Assembly: GCA_030035585.1 (NCBI GenBank)
Contig: CM057482.1
Coordinates: 59,834,828 to 59,898,827, forward strand
Length of the DNA stretch: 64,000 bases
Source: Dugong dugon
Taxonomy: Eukaryota; Chordata; Mammalia; Sirenia; Dugongidae
Direction: 5' to 3'
In this document: positions 1 through 64,000 of the stretch, one piece after another
Position numbering within the stretch: the stretch's first letter is position 1
Layout of the letters: every line of letters begins with the position of its first letter
Translations under genes and position numbers: made by a program
Notes under the pieces: generated by a model
What the model was told of the DNA's origin: nothing
Databases searched by the model: none
What the model saw: the letters and a program-made list of their open reading frames with translations, nothing else

Positions 1-1050
1 ATATTATATACCAAAACCTTTGGGACACAGCAATGGCAGCACTCAGAAGTCAATTTATAGCAATAGATGCAAACATCAAATAAGAAGAAAGGGACAAAAT
101 CAAAACGTTAGCCATACAACTTGAACAAACCAAAAGAGAACAGCAAAAGAATCCCACAGCCACCAGAAGAATGGAAACAATAAAGATTGGAGCAGAAATA
201 ATTTAAAGAGAATAGAAAAACAATAGAAAGAATCAATAAAACCAAGTTAGTTCTTTGAAAGAATCAACAAAATCCACAGACCACCAGACAAACTGACAGA
301 AGAAAAACAGGAGAGGACACAAATAACCCAAATAAGAAATGAAACGGGGGACATTACAACAGACCCAACTGAAATAAAAAGAATCGTAACAGAGTACTAT
401 GAAAAACTATACTCCAACAAATTTGAAAACCTAGAGGAAATGAAAAAATTTCTAGAAACACACTACTTACCCAAACTAACACAAAGTTAGGTTGAAAATC
501 TGAATAGACCTGTAACAACTGAAGAGATTGAAAAGGTAATGTAAGAAACTCCTGACAAAAAAAGCCCTGGCCCAGATGGCTTCACTGGAGAATTCTACCA
601 AACATTCAGAAAAGAGCTTGAACCAGTACTACTCAAACTATTTCAGAACAGAGAAAAGGTAGGGATATTTCCAAATTTATTCTATGAAGCCAGCATAACC
701 CTGATACCAAAACCAGGCAAAGACACCACAAAAAAAGAAAATTACAGACCAGTATCTCTCATGAATATAGATGTAAAAATTCTCAACCAAATCCTAGCCA
801 AGAGAACTCAGCATCATCTAAAAAAAGTAATAATACACCCCAACCAAGTGGGATTCATACCAGGTATGCAAGGATGGTTCAAAATTATACAATCAATCAA
901 CCACATACATAAAACAAAAGAATCACATGATCGTCTCAATCAACACAGAAGCAGCATCTGACAAAGTCCAACACCCATTCCTGATAAAAATTCTCAATAA
1001 AATAGGTAGAGGGGAAATTCCTTAACATAATAAAAGTCATCTATAAAAAA
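1..1050 (+). mobile_element. L1 LINE fragment (middle of ORF2), truncated at both ends
   Basis: Plus-strand remnant of L1 ORF2 covering the stretch between endonuclease and reverse transcriptase and the first RT blocks. Readable pieces include a KTLWDTAMAALRSQF-like segment near the start, a [17 protein letters not shown] segment near 560-600 and an [15 protein letters not shown] block near 740-770. The longest open piece is 761-961, with a [12 protein letters not shown] motif typical of L1 RT. Stops and frameshifts break the rest. It begins outside the window and stops abruptly near 1050, inside the palm region, with no A-tail, so the 3' half has been lost. Confidence 0.9.
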
Positions 1051-1256
1051 AAAGAAATTGCTGAATGCAGATCTAATTTCAAGCTCCAATTCAAAGAAAC
1101 CAAAAATAGAAACTGTGGATAACTGCAAGGCAGGATAACTCCCATGCTTGGACCCATACTCAAAGACACGCACTCAGCCTTACATCAACACTGGTAAATA
1201 AACATGCATATATGTTTCAAGAATAAAACATTTTTAAGGTATCATGGGCTATTTTG
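1051..1256. other. Short spacer, nothing recognised
   Basis: A+T-rich sequence between the broken L1 and the AfroSINE. No ORF, repeat family or RNA signal that I can name. Confidence 0.5.
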
Positions 1257-1427
1257 GGGAGCCCTGATGGCACAGTGGTTAAGCATTTGGCTGCTAACCA
1301 AAAGGTTAGCAGTGAAAATCCACTAGCCGCTCCTTGGAAACCCTACGGGGCAGTTCTACTTTGTCCTATAGGGTTGCTATGAGTCAGAGTCGACCCAACG
1401 ACAATGAGTTTGGTTTGGTTTGGTTTT
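1257..1427 (+). mobile_element. AfroSINE (tRNA-derived SINE of Afrotheria)
   Basis: Starts with the family's GGGAGCCCTGATGGCACAGT head (tRNA-like A-box region), has the GGTTAGCAG...AAATCCACTAG B-box-like block, then the conserved GAAACCCTACGGGGCAGTTCTA body and a TTTGGTTTGG-rich tail. The part near 1370-1400 (TATGAGTCAGAGTCGAC) matches the RTE 3' end elsewhere in this window. Such SINEs are transcribed by RNA polymerase III and moved by a partner LINE. This is an old, inactive copy and the best single clue to afrotherian origin. Confidence 0.93.
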
Positions 1428-1632
1428 CTTAACTGACTTTTTGGTTCACTGAAAAACTACCAATCACAATAGACAGAATGACTTTTAGAAGTAAAAATGG
1501 TGATCGTGGTAATGATAAAATTAACACCTCTCAACTCTACATATTATCTCTTCAAGAGAGCAGGGGAGGAAAACATGGCATTTCAAGTGACTCCGCACAA
1601 CCATCAGAAAAGAGTGTTGGTCCTGTCCAGTG
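1428..1632. other. Unassigned spacer
   Basis: No repeat recognised with confidence. It may include diverged upstream L1 3'-UTR sequence leading into the next entry. Confidence 0.4.
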
Positions 1633-2254
1633 CAAAGGAGAATGAAGAAAACCAAAGACTCAAGGGAGAAGGGAGAATCAGTCCAAAGAACTAATGGACC
1701 ACATGAACCACAACCTACACAACCCCAAGACCAGAAGAACTAGATGGTGCCTGGCTATTGCTACAAACAGTTCTGACTGCGATCACAACAGAGGGTACCG
1801 GACAGAGCGGGAGAAAAACGTAGAACAAAAAATTAAATTCACAAAAAAGACCAGACTTAACTGATCTGACAGAGACTGGAAAAATCTCCAAGACTATGGC
1901 CCCAAGACACCCTTCTGACCTGGAACTGAAGTCATTCCTGGAGACAACCTCCTAGCCAAACAATAAACAAGCCTAGGAGATAAATAACACCCAAGAGGAA
2001 CGTACTCCTTAGAATAATCAATTTTATAATATTGAAATGGCAATATCTGCCCAAAAGCAAAGATGAGAAGGTGGAAGGGGGTAGAAAATCAGGGCAAAAG
2101 GAAACAGGGAACCCAGGGCAGAAATGGGGAAGTGCTGACACACTGTGGGGAATGAAACCAAGGTCATGAAACACTTTATGTACAAACTATCAGATGGGAA
2201 ACTAATTTACTCTGTAAACTATCACCTAATGCACGATTAAAAAAAAAAAAAAAA
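1633..2254 (+). mobile_element. L1 3'-UTR insertion with A-tail
   Basis: Matches the 3' UTR that directly follows ORF2 in the longer L1 at 44892-49930. Shared landmarks are a GACCAGAAGAACTAGATGGTG block, the CAACAGAGGGTACCGGACAGAG block, a GACTGGAAAAATCTCCAAGA block and a terminal run of about 16 A (2239-2254). Only the 3' UTR is present, so this is a severely 5'-truncated L1. Confidence 0.85.
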
Positions 2255-2895
2255 GGGTTAGAAGAATTAAAGAGCATTATATATGTAAAAACCAGATAAA
2301 TGCCTGGCATGTATGGGTACTCCACTGGAGGCAGCTAGTAGCAGGCTCCTAAGCCTGACATATCCGAAAGTCTGCAATCAAGAAAGTCTAGGATCCGTGC
2401 TCTTTATAACACGTATGTATGAAAAGTTTTCAGTCTCCAAAAGTTTCCTTTCTAAAAAGCACTAAAAATTTCAAGGGAATTAAATAAACAAAAATAGCTG
2501 TAGAAAATAAATTTGCCAAATCCTGTGGCTAAGAAACATCATTCTATCCCACATATTATTCATTTACCAGGTGTCAATTCTGTTCCCAGTACCAAAACCC
2601 TAAGTAAGTGATAGGTGCTTCCCACTTTAGGTGGGAGAGACATCCCCAACAAGATAGGGATAAAAAAACCTATCAGCACAAAGTTTGTAACCGCAATGAG
2701 TGTCTGCAGGGCAGGATCCTGAAGTGTGACACTATGTCTAAGTAATTCCATAGGGTAAAATTACATTCATTTCTCACATTTAATAAGCAATGCTGGAGAA
2801 ACTGTATGAAACCAAGGTCAGCAATCACTCTTTTCATGCTATTAAATAGCTCCAAAACACATGACACATTTTTCCTTTGGTCCACTATCCAATAC
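2255..2895. other. Unrecognised, apparently unique sequence
   Basis: About 640 bp, A+T-rich, short reading frames only on both strands. I see no repeat or RNA feature. Possibly intronic or intergenic. Confidence 0.5.
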
Positions 2896-3783
2896 CTAGG
2901 TGTCTATAAATTCTGAATTGGAAAAAGTTATGTGTTAGATGTATTTACAACAACGACCAAAAAAAAAAAAAGTATAGCTGCTGAGGCTACTTATGTACAA
3001 CCAAATACCTCATGGAATTTGGTTCCTTGGTTTGGATGTTTAGCGTCATGGTTTCATGGGAACATCCCAGTTAACTGGCCTAATAACATGTTTAGCGCTT
3101 CTGTTCTATCTCCTAGTTCATTGTGTCCCTGCTTGCAAGCATCTATACAAGACATAATTGGTCTCTATTTGCCTAGAGCAACAGAGGAAGAAGGAGAGTC
3201 AGGGCTAGAGGGAGGAAAAGGAATGTGCGGTAAATTGTCTTCAGGAACAACTGTCTCCTTTGCCATGTGAGACCACGAGAACTGGATGGTGCTCAGCTAC
3301 CATTACTGAACATTCTGATCAAAGATTCTATAGAAGAATCCTGACCAAAGGAAGGAAATACAGAACAGAATTTCAAATTCTCACAGAATCTAGGCTTTCT
3401 GAACCCCCAAAACTATTGCTCTGAGATAGTCTTTAAACCTTAAAACCAAAATATCCCCTGAAGTATCTTAAAACCAAACAGAAGTCTAGATTAACTAGTA
3501 AAGAATGTCTGTCTTGATCACTGTGCTCTTTTAAGATCTATCTGCTATACAGGATTAAACTGGACAACAGCAACTCAAAAGATTATATAGAAAACTCAGG
3601 GGGCAGTGAGTTTATGTTAATGGAGGAGGAACAATTCGGCAAAAGAGGGTGAGAATGGTTGCACAGCTTAAAGACTGTAATCAAAGTCACTGAATTGTGC
3701 ACGTAGACACTGTAGAATTGGTATGTGTTCTGATATTTATGTTCTCAGCAACCAAAAGAAAAATAATTAAAAAAAAAAAAAAA
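2896..3783 (+). mobile_element. L1 composite 3' UTR with internal A-tract
   Basis: A short older-looking 3' end (GAATTGGAAAAAGTTATGTG near 2915) runs into an A-tract at about 2959-2971. A second 3'-UTR module follows, beginning with TAGCTGCTGAGGCTACTTATG and holding the ACCTCATGGAATTTGGTTCC and TGGATGGTGCTCAGCTACCA blocks, and ends in a second A-run near 3770-3783. The same order occurs at 23095-23660, so it is an element structure rather than two unrelated insertions. Confidence 0.75.
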
Positions 3784-4051
3784 GACCCTAGGTCTCTTCA
3801 TTTATTCCTAAGATATTAGAAGACTTTTTGAAGAACATTTGAAACATATAAGAAGGGTCAAACACAGTATTACACCGGATAAATCAAAAGTTAAATGACA
3901 AGCACTGTAAGGTATATATTGTCCTTCTCTTTATATATACCTGCCTGACTCATCATAGGCACACAACTCAGCATTGAACTGATTTTAGATCAAGGTGCAA
4001 AACCTCATATTTAGAAGTTATTCAATTATGATTATTAAAAGAATTTTTTAC
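3784..4051. other. Unrecognised spacer
   Basis: A+T-rich, nothing identified. Confidence 0.4.
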
Positions 4052-4524
4052 AAGAAAGCTGGTGATAGGGAACCCAAGGTTGAGAAAGGACAATGTTGAC
4101 ATGTCATGGGGTTGTTAACCATTTTCATAAGGCAATATGTGTACTAACTGTTTAATGAGAAACTATTTGTTCTGTAAACCTTCATCCAAAGTACAAAAAA
4201 AAAAAAAGAATTATCTACGTGAGATCAAACTGACAACAGCAACTCAACAGGTCTCATGGGAAGCCCAGGGGCCAGTGAGTTGAAGATAATGGTGATAGAA
4301 TAATTTGGAAAAGGATAGTGAGAATAGCAGCACAACTGGAAGAATGTAATAGATGTCACTGAATCGTATATGTAGAAATTTCTGAAATGCTGTATCTCTG
4401 GCTATGTATATTTTCATCAAAAAAAAAAAAAGTCGAGAAGGGAGAGCGTTGACATGTCGTGTGGTTGTTAACCAATGTCATAAAACACTATGTGTACTGA
4501 CCAAAAAAATTTTTTTTAAAAACC
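4052..4524 (+). mobile_element. L1 3'-end modules in tandem
   Basis: Three consecutive L1 tail modules, each followed by an A-rich run: GGTGATAGGGAACCCAAGG to an A-run at about 4195-4207, then a segment with ATGTAATAGATGTCACTGAAT to an A-run at about 4420-4431, then GTTGTTAACCAATGTCATAA fading near 4524. The modules also appear together at 6511-7097 and 19247-19820, in a similar order at 19247 and in a rearranged one at 6511. Confidence 0.7.
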
Positions 4525-4644
4525 CTTCACTGGGTAGTCAGTCACTTCAACAAGTTTCTCAAAGCATATAAATACTAATTTGAAAACAATTCTTAAAACC
4601 AGTTTGCCTGAATCTCAAAATTACAGAAACGAGAAAGTACTCAT

Positions 4645-5080
4645 TGTGATGGTTAAGGCTGTGTGTCAACTTGGCTGGGCCACGATTCTCAGTGGTTTGG
4701 CAGTTGTATGACGTTGTGATCACCTCCATGATGAGAACTGCTGTGAGTAGCCAATCAGTTGAAAGGGAGTTTCCTTGGGCATGTGGCCCCCATCAAATAT
4801 AAGTGGACACTCTGGCAAGGTTCATGGGCTTTTGCTTGCTCTGGATCCCGCAGCTGACTCCCATTCGTCTAACCTCCAGTTCTTGGGACTTGAGCTAGCA
4901 GCTTACCTGCGGTCTTGCCTGCTGATCTTGGGATTCATCAGTCTTTACAGCCTGTGAGCAAGAGCCCTGCTCTCTGATCTGCTGATCTTGGGTTCGCCAG
5001 CTCCTGCAGCTACGTGAATCAGGAGACGCCTCTATCCTGACCCACAAGCTTCTACAACCACATGAGCCATTTCTTGATAT

Positions 5081-5171
<91 letters not shown>

Positions 5172-5214
5172 CACTTTACTGGTTTTGCTTCTCTAGAAAA
5201 CCCAGCCTAAGACA
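4645..5214 (+). mobile_element. Solo LTR, ERVL/MLT2-like
   Basis: Begins TGTGATGGTTAAGGCTGTGT and ends AGCCTAAGACA, giving the TG...CA ends of a retroviral LTR. It resembles MLT2 LTRs of the ERVL class throughout: GTCAACTTGGCTGGGCC near the start, a CCAATCAGTTGAA block, and a final simple repeat followed by a TTCTCTAGAAAACCCAGCC-like end. It is flanked by a perfect 5-bp duplication, CTCAT at 4640-4644 and 5215-5219. No internal retroviral sequence adjoins it, so it is a solo LTR left by recombination. Confidence 0.85.
5083..5166 (+). repeat. (CT)n(AT)n microsatellite inside the LTR
   Basis: About 28 CT units, then about 12 AT units, placed where MLT2-type LTRs carry a short CT/TA stretch. 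The tract is expanded here and probably polymorphic. Confidence 0.95.
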
Positions 5215-6510
5215 CTCATCTCTCATCTTCCCTGCCACTCTTAAAAAAAAAAAAAAGACAAAAAAAGATAGTAATTGCTAAATAAAAGAAACATTTAAAC
5301 AAAAACAAACCAAGAGGGATGACTCTGCCAGTTCTTGAACCAATTCTTTGTGCTCTGACTTATCTACCATGACACCATTAATAACAATCACATTATCCAC
5401 AACACAGTTCTAAATAGTTGGCTCTCACATCTGCCAATCTCAACACTTACTTAAAAAAAAAAAATAGAGAGGGGCAATAATGCTTCACTACTAGTACCTT
5501 TTATCATTTCCTTATATATTATATGGCTCTTGATGAGCAGTCACGTAGTATGAAAGATATTATAAAAGGCAGATTACTTTAGAAATACTTAAAATCATTA
5601 ACCTCAGGGAAGAGAAAAAACACTACAAAACATTTCAGATATTTCTTTTTTCTGGTGATACGAGTTCCAAAAGTAGCTTTTCCAAACCATTTTCAAGCAA
5701 AACTAGCTTGGGGATAAAGAATAATTTACAAAATATTACTGCTATTATTTGTTGATAATTTATGGACAAGTTCACGATTACCTTATTAAATCAGAACACT
5801 GGAGAGTTTAAGGCCAGCATTCTGTTTCCACATGTTCCTGATGTGAACTCTGAGCACTCCTTTTAATGAAGCCAGTCACAAATATAAAACAAACAGCTCA
5901 ACTGAAATAACCCTCATCTCTCCAGGAACAAAAACAAAGGATCCCATAAAATGAATCAGTGTCTGCAGGACATAATAAATTAATGCATATCACTTCTTCA
6001 ATTTTTCCCCTCATAGTTATCTGAACATCTCAAAAATTATCACTAGTGACCAAAATATGTTTAAGAGTCATCCGGACTAAAAATTTTTTGTGAAACTAGA
6101 GCTCAAGTTCCTAGCACTTACAAGTAAATGTAATTGAAATGCAGCCACACATAATCTACAAAATCAGCCACAAAAACGGATATAATAAAAGGTAGGTTTT
6201 ATGTTATAGAAAATAAGCTTGCTTTTCTAACATGGCAAGATACAATTTACATTCTATTACACATCCTAAAGAAAGCCTTAACAAGAACTTTAAATATGAA
6301 GACAGGAGCACACCAAGAAACAAGCATGTCAAAATCCCACCTGTATATCTGTTTTCAACCATTTGGAGTCAAGTCGAGCCTGGGCAACCAAACAGAAAGA
6401 ATCAGAGGGCATCTTTCCTCCAGTTGCCTCCTAGCTGTCAGATCTGCAAGTAAAACAAAAGTGCTGAAGACATAAAGCTTTTCATAATTTTTAAAAGACC
6501 CTCCTGCAGG
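5215..6510. other. Unrecognised, apparently unique sequence
   Basis: About 1.3 kb of A+T-rich DNA with a few short A-runs (5241-5254, 5452-5464). No frame above about 75 codons on the plus strand. The 141-codon minus-strand frame at 6355-6780 crosses into the next L1 tail and has no recognisable domain. No exon evidence. Confidence 0.5.
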
Positions 6511-7097
6511 CTGTTTTGTCCTGTAAGCCTTCATCTTGGGCGAGAATGGCAGCACAATTGCAAGAGCATAGTCAATATCACTTAAATGTGTAAGTAAAAA
6601 GTTTTGAAATGGTGTTAAAAAAAAAAAAAAAAAAAAAAACCAAATGAGACTAATGAGGTACAGTAGTCCAGTGACAAGGGCCAGAAGACAGAAGGGGACA
6701 AGGAAGTCCCCTGGTGATAGGGAACACAAGGTGGAGTAAGGATATTCTTGATGTGTTGTGAGATTGTTAACCATTGTCATAGGGCAACATGTGTAGTAAC
6801 TGTTAAATGAGAAACTATTTTGTTCTGTAAGCCTTCATCTTAAGTGAGAATAACAGCACAGTTGGAAGAGCGTAGTCAATGTCACTGAACTGTGTATGTA
6901 GAAATTTTTGAAACAGTGTATCTTTGGCTATCTGTATTTTCATCAAAAAAAAAAGGTTGAGAATTTAGAGGCTTAATATGTTGTGGGGTTGTTAACCAAT
7001 GTCATAAAACAACATGTGTACTACTGTTTCATGAGAAACTATTTGTTCTGTAAGCCCTCACCTGAAGTACAATAAAATATATTAAAAAAAAAAAAAA
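6511..7097 (+). mobile_element. L1 mosaic 3'-end insertion with target duplication
   Basis: Flanked by a direct repeat, AAAGACCCTCCTGCAGG ending at 6510 and AAAGACCCTCCCGCGAGG starting near 7095, so the whole block probably arrived as one insertion. Inside are an L1 tail module with a long A-run (about 6617-6639), an upstream 3'-UTR piece with AATGAGACTAATGAGGTACA, the tail module again, and a final module with GTTGTTAACCAATGTCATAA and a terminal A-run at 7084-7097. The internal order suggests a partial tandem duplication. Confidence 0.75.
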
Positions 7098-7127
7098 AGA
7101 CCCTCCCGCGAGGTTTCCTGCAGTAGA

Positions 7128-7252
7128 AGAGAGAAAAACAAAAAAGGAGATGAAGGTGCAAGGGCAGAGGAGTGGAGGAGAGTGAGAGGAGGAGGAGGGA
7201 AAAAAAGAAAAATGGAGAAAGAGAGAGAGAGGAGACAGGGAAAATCCAGTAT
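7128..7252 (+). repeat. Purine-rich low-complexity tract
   Basis: GA-rich on the plus strand with repeated GAGAGAGA and GGAGGAGGAGG pieces, next to the CpG island. Such tracts are common near promoters but carry no specific call here. Confidence 0.8.
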
Positions 7253-7259
7253 AGGTAAG

Positions 7260-8460
7260 AGTTACACGTAGAATTCGCCCGACTTCTTTAGTAGTCGGCG
7301 AGACCTTGAGAATCGATGGTCATAGAGCAAACAACAATGTCATCCCCCCCTTAAATCCAAAAAGTACACACACAGACGACAGGAAGTCCCTCATTTCAAT
7401 GATAAATGACACCATCATACATATACTTTAACCCAGACCAGTGAGGAGTACGTGAAACAAATTAATCAAAATTCCCGTCTGCAAAAAACCCCAATCATCC
7501 ATTAGAAATGGAAAAACAGCAGGAGACCCGCGCCACGGGCGGTCCAAGCAGGCCTAGGTCCCTACGCCACGCTAACGCCCGCTGGCCCCAGCCCGCCCCT
7601 CGCCGCGGCTGCCCAGAGACGGAGGACTTGACACGCCACGGCCCTCGGCCTCCCTTTAGCTACCTGCGGACTCAGCCTCCAGGCTGCCTCTGACTCTGAC
7701 GGCCGGCGCCCGCAATCCCGACGCCTCTCGCGGCACGGAGAGACGAGAGGACGCCAGACAGCGCCCCGGCCGCCCAGCCAATCGCAGCGAGGCGGCTCTG
7801 CGGGCATAGCCAATGTTGAAGAGGAGCCCCCTCGTCCCTCCTTCCCGACACTTGTTCCTTTCAATCCTGCTCTTCTTCCTCCCTGGAGCGCAACCTCTGC
7901 GACCTGGCCAATCGCAGGCGCCAGGAGGCGGGATTTCCTACATCTCACGCACGCACGAATGAATGCACGCACGAATGAATGCACGCGCGCACGCACGCCC
8001 AGATCTTTGGTCGGTCCCTGAGCGCTTCTGAAACGCCGGTTCGGGCGAAGAGATTTTTCGCAGATGGAGGAATTGGGCCGACGCTGTGCGGTCGGCGAGA
8101 CAGGCGCCCGGGGAGGTTGGGGAGAAGGCCGGAAGAGTCCCTTGCGACCCCCGTCCCGAGCGCTGCGACGGAGACGGCCAAGACACCGGCGGGGCACGCT
8201 GTGGTTAAAGTGAAAGTCTTAGAGAAACTGTTCCTCACGCCCCCACCGCGTCCAGCAGCCCACGACTCTGTACTAAGAAACTGGCTCTTGTATACTGTCT
8301 GAGCACGGCCAGTCGAAGAGACTCGAGTCCGGGAGAGCGGCAGGACCGCGCGTCCGACTCGGACTGCGCAGCCGCAGGAACCCAAGACTCGGCTGGCTGA
8401 GCGTGTTGGCCGATATAAGACGTCGCTGGGCTTCGTGAAGAGGACCCAGAAATGTCTTAA
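7260..8460. promoter_or_regulatory. CpG island, candidate (possibly bidirectional) promoter of an unidentified transcript
   Basis: The only segment of the window with high G+C and dense CpG, clearest at 7500-8450. It has three CCAAT boxes on the plus strand (7778-7782, 7810-7814, 7918-7922), two of them followed by a CGCAG, and a GGAGGCGGG Sp1-like box near 7934. There is no TATA box. This is the make-up of a housekeeping-type CpG promoter, and CCAAT boxes work in either direction. On the minus strand a donor-like CAG/GTAGCT lies at about 7664, a possible end of a first exon. Neither the 211- and 176-codon minus-strand frames nor the 107-codon plus-strand frame resembles a known protein. I cannot name the gene. 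Confidence 0.75.
7946..8000 (+). repeat. CpG-rich simple repeat (CACG/AATG units)
   Basis: Repeating GCACGCACGAATGAAT units in the core of the CpG island. It explains the arginine- and histidine-rich frames read across it. Confidence 0.85.
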
Positions 8461-8764
8461 TATGTTCTTTTTCATTAATTTTAAGAAGAAAGTGGGATAA
8501 ACCTATAAACGCGTAGCGTGCTAAATTGGTTCTTGCTAAAACATTTCTGGAAGCTTAATATTTTCCTACAATGCTTTGTTAATGCTATTAATTTCTTCAA
8601 CTTAAATTTCTCTAATCCATAGACTACCCATTTTTCCTTCCATTCTTCTGTACGTAAAGCTGTTTTGTCATTTACAGCATGCTCTCATTTTTAATGTGCT
8701 TTTTGCCATCTCTGGTTACTTGCTTGAATTCTTTGCAAATAATTTGGCTGCAGAATTACTGGAT
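8461..8764. other. Unrecognised sequence downstream of the CpG island
   Basis: A+T-rich, no repeat or exon recognised. Confidence 0.4.
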
Positions 8765-8935
8765 TTCTTATGAGAAGACCTAAGTGCAGGTCCTAGCCAC
8801 GGCACTCTACAGCAGAATAATCTACGGCATGTATGACACGTCATTTAGACTCAGCTTTGGTATCATCTACAAAATGGGAGTAATAATAATTGCTGAAACC
8901 TATGGCACAGGATTGTGGTCAAAATATAAGAAGAG
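8765..8935 (+). mobile_element. MIR (ancient tRNA-derived SINE)
   Basis: Diverged but recognisable: AAGTGCAGGTCCTAGCCACG matches the MIR core with its gaccTgggtgCaggTCCtagc pattern, and ATCTACAAAATGGGAGTAATAA matches the highly typical MIR 3' part (TCATCTGTAAAATGGGgataataa). An old eutherian relic. Confidence 0.8.
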
Positions 8936-9489
8936 CTAGGAAGAAGGCTCACTGAAATAGAAACCTTCAATTGAACTGCTTATCTGACTTGCTCACCTGG
9001 GAGGATAAAGACTTTGACTGGGTCTGTCAGTTGGGCTCTACCTGAAAGTGCTCTTTTCTCCTGATCTTTAACCGGACAACGCAAGCATTATTAGAATGGC
9101 CAACCATACGTTATACAAATGTACTGAGTATTGTCCTTAAATATTATTATCAACTAAGGGATTAATTTTGTTATATAAATTGAGGTATGTAAGGTGTCTT
9201 TTATTATTTTCTTTAAATCAAATTAGTCTGACTCACCCCAAAAGTTGGGGGGAAATTCCATTTTAGTCCTTATTGGGGCTTCCTCCCTGCCACCCACCAC
9301 AGTAGAAGATCCCAGGGCCCTTACATGGGTCACAAGGCAAAGGGTGCCTTTCTAGTCTTTGGTGCACAGTGATAATGCTCAAGGACCAGGTCTGTACAGT
9401 CCCATGAAGCAGCTTAGAGGCATGTGATTCTCAGGAGTGGGAATCTGCCAGACGCAAACCCTAGGGTCTAACCTCCCTTGTCTCCGCTG
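8936..9489. other. Unrecognised, apparently unique sequence
   Basis: No clear repeat, exon or RNA. C-rich patch around 9270-9310. Confidence 0.4.
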
Positions 9490-10062
9490 TCTACCATGGT
9501 CCAAACCATCATCACCTCCCCTTAGATTACTGCTTTTGCCTTTGACCCCATGCGGTCAGAGGGATCCTGTTATCTAAACCATATCACTTCTCTGCTCAGT
9601 GGCTTCCACTGACATGAGCCAAAGTTGTGACCCTCAAGGCCTTGCCTGTCCTGACTCATACACTAACGCCTTTTTTTTTTTTTAATCAGATACAACCACT
9701 CTGCCCTTCCTGTTCTTCAAACACTCCACTGTGCTCCTGCCTTCCTTCTCCCTCCTGGAATGCTCTTCCCCCAGACATCTGTGTGGCTCCCTTCCTCAGG
9801 TCTTTCCTCCAGTGTCAGGGAAGTGAAACCTTCCACATCTCTTAAGATGGCAACCAACCTTCACCTCTTCCCTTCCCCAGCTCTCTCTGGCACATTCCTT
9901 GTATTATTTTTCTTAATAGCAACAAATTACCATGTGTGGAACAATGTATTTTTACTTGTTATTTCCTCCTTCTTCCCTGGAATGTAAGATCCATGATGCT
10001 GACATCTTGTTTGGTTCAGTGCATGTACAAAAGAGGTGCTTAATAAATAATACGTTGAATGA
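9490..10062 (+). mobile_element. L2 LINE 3' end
   Basis: Shows the well-known L2 3' path: TTCTTCAAACACTCCA, then CCTGGAATGCTCTTCCCCCA, then a GGAATGTAAGATCCATGA-type block, and finally GTGCTTAATAAATAATACGTTGAATGAAT, the terminal region of L2. A T-run at 9671-9682 interrupts it. L2 spread before the eutherian radiation, so this copy is very old. Confidence 0.85.
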
Positions 10063-11487
10063 ATCCATTATTGTGTGCCCTTTCCTGCCCTCAGCAAGAG
10101 TGCGGGCCCCATAACACGCACAACTCCCAAGACTTGCCTTTCCTGGCCTCAGAGCATCTCCCAACCCTCACTTTCACTTCCTAACCCCAAGATGCTGAGG
10201 ACCTGGCTTCTCGCTCCACCCTCTAGTCTGCCTTTCTGGGAAGGAAAATCTTCAAGCAACTTTGGCCCTGAGTTGCAAATAACCTGAGGCAAGGGAACTG
10301 GGAGGGATCAACTGCAATGGGATATATCCTTTAAGTGTACTGCCTTAAACACACAGAGTAATTAGAGTACAATTTAGGATGAACCTTGACTGACTTCCAC
10401 CAGGAATTGGTGAAATTGTTAACCAGATTTGGCTAAGAGAGTGATCCTGGTTCGGATGTTCTTGAATCTAAGAGAAAGGCAGTAGTGGCTCAGGCCTAAT
10501 GACAAGCTGTCACTGCCCTCTGGTCTCTGTACTGTTGTTAGTTGTGGGGAATGGGAGCCTCCAGGTAATCGTGCATCAAGTAAGCACAGATGCACATTTT
10601 AAAGGCCTGAGAGTCAGAAATACGTGATTGCCCAAAACTACAACTGCTTCTTAAAAGCCTAACAAAACAAAATACAAGACCAACTTAAGGCTTTTGCTAA
10701 AATACAGCTTTTTAAACAAAGGTAAGTAATAAATGTCATAGTTCAGATTTTTATGCTTAGCTAGCCCAAATCCCTGCTGCTAGTGGAGCACTGCTGAGCC
10801 CAGGAAGGTTTTTCTAGTGGCTTTGACAACTTCAGAGGAGGCAGGTTGGGGATACACTATGAACAGCAACAGCCTGTCCCTCTGCAGTCTTGAGTCTGAC
10901 TCCAGTCCAAGAGGCAGCAAAGGCCCCCAAGAAAGGACATTTCAGCTGAGCAGGGTTGACTGAGCAAAGCAGGCTGAGGCTGAGAATGGGAGAGCATGAC
11001 ATACTCCGATGCCTAAGAGACAACCAGTGAGCCTGTGGGGCAGAGATGTGGCGGCCAGGGAGGTCCAGCACACCTGATGATGTTAGAGAGTCTTGTGAAG
11101 AAGCCACTGAAGGGTTTTACATCATGGAGGTACATGGTCAGATTCAGGCTCCAAAAACACACTGCACTAGCCAGGGCTCCAGGCAAGTGGAGCACCGTGT
11201 GAACTCCCGCCACGGTGAGCCAGGAAAGAGCTATAAGAGATATCCAGTGGGACAGCTGGCAAAGAGGGGTCAAGTGTGTAGGTCAGTAAGATTGGATCAG
11301 TGTTATTTTCTGATTTGGATTGCTGTGGTTATGAAGAGAATATCCTTGTTCTTAGGAAATACACATGGAAATATCTAGGGTAGAGGAGAATTATATTTGT
11401 AAGCCATTTTGAAAAGGTCAGGGAAAAAAACTGTATAGAGATATCGATAGTGTTAAAAATAACCAAAAATTACCGAAGTTGGAAAAT
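10063..11487. other. Unrecognised sequence, mostly unique
   Basis: About 1.4 kb with no named element. Overlapping frames of about 90-110 codons on both strands around 10832-11378 are not like any protein I know and have no shared conservation signal. The AAGCCACTGAAGGGTTTT and CATGGTCAGATT pieces near 11100 resemble an ancient interspersed repeat that I cannot name safely. Confidence 0.45.
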
Positions 11488-11504
11488 AAGATTTATTCTG
11501 AACA

Positions 11505-12327
11505 ATACTGGGGAAGCCAGCACAACTTGTACAAGAAAAGGGCATGGAAGCTCCATAGACACAGCCAAACTCCCTGAGAGACTGAATTGCTGGGCAGAGG
11601 GCTGTGTAGACCATGGTCTCGGGGAGCATCTAGCTCAATTGGTATAGCACAGTTTATAAAGAAAATGTTCTACATTCTACCTTGGTGAGTAGCGTCTGGG
11701 GTCTTAAAAGCCTGTGAGCAGCCATCTAAGATACTCCACTGGTCTCAACCCTTCGGGGGCAAGGGAGAATGAGGAGAACAAGATACAAGGAAAAGATTAG
11801 TCCAAAGGACTAATAGACCACAACTACCACAGCCTCCACCAGACTGAGTCCAGTACAGCTAGATGGTGCCTGGCTGCCACCACTGACTGCTCTGACCGGG
11901 ATCACAACAGAGGCTCCCGGACAGAGCTGAAGAAAAATGTACAATAAAATTCTAACTCACAAAAAAAAAAAGACCAGATTTACTGGCCTGACAGAGACTG
12001 GAGAAACCCCAAGAGTATGGCCCCCGACACCCTTGTAGTTCAGTAATGAAGTCACTCCCGAGGTTCACCGTTCAGCCAAAGATTAGACAGCCCCATAAAA
12101 AAAAATGAGACTAATGGGGCACAACAGTCCAGGGACGGGGACTAGAATGCAGGAGGTGACAGGAAAGCTGGTAATAGGCAACCCAAGGTTGAGAAGGGAC
12201 AGTGTTGACATGTCATGGTGTTGTTAACCATTGTCATAAAACAATATGTGTACTAACTGTTTAATGAGAAACTATTTGTTCTGTAAACCTTCATCGCAAG
12301 TATAGTAAAAAAAATTTATTAAAAAAA
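11505..12327 (+). mobile_element. L1 3'-UTR insertion with 16-17-bp target duplication
   Basis: 5'-truncated L1 made only of 3' UTR. It runs from GGGGAAGCCAGCACAACTTG through the TCTGGGGTCTTAAAAGCCTG and TAGATGGTGCCTGGCTGCCA blocks to the A-rich end near 12320. The flanks repeat AAGATTTATTCTGAACA (11488-11504) and AAGATTTATTCTGAGCA (about 12328-12343), one mismatch apart, which marks it as an L1-mediated insertion. Confidence 0.9.
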
Positions 12328-12343
12328 AGATTTATTCTGAGCA

Positions 12344-12726
12344 GTTATTATATATGCATGTAGGGAGGCCACTTTGATTCCAGAAAAAGCAAATGGCTCC
12401 AAGAAGCCAGGTACAATGAGGCTTATGAAAACAAGAGGAGGGAGAAATATAGAAGATCAACCGTTGGCTAATCTTAACGTTATTGATTGAACACTGCCTT
12501 CCTCCTTTACTGAGATCCACTGACCACAGGTTACTTCTGGCTTGGCTGCTAATAATTTGGCCCTCCACCCACCTGCAGCCATGAGGCTTTTTGAGATTTA
12601 AATTAGGAGGTTATGGTTTGACAACTATCCTTTTCTAGCAGAATGAGACAAAATTACATTGCTATAGAGCAGTTTCTGGCAGGCTTTTGCAGTTTGGGTC
12701 AGGCTTTTTATGGTTAATATTTTGTT
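12344..12726. other. Unrecognised host sequence of the L1 insertion
   Basis: Continues the sequence interrupted at 11504. No gene or repeat recognised. Confidence 0.4.
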
Positions 12727-12884
12727 TCTTGGTGCAGCAGTTAAGAGCTACAGCTGCTAACCAACAGGTCAACAGTTCAAATCCACCAGTTCCCCCTTGG
12801 AAACCCTATGGGGCAGTTCTACTCCATCCTATAGGGTTGCTATGAGTCGGAATTGACTCGACTGGCAATAGGTTTTGGTTTTGG
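12727..12884 (+). mobile_element. AfroSINE
   Basis: Head CTTGGTGCAGCAGTTAAGAG, B-box-like GGTCAACAGTTCAAATCCAC, body GGAAACCCTATGGGGCAGTT, and the TATGAGTCGGAATTGACTCG tail with its GGTTTTGG-rich end. Slightly diverged at the 5' end. Confidence 0.92.
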
Positions 12885-13023
12885 ATAAGAAAAGCATTAA
12901 AATCAAGGTAAGATGTCTGTTATTTCATATTCAACATGTCCCCCCTTCTGATCATGATTTGATTAGAAACTTTGATTGCTAAGGGTTGGCCACGCGCCAA
13001 ACCAGGTTCTTTGGGTCTCACAA

Positions 13024-13190
13024 AACCAAAACACGAAACCCGATGCCACCAAGTCAATTCTGACTCATAGTGACCCTATACAACAGAGTAGAACTACACC
13101 ATAGGGTTTCCAAGGAGCACCTGGTGGATTCAAACTGCTGACCTTTTGGTTAGCAGCCAAGCTCAAGCACTCTGCCACCAGGGGTCCTCA
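13024..13190 (-). mobile_element. AfroSINE with perfect 10-bp target duplication
   Basis: Reverse-strand copy, read in reverse complement with the same head, B box, GGAAACCCTATGG body and TTTGG tail. It is flanked by an exact direct repeat, GGTCTCACAA, at 13014-13023 and 13191-13200. It lies about 140 bp from, and opposite in orientation to, the copy at 12727. Confidence 0.95.
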
Positions 13191-13200
13191 GGTCTCACAA

Positions 13201-14426
13201 GTACTGTTTTATTGGGGTACCTTTTTGTGAAACATGTTATTCTTGTTGGTTCTTTAGCTTCTTCTCTTTATTGTTCCTCTAGTTGGAATGAGACCATTTG
13301 CTGTACTGCTCTCAAGCTTTTAAATCCCTAGACGCAAAGGAGCTTATTAGCTTAATATAAAAGATCAAAATGAGAAGAATGCATAAGCCAACGGTCTGAA
13401 AGGCTTGTCTGATCCACAAAACCCAAATTTCTTAACTATGACCACAGATCACAAGAAGATGCACAAGGAGCATTTGCAGCATGCATTGCATCTCTAATCA
13501 TGAACTTCTGCTAAAACTATGTCTCAGTATACTTCCATTTAGGTGCCATTAATACGTCCACAACAATTTTCTTTTTACCAAAGGATAAACTTCTCCAAGG
13601 AAGTAGGTAAATAATTAAGAGCTAATATATTTCATACTGTAATTATCTTTATCTGTACTATTTCAGAGACAGAGAGTGTATAGTATGGTCTACATTAGTA
13701 ACAGAACCACCTTGTCTAATATAATTTGTAACCTTAAATATATACATATGTATATATATACATGTAGATTCATAGTTTAAACCAATTTTGGTAACTAAGG
13801 GTATTATTATGGCTGTTAAAGAACAGCCAATTAATGCTCTCTTTGTCAATGGACCCTGATCTGATAGCAGTTTAGTCAATTGTTCAATGGCTTTCAGCCT
13901 TAGTCTCTTTCATATTTTCAAATTTTCCTGTTGGTAAATTGATTATGTACAGCACAACATAAACCAGGTAACAATTCTAATCTGCGGTAGAAAACAAACT
14001 CATTAGCTGTCTGTGGTTTCTCAAAGACAGTGAACAAAAACCAGAATTTGGTAACCCATGAGGGCTTACCATAATTCCAAACAGGAACATAAAATTTCTC
14101 TCTACGGTCACCCTCCTATCAATCAAAAGACAAACTCAGAGCAAAGTTTTTCTTGATCTAAAATGTAACTGTTCATTATTATCTACATAGATGCGTAAAG
14201 AAAAATGATTTATCTAGTCATAACGGATTCTCTACACATCACTCTCAAATATAACATTCCAGTCAAAACTTGGCTATATAACCAAGATTTCCAATTATGC
14301 TATGTAAACAAGGGGGACAGATTCTTATTAAACTTATACAAATAACTATATTGCCATAAAAAATAAGAACACTTACTAATAGTTTTCCAATTCGGGAGAG
14401 AAAATTATATTTCATCTTTGTTTACA
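13201..14426. other. Unrecognised A+T-rich sequence
   Basis: About 1.2 kb without a gene or confidently named repeat. A TATACATATGTATATATATA patch sits near 13740-13765. The text could be a decayed endogenous-retrovirus interior, but I see no protein similarity to support that. Confidence 0.35.
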
Positions 14427-14932
14427 TTGTTGTTGTTGTTGTTGTTAGGTGCCATCAAGTTGGTTCCAACTCTTAGCGACCCCGTGTACAACAGAATGAA
14501 ACACTGCCCAGTCCTGCACCATCCTCACAATCGCTGTTATGCTTGAGCCCATGTTGCAGCCAGTATGTCAATCCATCTCGCTAAGGGTCTTCCTCTTTTT
14601 CACTGATCCTCTACTTTACCAAGCATGATGTCTTTCTCCAGGGACTGGTCCCTCCTGATAACATGTCCAAAGTACGTGCAACCCAGTCTAACCATCCTTG
14701 CTTCTTAGGAGCATTCTGGCTGTATTTCTTCCAAGACAGATTTGTTTGTTCTTTTGGCAGTCCATGGCATATTCAATATTCTTCATCAACACCATAATTC
14801 AAAGGTGTCAATTCTTCTTTGGGCTTCTTTATTCATTGTCCAGCTTTCGCATGCATATGAGGCAATTGAAAACATCATGGCTTGGGTCAGGTGCACATTA
14901 GTCTTCAAGGTAATATCTTTGCTTTTCAACAC

Positions 14933-15232
14933 TTAAAAGTGATCTTTTATGGCAGATTTGCCCAATGCAATGCGTCTTTTGATTTCTGGGCTGCTGCTTC
15001 CATGGATGTTGATTGTCGATCCCGGTAAAATGAAATCCTTGACAACTTCAATCTTTTCTCTGTTTATCATGGTGTCGCTTATTGGTCCAGTTGTGAGGAT
15101 TTTCCTTTCCTTTAAGTTGAGGTGAAATCCATACTGAAGGCTGTAGTCTTTGCTCTTCATCAGTAAGTGCTTCAAGTCCTCTTCTCTTTGAGCAAATAAG
15201 GTTGTGTCATCTGCATAACAAAGGCTGTTCAT
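14933..15232 (-). pseudogene. RTE reverse-transcriptase palm fragment
   Basis: A 99-codon open piece of the RTE polymerase. It starts at NSLCYADDTTLFAQREEDLK, which holds the YADD catalytic box of the RT palm, and goes on through LNLKERKILTTGPISDTMIN and the DFILPGSTI thumb motif to EIKRRIALGKSAI. These are family hallmarks of RTE/BovB polymerases. Frames upstream and downstream are interrupted, so no functional enzyme is made. Confidence 0.88.
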
Positions 15233-15639
15233 GAGTCTTCCTCCAATCCTGATGCCATGTTCTTCTTCATATAGTCTAGCTTCTCAGAATTTTTGCTCAG
15301 CATACAGATTGAATAATTATGGTGAAAGCATACAACCCTGACACACACCTTTCCTGACTTTAAACCATGCAGTATCCCCTTGTTCTGTTCGAATGACTGC
15401 CTCTTGATCTGTGTACAGGTTCCTCATGAGCACAACTAAGTGTTCTGAATTCTCATTCTTAACAATGTTATCCATAATTTGTTACTATCCACACAGTTGA
15501 ACGCTTTTGCATAGTCAATAAAACACAGGTAAACATCTTTCTGGTATTCTCTGCTTTCAGCCAGGATCCATCTGACCTCAGAATGATATCCCTGGTTCCC
15601 TGTCCACTTCTGAATTCAGTTTGAATTTCTACGCTGGGA

Positions 15640-16200
15640 ATGGCAACTAGAAGAGGACTCGCATTGCATTCATGGTCAAAAAGAACATTTCAAGATCTAT
15701 CCGAAGTACAACGTTGTCAGTGATAGGATAATATCCATATGCCTACAAGGAAGTCCAGTTATAACTATTATTCAAATTTATGCACCAACCACTAACGCCA
15801 AAGATGAAGAAACCGAAGATTTTTACCAACTTCTGCAGTCTGAAATTGATCGAACATGCAATCAGGATGCATTGATAGTTACTGGTGATTGGAATGTGAA
15901 AGTTGGAAACAAAGAAGCCTCGGCAGTTGGAAAATAATGGCCTTGGTGATAGAAACGATTCTGGAGATTACATGATAGAATTCTGCAAGACCAACGACTT
16001 CTTCACTGCAAATATCTTTTTCAACAACATAAATGATGACTGCACACGTGGACCTGGCCAGATGGAATACACAGGAATCAAATCAACTGCATCTATGGAA
16101 AGAGATGATGGAGAAGCTCAATATCATCAGTCAGAACAAGGCCAGGGGCCAAGTGCAGAACAGACCATCAATTCCTCATATGCAAGTTCAAGGTGAAGCT
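15640..16200 (+). pseudogene. RTE endonuclease-domain remnant (inverted segment)
   Basis: Translated pieces spell an endonuclease: an IIQIYAPTTNAKDEE-like strand near 15770-15810, then TGDWNVKVGN near 15882-15910, the DWN-type active-site region of the exonuclease-endonuclease-phosphatase fold. After a frameshift the frame at 15903-16196 continues with a DYMIEFCKTNDFFTANIFF segment. It lies in the opposite strand orientation to the RT core of the same element. Confidence 0.82.
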
Positions 16201-16753
16201 GAAGAAAATTAGAACAAGTCCATGAGAGCTAAAGTATGACCTTGAGTATATCCCACATGAATTTAGAAACCCTCTCAAGAATAGATTTGACATATTGAAC
16301 ATTAATGAGCGAAGACCAGATGAGTTGTGGAATGACATCAAGGATATCATATATGAAGAAAGCAAGAGGTCATTAAAAATATAGGAATGAAAGAAAAGAC
16401 CAAAATGGATATCAGAAGAGAATCTCTAACTTGCTCTTGAACGTCGAGTAGCTAATGCAAATGGAAAAAATGATGAAGTAAAGGAGCTGAACAGAAGATT
16501 TCGAAGTGTGGCTTGATTAGACAAAGTGATTATAATGACATGTGAAAAGACCTGGAGTTAGAAAGCCAAAAGCTGAAAAAACTGAAGAAAAAATTCAAGA
16601 TTCGAGTTGCAGTATTGAAGGATTTCTATGGGCAAAATGTTAAACGACACAGAAAGCATCAAAAGAAGATGGAAGGAATAGACAGAGTCACTATACCAAA
16701 AGGAACTGGTTGACGTTCAACCATTTCAGGAGGTAGCATATGATCAGGAACTG

Positions 16754-17074
16754 GTGGTGCTGAGTGAAGAGGTCCAGGCTGCACCTAAGGCACTGGTGAA
16801 AAATAGGGCTCCAAGAATTGACAGAATACCAGTTGAGATGTTTCAACAAACAGATGCAGTGCTGGAGATGCTCACTCATCTATGCCAAGAAATTTGGAAG
16901 ACAGCTACATGGACAACTGACTGGAAGAAATCCATATTTATGCCCATTCCAAAGAAAGGTGATCCTACCAAATGCAGAAATTATCGAACAATATCATTAG
17001 TATCACACACAAGCAAAATTTTGCTGAAAAGTGGTTACAGCAGTACATTGACAAGGAACTGTCAGAAATTCTAG
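16754..17074 (+). pseudogene. RTE reverse-transcriptase N-terminal fragment (inverted segment)
   Basis: 106 codons beginning VLSEEVQAAPKALVKNRAPR, then IDRIPVEMFQQ, LTHLCQEIWKTATWT, and the FMPIPKKGDPTKCRNYRTIS block, equivalent to RT domains 0-2 in RTE elements. The frame ends where the inverted segment stops. Confidence 0.86.
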
Positions 17075-17088
17075 CTGAATATTTTGCA

Positions 17089-17495
17089 TAAACGTCATCT
17101 ATTAAATTATTGTAAATTATAGATAGTTCAGGAGAAAAGATAAAATGATTTCTTATATCCAGAAAACAGAACATTAAAACATCAATAATATACCCCCACA
17201 TAAAATCCATAATAATCCATTAGTCCACTCAGTTCTGTAATTAATTTCTGTTCTATTTATCCTGGATGAGCAGTCATGAATCCATCAAATTCTCCATAAG
17301 AATTCTGGAAATCTTGATTCAGTCCAGTGGTATAAGCAGTGCCATTTAGAAGTCCGTGTCCAAGTACTTGGCGTAGTTGTCTTTATGGCTCCCTTTTGGT
17401 GGTTAATTTATTACTGATAATAATTCATATATGTTAAAGACCTGATGAGAATTCCTAAAACACAATAAAATATCCAAAATAAAATATGGAGAGTA
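17089..17495. other. Unrecognised A+T-rich sequence
   Basis: No gene or repeat recognised between the RTE and the next L1 tail. Confidence 0.4.
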
Positions 17496-18330
17496 AAAAA
17501 AAAAAAAGCAAAACCTCATGGGATTTGGTTCCTTGGTTTGGAGGTTTAGGGTCATGGTTTCATGGAACCTCATAGTTAATTGGCCTAATAATGTGTTTGG
17601 TGTTTCTGTTCTAGCTCCTAGTTTGCTGCATAGTGCCTGGATCTTAAAAGTTACAAGTAGCCATCTAAGGCATGATAATTGGTCTCTATTCACCTGGAGC
17701 AATAGAGGAAGAAGGAGAGTCAGGAATAGGAGGAGGATATGGCATGTGTAGCTAATTGCCTCCATGCCTCCATGAACAACTGCCTCCTTCACCACGAGAC
17801 CAGAAGAACTGGGTGTTGCCTGCCTACCTTACTGACCATTTTGATCAACGACTTCATATGCTGATCAAAATGCTGATCGAAAGGGGGAAAAGGCAGAACA
17901 GAATTTCAAATTCTCACGGACTCCAGACTTGCTGGAGCCATGGATGCTGAATGAACCCCTGAAACAATTGCCCTGAGATAATCTTTAAACCTTAAACCCA
18001 AAATATTCCTGAGGTCTTCTTAAAACCAAACAATAAGTTAGCTTAACTGGTAAACAATGTCTGCCTTGAGCATTATGCTCCTTTAAGAATTATCTATATG
18101 GGATCAAACTGACAACAACAACTTGAAAGATTAGATGATAATCGTAGGTGGCAGTGAGTTTATGTTAATGGGGGAGGAACAATTCAGAAATGGAGGGTGA
18201 GAATGGTTGCACAACTCAAAGAATGTAATCAATGTCACTGAATTGCAGAAACAGTTGCATTGGTGTGTGTTTTGTTGTGTATATTCTCAACAACAACAAA
18301 GTAAATTTTAAAAAAATAAAATAATGCAAA
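17496..18330 (+). mobile_element. L1 3'-UTR module preceded by an A-tract
   Basis: An A-run (about 17496-17508) precedes ACCTCATGGGATTTGGTTCC. The module goes on through the GGTCATGGTTTCATGG, TGGTCTCTATTCACCTGGAG and ATTATGCTCCTTTAAGAA blocks and ends in an AACAACAACAAAG/A-rich run near 18330. Same family as 2896-3783 and the split copy at 23148-23660/44727-44891. Confidence 0.8.
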
Positions 18331-19246
18331 GCAAAATAAAAGTCAACTCAAAATAAAACTTCAAAATATCTCTAAACAGGGTTTTGGGAAGGTGGTGGTG
18401 TAAACAGACCATCATTCTGACTCTCCCCACAAATACAATAAGGAAATGGTGCACAGCTTTGCGAGATGCTGAATCGAGGAGCAGAGGAAAGCAAGAAGGA
18501 ACTGCAAACAGGCAAGACTGACAGAATCAACAACAAGTCTTATAGGTAGGAAAATCTCTTCTCCCACCATCCCACCCATCCCCCAGCTTCACAAACCGCA
18601 GGCTTCTGTGAACTGGAGAATTGGCCCCAGAAAAGGAGCCTCCTTCCTTAACCATCACAACCTCTGCATGTGCAAACAGACAGAGCCCCAAGCTTCTACT
18701 CTAAAATCAACATGACAAACCTCCCAGGATCTGTTTGGAGTGTGCCAATACCTCCTCAACGTGGACACTGTTGGTTGCAAGCCTACTGTGAATTGCTATA
18801 GAGGGCCTGTACAGTGGAGTCTGCTCTTATACTCAACATTCGACCTGTTTCCCTGTGCCGTCCATAGCTCAGGACTCTAAAACTATCAGGACAGACCTCC
18901 CAGGTAGTCAGGTCAGGTCCGTCTGCATGGAAAAGTCTAAGGGCTAGTAATAAGATATTTATGCTGGATAATGCTAAATATTTTGTCCTTTATGTTTTTG
19001 AATAACAAATATATAAAAGGCAAGGATAAAATTATGTTACAGGGCACATGGAATATAAAGAAGTAATTAGCGGTAACAACAACTAAAGGGGGAGAGGAAT
19101 GGTATAGGTATAGAATTTCTCACATGTTACTGAAGTTAAGTTGTTACCAACTTACCCTAGAATGTTACAAATACAAGTTGCTAAATGTAACATTCATGGT
19201 AACCACTAAGAAAAAAACATTTTTTTAAAAAATACACAAAAGAAAA

Positions 19247-19820
19247 GACCAGATTTACTGGCCTAAAGGAGACTGGAGAAACCCCGAGAGTATTGCCCCC
19301 AGACACACTTTTAGCTCAGTGGTGAAGTTATCTCCGAGGTTCACCGTTCAGCCCAGGAGTAGACAGCCCCATAAAACCAAATGAGACTAATGAGGTACAG
19401 TAGTCCAGTCACAAGGGCCAGAAGGCAGAAGGGGACGAGGAAGCTGGTGATAGGGAACCCAAGGTTGAGTAAGGATATTGTTGATGTGTTGTGAGATTGT
19501 TAACCATTGTCATAAGGCAAAATTTGTAGTAACTGTTAAATGAGAAACTATTTTGTTCTGTAAGCCTTCATCTTAAGTGAGAATAATAGCACAATTGGAA
19601 GAGCATAGTCAATGTCACTGAACTGTGTGTATAGAAATTTTTGAAATGGTGTCTCTTTGGCTATGTGTATTTTCACCAAAAAATAACAAAAGGTTGAGAA
19701 GTTAGAGGGTTGACATGTTGTGCTGTTGTTAATCAATGTCATAAAACAATATGTGTACTACTGTTTCATGAGAAACTATTTGTTCTGTAAGCCTTCACCT
19801 GAAGTACAATTTAAAAAAAA
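19247..19820 (+). mobile_element. L1 3'-UTR insertion with long target duplication
   Basis: Begins GACCAGATTTACTGGCC and ends in an A-run. The flanks repeat AAAAATACACAAAAGAAAA (ending 19246) and AAAAATACACCAAAGAAAA (about 19821-19839), one mismatch apart. The interior has the two-module tail seen at 6511-7097. Confidence 0.88.
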
Positions 19821-20241
19821 AAAAATACACCAAAGAAAAAGAAGGGAACCAAAAAGGCTCCCTACAACAAACAAACAGAACACAAAAGCAAGCAGTACTA
19901 AAGGACAAAGACAAAGAAGGCGTAAGACTCACAAAAAAAATAATAAAATGGCAGAAGTAAGTCACTTCTTATCAGTAATTTCAGTGAATGTAAATGGCTA
20001 AATGCCCTAATCAAAAGGCAGAGAGTGAGAGAATGGATTAAAAAAAAAAAAAACATAATTTAACTATATGCTGTTTACAAGAGACACATCTTAAACCCAA
20101 GGGCACAAATAGGTTGAAAGTGAAAGGATGGGAAAAAAATTCCATGCAAATAAAAACCAAAAGAGAGCTGGGATGGCAATGTAAGATAAAGTAGACTTTA
20201 AGACAAAATCTCATGGAAGAGATAAAGATGGACATTATATA

Positions 20242-20631
20242 GTGATAAAAAGATCAATTTATCAAGAAGATTTAACAATCATAAATATACATGCACGCAA
20301 CATCAGGGCACCTAAATATATAAAACAAACACTGGTAGAATTGAAGGAAGAGATAGATAGTACTACCATAATAGTTGGAGACTTCAATACACCACTTTCA
20401 ATGTTGGACAGAACATCTACTAAGAAGATCAACAAGGTAGAAGAGGGCTTGAACGACACTACAAAACAACTAAATTTAACAGCACTACATAGAACTCTGT
20501 ACCCCAAAACAGCACAATATACATTCTACCTGGGTGCACATGGATCATTCTCAAGGATAGACCACATGTTAAGTCATAAACAAGTCTTGATGAAATTAAA
20601 AAGATTTAAATCATACAGGTACTTTCTCTAA
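20242..20631 (+). pseudogene. L1 ORF2 endonuclease remnant
   Basis: 129 codons of the L1 endonuclease: a TIINIHARNIRAPKYI-like strand, TIIVGDFNTPLSMLDR with the GDFN active-site motif, then ALHRTLYPKTAQYTFYLGAH, and SRIDHML with the conserved S-R-I-D-H motif. Downstream frames are broken. It belongs to the old L1 at 18350. Confidence 0.88.
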
Positions 20632-21711
20632 CCATGACTGAGTGAAGCTAGAAATCAATAACAGAAAAAAACCAGGGAAATGCACAAACGTAAGTAAATC
20701 AAACAACACACTGTTAAACTACCAATGGGTCAAAGAAGAAATCAAAAGAGAAATCACAAATTTCCTAGAGTCAAATGAAAATGAAAACACAACATATCAA
20801 TACTTATGGGATGCAGCAAAGGCAGCACACAGAAAGAAACTTATAGCAATCAATGTCTACATGAAGAAAAAAGAAAGATCTCAAATCAATAGCCTAACTC
20901 AACAGAAACTAGAGAGGACCAAACTAAGCTAAACTCACCAGAAGAAAGGAAAAAGCAAAGATCAGAGGAGAAATAAATAAAATTGAAAGCAGAAAAACAG
21001 TGGAGAGAAACAGACGTTCTTTGAAAAAAATCAATAAAATGGACAAACCTTTAGCTAGACTGACAAAGAAGAGAAAAATGCAAATAACCAAAGTAAAGAG
21101 GGAGCCTTACAACTAACGCAGCAGAAATGAAGAGAATTATGACAGAATATTATGAACCCACACATCTATGGTCAACTAATTTTTGACAAAGGTGCTGAGT
21201 CCGTTGGATAGGGAAAGGAGTCTTTTCAATAAACAGTGCTGGGAAAATTGGATTTCCACATGCAGAAAAATGAAACAGGATCCATGCTTCACACCATACA
21301 CAAAAACAATTTCAAAATGAATTAAGGACCCAAATGCACAAACTGAAACCATAAAATTCATAGAAACAAAAAGTAAGGGAAATGCTTTTGGCAATGGATT
21401 ATCTAATACAATAACAATAGCACAAACAACAAAAGACAAAATAAAAAGGTTAAAAACTTTTTCATCAAAGGAACCACCAAATAAGTGAGAAGACAAGCTA
21501 CTGTCTGAGAGAACATTTTTGGAAACCATATATCCAACAAGAACCTAATAACCAAAATATATAGAAAACTTCAACAAATTAATAACAAAATGACAAAAAA
21601 CAAACAAACAAACAAAAAAAAAACGCAGCCATAAAATGGGCTAAGGACTTAATAGACATTTCACCAAACAAGACATTCAAATCACCAACAAACACTTAAA
21701 AAGATGCTCAG

Positions 21712-22413
21712 CTAACATAGTTTATAAAGAAAATGTTCTTCATTCTACCTTGGTGTGTAGTGTCTGGGGTCTTAAAAGCCTGTGAGCAGCCATCTAAGAT
21801 ACTCCACTGGTCTCACCCCCTCGGGAGCAAGGAAGAATGAGGAAAACAAGATACAAGGCAAAGATTAGTCCAAAAGACTACTGAACCACAACTACCACAA
21901 CCTCCACCAGACTGAGTCCAGTACACCTAGATGGTGCTCGGCTACCACCACTGACTGCTCTGACTGGGATCACAACAGAGGGTCCTGGACAGAGCTGGAG
22001 AAAAATGTAGAACAAAATTCTAACTCAAAAAATGACCAAACTTACTGGCCTGACAGAGACTGGAGAAACCCCAAGAGTATGGCCCCTGGACACCCTTTTA
22101 GCTCAGTGGTGAAGTCACTCCTGAGGTTCACACTTCAGCCAAAGATTAGACAGCCCCTTAAAGCAAAACAAGCCTAATGGGGCACAACAGCCCAAGGACA
22201 AGGACTAAAAAGCAGGAGAGGACAGGAAAGCTGGTAATAGGGAACCCAAGGTTGAGAAGGGACAGTGTTGACATGTCATAGGTTGTTAACCAACATCATA
22301 AAACAATATGTATACTGTTTTATGAGAAACTATTTGTTCTCTAAACCTTCATCTGAAGTACAATAAAAAAAAAAAATTTTAAAGAAATAATGCTTTCATA
22401 TCAGATATGAAAA
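21712..22413 (+). mobile_element. L1 3'-UTR insertion with target duplication and a second A-run
   Basis: The flanks repeat AAAAAGATGCTCAG at 21698-21711 and 22414-22427 exactly. The insert starts CTAACATAGTTTATAAAG, carries the TCTGGGGTCTTAAAAGCCTG to AACCTTCATCTGAAGTACAA course of the L1 3' UTR, and reaches an A-run at about 22364-22376. It then holds about 33 further non-L1 bases and a second A-run before the duplication. Confidence 0.9.
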
Positions 22414-22561
22414 AAAAAGATGCTCAGTGTCATTAGCCATCAGAGAGATGCAAATCAAAACCACAATGAGATACAATTTCACTCCCCCTGGGATGGCTAG
22501 GACAAAAAAAAGAAAACAACAAATGATGGCGAATATATGGGGAAATTAGAACCATTACCCA

Positions 22562-22798
22562 TTGCTTAGTGGGAATGCCAAATGGTTCAGTCGTTGTGGA
22601 ATACAGTGTGGTGGTTCCTCAAAAAAACTAAAAATAGAACTACCATATCATCCAGCAATTTCACTCCTAGATATATACCCCAAAGACTTGAAAGCAGATA
22701 TTCTAACAGAGACTTACACTCCAATGTTCATTGCAGCACTATTCACAATAGCCAAATGTGGAAACAACCTGAATACCCATCAACAGATGAATAGATGA
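22562..22798 (+). pseudogene. L1 ORF2 C-terminal remnant (old L1)
   Basis: 78-codon frame with the hallmarks of the L1 ORF2 C-terminus: WFSRCGIQCGGSSKKLKIEL, HPAISLLDIYPKDLKADI and TPMFIAALFTIAKCGNNLN. Readthrough is lost on both sides. Confidence 0.85.
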
Positions 22799-23660
22799 AC
22801 AAAATGTGGTACATACATAAAATGGAATACTACTCAGCCAGTAGGACAAATGAAGACTTGATACATGCTACAATATGGATTATGCTGGGTGAAATAAGCC
22901 AATCACAAAAGGACAAATACTGTATGATCTTATTTATATGAAAAGACAAGAAACGTCAAACATAGAGAACAAAGTTTACTAGTGGTTACCAGGGTCAGGA
23001 TGGAGGGGGAAAAGTGGGATTAGGGTGATAAAAATATTCCGCTGATTAAGGGTAGGTTTGCACAACCAATTATTGTAATTGCTGTCAGTAAGTTGTACAC
23101 CTGTAAAAAGTTGAATTGGCAAAAGTTGTGATTGATATAACAATGACAAAAAAAAAAAAAAAAAGAAACTGTAGCTGCCGTGGCTGATTATGTACAACCA
23201 AAAACCTCATGGGATTTGGTTTCTTGGTTTGGAGGTTTAGGGTCATGGTTTCATGGGACGTCCAGTTAATCATCCTAATAACTTGTTCAGTGCTCTGTTC
23301 TACCTCTTAGTCAACACATAGTGCCTGGGATCTTAAAAGCTTGTAAGCAACCATCCAAGGCAAAACAATTGGTCTCTATTCACCTGGAACAACAGAGGAA
23401 GAAGGAGAGTTAGGAATAGGAGGAGGATATGGAAGGTGTGACTAATTGCTTGTATGGTATAACTGTCTCCTTTGCCATGAGACCAGAAGAACTGGATGGT
23501 GACCGGCTACCATTACTGAACATTTTGGTCAAAGATTTCATAGACGAATCCTGACCAACAGAGGGAAAATGCAGAACAGAATTTCAAATTCTTATGTACT
23601 CCAGACTTGCTGGAGCCATGAAGGTTGGATGAACCCTTGAAACTATTGCAATGGGATAAT

Positions 23661-26600
23661 TTTTTTTTTAATTGCATTTTAGGTGAAAGTTTACAGCTCA
23701 AGTTAGTTTCTCATACAAAAATTTATACACACGTTGTTATGTGACCTAGTTCCTATCCCTATAATGTGACCTCACATTCCTCCTTTCCACCCTGGATTTC
23801 CCGTGTCCATTCAACCAGCTCCTATCCCTTTCTGCCTTCTCATCTCACCTCCGGACAGGAGCTGCCTTTAGTCTCACGTATCTACTTGAACTAAGAAGCA
23901 CACTCTTCAAGAGTATCATCTTATGTCTTATAGTCCAGTCCATTCTTTGCCTGAAGAGTTGGCTTCAAGTTTTGGGTTAACAGAGAGTCCGGGGGACATG
24001 TCTTCTGGGGTTCCTCTAGTCTCAGTTAGACCATAAAATCTAGTCTTTTTACAAGAATTTGAGTTCTACACCCCACTATTCTCCTCTGCCATCAGGGACT
24101 CTCTGTTGTGTCCCCTGTCAGCGCAGTCATTAGTGGTAGCCGGGCACCATCTAGTTCTTCTGGTCTCAGGCTGATGGAGTCTCTGGTTTACATGACTCCT
24201 TTTGTCTTTTGGGCTAATGTTTTCCTTGCGTCTCTAGTGTTCTTCATTCTCCTTTGCTCCAGGTGGGTTGGAACCAATTGATGTATCTTAGATGGTCGCT
24301 CACTAGCGTTTAAGACCCCAGACACCACTCACCAAAGTGGGATGCAGAACATTTTCTTAATAAACTTTGTTATGCCAATTGACCAAGATGTCCCTAGAAA
24401 CCATAGTCCCCAGACCCCTGTACCTGCTACACTGTCCCTTGAAGTGTTCGGTTGTGTTCGGGAAAGATCTGAGCTTTTGGTTTAGACCAGTTGTGCTGAT
24501 TTCCCCTGTAGTGTGTGTTGTCCTTCCCTTCGCCTATGATGATTCTTATCTACTATCTAGTTAGTAAATAGCCCTCACCCTCCCTCCCCACCCTCATAAC
24601 CATCAAAGAATGTTTTCTTCTGTGTTTAAACCTTTTCTTGAGTTCTTATAATAGTGGTCTCATACAATATTTGTACCTTTGTGACTGGCTAATTTCACTT
24701 AGCATAATGCCTTCCACATTCATCCATGTTATGAGCTGTTTCATGGATTCATCATTGTTCTTTATCATTGCATAGTATTCCATTGTGTGAATATACCATA
24801 ATTTGTTTATCCATTCCTCCAATATGGGCACCTAGGTGGTTTCCATCTTTTTGCTATTGAGAACACTGCTGCAATGAACATTGGTGTGCATATATCTATT
24901 CTTATGACAGCTGTTATTTCTCTAGGATATATTCCAAGGAGCGGGATTGCTGGATCTTATGGTACTTCTATTTCTAGTTTTTTAAGGAAGCGCCAAGTCA
25001 ATTTCCAAAGTGGTTGTACCATTTTACATTCCTAGCAGCAGTTTATAAGTGTTCCAGTCTATCCACAACCTCTCCAACATTTATTAATTTGTGTTTCTTG
25101 GATTAATGCTAGCCTTGTTGGGGTGAGATGGTTTCTCATTGTAGTTTTGATTTGCATTTCTCTAATGGCTAATGATCATGAGCATTTTCTCCCGTATCTG
25201 GTAGCTGCCTGAATGTCTTCTTTGGTGAAGTGCCTGTTCATATCCTTTGCCCATTTTTTAATTGGGTTATTTGTATTTTTGCAGTTTAAGTTTTGCAGTA
25301 TCTCATAGATTTTAAAGATTAGACCTTGATCAGATATGTCATAGCCAAAAATTTTTTTCCCAGTCTGTAGGCTGTGTTTTTACTCTTTTGGTGAAGTCTT
25401 TTAATGAGCATTAGTGTTTGATTTTTAAGAGCTCCTGGTTACCTAGTTTCTCTTCTGGTGTATATGCATTGTTAGTTATGGTTTCTATTCTGTTTGTGCC
25501 TTGTATTAAGGCTCCTAGCATTGTCTCTATTTTTTCTTCCATGATCTGTATTGTTTTAGATTTGATATTTAGGTCTTTGATCCATTTTGAGTTAGTTTTT
25601 GTGCATGGTGTGAGGCATGGATCTTGTTTCAGTTTTATGCAGATGGGTATCCAGTTATGCCAGCACCATTTGTTAAAGAGACTGTCTTTTCTCCAATTAA
25701 CAGACTTTGGGCCTTTGTCAAATATCAGCTGCTCATAGGTGGATGAATTTACTTCTGGATTCTCAATTCTGTTCCACTGGTCTACATATCTGTTTTTTGT
25801 ACCAGTACCAGGCTGTTTTGACTACTGTGGCAGTATCATGGTTCTAAAATCAGGTTGTGTGAGGCCTCTCACTTTGTTCTTCTTCTTCAGTAATGCTCTA
25901 CTTATCTGGGGCCTCTCATCTTTCCATATGAAGTTGGTAATCTGTTTCTCCAGCTCATTAAAAAATGTCGTTGGAATTTAGATTGGGATTGCATGGTATC
26001 TGTAGATCGCTTTGGGTAGAATTGACATTTTCACAATGTTGAGTCTTCCTATCCATGAGCACGGTTTGTTTTTCCACTTATGCAGGTCTCTTTTGGTTTC
26101 TTACTGTAGAGTCTTGTAGTTTTAATTGTATAGGACTTTTATGTCTCTGGTTAGATTTATTCCTAAGTATTTTATCTTCTTGGGGGCTATTGTAAATGGT
26201 ATTGATTTGGTGATTTCCTCTTCGAAGTTCCTTTTGTTGGTGTAGAGGAATCCAACTGAGTTTTGTTTACCTTGTATCCTGATACTTTGCTGAAATCCTC
26301 TGTTAGTTTCAGTAGTTTTTTTGTGTATTCTTCAGGATTTTCTGTGTATAAGATGATATCATCTGCAAATTGGGATACTTTTACTTCTTCCTTGCCAATT
26401 TGGATGCACTTTATTTCTTTTTCTAGCCTAATTGCTCTGCCTAGGACCTCCAGCACAGTGTTGAATAAGAGTGTTGATAAAGGGCATCCTTGTCTGCTTC
26501 CTGTTCTCAAGGGGAATGCTTTCAGACTCCATTTAGGATGATGTTGGCTGTTGGCTTTGTAAAAATACCCTTTATTATGTTGAGGAATTTTGCTTCTATT

Positions 26601-28759
26601 CCTATTTTGTTGAGAGTTTTTATCATGAATGGGTTTTGGACTTTGTTGGATGCCTTTTCTGCATTGATTGATAAGATCATGTGTTTGTCTTTTGTTTTAC
26701 TTATGTGATGGATTACATTGATTGTTTTTCTCAGGTTGAACCATCCCTGCATACCTGGTATGAATCCCACTTGGTCATGGTGAATTATTTCTTTGATATG
26801 TTGTTGAATTCTATTGGCTAGAATTTTGTTGAAAATTTTTGCATCTATGTTCATGAGGGATATTGGCCTGTAATTTTCTTTTTTTGTGGTGTCTTTACCT
26901 GGTTTTGATAACAGGGTTATGCTGGCTTCATAGAATGAGTTTGGGAGTATTCCACACTTTTCTATGCTCTGAAATGCCTTAATAGTAGTGAAAGTTTGGT
27001 AGAACTCTCCAGTGAAGCCATCAGGTCCAGGGCTTTTTTTTGTTGTGAGATTTTAACTATCTATTTAATCTCTTTTTTTGTTATAGATTAATTTAATTGT
27101 TCTACCTCTGTTTGTGTTAGTTTACGTAGGTAGTGTGTTTCCAGAAATTTCTCCATTTCCTCTAGGTCTTCAAATTTGTTGGAGTATAATTTTTCATAGT
27201 ATTCTGTTATGACTCTTTTAATTTTAGTTGTGTCTGTATCACCCATCTCATTTCATATTCAGTTTACTGCTTCCTCTCTCTTGTTTTTCTTTTGTCAGTT
27301 TGGTCAATGGTTTATTGATTTTGTAGATCTTTCAAAGAACCAGCTTTTGGTCTTGCTAACTCTTTCAATTGTTTTTCTGTTCTCTATTTTATTTAATTCT
27401 GCTCTAATTTTTATTATTTGCTTTCTTCTGGTGCTCAGGGGCTTCTTTTGCTGCTCTCTTTCTACTTGTTCCAGTTGTAGGGTTAATGTTTTGATTTTGG
27501 CCCTTTCTTATTTTTGAATGTGTGCTTTTGTTGCTATAAACTGACCTCTGAGCACTGCTTTTGTTGTGTTCTAAAGGTTCTGGTAGGATGTGTTTTCATT
27601 CTCATTTGATTCTGTGAATTTCTTTATTCCTTCCTTAATTTCTTCTATAACCCAGTTGTTTTTGAGCAAGGTGTTGTTCAATTTCCATGTATTTGATTTT
27701 TTTCCCTTGCTTTTTCTGTTATTAATTTCTACTTTTATGGCCAGAAAAGATGCTTTGTAATATTTCGATGTTTTGGATTTTGTTAAGGCTTGCTTTGTGG
27801 CCTAATACGTGTTCCGTTCTGGAGAATGTTCCATGCGTGTTGGAAAAGAAAGTATACTTGGCTGCTGTTGGGTGGAGTGTCCTGTATATGTCTATGAGAT
27901 CACGTTGGTTGATTGTGGCATTTAGATCTTCCGTGTCTTTAATGTTCTGTTCGTCACCGAAAGTGGTGTATTGAAATCTCCTACTATTATTGTGGAGTTG
28001 TCTATTTCTCTTTTCAGTACTGTTAGAGTTTGTTTTATGTATTTTAGAACCCTGACTTTGGGTGTGTAAATATTTACTATGGTTATGTCCTCCTGGTGTA
28101 TTGACCCTTTAATCATTTTATAGCGTCTTTCCTTACCCTTTGTGGTGGATTTTGCTTTAAAATCTATTTTGTCAGAGATTAATATTGCCACTTTTGCTCT
28201 TTTTTGAATGTTATTTGCCTGATATATTTTTTCCCTTCCTTTGAGTTTTAGTTTGTTTGTGTCTTTAAGCCTTAGGTGTGTCTCTTGAATACAGCAAATA
28301 GAGGAATTGTGGTTTTTTAATCTATTCTGCCACTCTCTGTCTCTTTATTGGTGCATTTAGTCCATTTACATTCAGTGTAATTATTGATAGGTATGAGTTT
28401 AGTGCTGTCACTTTGATGTATTTGTGTGTGTGTGTTGTTGACAGTTTCTTTGTTCCACTTAATATTCTGTGCTGAGATATTTTTCTATATGTATTTTCTT
28501 TTCGTCTTTTTCCCTGTTGCTGATTTTGTATTTGGTGAGTCTTTATGATTTTCTGTTTTTTCATTTTGATGGGTAGGATTGTCAGTTTCCTTTGTGGTTA
28601 CCTTGATATGTACCCCTGTTTTTCTAAGTTTAAACCAATCTATTATTTCTTTATATTGTCTTTACTTCCTCTCCATAGGAAAGATGTATGACTGTATTTT
28701 TAGTCCCTATTTTTGTTTTAATGTTGTCATCTTTTACATTTTTATGTCTCCGTTTCCCT
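23661..28759 (-). mobile_element. Outer full-length L1 of the nest, 3' half
   Basis: Minus-strand L1. Its A-tail appears as the T-run after 23660 (about 23661-23669), followed leftward-in-element by the 3' UTR (to about 24640) and the whole of a decayed ORF2. The target duplication GGGATAAT (23653-23660) pairs with GAGATAAT (44727-44734). The element is cut at 28759 by the inner L1, which duplicated TCTCCGTTTCCCT (28747-28759) and TCTCTGTTTCCCT (42229-42241), and resumes at 42242. Taking the two halves together it is about 7.6 kb, a full-length L1. Confidence 0.9.
24646..28414 (-). pseudogene. Outer L1 ORF2 (endonuclease/reverse transcriptase), decayed
   Basis: Read on the minus strand from about 28414 (LNSYLSIITLNVNGLNAPIK, the start of the endonuclease), through IIVGDFNTPLS (27922-28191), the RT block [14 protein letters not shown] (26522-26854), [20 protein letters not shown] and the palm [14 protein letters not shown] (26187-26510, with the FADD catalytic box), to the C-terminal EEWINKLWYIHTMEYYAMI (24646-24831). 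About 3.8 kb, the normal ORF2 length. Many frameshifts and stops lie between the pieces, so it is inactive. Confidence 0.9.
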
Positions 28760-29739
28760 TTTTTATTTATCTATTTTTATTGTCTTTATGTGAAGGTTTA
28801 CAAAACAAACCACCTTCTCATTAAATAGGTAGTTCAAATATTGTTTTATGACATTGGTTAACAACCCCATGACATGTCAGTACACTCCCTTCTCAACCTT
28901 GGTTTCCCTATTACCAGCTTTCCTGTCCCCTCCTTCTAGTCCTTGCACCTGGACTGGTGTGCCCCTTTAATCTCATTTTGTCCTATGGGTCTCTCTACTC
29001 TTTGGCTAAAAGGTGAACCTCCAGAATGACTTGATTATTGAGCTCAAAGTGTGTACAGGGGCCACAATCTCGGAGTTTCTCCAGTCACTGTCAGGCCAGT
29101 AAGTTTGGTCTGTTTTTTTTGTTTTTGTTTTTTTTTTGAGTTAGAATTTTGTTCTACATTTTTCTCCAGCTCTGTCTGGGGCCCTCTATTGTGATCCCTG
29201 TCAGTGGTGGTAGCTGGGCACCATCTGGTTGTACTGGTCTCAGTCTGGCGGAGGCTGCAATATTGTGGTCTATAAGACCTTTGGACTACTCTTTCCCTCG
29301 TGTCTTTAGTTTTCTTTATTTTCCCTTGCTACTGAAGGGGTGAGGCCAGAGGAGTATCTTAGATGGCCAATCACAGGCTTTTAAGACCCCAGATGCTACT
29401 CACCAAAGCAGAATGTAGAACATATTCTTTATAAACTATATTATACCAATTGAGCTAGATGTTCCTTGAGACCATGGTCCCCACAGCCCTCAGCCCAGTA
29501 ATTTGGTCCCTAAGGGAGTTTGGAATTGTCCATGGAGATTCCATGACCTTACTCTGAGCACGTTGTGCTGGCTTCCCCAGTATTGTGTACTGTCTTATCC
29601 TTCACCAGAGTTACCACTTATCTATTGTTTATTTAGTATTTTTCCTCCCCACCCCTACCCTCCCTCATAACCATCAAAGATTGTTTCTTTTTGTGTGTAA
29701 ACCTTTTCATGAGTTTTTATAGTAGTGGTATCATACAGT

Positions 29740-32669
29740 ATTTGTCCTTTCATGATTGACTTATTTCACGCAGCATAATGTCCTCCGATTCATCCATCTT
29801 CTGAGATGCTTCGCAGATTCATCATTGTTCTTTATCATTGCATAGTATTCCATTACGTGTGCATACCATAGTTGTTCATCCATTCATCTGTTGATGGACA
29901 TCTAGGTTGTTTCCATCTTTTTACTATTGTGAACGATCTTGCAGTGAACATGAGTGTGCATATGTCTTTTCATGTCACAGCTCTTATTTCTCTAGGATAT
30001 ATTCCTAAGAGTGGTATTGCTGGATCGTATGATATTTCGATTTCTAGCTTTCCAGGGAAGCAGCGTATCGTTTTCCAAAATGGTTGTACCATTTTGCATT
30101 CCTACCAGCAGTGCATAAGAGTTCCAGTCTTCCCACAGCCTCTCCAACATTTGTTATTTTCTGTTTTTTTGATTCCTGCCAGTAATGCTGGGGTGAGCTT
30201 GTATCTCATTGTGGTTTTAATTTGCATTTCTCTGATGGCTAGTGATCACGAACATTTCTTCCTGTGTCTGTTGGCTGCTTGAATGTCTTCTTTGGTGAAG
30301 TGTCTGTTCATTTCCTTTGCCCATTTTTTAATTGGATTATTTGTCTTTTTTTGTAGAGGTGTTGGATTTTCCTGTAGATTTTTGAGATTAGACCTTTGTC
30401 AGATTTGTAATAGCCAAAATTTTTCCCAGTCTGTAGGTTGTCTTTTAACTCATTTGATGAAGTCTTTTGATGAGCATAAGTGTTTAATTTTTAGAAGATC
30501 CTAGTTATCTAGCTTATCTTCTGAAGTTTGTGTGTTGTTAGTTATGTTTGTATCCTGTTAATGCCATGTATTAGGGTCTCTCGCATTGATCCTATTTTTT
30601 CTTCTATGATCTTTATAGTTTTGGATCTATTTAGGTCTTTGATCCATTTTGAATTAGTTTTTGTGTATGGTGTGATATATGGGTCCTATTTCATTTTTTT
30701 GCAGATGGACATCCAGTTTTGCCAGCACCATTTGTTAAAAAGATTGTCTTTTCCCCCATTTGATGGACTTTGGGACCTTGTCAAAGATCAGGTGACTGTA
30801 GGTGGATAGATTTACATCTGGGTTCTTGATTCTTTTCCATTGGTCTATGAATCTGTCATTGTACCAATACCAGGCTGTTTTGACTACCGTAGTCATATAG
30901 TAAGTTCTCAGGTCAGGTAGTGTGAGTCGTCCTTCTTTATTCTTCTTCTTCAATAATGCTTTACTTATCTGGGGCCTCTTGCCTTTCCATATAAAGGTAA
31001 TGATTGTTTTTTCCATCTCTTTAAAGAATGTTGCTGGTATTTGGATCCAGATTACATTGATTTGTAGATTGCGTTGGGTAGAATCATCATTTTCACAACG
31101 TTGAGTCTATCTATCCATGTGCATGGTATATTTTTCCGTTTATGTATATCTCTTTTGGTTTCTTGTTGTAGTGTTTTGTAGTTTTCTTTGTATAGGTCTT
31201 TTACATCCCTGGTTAGATTTATTCCTAAGTATTTTTTTTAGGGACTATTATAAATGGTATTGTTTTTCTGATTTCCTTTTTGTTGTTCTCTTTGTTGGTG
31301 TATAGGAATCCAACTGATTTTTGTATGTTTATCTTGTATCCTGCTACTCTGCTGAATCTTTCTATTAGTTCCAGTAGTTTTCTCGTGGAGCCTTTTGGGT
31401 TTTCTATACATAGTATCATATCATCTGCAAATAGGGACAGTTTAACTTCTTCATTACCAATTTGGATGCCCTTTATTTCTTTTTTTGCCTTATTGCTCTA
31501 GCTAGGTCTTCCAGCACAATGTGAAATAGAAGTAGTAATAAAGGTCATCCTGGTCTTGTTCTTCTTCTCAACGGGAATGTTTTCAGCTTCTTTCCATTAA
31601 AAATGATGTTGGCTGTTGGTTTTGTATAGATTCCCTTTATTATGTTGAGGAATTTCCCTTCTATACCTATTTTTGAGAGTTTTTATCATGAATGGGTATT
31701 GTACTTTGTCGAATGCCTCTTCTGCATCAATTGAGATGATCATGTGATTATTTCCTTTTATTTATGTGGTGGATTACGTTGATTGATTTTCTAATTGATT
31801 TTCTAACCATCCCTTCATACCTAGTATGAATCCTACTTGGTTGTGATGTATTATTTTTTTGATATGATGCTGAATTCTATTGGCTAGAATTTTGTTGAGA
31901 ATTTTTGCATCTATATTCATGAGAGATATTGGCCTGTAATTTTCGTTTTTTGTGGTGTCTTTGCCTGGTTTTGGTATCAGGGTTATGCTGGCTTCATAGA
32001 ATGAATTCGGAAGTGTCGCTTCCCTTTCTATGTTCTGAAATAATTTGAGTAGTACTCAAATAATTTGAGTAGTAGCTCTTCTCTGAATGTTTGGTGGAAT
32101 CCTCCAGTGAAGCCATCTGGGCAGGGGCTTTTTTATTGGGAGTTTTTTTTATTACCTTTCCAATTTCTTCTCTTGTTATGGGTCTGTTCAGATTTTCAAC
32201 ATCAGTTTGTGATAGTGGGTAGGTAGTGTATTTCTAGAAATTTGTCCATTACCTCTAGGTTTTCAAATTTCTTGTAGTATAGTTTTTCATAATACTCTGT
32301 TATGATCCTTTTTATTTCAGTTGGGTCTGTTTTAATGCCCCCCATTTCATTTCTTATTTGGGTTATTTGCAGCCTCTCCTTTTTTTCTTTTGTCAGTTTG
32401 GCCAGTGGTTTGCCAATTTCATTGATTCTTTCAAAGAACCAACTTTTGGTTTTGTTGATTCTTTTTATTGTTTTTCTATTCTCTATTTCATTTATTTCTG
32501 CTCTGATCTTTATTATTTCCTTTCCTCTGGTGGCTGTAGGCTTCTTTTGCTATTCTCATTCTATTTGTTCGAGTTGTGTAGCTAATGTTTTGATTTTGTC
32601 TCTGTCTTCTTTTTTGATGTGTGCTTCTTTTGGTATAAATTGGTCTCTGAACACTGCCTTTGCTGTGTT

Positions 32670-32677
<8 letters not shown>
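29740..32677 (-). pseudogene. Inner L1 ORF2, C-terminal two thirds, decayed
   Basis: Pieces include an RT palm neighbourhood ([20 protein letters not shown], then [20 protein letters not shown], at 31225-31419), the KTIITFIWKGKRPQISKALL block at 30735-31016 and ORF2 C-terminal sequence to the left. The first third lies beyond the PDK1 retrocopy at 36453-37305. Confidence 0.88.
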
Positions 32678-32701
<24 letters not shown>

Positions 32702-34342
32702 TGGAAGAGACTTTTATTTAAAAGGTATATATTTACAAAACCTAAATTGATCCAATTTATTTTCAAAATAAGGGTTGAACCATGTTTTCAGTTTATTGCC
32801 ATACAGAAAACATTTTATAAAATAATATAGTGGACTTCCATTTCAACATCTTCATGTAAAAATTTCAGTGCAAGAAAATGATCAGTGTTAAGTGTGAAGA
32901 CAACTAAAGCCAGATAGTATTTTAAGAATGTGTTTGCTATCCCCTCCTAAAAAATGTTGGCACATACGTTAACTGCTCAGATTATAAAAATCACTTAGTA
33001 TCCATTTCTTATCCTTTGATACATTTTTATGTCTACACTGCATTGATTAATCCTGGTGGAGAAAACAGCTCACTTAAGAATCTAAAAATCTTTTCAGGTA
33101 TCACAGTGATTTAAAATAAACTAGAAGAAAGCTCTACCCAAATATTTTGTTTGTAATCTTCTGTCCATTACCACGATAATGAAGTCAAAAGTCATTATAC
33201 CTTAAAAAGAAGCTAAAGCAAACACTTTTCCTTTGAAAATACCATTTCTTAGCTCTTAAATAAAGAGGAAAATTTTCTCTTAATTCTTGGGGGGGGAGGA
33301 GTGTTTCATAAGTAGAAACATCAATTTTGTTGGTTGTACAAATGCCTCATTTATGAAAAAACTGAATACTTTGAAAGGATTCTAAAATATTTTGTCAATT
33401 CAAGTGTAGATTAAAGTTAAAAAACAGAAACACGTTAAACTAATCCAAATTACCCATTAACATATTCTATTACTTTTCACAAAATCCACGATTAAGGAAC
33501 AATAGGTTAGGTAAAATATCTCTTTTTCCAGCATTTGGTCAGACTAGCTAAAATGCCTCAGGCAAGCCACATAATCCGCCATCTCAGGATACCCATCTAT
33601 CAAATGAGGGCACTGGACCAACTGTCCTTCCATATCTCCTCCATCCTACAAATGTGTATAGATTTGTTAATTTTACATAATATTTTAGAGAATGAGGTGT
33701 TCCAACTTAATGCATTTCCCAGATAAATAAATCTTCCCTGTTTAAGTGGCAGCTGTACTTTAAACATTGAAGATTTAACTTTTAAATATATTTCCCTGTC
33801 ACTTAAAAGAAGATGAGGTGTGACTAAAAATAGTGTCCTAACATCTCCCAGAGTTTGCAGCTGACCAAGTGGTTCACAGACATGGATTGGGCCCTAGCTC
33901 AAATTCCTTGCAACTTTGGGCCCAAATGTGAGTCTTAAAACAAGGATGATACCACCTGCTCTGATTCTCACTGTTTTGAAGACCAATAGAGTTATTATAT
34001 ATCAAAGTATTTGTAAACTATGTATTACCATTCAAACGTAAAGGATTGTTGTGATTAACCCAAGTTGACATTTTCCTGTCAAATGAATCAGGATATTTTG
34101 ATAAACTATATGTTCCTATGTCAGGACTTAAGCATTTATGGTTCTGATGCTTCAGTTATCTGACTATTCTCTAACAGTCATTTTGTTCTCCTTCTAATTC
34201 GTTGCTTTATCTTTCAGTTGCACCAGGCCTGAGACACAAGTTCTTTCTTCTATAGTCTAGAAATCTGACCTGTAAATAGGCAGAAACCAAAACTCAAACA
34301 ACCGTCTGTTACTTCAGTGAATGTGGTATCACTATTCACTTT

Positions 34343-34505
34343 AAAGGAGTGGTTTCTTAACTATGAGCATCAGGCTCACCTAGGAATCTTTTTAAACTTG
34401 AGATTCCCAGGTTCCAGGCCTACTGACTCTGATTCAGTATGTCTGAGGTAGGATCCGGAAAAAATTGTTTCTCAAAAGCTCCCCCAGGTAATTTCAGTAG
34501 CCAAT
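34343..34505 (+). mobile_element. MER5A (hAT-Charlie MITE) within the PDK1 retrocopy 3' UTR
   Basis: GTGGTTTCTTAACTATGAGC at the left and AAGCTCCCCCAGGTAATTTC at the right match the two ends of MER5A, with CTGACTCTGATTCAGTATGT in the middle. It lies within the 3'-UTR part of the retrocopy, so it was probably carried in with the mRNA rather than inserted afterwards. Confidence 0.75.
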
Positions 34506-35420
34506 TCTTTGGGATTCACTGCTTTTTCCTCCATATTGTCTTTAGAATTTTAGTAGTCATTAGTTTGCTTGTTTTTAAGATTAAAATGTCCCCTTGCATT
34601 AACCTCATGCACACTGGGAGTTGAGTGCCTATGACCTTGGCTTAGACACACAGAGCTATTTGTTACAATTTTTTGCAAGAAAATTTTTGAAATGATAAAT
34701 TAACTTCAGAGCTAAGACAATGTGTGTAGATGCTGAAAGGTAGCAGGTTTTACACTTACAGGGCAGCTGTGTTCTGCTTTAGGGTTAGGGTCAGTCACTG
34801 GCACATAAAGACCATCTTATTATACTTGTCATTGGCAGAACTCCTCCAAATCACAGCTAGCCAGTTTTATTCAGAAAATATTTCTAGCAGACATACATGA
34901 AAAGTATTTTTCAAAACTACACAGCTTCCTGTAGAAAACCAAAAACTTCTGTGCTTCTGAAGTCAACCATAAGGAGGATAGTGGACCCAAACACAGTTGT
35001 TTAAAAATATGCTCAACTAACTGTGAAAATATAAGTGTAAAATAGGAACAATTTCATCCTTTAGGAAGTTTAACTGGCACAAATGGAATTCAGTTTCCAT
35101 TTATTCTACCCAAACATTTAATTATGAAAATGACACATGAAGTATTTGGTCTAACACAGTTCTGAACACCTTCCATTCCAAATTTTGCACAAAATCCATG
35201 TTTGGATTTTCCAGGTGTCCCAAGTATATCTAGGCACTGTGAAACATTGTAATGTCTTTTGATTCTCTGCTTGGGACGCACCAGTCATCAGCCTCTTGGT
35301 TGATGTTGTAAAGCTTCCAGGCAGCTTTGTTGTACACTGGGAGTCTTTCTATTGATTCTGTTGATAGAGCCTTAAGGTAGATAACTGTATCTGTCCCATA
35401 GCCCTCGAGGGAATACAGCT

Positions 35421-35885
35421 TTAGGTTACCTTGGAAGTACTAGGCATAAAGACGAGATATGGGCAATCCACAACCAAAACCAGCCAGTGGCACTGCTCGG
35501 GACGTCTCAACAAGAGGCTGGAGTGCAGTTGAATACAAGTAGTTGAAGAGTCCTCAGTTTTCCTCAGAAGAACACCACCTCCACAGTCACTCATCTTCAT
35601 AGTCAAATCCTCATTACCTAGTGTGATGTGAACTTGAATAGGGGGGTAAACACATCTGTCAGCATGGTATTCCATAGTTGCTCTCATTGCATTCTTGAAA
35701 AGTTCAAACACCATGTGATAGAGATGGGATGCTACATAAACCACTTGTATTGGTTGTCCTGGTGATTTTGCATTTATTTCTTCAAGTTTCAGTCCCGGAG
35801 AGATAATGTAATATAAATCACATAGATGCGTAGCATTTTCATAGCCATCTTTAATAACTTCAACTATGTTACAGTTTGGATTCAT
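35421..35885 (-). pseudogene. PDK1: PDK1 retrocopy, kinase ATP-binding (GHKL) portion
   Basis: The longest intact stretch, 154 codons. It starts [20 protein letters not shown] and covers the histidine-kinase-like ATP fold: the N-box region ([14 protein letters not shown]) and the G1-type [18 protein letters not shown], where the family's DRGGGVPLRK is changed to [10 protein letters not shown]. After RKTED the frame shifts; the true PDK sequence ([13 protein letters not shown] and onward) continues in another frame to 35230 with at least one internal stop. Confidence 0.93.
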
Positions 35886-35964
35886 GCTTCCAATGTGTTT
35901 TCAATGAGAAGGACTTCCTTTGCCTTTACCACCAAACAATAAAGAGTGCTGAATGAGTAACATT

Positions 35965-36213
35965 CTAATCAAAATGATCCAAAAAATACTGAACATTCTG
36001 GCTGGTGACAGAATCCACCCCGAAGCTCTGCTTATGCTCATTCACACGCTGGACCATTGTGGGAATGACGTCATTGTGTTGGTTTCTGATCCCTATCACA
36101 GTACTTGTAAAGTCATAAATAGCTTTAGCATCTTCAGTGCTTTTGTCCTTAAAATCAGGAAGCCCCTGAAGACTCTGGATATATGAGCTTTGTACCAATT
36201 GAACGGATGGCAT
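35965..36213 (-). pseudogene. PDK1: PDK1 retrocopy, N-terminal helical-bundle portion
   Basis: 82 codons: PSVQLVQSSYIQSLQGLPDF, KDKSTEDAKAIYDFTSTVIG, RNQHNDVIPTMVQRVNEHKQ and SFGVDSVTSQNVQYFLDHFD, the regulatory four-helix region of PDK1. Upstream codons (a VDACEKTSFVFLWQKLPVRL-like reading to 36325) also match. Just after HFD a few codons of the family's next motif are deleted with a frameshift, followed by an in-frame stop before the INPN block. Confidence 0.92.
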
Positions 36214-36325
36214 CCTGAGAAGATTATCTGGAAAGAGACTTATTTCTTTATTATGTTTGCCAATCTAACAGGTAACTTTTGCCACAGAAACACAAATGAG
36301 GTCTTTTCACAAGCATCCACAGATC

Positions 36326-36440
36326 CTGAAACCAAACATGGTAGGAAAAGCAGTAAGTAGAAACCATCAGACAACTAAAACCACAAGAAAGAAAGAAGTT
36401 ATCTGGTGGGGCCAAGAGAGGTAGAATCACCATAATGATC
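36326..36440 (-). other. Intron-like 5' leader of the PDK1 retrocopy
   Basis: On the minus strand this segment ends in a pyrimidine-rich run and GGTTTCAG, directly before the first coding match at 36325 (GATCTGTGGATGCTTGTG). That is the form of a splice acceptor in front of exon 2. It does not resemble the GC-rich, targeting-peptide-coding exon 1. The copied RNA therefore seems to have started in, or retained the end of, intron 1. Confidence 0.65.
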
Positions 36441-36452
36441 TGTCCCAAAGGT

Positions 36453-37305
36453 TTTGGTATGATGTGTTTTCATTCTCGTTTGATTCTAGGAATTTTTTTG
36501 GTTCCATCTTTGATTTCTTCTATTACCCAGTGGTTTTTAAGCAGGGTGTTATTTAGTTTCCATGTAATTGATTTTTTTTCCTTGCTCTTCCTGTTGTTAA
36601 TTTCTACTTTGATGGCGTTGTGATCAGAGAAGATACTTTGTATTATCTCAGTGTTTTGTATTTTGTTGAGGATTGCTTTGTGGCCTAAGGTATGGTCTAT
36701 CCTGGAGAACATTCCATGTGCATTGGAAAAGAATGTGTACTTTGCAGCTATTGGGTGGGGTGTTCTATATATGTCTGTGAGTTCAAGTTGGCAGATTATG
36801 ATCTTTAGATCTTCTGTATCTTTGTTGAGTTTCCTTCTAGATGTTCTGTCCTCTACCGAGAGTGGTGTGTTGAAGTCTCCCACTATTATTGTGGAACTGT
36901 CGATTTCTCTTTTCAGTGCTGTTAGAGTTTATGTATTTTGGAGCCCTGTCATTGGGTACATAGATATTTATTATGGTTATGTCTTCATGCTGGATCATCC
37001 CTTTAATCCCGATATAGTGCCTTTCTTTGTCTTTTAAGGTGGATTTTGTTTTAAAGTCTATTATATCTGAGATTAGTATTGCCACACCTGCTCTTTTTTG
37101 GGTGGTTGTTTGCTTGAAATATTTTTTCCATCCTTTGATTTTTAATAGATTTATATGTTTGTTTCTAGAATATGTCTGTTGTAGACAGCATACTGATGGA
37201 TCCTGTTTTTAAATCCATTCTGTCACTCTCTGTCTCTTTATGGGTGCATTTAGGCCATTTACGTTCAGTGTAATTATTGATAGACGTGAGTTTCTTATTG
37301 TCATT
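36453..37305 (-). pseudogene. Inner L1 ORF2, endonuclease third
   Basis: From about 37305 (TIRNSRLSIITLNVNGLNAP) through NIYVPNDRAPKYI to MGDFNTPLSVEDRTSRRKLN and FSRIDHTLGHKAILNKIQ (36470-36883). GDFN and S-R-I-D-H are the endonuclease active-site motifs. It is cut at 36452 by the PDK1 retrocopy and resumes at 32677. Confidence 0.9.
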
Positions 37306-37759
37306 TTGTAGTGCTTTTTTTGTGGTGCTGACAATTTCTTTGTTCCTCTTACTCTTCTGTGCTGAATTCCTTTTGTTTGTGGATTTTTTTTCATTTCTTT
37401 TGTTCTTGTAGATTTTGTTTCTACAGAGACTTTATGTTTTCCTCTTAATTTTTATGAGTAGGTTTGTTAACTTTCTTTGTGGTTACCGTGAAATTTACCC
37501 TTATATTTCCAAGTTTGAAGCAGTCTATTATCACTTGGTATGGCCTTGCCTTCCTCTCCATTAGAAGGTTCTATACCTACACTGTTTATTCCCTCTTTTA
37601 TTGTTCTGACGTTGTTGTTATTTGCAGATTAACCTCTCTGGTTCCTTGATATAAATCTTTTGGTTTTGAATAGTCCTTAAGATTTCATTTCCTAGATTGG
37701 TATCTGACTGGTGCAGTCTTGCTTCCTAGATTCAGGCTGTCATCTGATGTTGTTTGTTA

Positions 37760-38792
37760 TCAAACCAAAGGACTCCCTTTTATAATTCATGTAAGTTTGG
37801 TTTGGTTTTTATATATTCCCTTAATTTCTGTTTATCTGGAAATGTCCTAATTTCACCATCACTTCTGAACAAGAGTTTTGCAGGATATATTGTTCTTTGT
37901 TGGCAATTTTTTTCTTTCAATATTTTATATATGTAATCCCATTGCCTTCTTGCCTGCTTGGTTTCTACCAAGTAATCAGAGCTTAGTCTTATTGTTTCTT
38001 CTCTGTATGTGACTTTTTGTTTTTCTGGAGCTGCTCTCGGGATTCTTTCTTTGCCTTTGGTTTTAGTGAGTGTGATTATGATAAGCTTTGGTGATTTTCT
38101 TTTCGTGTCTATCCTATATGGGTTTTTTGAGCTTCTTGGATGGTCAGCTTTTCATCTTTCATAGTATTAGGGAAGTTTTCCATCAGCAATTCTTTAATGA
38201 TCCTCTCTGTGTTTTCCATTTTCTCCCCCTGTTCTGAAACTCTGATCGTTTGCAGATTTTTGCTTTTGATTGTATCCCACATAATCCCCAGGGTTTCTTC
38301 ATTTCTCTTTGTTCTTTTCTCTTATTTTTCTTCAAATTAAGTTGTATCCAAGTGTTTGTCTTCAGTTTTGCTAATACTGTCTTCCATTGTTTCAAACCTG
38401 TTCTTCAGCCCCTCTATGACACTGTCCATTTCTGAAATCTTGTTATTTATCTTTTGGATTTCTAATTGTTGTTTTGTATGATTTCTAGTTGTGAATTTAT
38501 TTTGGCATTTTGTTCCTGTGTTATTTTCCTGAGTTTTTCCATTTTTTTGGCCTGTATATTCCATGTATTTGTCTATTTTTTCCTCATTTTTGTCTGCTTT
38601 TTGCTTCAACTCTTGGATAGCTGTCAATATTAGAGATTTGAATTCCCTGTCAGGTAGTCCTAGTGCTTTTTCTTCTTCTGGAAAGTCATCTGGTGTTTTC
38701 TTTTGGATGTCTACTGGAACCATCCTGTCCTGTTCTTTTATGTTTTGATATTGTCTGCTGTCTTCAGGACATTTAGTAGTTATTTTCTTCAT
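37760..38792 (-). pseudogene. Inner L1 ORF1 (RNA-binding chaperone), decayed
   Basis: The N-terminal 151 codons (38337-38792) start MKKITTKCPEDSRQYQNIKE and run into a coiled-coil zone, QQLEIQKINNKISEMDSVIE and GLKNRFETMEDSISKTEDKH. The C-terminal domain is recognisable at 37780-37971 (WDYIYKILKEKNCQQRTIYP, AKLLFRSDGEIRTFPDKQKL, REYIKTKPNLHEL), typical of the L1 ORF1 CTD. The middle part, with the RNA-recognition fold, is frameshifted. Confidence 0.88.
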
Positions 38793-39351
38793 TTATTGAT
38801 TGTAGATTTAATTGTTTCACCCTGATCTTTTGTTTTATTTGGTTACATCTGAGCAGGTGGGCTATGCATTCTTTGCTGTTTACATGTCTGTGGACATGAT
38901 ATTTTTTCACCTTGATCAATGGGCAGGTCCAGTCGCTCAGCTATGTTGCAGGAGGGCAGGTGGAGCTGAAGGTTAGATGCTGGGATGGGTCGTTTGTGGC
39001 ACATGCTTGTGCCAACAAGATGAGTCAGTGGTCAGTGCAGGGTAGGTTCCAGTAGGCTGTGCCTGTGCTGCTTGGGAGTGCAATGTTCAGCACATGGTGC
39101 AGATAGGCAGGAGGGGGAAAGGGGAGGTTGTGATGTGTGGAGCTACATTGGGTATGGAAAAGAAGAGAGAGAGGAGAAAGAAACAGGAGCAAAAAAAAGT
39201 GCTGAGTGAGCTTGCCGTTGGAATGGAGGGACATGAAAAACTAAACAAAAAAAAAAAAAATTAAAGGAAAAAAAACTGCAGTATAGCCTGGCTAGAAGGG
39301 GTGGAGATTATGTTCAGGAGACAGGAAAAGAAGGACAGCAGAAAGAGATAG
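38793..39351 (-). promoter_or_regulatory. Inner L1 5' UTR, part adjoining ORF1
   Basis: G-rich region upstream of ORF1 that continues beyond the MaLR insertion at 41365-42228. L1 5' UTRs carry an internal RNA polymerase II promoter; this copy is interrupted and presumably silent. Confidence 0.7.
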
Positions 39352-39828
39352 TGTCATGGTTTGAATTATGTCCCCCCAAAAATGTGTGCATCAGTTTGGC
39401 TAGGCCATGATTCCTGGTACTGTGTGATTTTCCTGTATGTTGTAAACCTGCCTCTATGATGTTAATGAGGGAGGACGGGTGGCAGTTGTTAGTAAGGCAG
39501 GACCTGATCTACAAGACTGGATTGTGTCCTGAGGCAATCTCTTGAAATATAAAAGACAGAAGTGAGCAGAGAGACAGGGGGACCTCATACCATCAAGAAA
39601 GCAGTGCCAGGAGCAGAGCGCATCCTTTGGACCAGGGTCCCTGCATGGAGAAGCTCCTAGTCTAGGGGAACACTGATGAGAAGGCTGAGAGAGGGAAAGT
39701 CTTCCCCTGGAGCTGACACCCTGAATTTGGACTTTTAGCCTACTTTAACTGTGAGGAAATAAGCTTCTCTTCATTAAAACCATCCACTTGTGGTGTTTCT
39801 GTTATAGCAGCACTGGATGACTAAGACA
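39352..39828 (+). repeat. MaLR 5' LTR
   Basis: 477 bp, TGTCATGG...AAGACA. A CTTCATTAAAACCATCCACTTG polyadenylation-type region precedes the final GTTATAGCAGCACTGGATGA block. Differs from the 3' LTR at about 8% of the first 240 bases by my eye count. Confidence 0.9.
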
Positions 39829-40023
39829 GAATTTGGTACCAAAAGTGTGGTGCTGCTCCAACAGACACCTAAAATGTGGAAGCAGTTTTAAAACTGTGAA
39901 TGGATAGACGTGCAGCAGTGACAGAGGACCACCAGCAGCAGAGAACCTACAGCAGCAGAGAAGCAGCAGCAGCAAAGAACCAACAGCAACAGAACCAGGA
40001 GACCGGTTCGAGACAGCACCGGA

Positions 40024-40217
40024 GCCAACCCACGGAGTGAGAGAGCTGAGTGCCTGTGCAATGGAGGCTTCCTGGAGGAGTGGGGTGCCTCCGGGCACTT
40101 ATCAGTGGAGCTAGGCTTGCCAACCCACAGAGCAAGGGAGCTGAGTGCCTGTGCGCAGGAGGCTTCCTGGTGGAGTGGGGTGCCTCCAGCCACTTATACT
40201 GGTGGAGCTACAGAGCT
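40024..40217 (+). repeat. Tandem duplication of about 95 bp in the MaLR interior
   Basis: The unit beginning GCCAACCCACGGAGTGAG at 40024 is repeated from 40119 (GCCAACCCACAGAGCAAG). Both units hold GAGCTGAGTGCCTGTGC and GGAGTGGGGTGCCTCC. Confidence 0.88.
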
Positions 40218-40889
40218 TTGGAACACTTGCCCCAGCAGGGCAGATGTGGGCATGAGGCCCGAGGGCCAAGAGGCCACAGGAAACAGAAGCAGAAGCTGAA
40301 GAGACAAGGGACACAAGAAGCCAAGCTGCTTCAGCCTCAAAAGGTATGGCCATGACCTCAGGGGTTTCAGAGGGTGGAGCCATGGCCTCTGGTGTTTCTA
40401 AGGGTGGAGTTGTCACTCCGATGGACTAGGAGAATGGTGTGCCTAAAGCCAAGGGAGCAGAGTTGCTGTCCCAGTGGGCCTGGAAGGCGGAGCTGAAGCC
40501 CAGGGCCAAGGGGCCTCCACTCAAATCCAGACTGTGGCCAATACTTAGAGTCTGGAGGGCAGGGCTATTGTGTAAATTGCTTCAGAGAACAGAAGATTAT
40601 TTTCAAAGCATTGAGGGCTAATGTAAATGTGTTCTGCTGACTTGCTTGGTGCCTGTTATCACTTCTTTTCCTCTAGTTTCTCCCATTTGTAATGGAAATG
40701 TCTAACTTGTGCCTGTTCTGCCATTATACCTTACCTTTGGAAGCAAATAACTTGTGTTCTAGATTTCACAGATGAAGAGGAATTTTTGGATTTTGGACTT
40801 GGAATTAGGACTTTTGCTATGATATGATGAGATGAATATGTTTTCCATGTTGCAAAGATGTGATTTTTTTGGGGGGCCAAAGGGTGGAA

Positions 40890-41364
40890 TGTCATGAATT
40901 GAATTATGTCCCCCAAAAATGTGTGTATCAGTTTGGCCAGGCCATGATTCCTGGTATTCTGTGATTTTCCTATATGTTGTAAATCCTGCTTCTATGATGT
41001 TAATGAGGGAGGATGGGTGGCAGATGTGTTAGTAAGGCAGGACTGGATCTACAAGACTGGATTGTGTCCTGAGGCAATCTCTTGAGATATAAAAGACAGA
41101 AGTGAGCAGTGAGACAGGGGGACCTCATACCATCAAGAAAGCAGTGCCAGGAGCAGAGTGTGTCCTTTGGACTGGGGTCCCTGCACCGAGAAGCTCCTAG
41201 TCCAGGGGAACACCGAACAGAAGAAGGCCGACAGAGAGAAAAAGGCTTCCCCTGGAGCTGATGCCCTGAATTTGGACTTTTAGCCTACTTTAACTGTGAT
41301 TTGTCTTTGTTAAAACCATCCACTTGTGGTATTTCTGTTATGGCAGCACTAGATGACTAAGACA
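40890..41364 (+). repeat. MaLR 3' LTR
   Basis: 475 bp, parallel to the 5' LTR along its whole length. It is preceded by a polypurine-like AAAGGGTGGAA at about 40879-40889, the expected site for plus-strand priming. Confidence 0.9.
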
Positions 41365-41369
41365 GATGG

Positions 41370-42228
41370 GAAACAGAGAAATGAAGAAAAATAAAATGGA
41401 AAAAAGAAAGAGAAGACAAACAAAAAAAGAAAAAGAAAAAAAGCCCCCAGGGATCCCACCAGCATGGCCACACAGACCAGGGAAGTGGACTGGGAAGCAG
41501 TTCCCCAGCTGAGCAGCCCTTCACAGCCCATCAAGAAGACACAAAGATGGCACACAGAGTCAGGTGTTCAAGAGAAAGGAGGGGGAGGAGGTGATAGGCA
41601 GGGAATTAACCAAAAGAGGCCGAAGAAAGCAATACCAGCAAGAAAGAAATGGCACTGAAGAAGCCAGCCAGTGTGCGTGAGGCAAATCTGCACGGCACAG
41701 AATCAGCGCCTCCTGTGCCGTGGCTGGGGCCCACTGGGAAGCAGCAGATTGGCCTGCCAGGAAGCCAGGAATTGGCCTGCCAGGAAGCAGTGAATCGACC
41801 CTCCAGGAAGCTGGGAATCGACCCATCAGGAAGCCAAGGATCGGCCAGCCGGGAAGCGGCAAAGGTTGAGCAGTGGGAGGCAGGGTAGGGGGTGGGAAAG
41901 TGTGTCTTGCTGGTTACCAGTTGTTCTGTCTCCTCCTGGGAGCTCTGTGAATATGCTTTCCCATACTCCCTGTCCACTGATCTCTGACAGGAGTCCCAGA
42001 TGGTGGGTCTGAGCTGTGTTAGCTGATAGGGGACCTCTGCTTGTAACTCTCCTCACTGTCTGTTCTCTGTCAGTTTCTTATTCCATTCAGTGCTTGGTTG
42101 AGTTCTTTATCTCATTTGATGATTAGGGTTCCAGGATTGACGTTTGTCTCTGTTTTACTTAGTTTTTGGGGTCTTTACTGTGGAGGGATGGCTTGTGCTT
42201 CTGTCTATGGCGCCATGTTGGCTCCACC
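41370..42228 (-). promoter_or_regulatory. Inner L1 5' UTR, distal part with the L1 start
   Basis: G+C-richer than its surroundings. The element starts at 42228 (minus) with GGTGGAGCCAACATGGCGCC. It includes a 23-bp minisatellite at 41748-41862. This is where the L1 promoter would lie. Confidence 0.8.
41748..41862 (+). repeat. Minisatellite, five units of 23 bp, in the L1 5' UTR
   Basis: Units begin at 41748, 41771, 41794, 41817 and 41840. Each reads approximately ATYGGCCTGCCAGGAAGCCA plus three more bases; units 1 and 2 are near-identical and the others more diverged. Confidence 0.92.
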
Positions 42229-42342
42229 TCTCTGTTTCCCTATTTTCAGTGTTTTAGCTTTGATTTCTTTTTGTGACTTCCCTATCTGGGTTTATATCTG
42301 GTTGCTCTGTCCTGTGTTCTAGTCTTGGGTTGTTATCTGATG

Positions 42343-43307
42343 TTATTGATTTTCTAACCAGAAGACTCCCTTTAGTATTTCTTGTAATTTTGGTTTGGCT
42401 TTTGCAAATTCCCTAAACTTCTGTTTGTCTGGAAATACCCTAATTTCACCATCATATTTGAGAGACAGTTTTGCTGGATATGTAATTCTTGGCAGGCAAT
42501 TTTTTTTCTTCAAGGGTTTATGTATGTCATCCCATTGCTTTCCTGTCTGCATGCTTTCTGCTGAGTAGTCAGAGCTTAGTCTTATTGACTTTCCTTTATA
42601 TGACTTTTCATTTATCCCTAGCTGCTCTTCAAATTCTCTCTTTATCTTTGGTTTTGGCAAGTTTGATTATAATATCTCTTGGTGACTTTCTTTTGGGATC
42701 TACCTTGTGTAGGGTTTAATGAGCATCTTGGATAGATATCTTCTCATCTTTGATGATATCAGGGAAATTTTTTCCAGCAAATCTTAAACAATTCTCTATG
42801 TATTCTCTGATATCCTCCCTGTTCTAGTACTCCAATCACTCGTAGGTTATTCCTCTTGATAGAGTCCCACATAATTCTTAGGGTTTCTTCATTTTTTAAA
42901 ATACTTTTATCTGATTTTTCCTCAAATAAGTTGGTGTCAAGTGCTTTATCTTCAGTCTCTGTAATTCTGACTTTCATTGCCTACATTCTGCTCCTATGAC
43001 TTTCTATTGTGTTGTCTAATTCTGAAATTTTATTGTTAATCTTTTGGATTTCTGTTTTCTGTCTCTCTATGGATTCTTGCAGCCTGTTGAATTTGTCCTT
43101 ATGCTCTTGAATAACCTTCTTAAGTTCCTCTATTGCTTTGTCTGTGTCTTCCTTGACTTGTTCTGCATTTTGCATGATATCCTTCTTGATTTCTTGAAGA
43201 GTTCTGTGTATTAGTCTTTTGAATTCTACCTCTGGTAATTCCAAGAAGTTGTCTTCCTCTGGAAAGTTTTTTGATTCTTTGTTTTGGTGGCTTGCTGAAG
43301 CCATCAT
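42343..43307 (-). pseudogene. Outer L1 ORF1, decayed
   Basis: The N-terminal 108 codons (42981-43307) carry a long heptad-like coiled coil: EEDNFLELPEVEFKRLIHRT, EIKKDIMQNAEQVKEDTDKA and RQKTEIQKINNKISELDNTI. The C-terminal 105 codons (42343-42660) carry QWDDIHKPLKKKNCLPRITY, PAKLSLKYDGEIRVFPDKQK and FREFAKAKPKLQEILKGVFW, the ORF1 CTD. The two halves are out of frame, with a fragment at 42759-42977 between them. Confidence 0.9.
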
Positions 43308-44720
43308 GGTCTGCCTCTTTGTGTGATTTGATATTGACTGTTGTCTCTAAGCCATCAATAAGTTGTTATATTTATTTATTTGATGTTTGCTTACTGTGTC
43401 CTAGCTTCTTGTTTTGTTTTGATATGCCTAAATAGGCTGGTCGTGTAGGCTAGTTTGATTATTGGCATCTTTGATGCTCTCATGTACTGTCTCTAGATGG
43501 CTAGAGCTGTTACTAGGTATGTGAGCCCATGAGTCCACTTACTTGTGTGGATTCAGCTCAGGTGTCCAGGTCTTTGGTCACTGACTGTATGGTGCAGGCT
43601 GTCACCTACAGTCCTAGATGGGCAGGGATCGTTGGAGTAGGCACAGCTATGTGGTTGCAGTAGGGCATCATATTCTGAGCAAAGCAGGGCACTGACAGCT
43701 GTCTCTGAGTGTCTCGGTGGAAGGTGTGTCTCTGTTCCCTAGAGTGGGTAGGTAGATGGGTTTCACAGCTGGACTATGGGCACCCAATGCTGTTTGCCAT
43801 AAGGACTGGGAGTCACCACTTATTCTTGGACCCCTGTCGTGGGTGGCTTGGTGGAGTTGATGGAGCCACCAGTCCTCAGCCTCCTGATGTGCCTAGGTGA
43901 GAACCCTGCTTACTGGGCAAGGCAGTGTCAGATGTCACAAATCTGCCACTCCCCCTTATAGCAGATACAGATGAAAATAGGCTTCAGGTATATACTCTGG
44001 TGTACGGTGCTAATGAGGGCCTATGCTGTTGATATCGGCCCACACGGGTCTACACAGGGGTGAAAGGCATTCAAAATCCAAGGACCCCTTAGGCTTGTGC
44101 CTACACAAAGCGGCTGTACCTGCTCTCAGTTCCTGGCTTAGGGGAACTGGCAGGTTACTTTTTCCTGTTTGTTAATTTGATCCTTCTCCAAAGCTGGGAG
44201 AATGGCTCAGGGAGCATGAAGAGGCCTACTTCTGGCCCAAGGGGGTGCAGCAATCTCTGAAGCCAGACCAGGACCTGGAGCAGAGCGAGGAGGGAGCAGG
44301 TAATTGAGAGAGAAGTATTTCCCAAAAGAAGGTTTCTTTTTTTTTGATCTGTGTGGTAGGATAGATGTGGTACTTATCTTCGCTGATTGAGCACCATTTC
44401 TCATTTGTTCTGGAGGTTTGAGCTGACTCTCCACTACTCAGTCTCACCTGATGTGGAAAATGCATCCTGAGTACCACTGCTTGCCTCTCGGCTTGTGACA
44501 GCCAATCCAGCCTGCAGGGTGCCTGCTCCCACTGGCAACTCTTCACTGCTTCTAAACAATCTCTCCCTCCCACTGAAGCTCAGTTTGATTCCTCAACTTT
44601 GTCTTTGATGTTCAGGCTCCTGGATTGTCATATATAATAGATTCACTTGTTTTGGGGGGTCTTTATTGTAAAAGGGGCCACAGGAAGCTTCTGATTACTC
44701 TGCCATCTTGGCTCCACCTC
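43308..44720 (-). promoter_or_regulatory. Outer L1 5' UTR
   Basis: About 1.4 kb upstream of ORF1, moderately G+C-rich, ending in the L1 start motif (GGAGCCAAGATGGCAGAGTA on the minus strand), the YY1-site position of L1 promoters. Short frames of 63-115 codons within it are not genes. Confidence 0.8.
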
Positions 44721-44726
44721 CACCAA

Positions 44727-44891
44727 GAGATAATCTTTCAATCTTAAACCCAAAATATCCCCTGAAGTCTTCTTAAAACCAAACAACAGTTTAGGTTAAC
44801 TAGAAAAAATGTCTGCCTTAAGCATTATGCTCCTTTAAGAACTATCTGTATGAGATCAAAGTGACAACAACAACTCAAAGACATTATATAA
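44727..44891 (+). mobile_element. Continuation of the old L1 3' UTR cut at 23660
   Basis: GAGATAATCTTTCAATCTTA through GAAGTCTTCTTAAAACCAAA and ATTATGCTCCTTTAAGAACT matches positions 17975-18120 of the related 3' UTR and picks up just where 23660 breaks off. It is the outermost layer of the nest and is itself cut near 44891 by the next L1. Confidence 0.85.
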
Positions 44892-45994
44892 TGATTAAAA
44901 GGTAATCCACCAAGAGGAAATAACCATGATAAGTATATATGCATCCAACTACAGAGCTCCAAAATGCATAAAACAAACTCTAAACACACTGAAAAGAGAA
45001 ATAGACACTTCCACAATAATACCAGGAGACTTTAACACACGACTGTTGGTGAAGGACAAAACAACTAGGAAGAAATTGAACAAAAACACATAAGACCTAA
45101 GTACCACAATCAACCATCTTGACCTCATAAACATATACAAAGCACGTTACCAAACAGCAGCAAAGTACACATTCTTCTCAAATGCTCATGGATTATTCTC
45201 CAGAATAGACTACATTTTAGGCCACAAAGCAAGCTTCAACAAGTTCAAAAACATCAAAATAATACAAAAAATCTTCTCTGATCAGAGCACCATAAAAGTA
45301 GAAATCAATAAAAGGAAGACCAAGTGAAAAAGATTTAATAAATGAAAACTAAATTACACCTTCCTTAAAAACTACTGTGTAGTAGAAGAAATCAAAGATG
45401 AAAATTAAAAAATTCCTAGAATCAAGTGAGAATGAAAACTCAACACGCCAAAACCTGTGGGACACAGCAAGAGCAGGGCTCAGAGGTCAATTTATAGCAA
45501 TAAACAATCACATCAAAAAAGAAGGATAAAAATTAAAACATTAACCCTACAACTCAAACAATTGGAAAGAGAGCAGCAAAAGAAGCTTATGGTCACCAGA
45601 AGAAACAAAATAATGAAAATTAGAGGAGAGATAAATGAAACAGAGAACAGAAAAACAATAGAAAAAATCAATAAGAATTTAAAGCTGGGTTTTTTTTAAA
45701 GGACTTATAAAAGTGACAAACCACTGGCCAAATCAACAAAAGAAAAACAGAAAAAGATGAAAATAACCCAAAAAAGAAATGAGATGGGTAACATTGCAAC
45801 AGAACCAACTGAAATTAAAAGCATCATGAAAAATTGTACTCCAAAAAAATTGAAAACCTAGAGGAGATGGACAAATTTCTGGAAACATGTCATCTACCTA
45901 AACTAACCAAACCGAGGTAGAAAATTTTAACAGACCCATACAAAAGAAAAAAAAAAAAAATTAAAGAGATCATTAAAAAAAAAAAAAACTCCTA

Positions 45995-46753
45995 ATGAAA
46001 AATAGCCCTGGATGTCTTCACTGGACAATTCTACCAACCTTTCAGAGGAGAGTTGACACCTATTCTACTCAACTATTCCAGAACATAGAAAAAGAAGGCA
46101 TACTCCTGAATTCATTCTATGAAGGCAGCATAACCCTAATACCAAAACCAGGCAAGGACACCACTATAAAAGAAAACTATAGACCAATATCCCTTGTTAA
46201 TATAGATGCAAAAATCCTCAACAGAATCCTAGCCAATAGAATACAGCAACGTATCAAAAAAATAATACATCACAACCGAGCGGGATTCATACCAGGTATG
46301 CAAGGTTGATTCAACATTAGAAAATCAATCAACGTAATCTATTATGTAAGTAAAACAAAGGAAAAGAATCACATGCTCATATCAATTGATGCAGAAAAGA
46401 CATTTGATAAAGTCCAACACCCATTCCAGATAAAAACTCTCAACAAAATAGGAATAGAAGAGAAATTCCTCAACATAATAAAGGGAATTTATACAAAACC
46501 AACAGCCAATGTTATCCTCAACCAAGAGAATCTGAAAGCATTCCCCTTGAGAATGGGAACCACACAAGGATACCCTTTATTACCACTCTTATTCAACACT
46601 GTATTGAAAGTCCTAGCAAGAGCAATAAGGCAAGAAAAGGAAATAAAGGGCATCCACATTGGTTATGAAGAAGTAAAACTATCCCCATTCACAGATGATA
46701 TGCTCCTATACATAGGAAATTCTAAAGTCTCCAAAGAAAGCTACTGGAACTAA
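45995..46753 (+). pseudogene. L1 ORF2 reverse-transcriptase portion
   Basis: Two near-contiguous frames. The first (45995-46309) has [40 protein letters not shown] and [10 protein letters not shown]. The second (46373-46753) has [35 protein letters not shown] and [16 protein letters not shown], where the usual FADD catalytic box reads FTDD, a substitution of a catalytic-motif neighbour. Stops between the pieces show it is inactive. Confidence 0.9.
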
Positions 46754-47041
46754 TAGAAGCATTCAACCAAGTGGCAGAATACAAGGTTAACATACAAAAA
46801 TTAGTTGGATTCCACTACATCAACAAAGAGAACTGTGAAAAGGAAATCAGGAAAATACTATTTACAATAGCCCCCAAAAGATAAAATACTTAGGAATAAA
46901 TATAACCAGGGACATAAAAGACATACAAAGAAAACTACAAAACACTACTGCAAGAAACCAAAAAAGAGACATACATAAATGGAAAAACGTACCATGTTCC
47001 TGGATAGGAAGACTTAACATTGTGAAAATGTCAATACTATC

Positions 47042-47615
47042 TGTCATGGTTTGAATTGTGTCCCCCCAAAATATGTGTCAACTTGTTTAGGCCATGATTC
47101 CCAGTACTGTGTGGTTGTCTTCCATTTTGTGATTGTAATTTTCCTATGTGTTGTAAATCCTAATGTCTGCCTGTGGTAAATAAGGCAAGATTAGATTAAG
47201 TTAAAGAGAATTAGGGTGGGATTGTAACACCCTTACTAAAGTCACACCACTGATCCAATGTAAAGGGAGTTTCCCTGGGGTGTGGCCTGCCCCACGTTTT
47301 ATCTTACAAGATTGAAAAAAAGGGGAAAGGGAAGCAAGTAGAGACTGCTACCGTCTCATACCACCAAGAAAGCAGCACCAGGAGCAGAGCATGTCCTTCG
47401 GACCCAGGGTTTCTGCACAGAGAAGCTCCTAGTCCAGGGGCAGATTGATGAAAAGGCTCTTCCTCTAGAGCTGACAGAGAGAGAAAACCTTCCCCTAGAG
47501 CTGATGCCCTGAATTTGGACTTCTAGCCTACTAGACCATGAGAAAATAAATTTCTCCTTGTTAAAGCCATCCACTTGTGGTATTTCTGTTATGACAGTAC
47601 TAGATGACTAAGACA
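47042..47615 (+). mobile_element. Solo MaLR LTR inside L1 ORF2
   Basis: TGTCATGGTTTGAATTGTGT...AGATGACTAAGACA. It is related to the MaLR LTRs at 39352 and 40890 but about 100 bp longer in its first half. The target duplication is CTATC (47037-47041) and CTACC (47616-47620), one mismatch. L1 coding sequence resumes directly after it. Confidence 0.9.
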
Positions 47616-48280
47616 CTACCCAAAGTGATACATAGATATAATGCTATCTCAGTCCAAATTCCAACAGCATTCTTCACCAACATATAAAAACCAAACGCTA
47701 ACTTTATATAGAAGGGAAAGTGGCCCTGAATAAGTAAAGCTTTATTTAAAAAAGAACAAGGTAAGAGGCCACACAATACCTGACCTTAGAACCTACTATA
47801 CAGCTACAGTAGTTAAAACAGACTGATACTGGTACCACAAACACATAGACCAACGGAACAGGATTGAGAACCCAGAAGTAAATCCATCCACCTATGAGCA
47901 GGTGATATTTGACAAAGGCCCAAAGTCCGTTAAAAGGGGAAAAGACGGTCTCTTTAACAAATGGTGCTGGCATAACTGGATATACATCTGCAAAAACATG
48001 AACCAAGACCCATACCTCACACCATGTACAAAAAATAACTCATAATGGATCAAAGGTCTAAATATAAAATTTAAAACAATAAAGATGATGGAAGAAAAAA
48101 TAGGGACAACACTAGGAGCCCTAATACATGGCATAAACAGAATACAAACCATACCTAAGAAAGCACAAACACCAGAAGAGAAACTAGGTAACTAGGAGTT
48201 CCTAAAAATCAAACACTTATTCTCATCAAAAGACTTCATCAAAGGAGTAAAAAGAGAACCTACAGACTGGGAAAAAATTT

Positions 48281-48855
48281 TTGGTTATGACATATTCAAT
48301 CTCTAAAAGCTACAAGATACTGCAATACTTCAACAACAAAAAGTCAAATAACCCAATTGAAAAGTGGACAAAGGATATGAGCAAACATTTCACCGAAGAA
48401 GACATTCGGGCAGCTAACAGATACATGAGGAAAATGCTCCCAATCATTAACCGTTACAGAAACACAAATCAAAACTACAACGAGATAACATCTCACCCCA
48501 TCAAGGCTGGCACTTATCCAAAAAACACAAAATAATAAATGTTGGAGAGGCTGTAGAGAAACTGGAACACTTATGCACAGCTGGTGGGAATGTAAAATGG
48601 TACAACAGCTTTGGAAATCGATTTGGCGCTTCCTTAAAAAGCTAGAAACACCAAAAGATCCAGAAATCTCAGTCCTTGGAATATATTCTAGAGAAATAAG
48701 AGCAGTCACACGAGTGGATATATGCACACCCATGTTCACTGCAGCACTATTCACAGTAGCAAAAAGATGGAAGCAACCTAGGTGTCCATCAACAGACAAA
48801 TGGATAAACAAATTATGGTCCATACATACAATGGAATACAATACAGAACAATGAT
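48281..48855 (+). pseudogene. L1 ORF2 C-terminal fragment
   Basis: Two frames: [20 protein letters not shown] (48281-48535) and WECKMVQQLWKSIWRFLKKL followed by TPMFTAALFTVAKRWKQPRC, WINKLWSIHTMEYN (48573-48854). These are the standard C-terminal L1 ORF2 motifs, joined by a frameshift. Confidence 0.88.
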
Positions 48856-48959
48856 GAGTCTGGGAAACATCTCACAACATGGATGAATCTGGAAGACATT
48901 ATGCTGAGTGAAATTAGTCAGTCACAAAAGGACAAATGTTGTATGAGACCACTATTATA

Positions 48960-49930
48960 AGAACTCAAGAAAAGGTTTAAACACAGAAGAAAACATTCTT
49001 TGATGGTTATGAGGGTGGGGAGGGAGGGAGAGGGGAATTCACTAACTAGACAGTAGACAAGAATCATCTTAGGTGAAGGGAAGGACAACATACAATACAG
49101 GGGAAGTCAGCACAACTGGACTAAACCAAAAGCTAAGATCTTTCCTGAACACAACCAAACACTTCGAGGGACAGAGTAGCTGGGGCTGGGGTCTAGGTAC
49201 CACGGTTTCAGGGGACAACTAGGTCAACTGGCATGAGAAAGTTTATTAAAGTGGCGTCTGGGGTCTTAAAAGCTTGCAAGTGGCCATCTAAGATACATCA
49301 ATTGGTCCCAACCCACTTGGAGAAAGAAGAATGAAAAACACCAAAGACACAAGGAAAATATTATCCCAAGAGACAAAATGGCCACATGTACCAGAGACTC
49401 CATCAGCCTGAGACCATAAGAACTAGATGGTGCCCGGCTACCACCAATGACCGCCCTGACAGGGAACACAACAGAGAGTCCCTGGCAGAGCAGGAGAAAA
49501 ATGTGGAGCATATCTCAAATTCACATAAAAAGACCAGACTTAATGGCTGACTGAGATTGGAGGAACCCCTAAAGCCATGGCCCCCAGATGCTCTGTTAAC
49601 CCAGAATGAGAACCATTCCCAAAGTCCACTTTTCAGACAAAGATTAGACTGGACTATAAAACATAAAATAATACTCTTGAAGCGTGTGCTTCTTAGTTCA
49701 AGCAGCTACATGAGACCAAAAGGGCAACTTCTGTCCGGAGGCAGGATGAGAAGGCAGGAAGGGACAGGAGCTGGTTGGATGGGCACGGCAAACTTGGGGT
49801 GGAAAGAAGGAGTGTGATGTCACCTGATAGGGATTGTAACTTGTGTCACATAACAATATGTGTATAAATTTTTGTACGAGAAATTAACATGAGCTGTAAA
49901 CTTTCACCTGAAGCACACACACACAAAAAA
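48960..49930 (+). other. L1 3' UTR and tail (reference copy for this window)
   Basis: Follows ORF2 without a break. Landmarks in order: GGGTGGGGAGGGAGGGAGAG, GGAAGTCAGCACAACTGGAC, TCTGGGGTCTTAAAAGCTTG, ACTAGATGGTGCCCGGCTAC, GAGAGTCCCTGGCAGAGCAG and AACTTTCACCTGAAGCACAC. The G-rich run near 49014-49034 is like the polypurine tract of other L1 3' UTRs. Confidence 0.85.
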
Positions 49931-50756
49931 AGCACAACGACATGAACAGATATTTCACTGAACAGGATATTCAAGTGACCAACAAAGAGATGCTCATGAT
50001 CATTAGCCATTAGGGAGATCCAAATCAAAAGCACAATGAGATACCACCTCACCCGTGCAAAAATGGCACTGATTAAAAAAAAGAAAAGAAAACAACAAAT
50101 GCTGGCAAGGATGTGGGAAGATTGGAACACTTATCCACTACTGGTGGGATAGTAAAATGATACAACTATTATGCTAGAAATAAAAATACCTTATGATCCA
50201 GCAATCCCACTCCTAGGTATATACCCTAGAGATCTAATCAAAGAGACACGGACAGACATATGCACACCTATGTTCATTGCGGCATTTTTCACAATAGCAA
50301 AAAATGGAAATGAACTTAGTGCCCGTCAGTGGACGAATGGATAAACAAAATGTGGTATATACATACAGTGGAATACTACACAGCCATAAAGAATAATGAT
50401 AAGTTCTTGAAACATCACGTGGATGAATCTGGAGGACATTATGCTGAATGAAATAAGTCAATTACAAAATGACAAATATTGTATGATTGAACTTTTATAA
50501 GAAGACAAGAATAAATATATATACAAGAGACCAACACTGATTGGTGGTTATCAGGGATAGGTGGGGAAGGGGAGAGAGGAGGAAGCACTCTCAAGATAGT
50601 AGACACTTGTTATTTGTGGTGATGGGAAAGGTAGCATCGAATGTGGGTGAAGTGCACACAGCCTGACCAAGATAAATGATGTCATTAAGAACTGCATAAA
50701 AGAAGTCTTTTCTTGGTAAAGGATGTGACAAATATAATTTTGCAACAACAACCAAA
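49931..50756 (+). mobile_element. Old L1: ORF2 3' end and start of 3' UTR
   Basis: Reads GACATGAACAGATATTTCAC, CAAAAGCACAATGAGATACC and GATCCAGCAATCCCACTCCT, standard codons of the L1 ORF2 C-terminus, up to about 50470. Then a 3' UTR with GGTGGTTATCAGGGATAGG reaches an ACAACAACCAAAAAA run near 50756. The frame is broken throughout. Confidence 0.85.
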
Positions 50757-50860
50757 AAATGTGTGTGTGATTACACAAATATGTATAAAGGCATATATAT
50801 GTATTAGCATGAATATATGGGTACATATGTGTGTGCAGATAGATGTATATATAGTAGGGG
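50757..50860 (+). repeat. TG/TA-rich simple sequence
   Basis: Degenerate TGTGTG, TATATA and GTATATA runs between the old L1 tail and the palindrome. Confidence 0.75.
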
Positions 50861-50900
50861 GGCAGATTCACTGGTAAGCAAGGTACACACCAGCTTCCTT

Positions 50901-51058
50901 TAAGCAAGGTACACATGGGCTTCCTTGTGTTTACTTACTAATCTGTAACGAACAATTTCACATGGGTTTCACCCCATCATTGATGTAGTGAAAAACAGGT
51001 GAAATTGTTCACTACAAATTAGTGAGCATGCACAAGTAAGCCCTGCGTACCTTGCTTA
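50901..51058. repeat. Long imperfect inverted repeat, about 72-bp arms and 15-bp loop
   Basis: The left arm (50901-50972) starts TAAGCAAGGTACACATGGGC and ends GAACAATTTCACATGGGTTTCAC. The right arm (50988-51058) is its reverse complement with scattered mismatches and small indels, ending CCTTGCTTA. The loop is 50973-50987. A partial extra copy of the first 26 bp lies just before it (50874-50900). RNA from either strand would fold into one long hairpin. It could be a foldback (MITE-like) transposon or a locally duplicated hairpin. I do not recognise the family. Confidence 0.85.
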
Positions 51059-51112
51059 TTGGGTTATCTGGTCCTGATCTATAGACATATGTTTGTATAG
51101 GTATGTGTGTGC

Positions 51113-51172
51113 ATGCATCTATCTATCTATCTACCTATATATATATATATGCATCTATCTATCTATACATAT
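51113..51172 (+). repeat. (ATCT)n with (AT)n microsatellite
   Basis: Two ATCTATCT blocks around a TATATATATAT core. Confidence 0.93.
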
Positions 51173-51177
51173 ACAAT

Positions 51178-51968
51178 AAACCACCTAGGGGTCACAGTTA
51201 CTGATACTTCTTAGACATAACCAAACATCTCTGGGTTTGAAGACTTTATAGTCTTATGGGACAACCCAGTTAATTGACATAATATAGTTCGTAAAGTGTA
51301 TTTGTACATCTCAATATGGTAAGTAGTGTCTGGGGTCTTAAAAGCTTGTGAGCGGCCATCTAAGATACATCTATTGGTCTCTACTCACCTGGAACAAACT
51401 AGAAAGAAGGAAACCAAAGAGTCAGAGATGCAACTAGTCTACGGGACTAATAGTCTACATGAACCACAGCCTCATCTGCCCTGAGACCAGAAGAACTAGA
51501 CAGTGCCTAGCAACCGTTTTGATCAGGGCCACAATAAACGGATCTTGATAAAACAGGAGAAAAATGTGGAATAGAACACATTCCTAAAAGATCCAGACTT
51601 ACTGGACAGGTTAAGACTGGAAATCTCTGAGACTATCACCTTGAGATACTCTCTAAACCTTAAACCAAAATTATCCATTAAGGTCTCCTTTTAGCTAAAT
51701 AAGAGATTGGTTCATAAACTAAAGAATATCACCTGTGAGTAATAAGCTCCTTTAAAAAATCATCTATATGAGACAAAATGGTCAACAGTTACTCTAAAAG
51801 ATGCGAAGGTAATGGGGCAGGGAAACCAGAGTACTTGAAATGGTACAATCAGAATGGAATGAATGAGAATGACATATTGTGAAAAATGTAGCCAATATTA
51901 CTGAATAATTTGTGTAGAAATTGTTAGATGGGAACCAATTTGCTCTGTAAACTTTCACCTTAAAAAAG
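51178..51968 (+). mobile_element. L1 3'-UTR sequence, older copy
   Basis: GTCTGGGGTCTTAAAAGCTT, GGCCATCTAAGATACATCTA, TTGGTCTCTACTCACCTGGA and the TTTGCTCTGTAAACTTTCACC end are L1 3'-UTR landmarks, finishing in a short A-rich run near 51968. Possibly the tail of the old L1 at 49931, separated from it by simple repeats and the inverted repeat. Confidence 0.75.
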
Positions 51969-52995
51969 AAAGAGTCCAATGTCTAAGGCAAAACAGTCCT
52001 TACTAAGCTACTTAGTAGGCTACTGTTTGACTTAAAGTTAATTTTAAAGAAAAAAAGTTTTCTCAAGGCTTAAGTTCCAAAAGAAGATCTCAGCACAATG
52101 GCCTGGGTGAGTCACGCCAACACCATGGACCCCAGAAATCTAGATTCCAGGAGAATTAAGAAAAGTTTCTCACTAGTCGCAAGTTAGGGAGTTCACATAA
52201 CTCTCCTCAATTTAGACCAGCTGGCCCCACTACCCCCTTAGGTCCAATGATGTGCTGCAACAACTCACCAACGCCTGGAAGAGGACTCTCTCTAATTTAG
52301 CAGAGAAAGGATACAAACACAAAAAGGATGTAGATGAAGAGATGCACAGATGAGGCTGGGACGGGTCTCCTGCACAGAACTTTCTGTCCTCAGGGACACC
52401 ATGTCCTCAGAGACTCACATTCCTCCCACTTGTATCATCAGTCTGGGAGCTCCAAGGAATTTCTGAGTCTGAGGCTTTTATTGGCTCATGCATAGATAAT
52501 GATTAGGATCTCATTACATACGTATAATGGATCAAATAAATGAATATGCATGATTGATTGTATCATGCCCTCTTCCCTTCTTGGGTGTGGTCTTTGGGGC
52601 TCCCACTGTATTTGCACATAAAAGCACCTCCATTGCTGACAAATCCCAAAGGTTATTCTTAGGAGACCAGAGACAAAGGCCAAACCAAGTTCCTTGTCCC
52701 AAAAATACCTTGCAGAATTGTGTAAGGATTGAATGAGGTAACAACAAGAAGTATTTAGCACTAGTAGGCGTTGAATTAAATGATAGTTACTGATGAATAC
52801 AGAACCCAAGCAAAGAAACATGATGTCCTTGGGAAGTATTTTCTTGAAACTGTGAAAACTTCACTTCACTTGTACCTCCATTTTGTTGATAAATTTTAGA
52901 GATTAAGTGAGGTTTCTTTTTCCTTGATTTCTCATATTCATTGCCTCTTCCCTCACACAGAAGCTACAGTCTTTGGGATATTATTACCTTAGAAC
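51969..52995. other. Unrecognised sequence, possibly LTR-derived
   Basis: About 1 kb without ORFs of note. The part near 52460-52490 has, in reverse complement, an AATAAAAGCCTCAGACTCAG run, like an LTR polyadenylation region. That is suggestive only; I see no matching ends or target duplication. Confidence 0.3.
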
Positions 52996-53092
52996 CATAG
53001 TTCTCAACGTGGGAGTGGGGGTATAATGTTGTACCCCACCCCCCCCCGCCGGGAACATTTGGCAATGTCTGGAGACATCTTTGGTTGATGCA
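52996..53092 (+). mobile_element. Fragment of an old hAT-type DNA transposon
   Basis: CATAGTTCTCAACGTGGGAG followed, after a C-rich run, by ACATTTGGCAATGTCTGGAGACATC matches a common mammalian hAT-Charlie-like repeat that begins CAGTGGTTCTCAAC. Only its left part is present; L1 sequence follows. Confidence 0.6.
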
Positions 53093-53096
53093 AAAG

Positions 53097-53680
53097 TGGG
53101 AAGAGGCTACAATTCAACAACAAAAAGACAAACAGCCCAATTAAAAAAGGGCAAAGAACTTGAATAGACATTTCTCTAAAAAAGATATATAAATAGCCAA
53201 TAAGCACTTGAAAAGATGCTCAAAGTCAGTAGTAATTTGGGAAATGCAAGTCAAAACCACAATGAGATACTACTTCACACCCACTAGAATGACTATGACT
53301 TAAAAAAAAAAAGGGAACTGGTAACTAATAAGTATTGGCAAACATGGGAAAAATTGGAACCCTCATCCATTGCTGGTGGGGTTGTAAAATGGTGCAGCAG
53401 TTTGGAGATTCCTCAAAAAGTAAAACACTGAATTACCATATGACCTAGAAATTCCACTCCTAGGAATATACCCAAGAGACTTGAAGGCAGAGACTCAGAT
53501 ACAAGTACACTAATGTTTATTTCAGCATTATTCACAATAGCCAAAAGGTGGAAACAACTCAAGTATCCATCAACAGATGAATGGATAAACAAAATGTGGC
53601 ATATATATGCAATAGAATATTATTCAGCTATAAAGAGAAATGAAATTCTGATATATTTGTTAATATGGAATTACACCTGA
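53097..53680 (+). mobile_element. Old L1 ORF2 C-terminal fragment
   Basis: Typical pieces: CAGCCCAATTAAAAAAGGGC, ACCACAATGAGATACTACTT, TTCACAATAGCCAAAAGGTG and AACTCAAGTATCCATCAACA, followed by broken C-terminal codons to about 53680. It resumes at 55057 after an insertion. Confidence 0.85.
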
Positions 53681-53826
53681 ACCCTGTGGTACTGAAAAAC
53701 TGCGATGTTTAAAGAAATCCCCACACTCTGTATGTTCAGGAAAACAGTTTGCTGCAAATAATCACTCTTCCCATATCAGATAACACTCACAGATGTCACC
53801 TTGTTTACCTATGACAAGGCCAGACA

Positions 53827-54035
53827 TCAAATCAAAACCCACTGCCGTTGAGTCAATTTCGACTCAAAGCAACCCTATAGGATAGAGTAGTACTGCCCCA
53901 TAGGGTTTCCAAGGCTGTAAATCTTTATGGACACAGACTGCCACATCTTTCTCCCAAGGAGCAGCTGGTGGATTTGAACTGCTGACCTTTTGGTTAGCAG
54001 TTGAGTACTTTAACCACTGCACCACCAGGGCTCCT
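53827..54035 (-). mobile_element. AfroSINE with perfect 11-bp target duplication
   Basis: Reverse-strand copy with the GTTGAGTCAATTTCGACTCA tail region, CATAGGGTTTCCAAGG body, GGATTTGAACTGCTGACC B-box-like block and CACCACCAGGGCTCCT head. It carries an extra internal stretch (CTGTAAATCTTTATGGACAC) shared with the copy at 61815 and absent from the other three, so there are two subfamilies here. Flanks repeat AAGGCCAGACA exactly (53816-53826, 54036-54046). Confidence 0.95.
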
Positions 54036-54292
54036 AAGGCCAGACACAGACCCTCCAAATTCTTATTTTTCGCTTCATGAATGAGTAACTGAATTGCTTG
54101 CCTCCACTAATCAATCAGAAACAGAATGCTTGTTAACTAAAGTTTGGTTACACTTCTCTCCTTTCCCCAAATCCCTGAATTTTGGCCCACCCTCAGCCTG
54201 AGCCAATATACCCTGCCGATTTAAGGACCCCTCTTAGGGAATAGGCTGGCCTCTGATTTACTATTCAATGATGTCACTGTTTCATCCCACTT

Positions 54293-54832
54293 TGTCATAG
54301 TTATCTAGTACTGCTATAACAGAAATACCACAAGTGGGTGGCTTTAATAAACAGAAATTTATTTTCTTACAGTTTAGGGGGCTAGAAGTCTGAATTCAGG
54401 GCGCCAGCTCTAGGAGAAGGTCCTTGTCTCTTTTCATCTTCTGTTCCTTGGTTCCTTGGTGATCTTCATGGGGTGTGGCATCTCTCCTCCCCCATCTGTG
54501 CTTGCTTACCTCTGTGCTTACTCTACTCGTATTACTGTCTTTTTTCACAAATAATTCACCCAAGTAAATAATGAGCCCATACATATGACACACACAGCAC
54601 ACCTAGGAAAATAATGCATGAGGAGGTTGCTAGCAAAAAACGTACAACATGTGTATTATTTGTGTAAAAATATGGTATATCTAAAAAATGATTAGCTTAA
54701 AACACATCCTACACTGGTACAGCCTTATTAACATAACAAAGAAAAGCTTATTTCCAAATGGGATTACTTTCACAGGTATAGGGGTTAGGATTTACAACAC
54801 TTACTTTTGGGTATACAATTCAATCCAAACCA
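54293..54832 (-). mobile_element. MaLR-type solo LTR, minus strand
   Basis: On the minus strand the right end reads TGGTTTGGATTGAATTGTAT and GTAAATCCTAACCCCTATAC, and the left end reads CCACTTGTGGTATTTCTGTT and TAGCAGTACTAGATAACTATGACA. A 5-bp repeat CACTT lies on each side (54288-54292, 54833-54837). It contains an extra block at about 54540-54670. Confidence 0.82.
54540..54670. mobile_element. Candidate MITE (short inverted-repeat element) in the LTR
   Basis: The block starts TTTTTTCACAAATAATTCAC and its end, read in reverse complement, is very similar (TTTTTACACA followed by TAATACAC), giving imperfect terminal inverted repeats of about 18-20 bp around roughly 130 bp. It accounts for the extra length of this LTR compared with its relatives. 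No clear target duplication, so the superfamily is open. Confidence 0.45.
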
Positions 54833-55056
54833 CACTTCTCCATACCAAAGTCTTTTCTAGCCTTGTTTATCTCAATGTATAAAAGAAAAACTTTTTCCCT
54901 AAGTCTCTGAGACACTTGCAGATCTCATGGTTGGAGCAGTCTCCCTATTGTTACAGCTCCTCTCCTCCACTACTAAAATAGTCCCTTTCCTTTTCGTCTT
55001 TTCTTTCTGCATAAAGCTTCTCCCTATCAAAGTCTGGATTGTTTTTTTATTTGACA

Positions 55057-55395
55057 CGTGCTATGACGTGGATTAACCTTGAAAACATTATGCTGGGTGA
55101 AATAAGTCAGACACAAAAGAACAAATATTGTAGGATCCCACTTACATGAACGTCTAGAATAGGCAAATGATTAGAGACAAAAGTTTATTCATGGCTACCA
55201 GTGGCTGGGGAGAGGAGGGAATAGAAATTATTGCTGAAGGGGCACTGAGTTTGTGGTTGAGGTGATGTGAACCATTTGGAAAGGGGTAGTGGTGATAGCA
55301 CAACATGGTGAATGCAATTAATGCCACTGAGATGTACCCTGAAAAATGATTACATATATTTGTTGTAGAGAAAACTTGAATGTTGTTTCAAAGTG
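55057..55395 (+). mobile_element. Old L1 3' end (continuation from 53680)
   Basis: GACGTGGATTAACCTTGAAA, GTGAAATAAGTCAGACACAA and the 3' UTR with ATGCAATTAATGCCACTGAG, typical of old mammalian L1 tails. Confidence 0.85.
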
Positions 55396-55402
55396 ACACA
55401 GA

Positions 55403-56347
55403 GTTGTTGTTGCTGTTGTTAGGTGCCACTGTGTCAGTCCTGACTTATAATAACCCTATGAACAGCAGAACGAAATGCTGCCCAGTCCTGCACCATCCTC
55501 ACAATCCTTGCTATGCTTGAGCCCATTCTTCCAATCACTCTGTCAATTGATACCATTGAGGATCTTCCTCTTTTTCACTGACCACTTGATTTACCAAGCA
55601 TGATGTCCTTCTCCAGGGACTGGTTTCTCCCGATAACATGTCCAAAGTATGTGAAACAAAGTCTTGCTATCTTCCCTCCTAAGGAACATTCTGGCTGTAC
55701 TTCTTCCAAGACAGATTTGTTTGTTCCTCTGGCTGTCCACATGTGATGGTTAAGGTTATGTGTCAACTTAGTTAGGCCATGATTCTCAGTAGTTTGGCAG
55801 ATGATATGTAATCATCCTCCATTTTGTGATCTGATGTGAGCAGCCAATCAGTTGAAGGGCAGTTTCCTTGGAGGTCTGGCCTGCATCCAACATATATGGA
55901 TATTCTGGCAAAATTTGCTCACTGTTAATCCTGCCTTCAATCTTGCATTCACCTCGTCATCCTCTGACCTCCAGCTTTTGAGATGTGAGCCAGCAGCCTG
56001 TCACCTGACCTGAAGATTTTGGATTTACCAGTTCCCACAACCCCATGAGTCAGCAGCCTGATACCTGAACTGCAGATTTGGATTCATCAGACCCTGCTAC
56101 CACGTGAGTCAGGAGAAGACTCCCGCCTGGCGCTGATCCTTGGATTTGGGACTAGTCAGCCTCCACAACTGCATGAGCCATTTCCTTGAAATAAATTTCT
56201 GTCTATATATTTATGCATACATTTCATTGATTTTGCTCCTCTAGAGAACCCAGCCTAAGACACCATGGTATACTCAATATTCTTCACCAACACCATAATT
56301 CAAATGTTCCAATTCTTCTTCAGCCTTCCTTATTCATTGTCCATCTG
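55403..56347 (-). mobile_element. 5'-truncated RTE LINE (3' end), split by an LTR
   Basis: Minus-strand 3' end of the RTE family, with the (GTT)n-type terminal repeat at 55403-55420 followed by TAGGTGCCACTGTGTC. It matches 14446-14830 and 56515-56900 in the same order. It stops near 56347 within the GTCCATCTGTTAG position, so only the last 400 bp or so of the element are here. An ERVL-type LTR interrupts it at 55742-56262. Confidence 0.88.
55742..56262 (+). mobile_element. Solo LTR, ERVL/MLT2-like
   Basis: TGTGATGGTTAAGGTTATGT ... CCCAGCCTAAGACA. It is homologous to the LTR at 4645-5214 end to end but without the large CT/AT expansion (a short TCTGTCTATATATTTATGCA instead). RTE sequence resumes right after it (CCATGGTATACTCAATATTC). 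The target duplication is imperfect (CCACA and CCATG). Confidence 0.85.
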
Positions 56348-56500
56348 TTAGAAAAGAAAGAATGAAAAAAGAAAAGGTGTTCATCTCAAACTAGTACAAT
56401 CTTTCAGAAGGCAGAATGGCAGTGGATATCCTGAATCTTCCAAGTATTCTTGATATTTAAGCAAGACGTCTTGCTCTGAGGAACTTAACCTTAGAAAATG
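56348..56500. other. Short spacer between RTE copies
   Basis: Nothing recognised beyond an A/G-rich start. Confidence 0.5.
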
Positions 56501-57035
56501 TTGTTATTGTTATATGCTGTCGAGTCAGTTCTGACTTATAGCGACCCTATGTATAAGGAACAAAACACTGCCCTGTCCTGTGCAATCCTCACAATCGTTG
56601 TTATGCTTCAGCCCATTGCTGTGGCCACTGTGTCAGTCCATCTTATTGAGGGTCTTCCTCTTTTTCACTGACAGTGTACTTTACCAAGCATGATGTCCTT
56701 CTCCAGAAACTAGTCCCTCCTGATAACATGTCCAGAGTATGTGAGACGAACTCTCACCATCCTTGCTTCTAAGGAACATTCTGGCTGTACTTCTTCCAAG
56801 ACAGATTTGTTGATTCTTCTGGCAGTCCATGGTATACTCAATATTCTTCACCAACACCATAATTCAAAAGCATCAATTCTTTGGTCTTCCTTATTCATTG
56901 TCTAGCTTTTGCATGCATATGAGGTGATTGAAAATACCATGGTTTGTGTTAGGTGCACCTTAGTCCTAAAACTGACATCTTCACTTTTTAACACTTTCAG
57001 AGGTCCTTTACAGCAGATTTGCCAAACGCAATATG

Positions 57036-57260
57036 TCATTGGATTTCTTGACTGTTGCTTCCATGGGTGTTGATTGTGGATCCAATTAAAACGAAATCCT
57101 TGACAACTTCAGTCTTTTCTCCATTTATCATGATGTTGCTTATTGGTCCACTTGTGAGGATTTTTGTTTTCTTTATGTTGAGGTAAAATCCATACTGAAG
57201 GCTATAGACTTTAATCTTCATTAGGAAATGCTTCAAAACCTCTTTACTTTCAGCAAGCAA
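57036..57260 (-). pseudogene. RTE reverse-transcriptase fragment, palm/thumb
   Basis: 74 codons: ESKEVLKHFLMKIKVYSLQY, GFYLNIKKTKILTSGPISNI and KTEVVKDFVLIGSTINTHGS. It is aligned with 14933-15232. The YADD box lies just upstream in a broken frame. Confidence 0.85.
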
Positions 57261-57455
57261 GGTTGTGTCATCTGCATATCATAAGTTGTTAATGAGTCTT
57301 CCTACAATTCTGATGCTGCATTCTTCATATAGTCCAGTTTTTCAGATTATCTGCTCAGCATATAGATTGAATAAGTATGGTGAAAGGAAACAACAACACG
57401 TTTTCTGATTTTTAAACTATGCGGTATTCCTTTGTCGTTTTTGAACTACTGCCTC

Positions 57456-58130
57456 TTACTCTATGTCCAGGTTCCACATGAGCACAATTAAGTGCTCTGG
57501 AATTCCCATTCTTTGCAATGTTATCCATAACTTGTTATGATCCACACAGTTGAATATCTTTGTGTAGTCAATAAAACACAGGTAAACACCTTTCTGGTAT
57601 TCTCTGCTTTCACCAAGTTCCATCTCACATTCTTTGTTCCACATCTTTCTTCTGAATCTGACTTGAATTTATGGTAGTTCTCTGTCGATGTACTGCTGCA
57701 AATGCTTTTGAATTATCTTCAGCAAAATTTTACTTGTGTGTGATATTAATGATATTGTTCAATAATTTCCACATTCCATTGAAAAGCCTTTCTATGGAAT
57801 GAGCACATATATAGGTCTCTTCCAGTAGGTTGGCCAGGTATTTGTCTTCCAGATTTCTTGGCATAGATGAGTGAACACCTCCAGCACTGCATCCATTTGT
57901 TGAAACATCTCAACTGGTATTCCATCAATTCCTGGAGCCTTGTTTTTTACCAATGCCTTCACTGCAGCTTGGACTTCTTCATTCAGTACCATAGATTCTT
58001 GATCATATGTAACCTCCTGAAATGGTTGGATGTCACCTACTTCTTTTTGGTACAGTTCCTCTGTGTATTCCTTCCATCTTCTTTTGATGCTTCCTGTGTG
58101 GTTCCATATTTTGCCTATAGAATCCTTCAA
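57456..58130 (-). pseudogene. RTE reverse-transcriptase fragments, fingers
   Basis: The frame at 57792-58130 holds RRWKEYTEELYQKEVGDIQP, MVLNEEVQAAVKALVKNKAP and GIDGIPVEMFQQMDAVLEVF. The frame at 57456-57644 holds QKGVYLCFIDYTKIFNCVDH with the FIDY-xK-F-CVDH block, palm motif A of RTE-type RTs. Frameshifts separate them. Confidence 0.86.
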
Positions 58131-58526
58131 TATTGCAACTCAAGGCTTGAGTTTTTTCTTCAGTTCTTTCAGCTTGAGAAATGCTGAGTGTGTTCCTAAC
58201 TCCAGGTCTTTGCACATTTCATTATAATACTTTATTTTATCAATTTGCTCTTTGAAATCTTTTGTTCAGCCCTTTTACTTCATCATTTCTTCATTCGCTT
58301 TAGCTATTCTCTGTTCAAGAGCAAGTTTCAGAGTTTCTTCTGAAATCCATTTTTGTCTTTTTTTTCTTTCCTGTATTTTTAATGACATTTTGCTTTCTTC
58401 TTTATAATGTCCTTGATGTCATCCAACAACTGGTGTGGTCTTTGGTCATTAGTATTCAGTGTGTCAAATCTATTCTTGAGATGATCTCTAAATTCATGTG
58501 AGATATACTCAAGATCATACTTTGGC

Positions 58527-59000
58527 TTTATTGTTCAAATTTATACACCAATTACTAATGCCAAAGATGAGGAAATTGAAGATTTTTACCAACATCTGCA
58601 GTCTGAAATTGACCAAACATGCAATCAAGATGCACTGATAATTCCTGGTGATTGGAATGTGAAGTTGGAAACAAAGAAGAGGGTCAGTAGTTGGAAAATA
58701 TGGCCTTTGTGATAGAAAGCACGCTGGAGATCACATGACAGAATTTTGCAAGACCAATGATTTATTCACTGGAAATACCTTTCTTCAACAACATAAACAG
58801 CAGCTATATACATGGACTTCACCAGATGGATATGCAGGAATCAAATCGACTATATCTGCGGAAAGAGATGATGGAAGAGCTCAATATCATCAGTCAGAAC
58901 AAGGCCAGGGGCCGACTGTGGAATGGACCATCAATTGCTCTTATGAAAATTCAAGTTGAAGCCAAAGAAAAACAAATATCTAGGACTCTGAAAAGTCAAT
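58527..59000 (+). pseudogene. RTE endonuclease remnant (inverted segment)
   Basis: IVQIYTPITNAKDEEIEDFY-like codons from 58530, then a GDWN active-site piece near 58648-58662 and a HMTEFCKTNDLFTGNTF frame at 58735-58959. It parallels 15770-16200. Confidence 0.82.
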
Positions 59001-59019
59001 GGTAGCAGGGGAATCAAAG

Positions 59020-60500
59020 AAGTAAGTAAAAACTCAAAATACCACTGAACCAATAGTCATAAAACAAGTAATAAGAAATTCAAACACATTAGAAATCATA
59101 CAAAGTATGTTTTCTGATCATAATAGAATTAAACTATAAATTAATCAAAGAAAGATAATAGAACAATATCCAAATGCTTGGGAATTAAACAACACACATC
59201 TAAATAACCCATGTGCCACGAAGAAATAATTTCAACAGAAAAAGAAAATATCTTGAGATAAAAAGTAGAAGTAAAACATATCAAAATTTGTGGGATGCAA
59301 CTTAAGCAGTTATTAAAGCAAAATATATTGCGTTAACTGCTTTAATTAGAAAAGAAGAAAGGCTCAAAATCAAAAATCTAAGCTTCCAGTTTAAGAAGTT
59401 AGAAAAAGAAGAATAAAGTACACCCAAACCAAGCAGAGGGAAGGAAATAATAAATATAGGAGTAAAAATAACTGAAACAGAAAACAAGAGAGAAATTCAA
59501 TGAAACTAAAAGCTGGCATTTTGAACTGATCAATAACATTGATAAATCACTAGCAAGACTGACAACAAAAAAGAGAGAAAATACAAATTGCCAATATCAA
59601 GAATGAAAGAGGGGGTATCACTACAGACTGCAAAAGGGTAGTAAGGGAACATTAGAAACAATACTATCCACATAAATTCAACAGTTTGTATGAAATGGAC
59701 TAATTCCCTGAAAGCCACACACTACCGTTGAGAAGAAGTAGATAACCTGAACAGTCAGAAAAGATATCTCGGACCCAGATTATTTCAGTGGTGGGTTCTA
59801 CCAAATTTTTAATAAAGAAATAATACCAATTCTACACACATTCTTTCAGAAAGTTGAAGAGGAGTGAACACTTTCATTCTAACAGGCCAGCGTTACCCTG
59901 ATATAAAAACCAGAAAATAAGAAAGAAAACTTCAGACCAATATTCCTCATGAACATAGAGGCAATTAGCCAAATATGACCAAACGGATTCCTATAACATA
60001 CAAAAAGGATAATAAATCATGATTAAGTGGGGTTTATCCCAACAACTGATGGTTTATTTAACATTTAAAAATGTGTAATTCACCATATTAAGAGATTAAA
60101 AAAAAAAAAAGAAAAAAACGTGCTCATCTGAACAGATGTATAAAATGCTTTTGACAATATAAACCAACACCTATTTATTATAAAAACTCTCAGCAAATAG
60201 GAATAGAAGGCAATGCCTCAACCTTACAATGGGCATCTGTGAAAAGCTACAGCTAACATCATATTTAATGGAGAAAGACTGAATACACTCCCTAATATGA
60301 GGAATAAAGGTAATGTATCAGCTCTACTACTTCTACTCATCATTGTACTGGAGATTCTGGCCAGTGCAATAAGGCAAAAAAGTGAAATAAAAATTACTCA
60401 GATTGGAAAGGGAGAAGTAAAATTTTCTTTTTTCACAGATGGCATGATTATCTATGCAGAAAATCCTAAGGAATCTATGAAAACACTTCCACAACTATTT
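59020..60500 (+). mobile_element. Old, strongly diverged L1 ORF2
   Basis: L1 ORF2 readable only in scraps: TTTTCTGATCATAATAGAAT (an SDHNxIK-type codon run) near 59110, a DYFSGGFYQIF-like block near 59780, RPIFLMNIEA-like codons near 59935 and the RT palm piece EVKFSFFTDGMIIYAENPKE at 60297-60518, where the usual FADD box reads FTDG. Very old; no target ends visible. Confidence 0.8.
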
Positions 60501-60897
60501 ATTTATTTGGTGGCTTAAAACAAAAGAAATTTTAGAGGGTTAATATGTTGTGGGGTTGTCAACCAGTGTCATAAAACAACATGTGTACTACTGTTTCATG
60601 AGAAACTATTTGTTCTGTAAGCCTTCACCTGAAGTACAATAAAATATATTAAAAAAAAAAAAAAGAAGAAGAAGAAGAAATGTATTTTCTAATAGTTCTG
60701 GAGGCCAGAAGTCTGAAGTCATTTTCACTGGGTCAAAATCAAGGTGTCAGTAGGCTCCACAGGCTCTAGGGGAGAATCCATTGCTGTGCCTCTTCCAGCT
60801 TCTATGACTGTTGGCACTTCTTGGCTTGTGAACCTTATCACGTTAACCTCTGCCTCTGTGATTATGTTACTTTCTTCTCTTCTTCTGTGTGTCAATC
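60501..60897 (-). mobile_element. MLT1-type MaLR LTR fragment, split by an L1 tail
   Basis: TTATTTGGTGGCTTAAAACA before, and ATTTTCTAATAGTTCTGGAG, GCCAGAAGTCTGAAGTCATT and AAATCAAGGTGTCAGTAGGC after the insertion. In reverse complement this is the familiar MLT1 3' part (CACCTTGATTTT...CTGGCCTCCAGAACT). It is truncated at 60897 by the next L1. Confidence 0.75.
60533..60672 (+). mobile_element. Very short L1 3'-tail insertion
   Basis: GAGGGTTAATATGTTGTGGG to the run AATAAAATATATTAAAAAAA, nearly identical to 6962-7097, followed by a GAAGAAGAAGAA run. A short AAGAAAT repeat on both sides may be the target duplication. Confidence 0.8.
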
Positions 60898-61814
60898 CTT
60901 TTTTTTTCTTTCTTTTTTTTTTTTTGGTGATTTAGTTGAAAGCTTACAGAGGAAATTAGTTTCTCATTAAACAGTTGTTTTGTGATATTGGTTTGTGATA
61001 TTGGTTGCCAACCCTGCGATGTGTCAACACTTTCCCCTTCCCCACCAGTTTCCTTGTTTACATTCAAGCAGTTTTCCTGTCTTTTCCTGACTTCTAGTCT
61101 TTGCTTTTGGGCTTGTGTGCCCATTTGTCTCTTATACGTGACTGAACTATGAAGCACGTTCCTCTAGTGTGTTACTGTTGGCCCTATAGATATGTCTAAT
61201 TTTTGGCTGAAGGGTGTATCTCAGGACTGACTTCAGCACTGAGTTAAAAGGGGTCAGGGGGCCATACTCTCTCCAGTCTCTGTCAGACCACCAAGACTGG
61301 CCTTTTTGTGCATGTGTGAATTTGAATTTTGTTCTACTTTTTTCCCCTGCTCTGTCCAGGACCCTCTATTGTGATCCCTGCCAGAGCAGTTGGTTGTGGT
61401 AACCGGGCACCATCTAGCTGTTCTGGACTCAGTCTGGTGGAGGTTGTGGCAGTTGTGGTCCATTAGTCCTTTGGACTAATCTTTCCCTTGTGTCTTTGGT
61501 CTTCTTCATTATCCTTTGCTCCAGTCTGTTGTTGTATCAGTAGAAGTATCTTAGATGGCTGTTTGTAGCCTTTTAAGACCCCAGTCACTACTCAGCACAG
61601 TCGGATACAGAACATTTTCTTTACACACTATGTTATGCCAATTGAGCTAGAGGTCCCCGAGACCATGGTCCCCAGCCCTCAGCCCAGTAGCTCAGTGTCT
61701 CAGGGCATTTGGATGTGTCTGTGAAGGTTCTATGACTTTGCCCTGGTCAAGCTGTACTGACTACCCCATTACTGTGTACTGTCTTACCCTTTACCAAAGT
61801 TACCAATTATCTAC

Positions 61815-62006
61815 AATCTCTGGAAAAAAAGCAACACTGTCATGGAGTCGATTCCAACTCATAGTGACCCCATAGGGTTTGCAAGGCTGTAAAGGTCTAC
61901 AGAAGAAGACTGTCACATCTTTCTCTCCCAGAGCAGTTGGTGGTTTCCAATTGCCAACCTTTCAGTTAGCAGTCTATCACCTTAACCACTACGCCACCAG
62001 GGCTCC
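61815..62006 (-). mobile_element. AfroSINE inside an L1 3' UTR, perfect 8-bp target duplication
   Basis: Reverse-strand copy with CATGGAGTCGATTCCAACTC, CATAGGGTTTGCAAGGCTGT, the extra GTAAAGGTCTACAGAAGAAG stretch and CACCAGGGCTCC head. It is flanked by TTATCTAC at 61807-61814 and 62007-62014. The L1 3' UTR reads on unbroken across it. Confidence 0.95.
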
Positions 62007-62961
62007 TTATCTACTATCTAGTTAGTGTTTTCCATCCCCACCGCTCCCTCCCTTGTAACCATCAAATATTGTTTCTTTCTGTGTGGAAACACTTTCTTGG
62101 GTTTTTATAATAGGGGTCTCTTACAGCATTTGTCCTTTTGCGACTGACTTACTTCACTCAGCATAATGCCCTCCAGATTCATCCATGTTGTGAGATGTTT
62201 TGCAGATTTATCATTGTTCTTTATTGTTGCATAGTATTCCTTGTGTGCATGTACCATAGCTTGTTTATTCATTCATCTGTTGATGGGCACTTAGGTTGTT
62301 TCCATCTTTTTGCTATTGTGAATAATGCTGCAATGAACATTGGTGTGCATATATCTATTTATGTGATGGCCCTTATTTCTCTAAGATATATTCCTAGGAG
62401 TGGGATTGCTGGATCGTATGGTATTTCTATTTCTAGCTTTTTAAGGAAGCATCATATCATTTTCCAAAATGATTGTACCATTTTGCATTCCCACCAGCAG
62501 TGAGAGCAAAAGAGTTCCAATCTCCCTGCAACCACTCCAACATTTGTTATTTTCTGGTTTTTTTATTATTATTATTATTTGTGCCAGTAATGTGGGGGTG
62601 AGACAGTATCTCATTTAGTTTTTATTTGCATTTCTCTAATGGCTGGTGATCGTGAGCATTTCCTCATGTGTCTGCTAGCAGTCTGAATGTCTTCTTTGGT
62701 GAAGTGTCTGTTCATATCCTTTGCCCATTTTTAATTGGATTATTTGTCTTTTTTTTTTTTTTTTTTAAGGGTGTTGGATTTTCCTATAGATTTTAGGGAT
62801 TAGAACTTAGTCGGATATGTCATAGCCAAAAAATTTTTCCCACTCTGTAAATTCTCTTTTTGCTCTTTTGGTGAAGTCTTTCAATGAACATAAGTATTTA
62901 ATTTTTAGGAGATCCTATATATCAAGCTTAACTTCTGGTCTTTGTGTATTGTTAATTATGG

Positions 62962-64000
62962 TTATATGCTGTTTATGCTGTATATTAGGACTCCAGTGTT
63001 GACCTTATTTTTTTCCATGATTTTTATAGTTTTTGGTTTTATATTTAGGTCTTTGATCCTTTTTGAATTTGTTTTTGTGTATGGTGTGAGGTATGGATCC
63101 TGTTTCATTTTTTTACAGATAGACATCCAGTTTTGCCAGCACCATTTGTTAAAGAGGCTGTCTTTTCCCCATTTAATGGACTTTGGGTCTTTGTCAAAGA
63201 TCAAGTGACAGTAGATGGATTTATATCTGGGTTGTTAATTCTGTTCCATTGGTCAATGTTTCTGTTATTGTATCAGTACCAGGCTGTTTTGACTACTGTA
63301 GCTTTATAGGAGGTTCTGAGGTCAGGTAGTGTGAGGCCTCCTACTTTGTTCTTCTTCTTTGATAATGCTTTACTTATCTGGGGCCACTTCCCTTTCCAAA
63401 TAAAGTTAATGATTAGTTTTTCCATCTCTTTAAAGAACGTTGCTGGTATTTGGATCGGGATTGCACTGTGTAGATTGCTTTGGAAGAATTGACATTTTCA
63501 CTATGTTAAGTCTACTTATCCATGAACACAGTATGTTTTTCCATTTTTGTAGGTCTCTTTTGGTTTCTTGCAGTAGTGTTTTGTAGTTTTCTTTGTATAG
63601 GTCTTTTACATCCCTGGTTAGATTTATTCCTAAGTATTTTATTTGGGGGGGGGGGGCTATTGTAAATGTTATTGCTTTCCTGATTTCCTTTTCATAGTTG
63701 TCTTTACTGGTGTATAGGAATCCAACTGATTTTTGTATGTTTATCTTGTATCCTGCAACTCTGCTGAATCTTTCTATTAGTTCCAGTAGTTTTCTTGTGG
63801 AGTCTTTATGGTTCTGTATGTGTAGTATCATATCATCTGTGAATAGAGAAAGTTTTACTTCTTCTTTACCAATTTGGATGCACTTTATTTCTTTTTCTTG
63901 CCATATTGCTTCTAGAACTATATATCAACAAAATTCAATTGTATCTCCATATGCGTAAAAATGACTTGGGGTGGTATGTGAACTCCTCTAATTTCACATG
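62962..64000 (-). pseudogene. L1 ORF2 middle part, decayed
   Basis: The frame at 63430-63831 carries [40 protein letters not shown] and [20 protein letters not shown], standard L1 ORF2 sequence just after the RT palm. The frame at 62962-63204 carries [20 protein letters not shown]. Frameshifts separate them. It continues past 64000. Confidence 0.88.
63646..63657 (+). repeat. Homopolymer G run
   Basis: About 11-12 consecutive G in the L1 ORF2 sequence; prone to slippage and sequencing error, and a cause of a local frameshift. Confidence 0.8.

Follow-up and report, generated by a model that had tools for sequence, protein, structure and literature searches.

A four-level nest of retroelements with two full-length L1s, a disabled PDK1 retrocopy and a MaLR-like LTR element

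Elements of the nest

The window analyzed here is a stretch of 64,000 nucleotides from Dugong dugon in which a sequence-only reading had placed a nest of four retroelement levels at positions 23148–44891. The outermost level is the 3′ end of an old L1 on the forward strand. Its left part at 23165–23660 (81% identical to 17510–17986 and 78% to 2914–3381) ends in the left copy of the outer target-site duplication (23653–23660, probably reaching 23664), and its right part at 44727–44895 (86% to 17975–18142 and 82% to 3423–3589) starts with the right copy (44727–44734, probably to 44738). Two further copies of this element lie in the window at 2914–3783 and 17506–18324. We identify the old element as an L1 3′ end because a fragment near 51.3 kb resembles both this element (68%, with 64% to its 17.5 kb copy) and the 3′ UTR of the outer L1 (73%). 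In the copies at 2914–3783 and 23112–23660, several hundred bases follow an internal A-run, after which the 2.9 kb copy has a second A-tail; read-through that went beyond an earlier poly(A) and so extended the 3′ UTR would leave such a pattern. The old element is without its last ∼190 bases past 44895, and a forward-strand L1 fragment starting in ORF2 begins at 44877–44895. A continuation of the old element, which would mark a further outer level, was found neither among self-comparison matches of at least 150 bases nor in 49801–50100, past the end of the forward-strand L1 near 49932.

The outer L1, on the reverse strand, consists of a 3′ part at 23661–28759 (A-tail, 3′ UTR, ORF2 and part of the inter-ORF region, ending with the left copy of the inner duplication) and a 5′ part at 42229–44726 (the right copy of that duplication, ORF1, and the 5′ UTR with its 5′ end). 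The inner L1, on the same strand, is divided into three: 28760–32677, with a short A-rich tail, the 3′ UTR and most of ORF2, ending in the left copy of the PDK1 duplication (32666–32677); 36441–39351, with the right copy of the PDK1 duplication, the ORF2 endonuclease, ORF1 and part of the 5′ UTR, ending in GATAG; and 41365–42241, with the GATGG copy and the remaining 5′ UTR, which aligns to the 5′ end of the outer L1. After subtraction of the inserts, our recount gives 5099 + 2485 = 7584 bases for the outer and 3918 + 2899 + 872 = 7689 bases for the inner L1, in agreement with the earlier estimates of about 7.6 and 7.7 kb.

Eight L1 pieces were scanned against Pfam with curated cut-offs. Matches above the cut-off were RVT_1 (two pieces) and Exo_endo_phos in the 3′ part of the outer L1 (which is 78% and 76% identical to the inner L1), Tnp_22_dsRBD in its 5′ part, and Exo_endo_phos, Transposase_22 and Tnp_22_dsRBD in the middle part of the inner L1; the two ORF1 coiled-coil pieces had no matches above the cut-off and only unrelated models below it. 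The ORF2 endonuclease and an ORF1 RNA-binding domain are in this way confirmed in both elements. The reverse transcriptase is confirmed by domain in the outer L1 and rests on 78% DNA identity to it in the inner L1, where the scanned pieces lie elsewhere. The motif GGTGGAGCCAA[GC]ATGGC stands at the 5′ end of each element, and the first ∼120 bases of their 5′ UTRs align at 68% (E about 5e-4) while the remainder is unalignable. Based on this common motif and alignment, we regard both as full length, as previously claimed, each having a 5′ end, ORF1, ORF2 and an A-rich tail in the same orientation. The 5′ UTR divergence, together with identities of 70% on the ORF1 side and 76–78% on the ORF2 side and a Kimura two-parameter (K2P) distance of 0.38 between the 3′ UTRs, assigns them to different L1 lineages. 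They share with mammalian L1s the ORF1 RNA-binding-type domains, the ORF2 endonuclease and reverse transcriptase, the A-tail (short in the inner L1), the target-site duplication and GGTGGAGCCAASATGGC at the 5′ end, yet at ∼7.6–7.7 kb both are longer than the human L1 of ∼6 kb. A tandem repeat with a unit of ∼23 bases is located in the inner L1 5′ UTR at 41737–41857.

Within that 5′ UTR lies an LTR element on the forward strand (39352–41364), with LTRs at 39352–39828 and 40890–41364 separated by ∼1.06 kb. We take it as a putative member of the MaLR group (ERVL-MaLR), in line with the earlier reading. It resembles ERVL-MaLR elements in its TG...CA LTRs and its interior of ∼1 kb, and differs in the divergence of its LTR pair; in its flanking repeat, four of five bases match. 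The two LTRs are 88.5% identical. Compared over 39352–39825 and 40893–41364 (three bases short at one end each), 461 sites show 28 transitions and 12 transversions, a K2P distance of 0.093 (0.085 without CpG sites; 0.047 per copy), which suggests activity within the host's own lineage. Older MaLR members are described as mostly placental-wide, and MST/THE1 as primate-specific (PMC10735291). The putative MaLR element here would be a separate late lineage. In its interior, at 40024–40210, a ∼95-base repeat occurs twice, with 85% identity between the copies. Elsewhere in the window, a probable solo LTR (47042–47615, flanked by CTATC/CTACC) sits inside the forward-strand L1 of 44.9–49.9 kb, and its last ∼260 bases are 78–79% identical to the MaLR-like LTRs.

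Outside the nest, the segments at 14429–17074 and 55403–58971 are related to each other (80–84% alike, partly inverted), and the five pieces of them that were scanned gave RVT_1 in one and Exo_endo_phos_2 in one, both below the cut-off. By appearance we take these segments to be RTE/BovB-like. BovB elements have been found in afrotherians, ruminants, marsupials and monotremes (PMC5857283). Given this distribution, the segments would be compatible with an Afrotherian host but demonstrate nothing about it. A protein search with a piece of the inner L1 ORF1 was equally uninformative about the host, with three hits among four candidates, all of them unnamed ENA proteins at 50–51% identity. Scans of the window with Rfam at the gathering threshold and for tRNA genes gave no matches.

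The PDK1 retrocopy

The insert in ORF2 of the inner L1 is a disabled retrocopy of PDK1 on the reverse strand (32678–36440) with a poly(A), a polyadenylation signal, a 3′ UTR and a coding part at 36325–35230. The examined stretch ends 42 bases after the signal AATAAA, which is followed by the poly(A). Compared with PDK1–4 through matches in the PDB, three open pieces score best with PDK1 (213.7, 149.2 and 121.8 bits against 155.3, 101.1 and 95.3 for the respective next-best PDK), and the first piece does so by a narrow margin (35.7 versus 32.8 bits). Pfam identifies BCDHK_Adom3 above the cut-off in one piece and HATPase_c below it in another. The coding part is intronless, with the pieces from GSVDACEK to the C-terminus collinear within 36326–35230 and some stretches between them unmatched. 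Frame changes between 36252/36249, 35971/35948 and 35571/35490, and in-frame stops at 35901–35903 and 35440–35442, disable the copy.

The least ordinary detail of the nest is the intron-like start of this copy. Similarity to the PDK1 protein is clear from GSVDACEK onward, the alignment taking in three more residues with weak matches. The preceding 115 bases (36326–36440) have no protein match and end with a splice-acceptor-like TTTCAG; the glycine codon starts at 36326, at the last G of ...CTGCTTTTCCTACCATGTTTGGTTTCAG. Fifteen of the 20 bases before the acceptor-like CAG are pyrimidines. Since the window has 910 YAGG sites, counting both strands, and 56 of them (21/444 and 35/466) are equally pyrimidine-rich, the site is unremarkable alone, and what counts is its position at the edge of the protein match. 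We presume that an exon of PDK1 (exon 2) begins at this edge and that the 115 bases thus belong to intron 1. The stretch would then be the end of an intron, derived from an unspliced or internally started transcript, and another source for these bases is conceivable. More speculatively, and we think improbably on balance, the germline of the host lineage may have expressed a PDK1 isoform that started in, or retained, the end of intron 1 and that is now fossilized in the inner L1. The copy otherwise has the marks of a processed PDK1 pseudogene (intronless coding part, AATAAA, poly(A), duplication, frameshifts and stops). It departs from one at its start, where the intron-like stretch replaces the N-terminal codons.

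Junctions and divergence

The key evidence for nesting comes from comparing the window with itself (153 matches in all, of which those of at least 150 aligned bases were considered), because the window contains uninterrupted relatives of the interrupted pieces. The break in the old L1 at 23660 and its resumption at 44727, as proposed from the sequence alone, are spanned by both uninterrupted copies. The 17.5 kb copy aligns to 23201–23664 (81%) and 44727–44895 (86%), and these alignments overlap in the copy by 12 bases (17975–17986), the trace expected of a target-site duplication. The 2.9 kb copy aligns to 23112–23592 (78%) and 44727–44890 (82%); its left local alignment ends 60 bases before the junction, and a global alignment bridges this gap, with identity in 63 of 80 columns about the joint. 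The proposed break of the outer L1 at 28759, resuming at 42242, is likewise borne out by the inner L1, which is uninterrupted there and aligns up to 37615 and again from 37632, a step of 17 bases equal to that in the outer L1 (28727–28744) when a single copy of the repeat is included. Only the inner L1 attests that the outer halves form one element, and the self-comparison has no other match of at least 150 bases to the outer 5′ part. The outer L1 in turn aligns on both sides of the PDK1 insert (24092–27578 to 29175–32677 at 78%, and 27567–28727 to 36441–37615), with a 12-base overlap at 27567–27578. The rejoined flanks thus align continuously to one L1, the outer flanks end to end with the inner L1 and those of the old element with its two uninterrupted copies.

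All flank strings quoted earlier lie where they had been placed: GGGATAAT at 23653 and GAGATAAT at 44727 for the outer junction (the latter 8-mer occurring additionally at 17975 and 35800), TCTCCGTTTCCCT at 28747 and TCTCTGTTTCCCT at 42229 for the inner, TGTTCCAAAGGT at 32666 and TGTCCCAAAGGT at 36441 for PDK1, and GATAG (39347–39351) and GATGG (41365–41369) for the LTR element. Among 20000 random pairs of window positions, a count that includes skipped pairs less than 2000 bases apart, a repeat as good was found 356 times for the outer, 6 for the inner, 32 for the PDK1 and 10781 for the LTR-element junction. The first three repeats are rarer than chance; from these counts, the support given by the outer repeat is moderate and that of the LTR element alone means little.

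Joined flanks were identical to their relatives at 254 of 294 aligned positions (old L1, 17.5 kb copy), 234 of 277 (old L1, 2.9 kb copy), 206 of 300 (inner in outer) and 248 of 295 (PDK1 in inner). With 300 random right flanks per test, a weak control judged by maximum and mean only, the true scores and random maxima were 343.5 and 331.5 (mean 81), 251 and 240 (mean 25), 110 and 358.5 (mean −9), and 323.5 and 259 (mean 58), respectively. The random maximum therefore falls short of the true score by no more than 12 points in two tests, lies further below it for PDK1, and exceeds it for inner in outer, where a random flank presumably struck the target itself. Because this control is weak, the inner junction rests on the two local alignments, the equal 17-base step and the flank repeat.

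If the flank repeats are continued across the A-run, accepting one additional mismatch in each, the nick sites read CTTT/CA, TTTT/CA and TTTT/GG, which we read as near the consensus site of the L1 endonuclease. This site is given as TT|AAAAA (PMC2517846). A-runs at the 3′ ends are long in the outer L1 and the PDK1 copy, while the inner L1 has six As within an A-rich stretch. These A-runs at L1-type 3′ ends, together with the target-site duplications and the continuity at three junctions, make it very improbable that recombination or segmental duplication among L1 copies, or a misassembly, produced part of the arrangement, an explanation favored by the many L1 fragments in the window in both orientations and by the truncation of the old element where another forward-strand L1 fragment begins.

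No relative in the window spans the LTR-element junction, and the two pieces of the inner L1 5′ UTR across it matched only themselves and two short internal repeats (E up to 0.01). This insertion rests on the paired LTRs, the TG...CA ends and the placement. That no window relative shows the inner L1 5′ UTR free of the element would allow it to have arrived within the source copy of the inner L1, a reading that concerns the last layer only and that we consider slightly less probable still, since transcription would have had to carry along 2 kb of LTR element within the promoter region; an insertion made here later is consistent with the four-of-five repeat and the two complete LTR ends.

Sequence divergence was assessed as a second clock, with the terminal branch taken as an upper bound on the time since insertion. 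In three regions, the branches are 0.130, 0.087 and 0.127 for the outer and 0.065, 0.096 and 0.122 for the inner L1, the lowest values being 0.087 and 0.065. The LTR divergence of 0.047 per copy is smaller than all of them. At neutral rates of 1–2.2e-9 per site per year, this value would make the LTR element about 21–47 million years old, and distant orders would be expected to lack it. The inner branch is the shorter in two of three regions, and the C-terminal ORF2 region runs the opposite way (0.096 versus 0.087), so divergence is compatible with the nesting order and is no proof by itself. Dating each layer in this manner was set aside, as it yields upper bounds only and one of three regions is without the expected direction.

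Order of insertion and meaning

Nesting alone gives the order old L1, outer L1, inner L1, and then the PDK1 copy and the LTR element. This upholds the sequence proposed before, with the last two lacking an order between themselves, and the resulting clock is ordinal. Four independent duplications had been invoked for it; three are independently supported, and that of the LTR element is not.

We conclude with high confidence that the locus records nested insertions, made one after another at the same place by independent retroposition events in the germline. The full-length outer L1 struck the 3′ end of the old L1 and was in turn struck by the inner L1, which is also full length but belongs to a different lineage. 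Later, a PDK1 transcript was copied, probably by the L1 machinery, into ORF2 of the inner L1, and the 5′ UTR of that L1 would have received the MaLR-like LTR element. Uninterrupted relatives and target-site duplications document the outer, inner and PDK1 steps, and we infer the LTR step from the structure and placement of that element. The germline setting of these events and the role of L1 proteins in copying PDK1 are likewise deductions.

Nested insertions and the chronologies drawn from them are established. Nested transposable elements serve as a chronology in TinT and interruption analysis. They are described as numbering thousands in present-day genomes (PMC3014933) and have been used for selection tests (PMC2517846). 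As in those systems, element-in-element insertions yield a relative order here, but all four levels, two full-length L1s among them, stand at one locus. Among the titles listed by the literature searches, none names this locus. Nothing suggests a function for the assembly, which opens no new question and is a good new example of a well-known kind, with no new principle. With two full-length L1s of different lineages, a measurable LTR pair and a retrocopy in a fixed order, it is a clean calibration example, and its layers each provide a presence/absence marker in related species.
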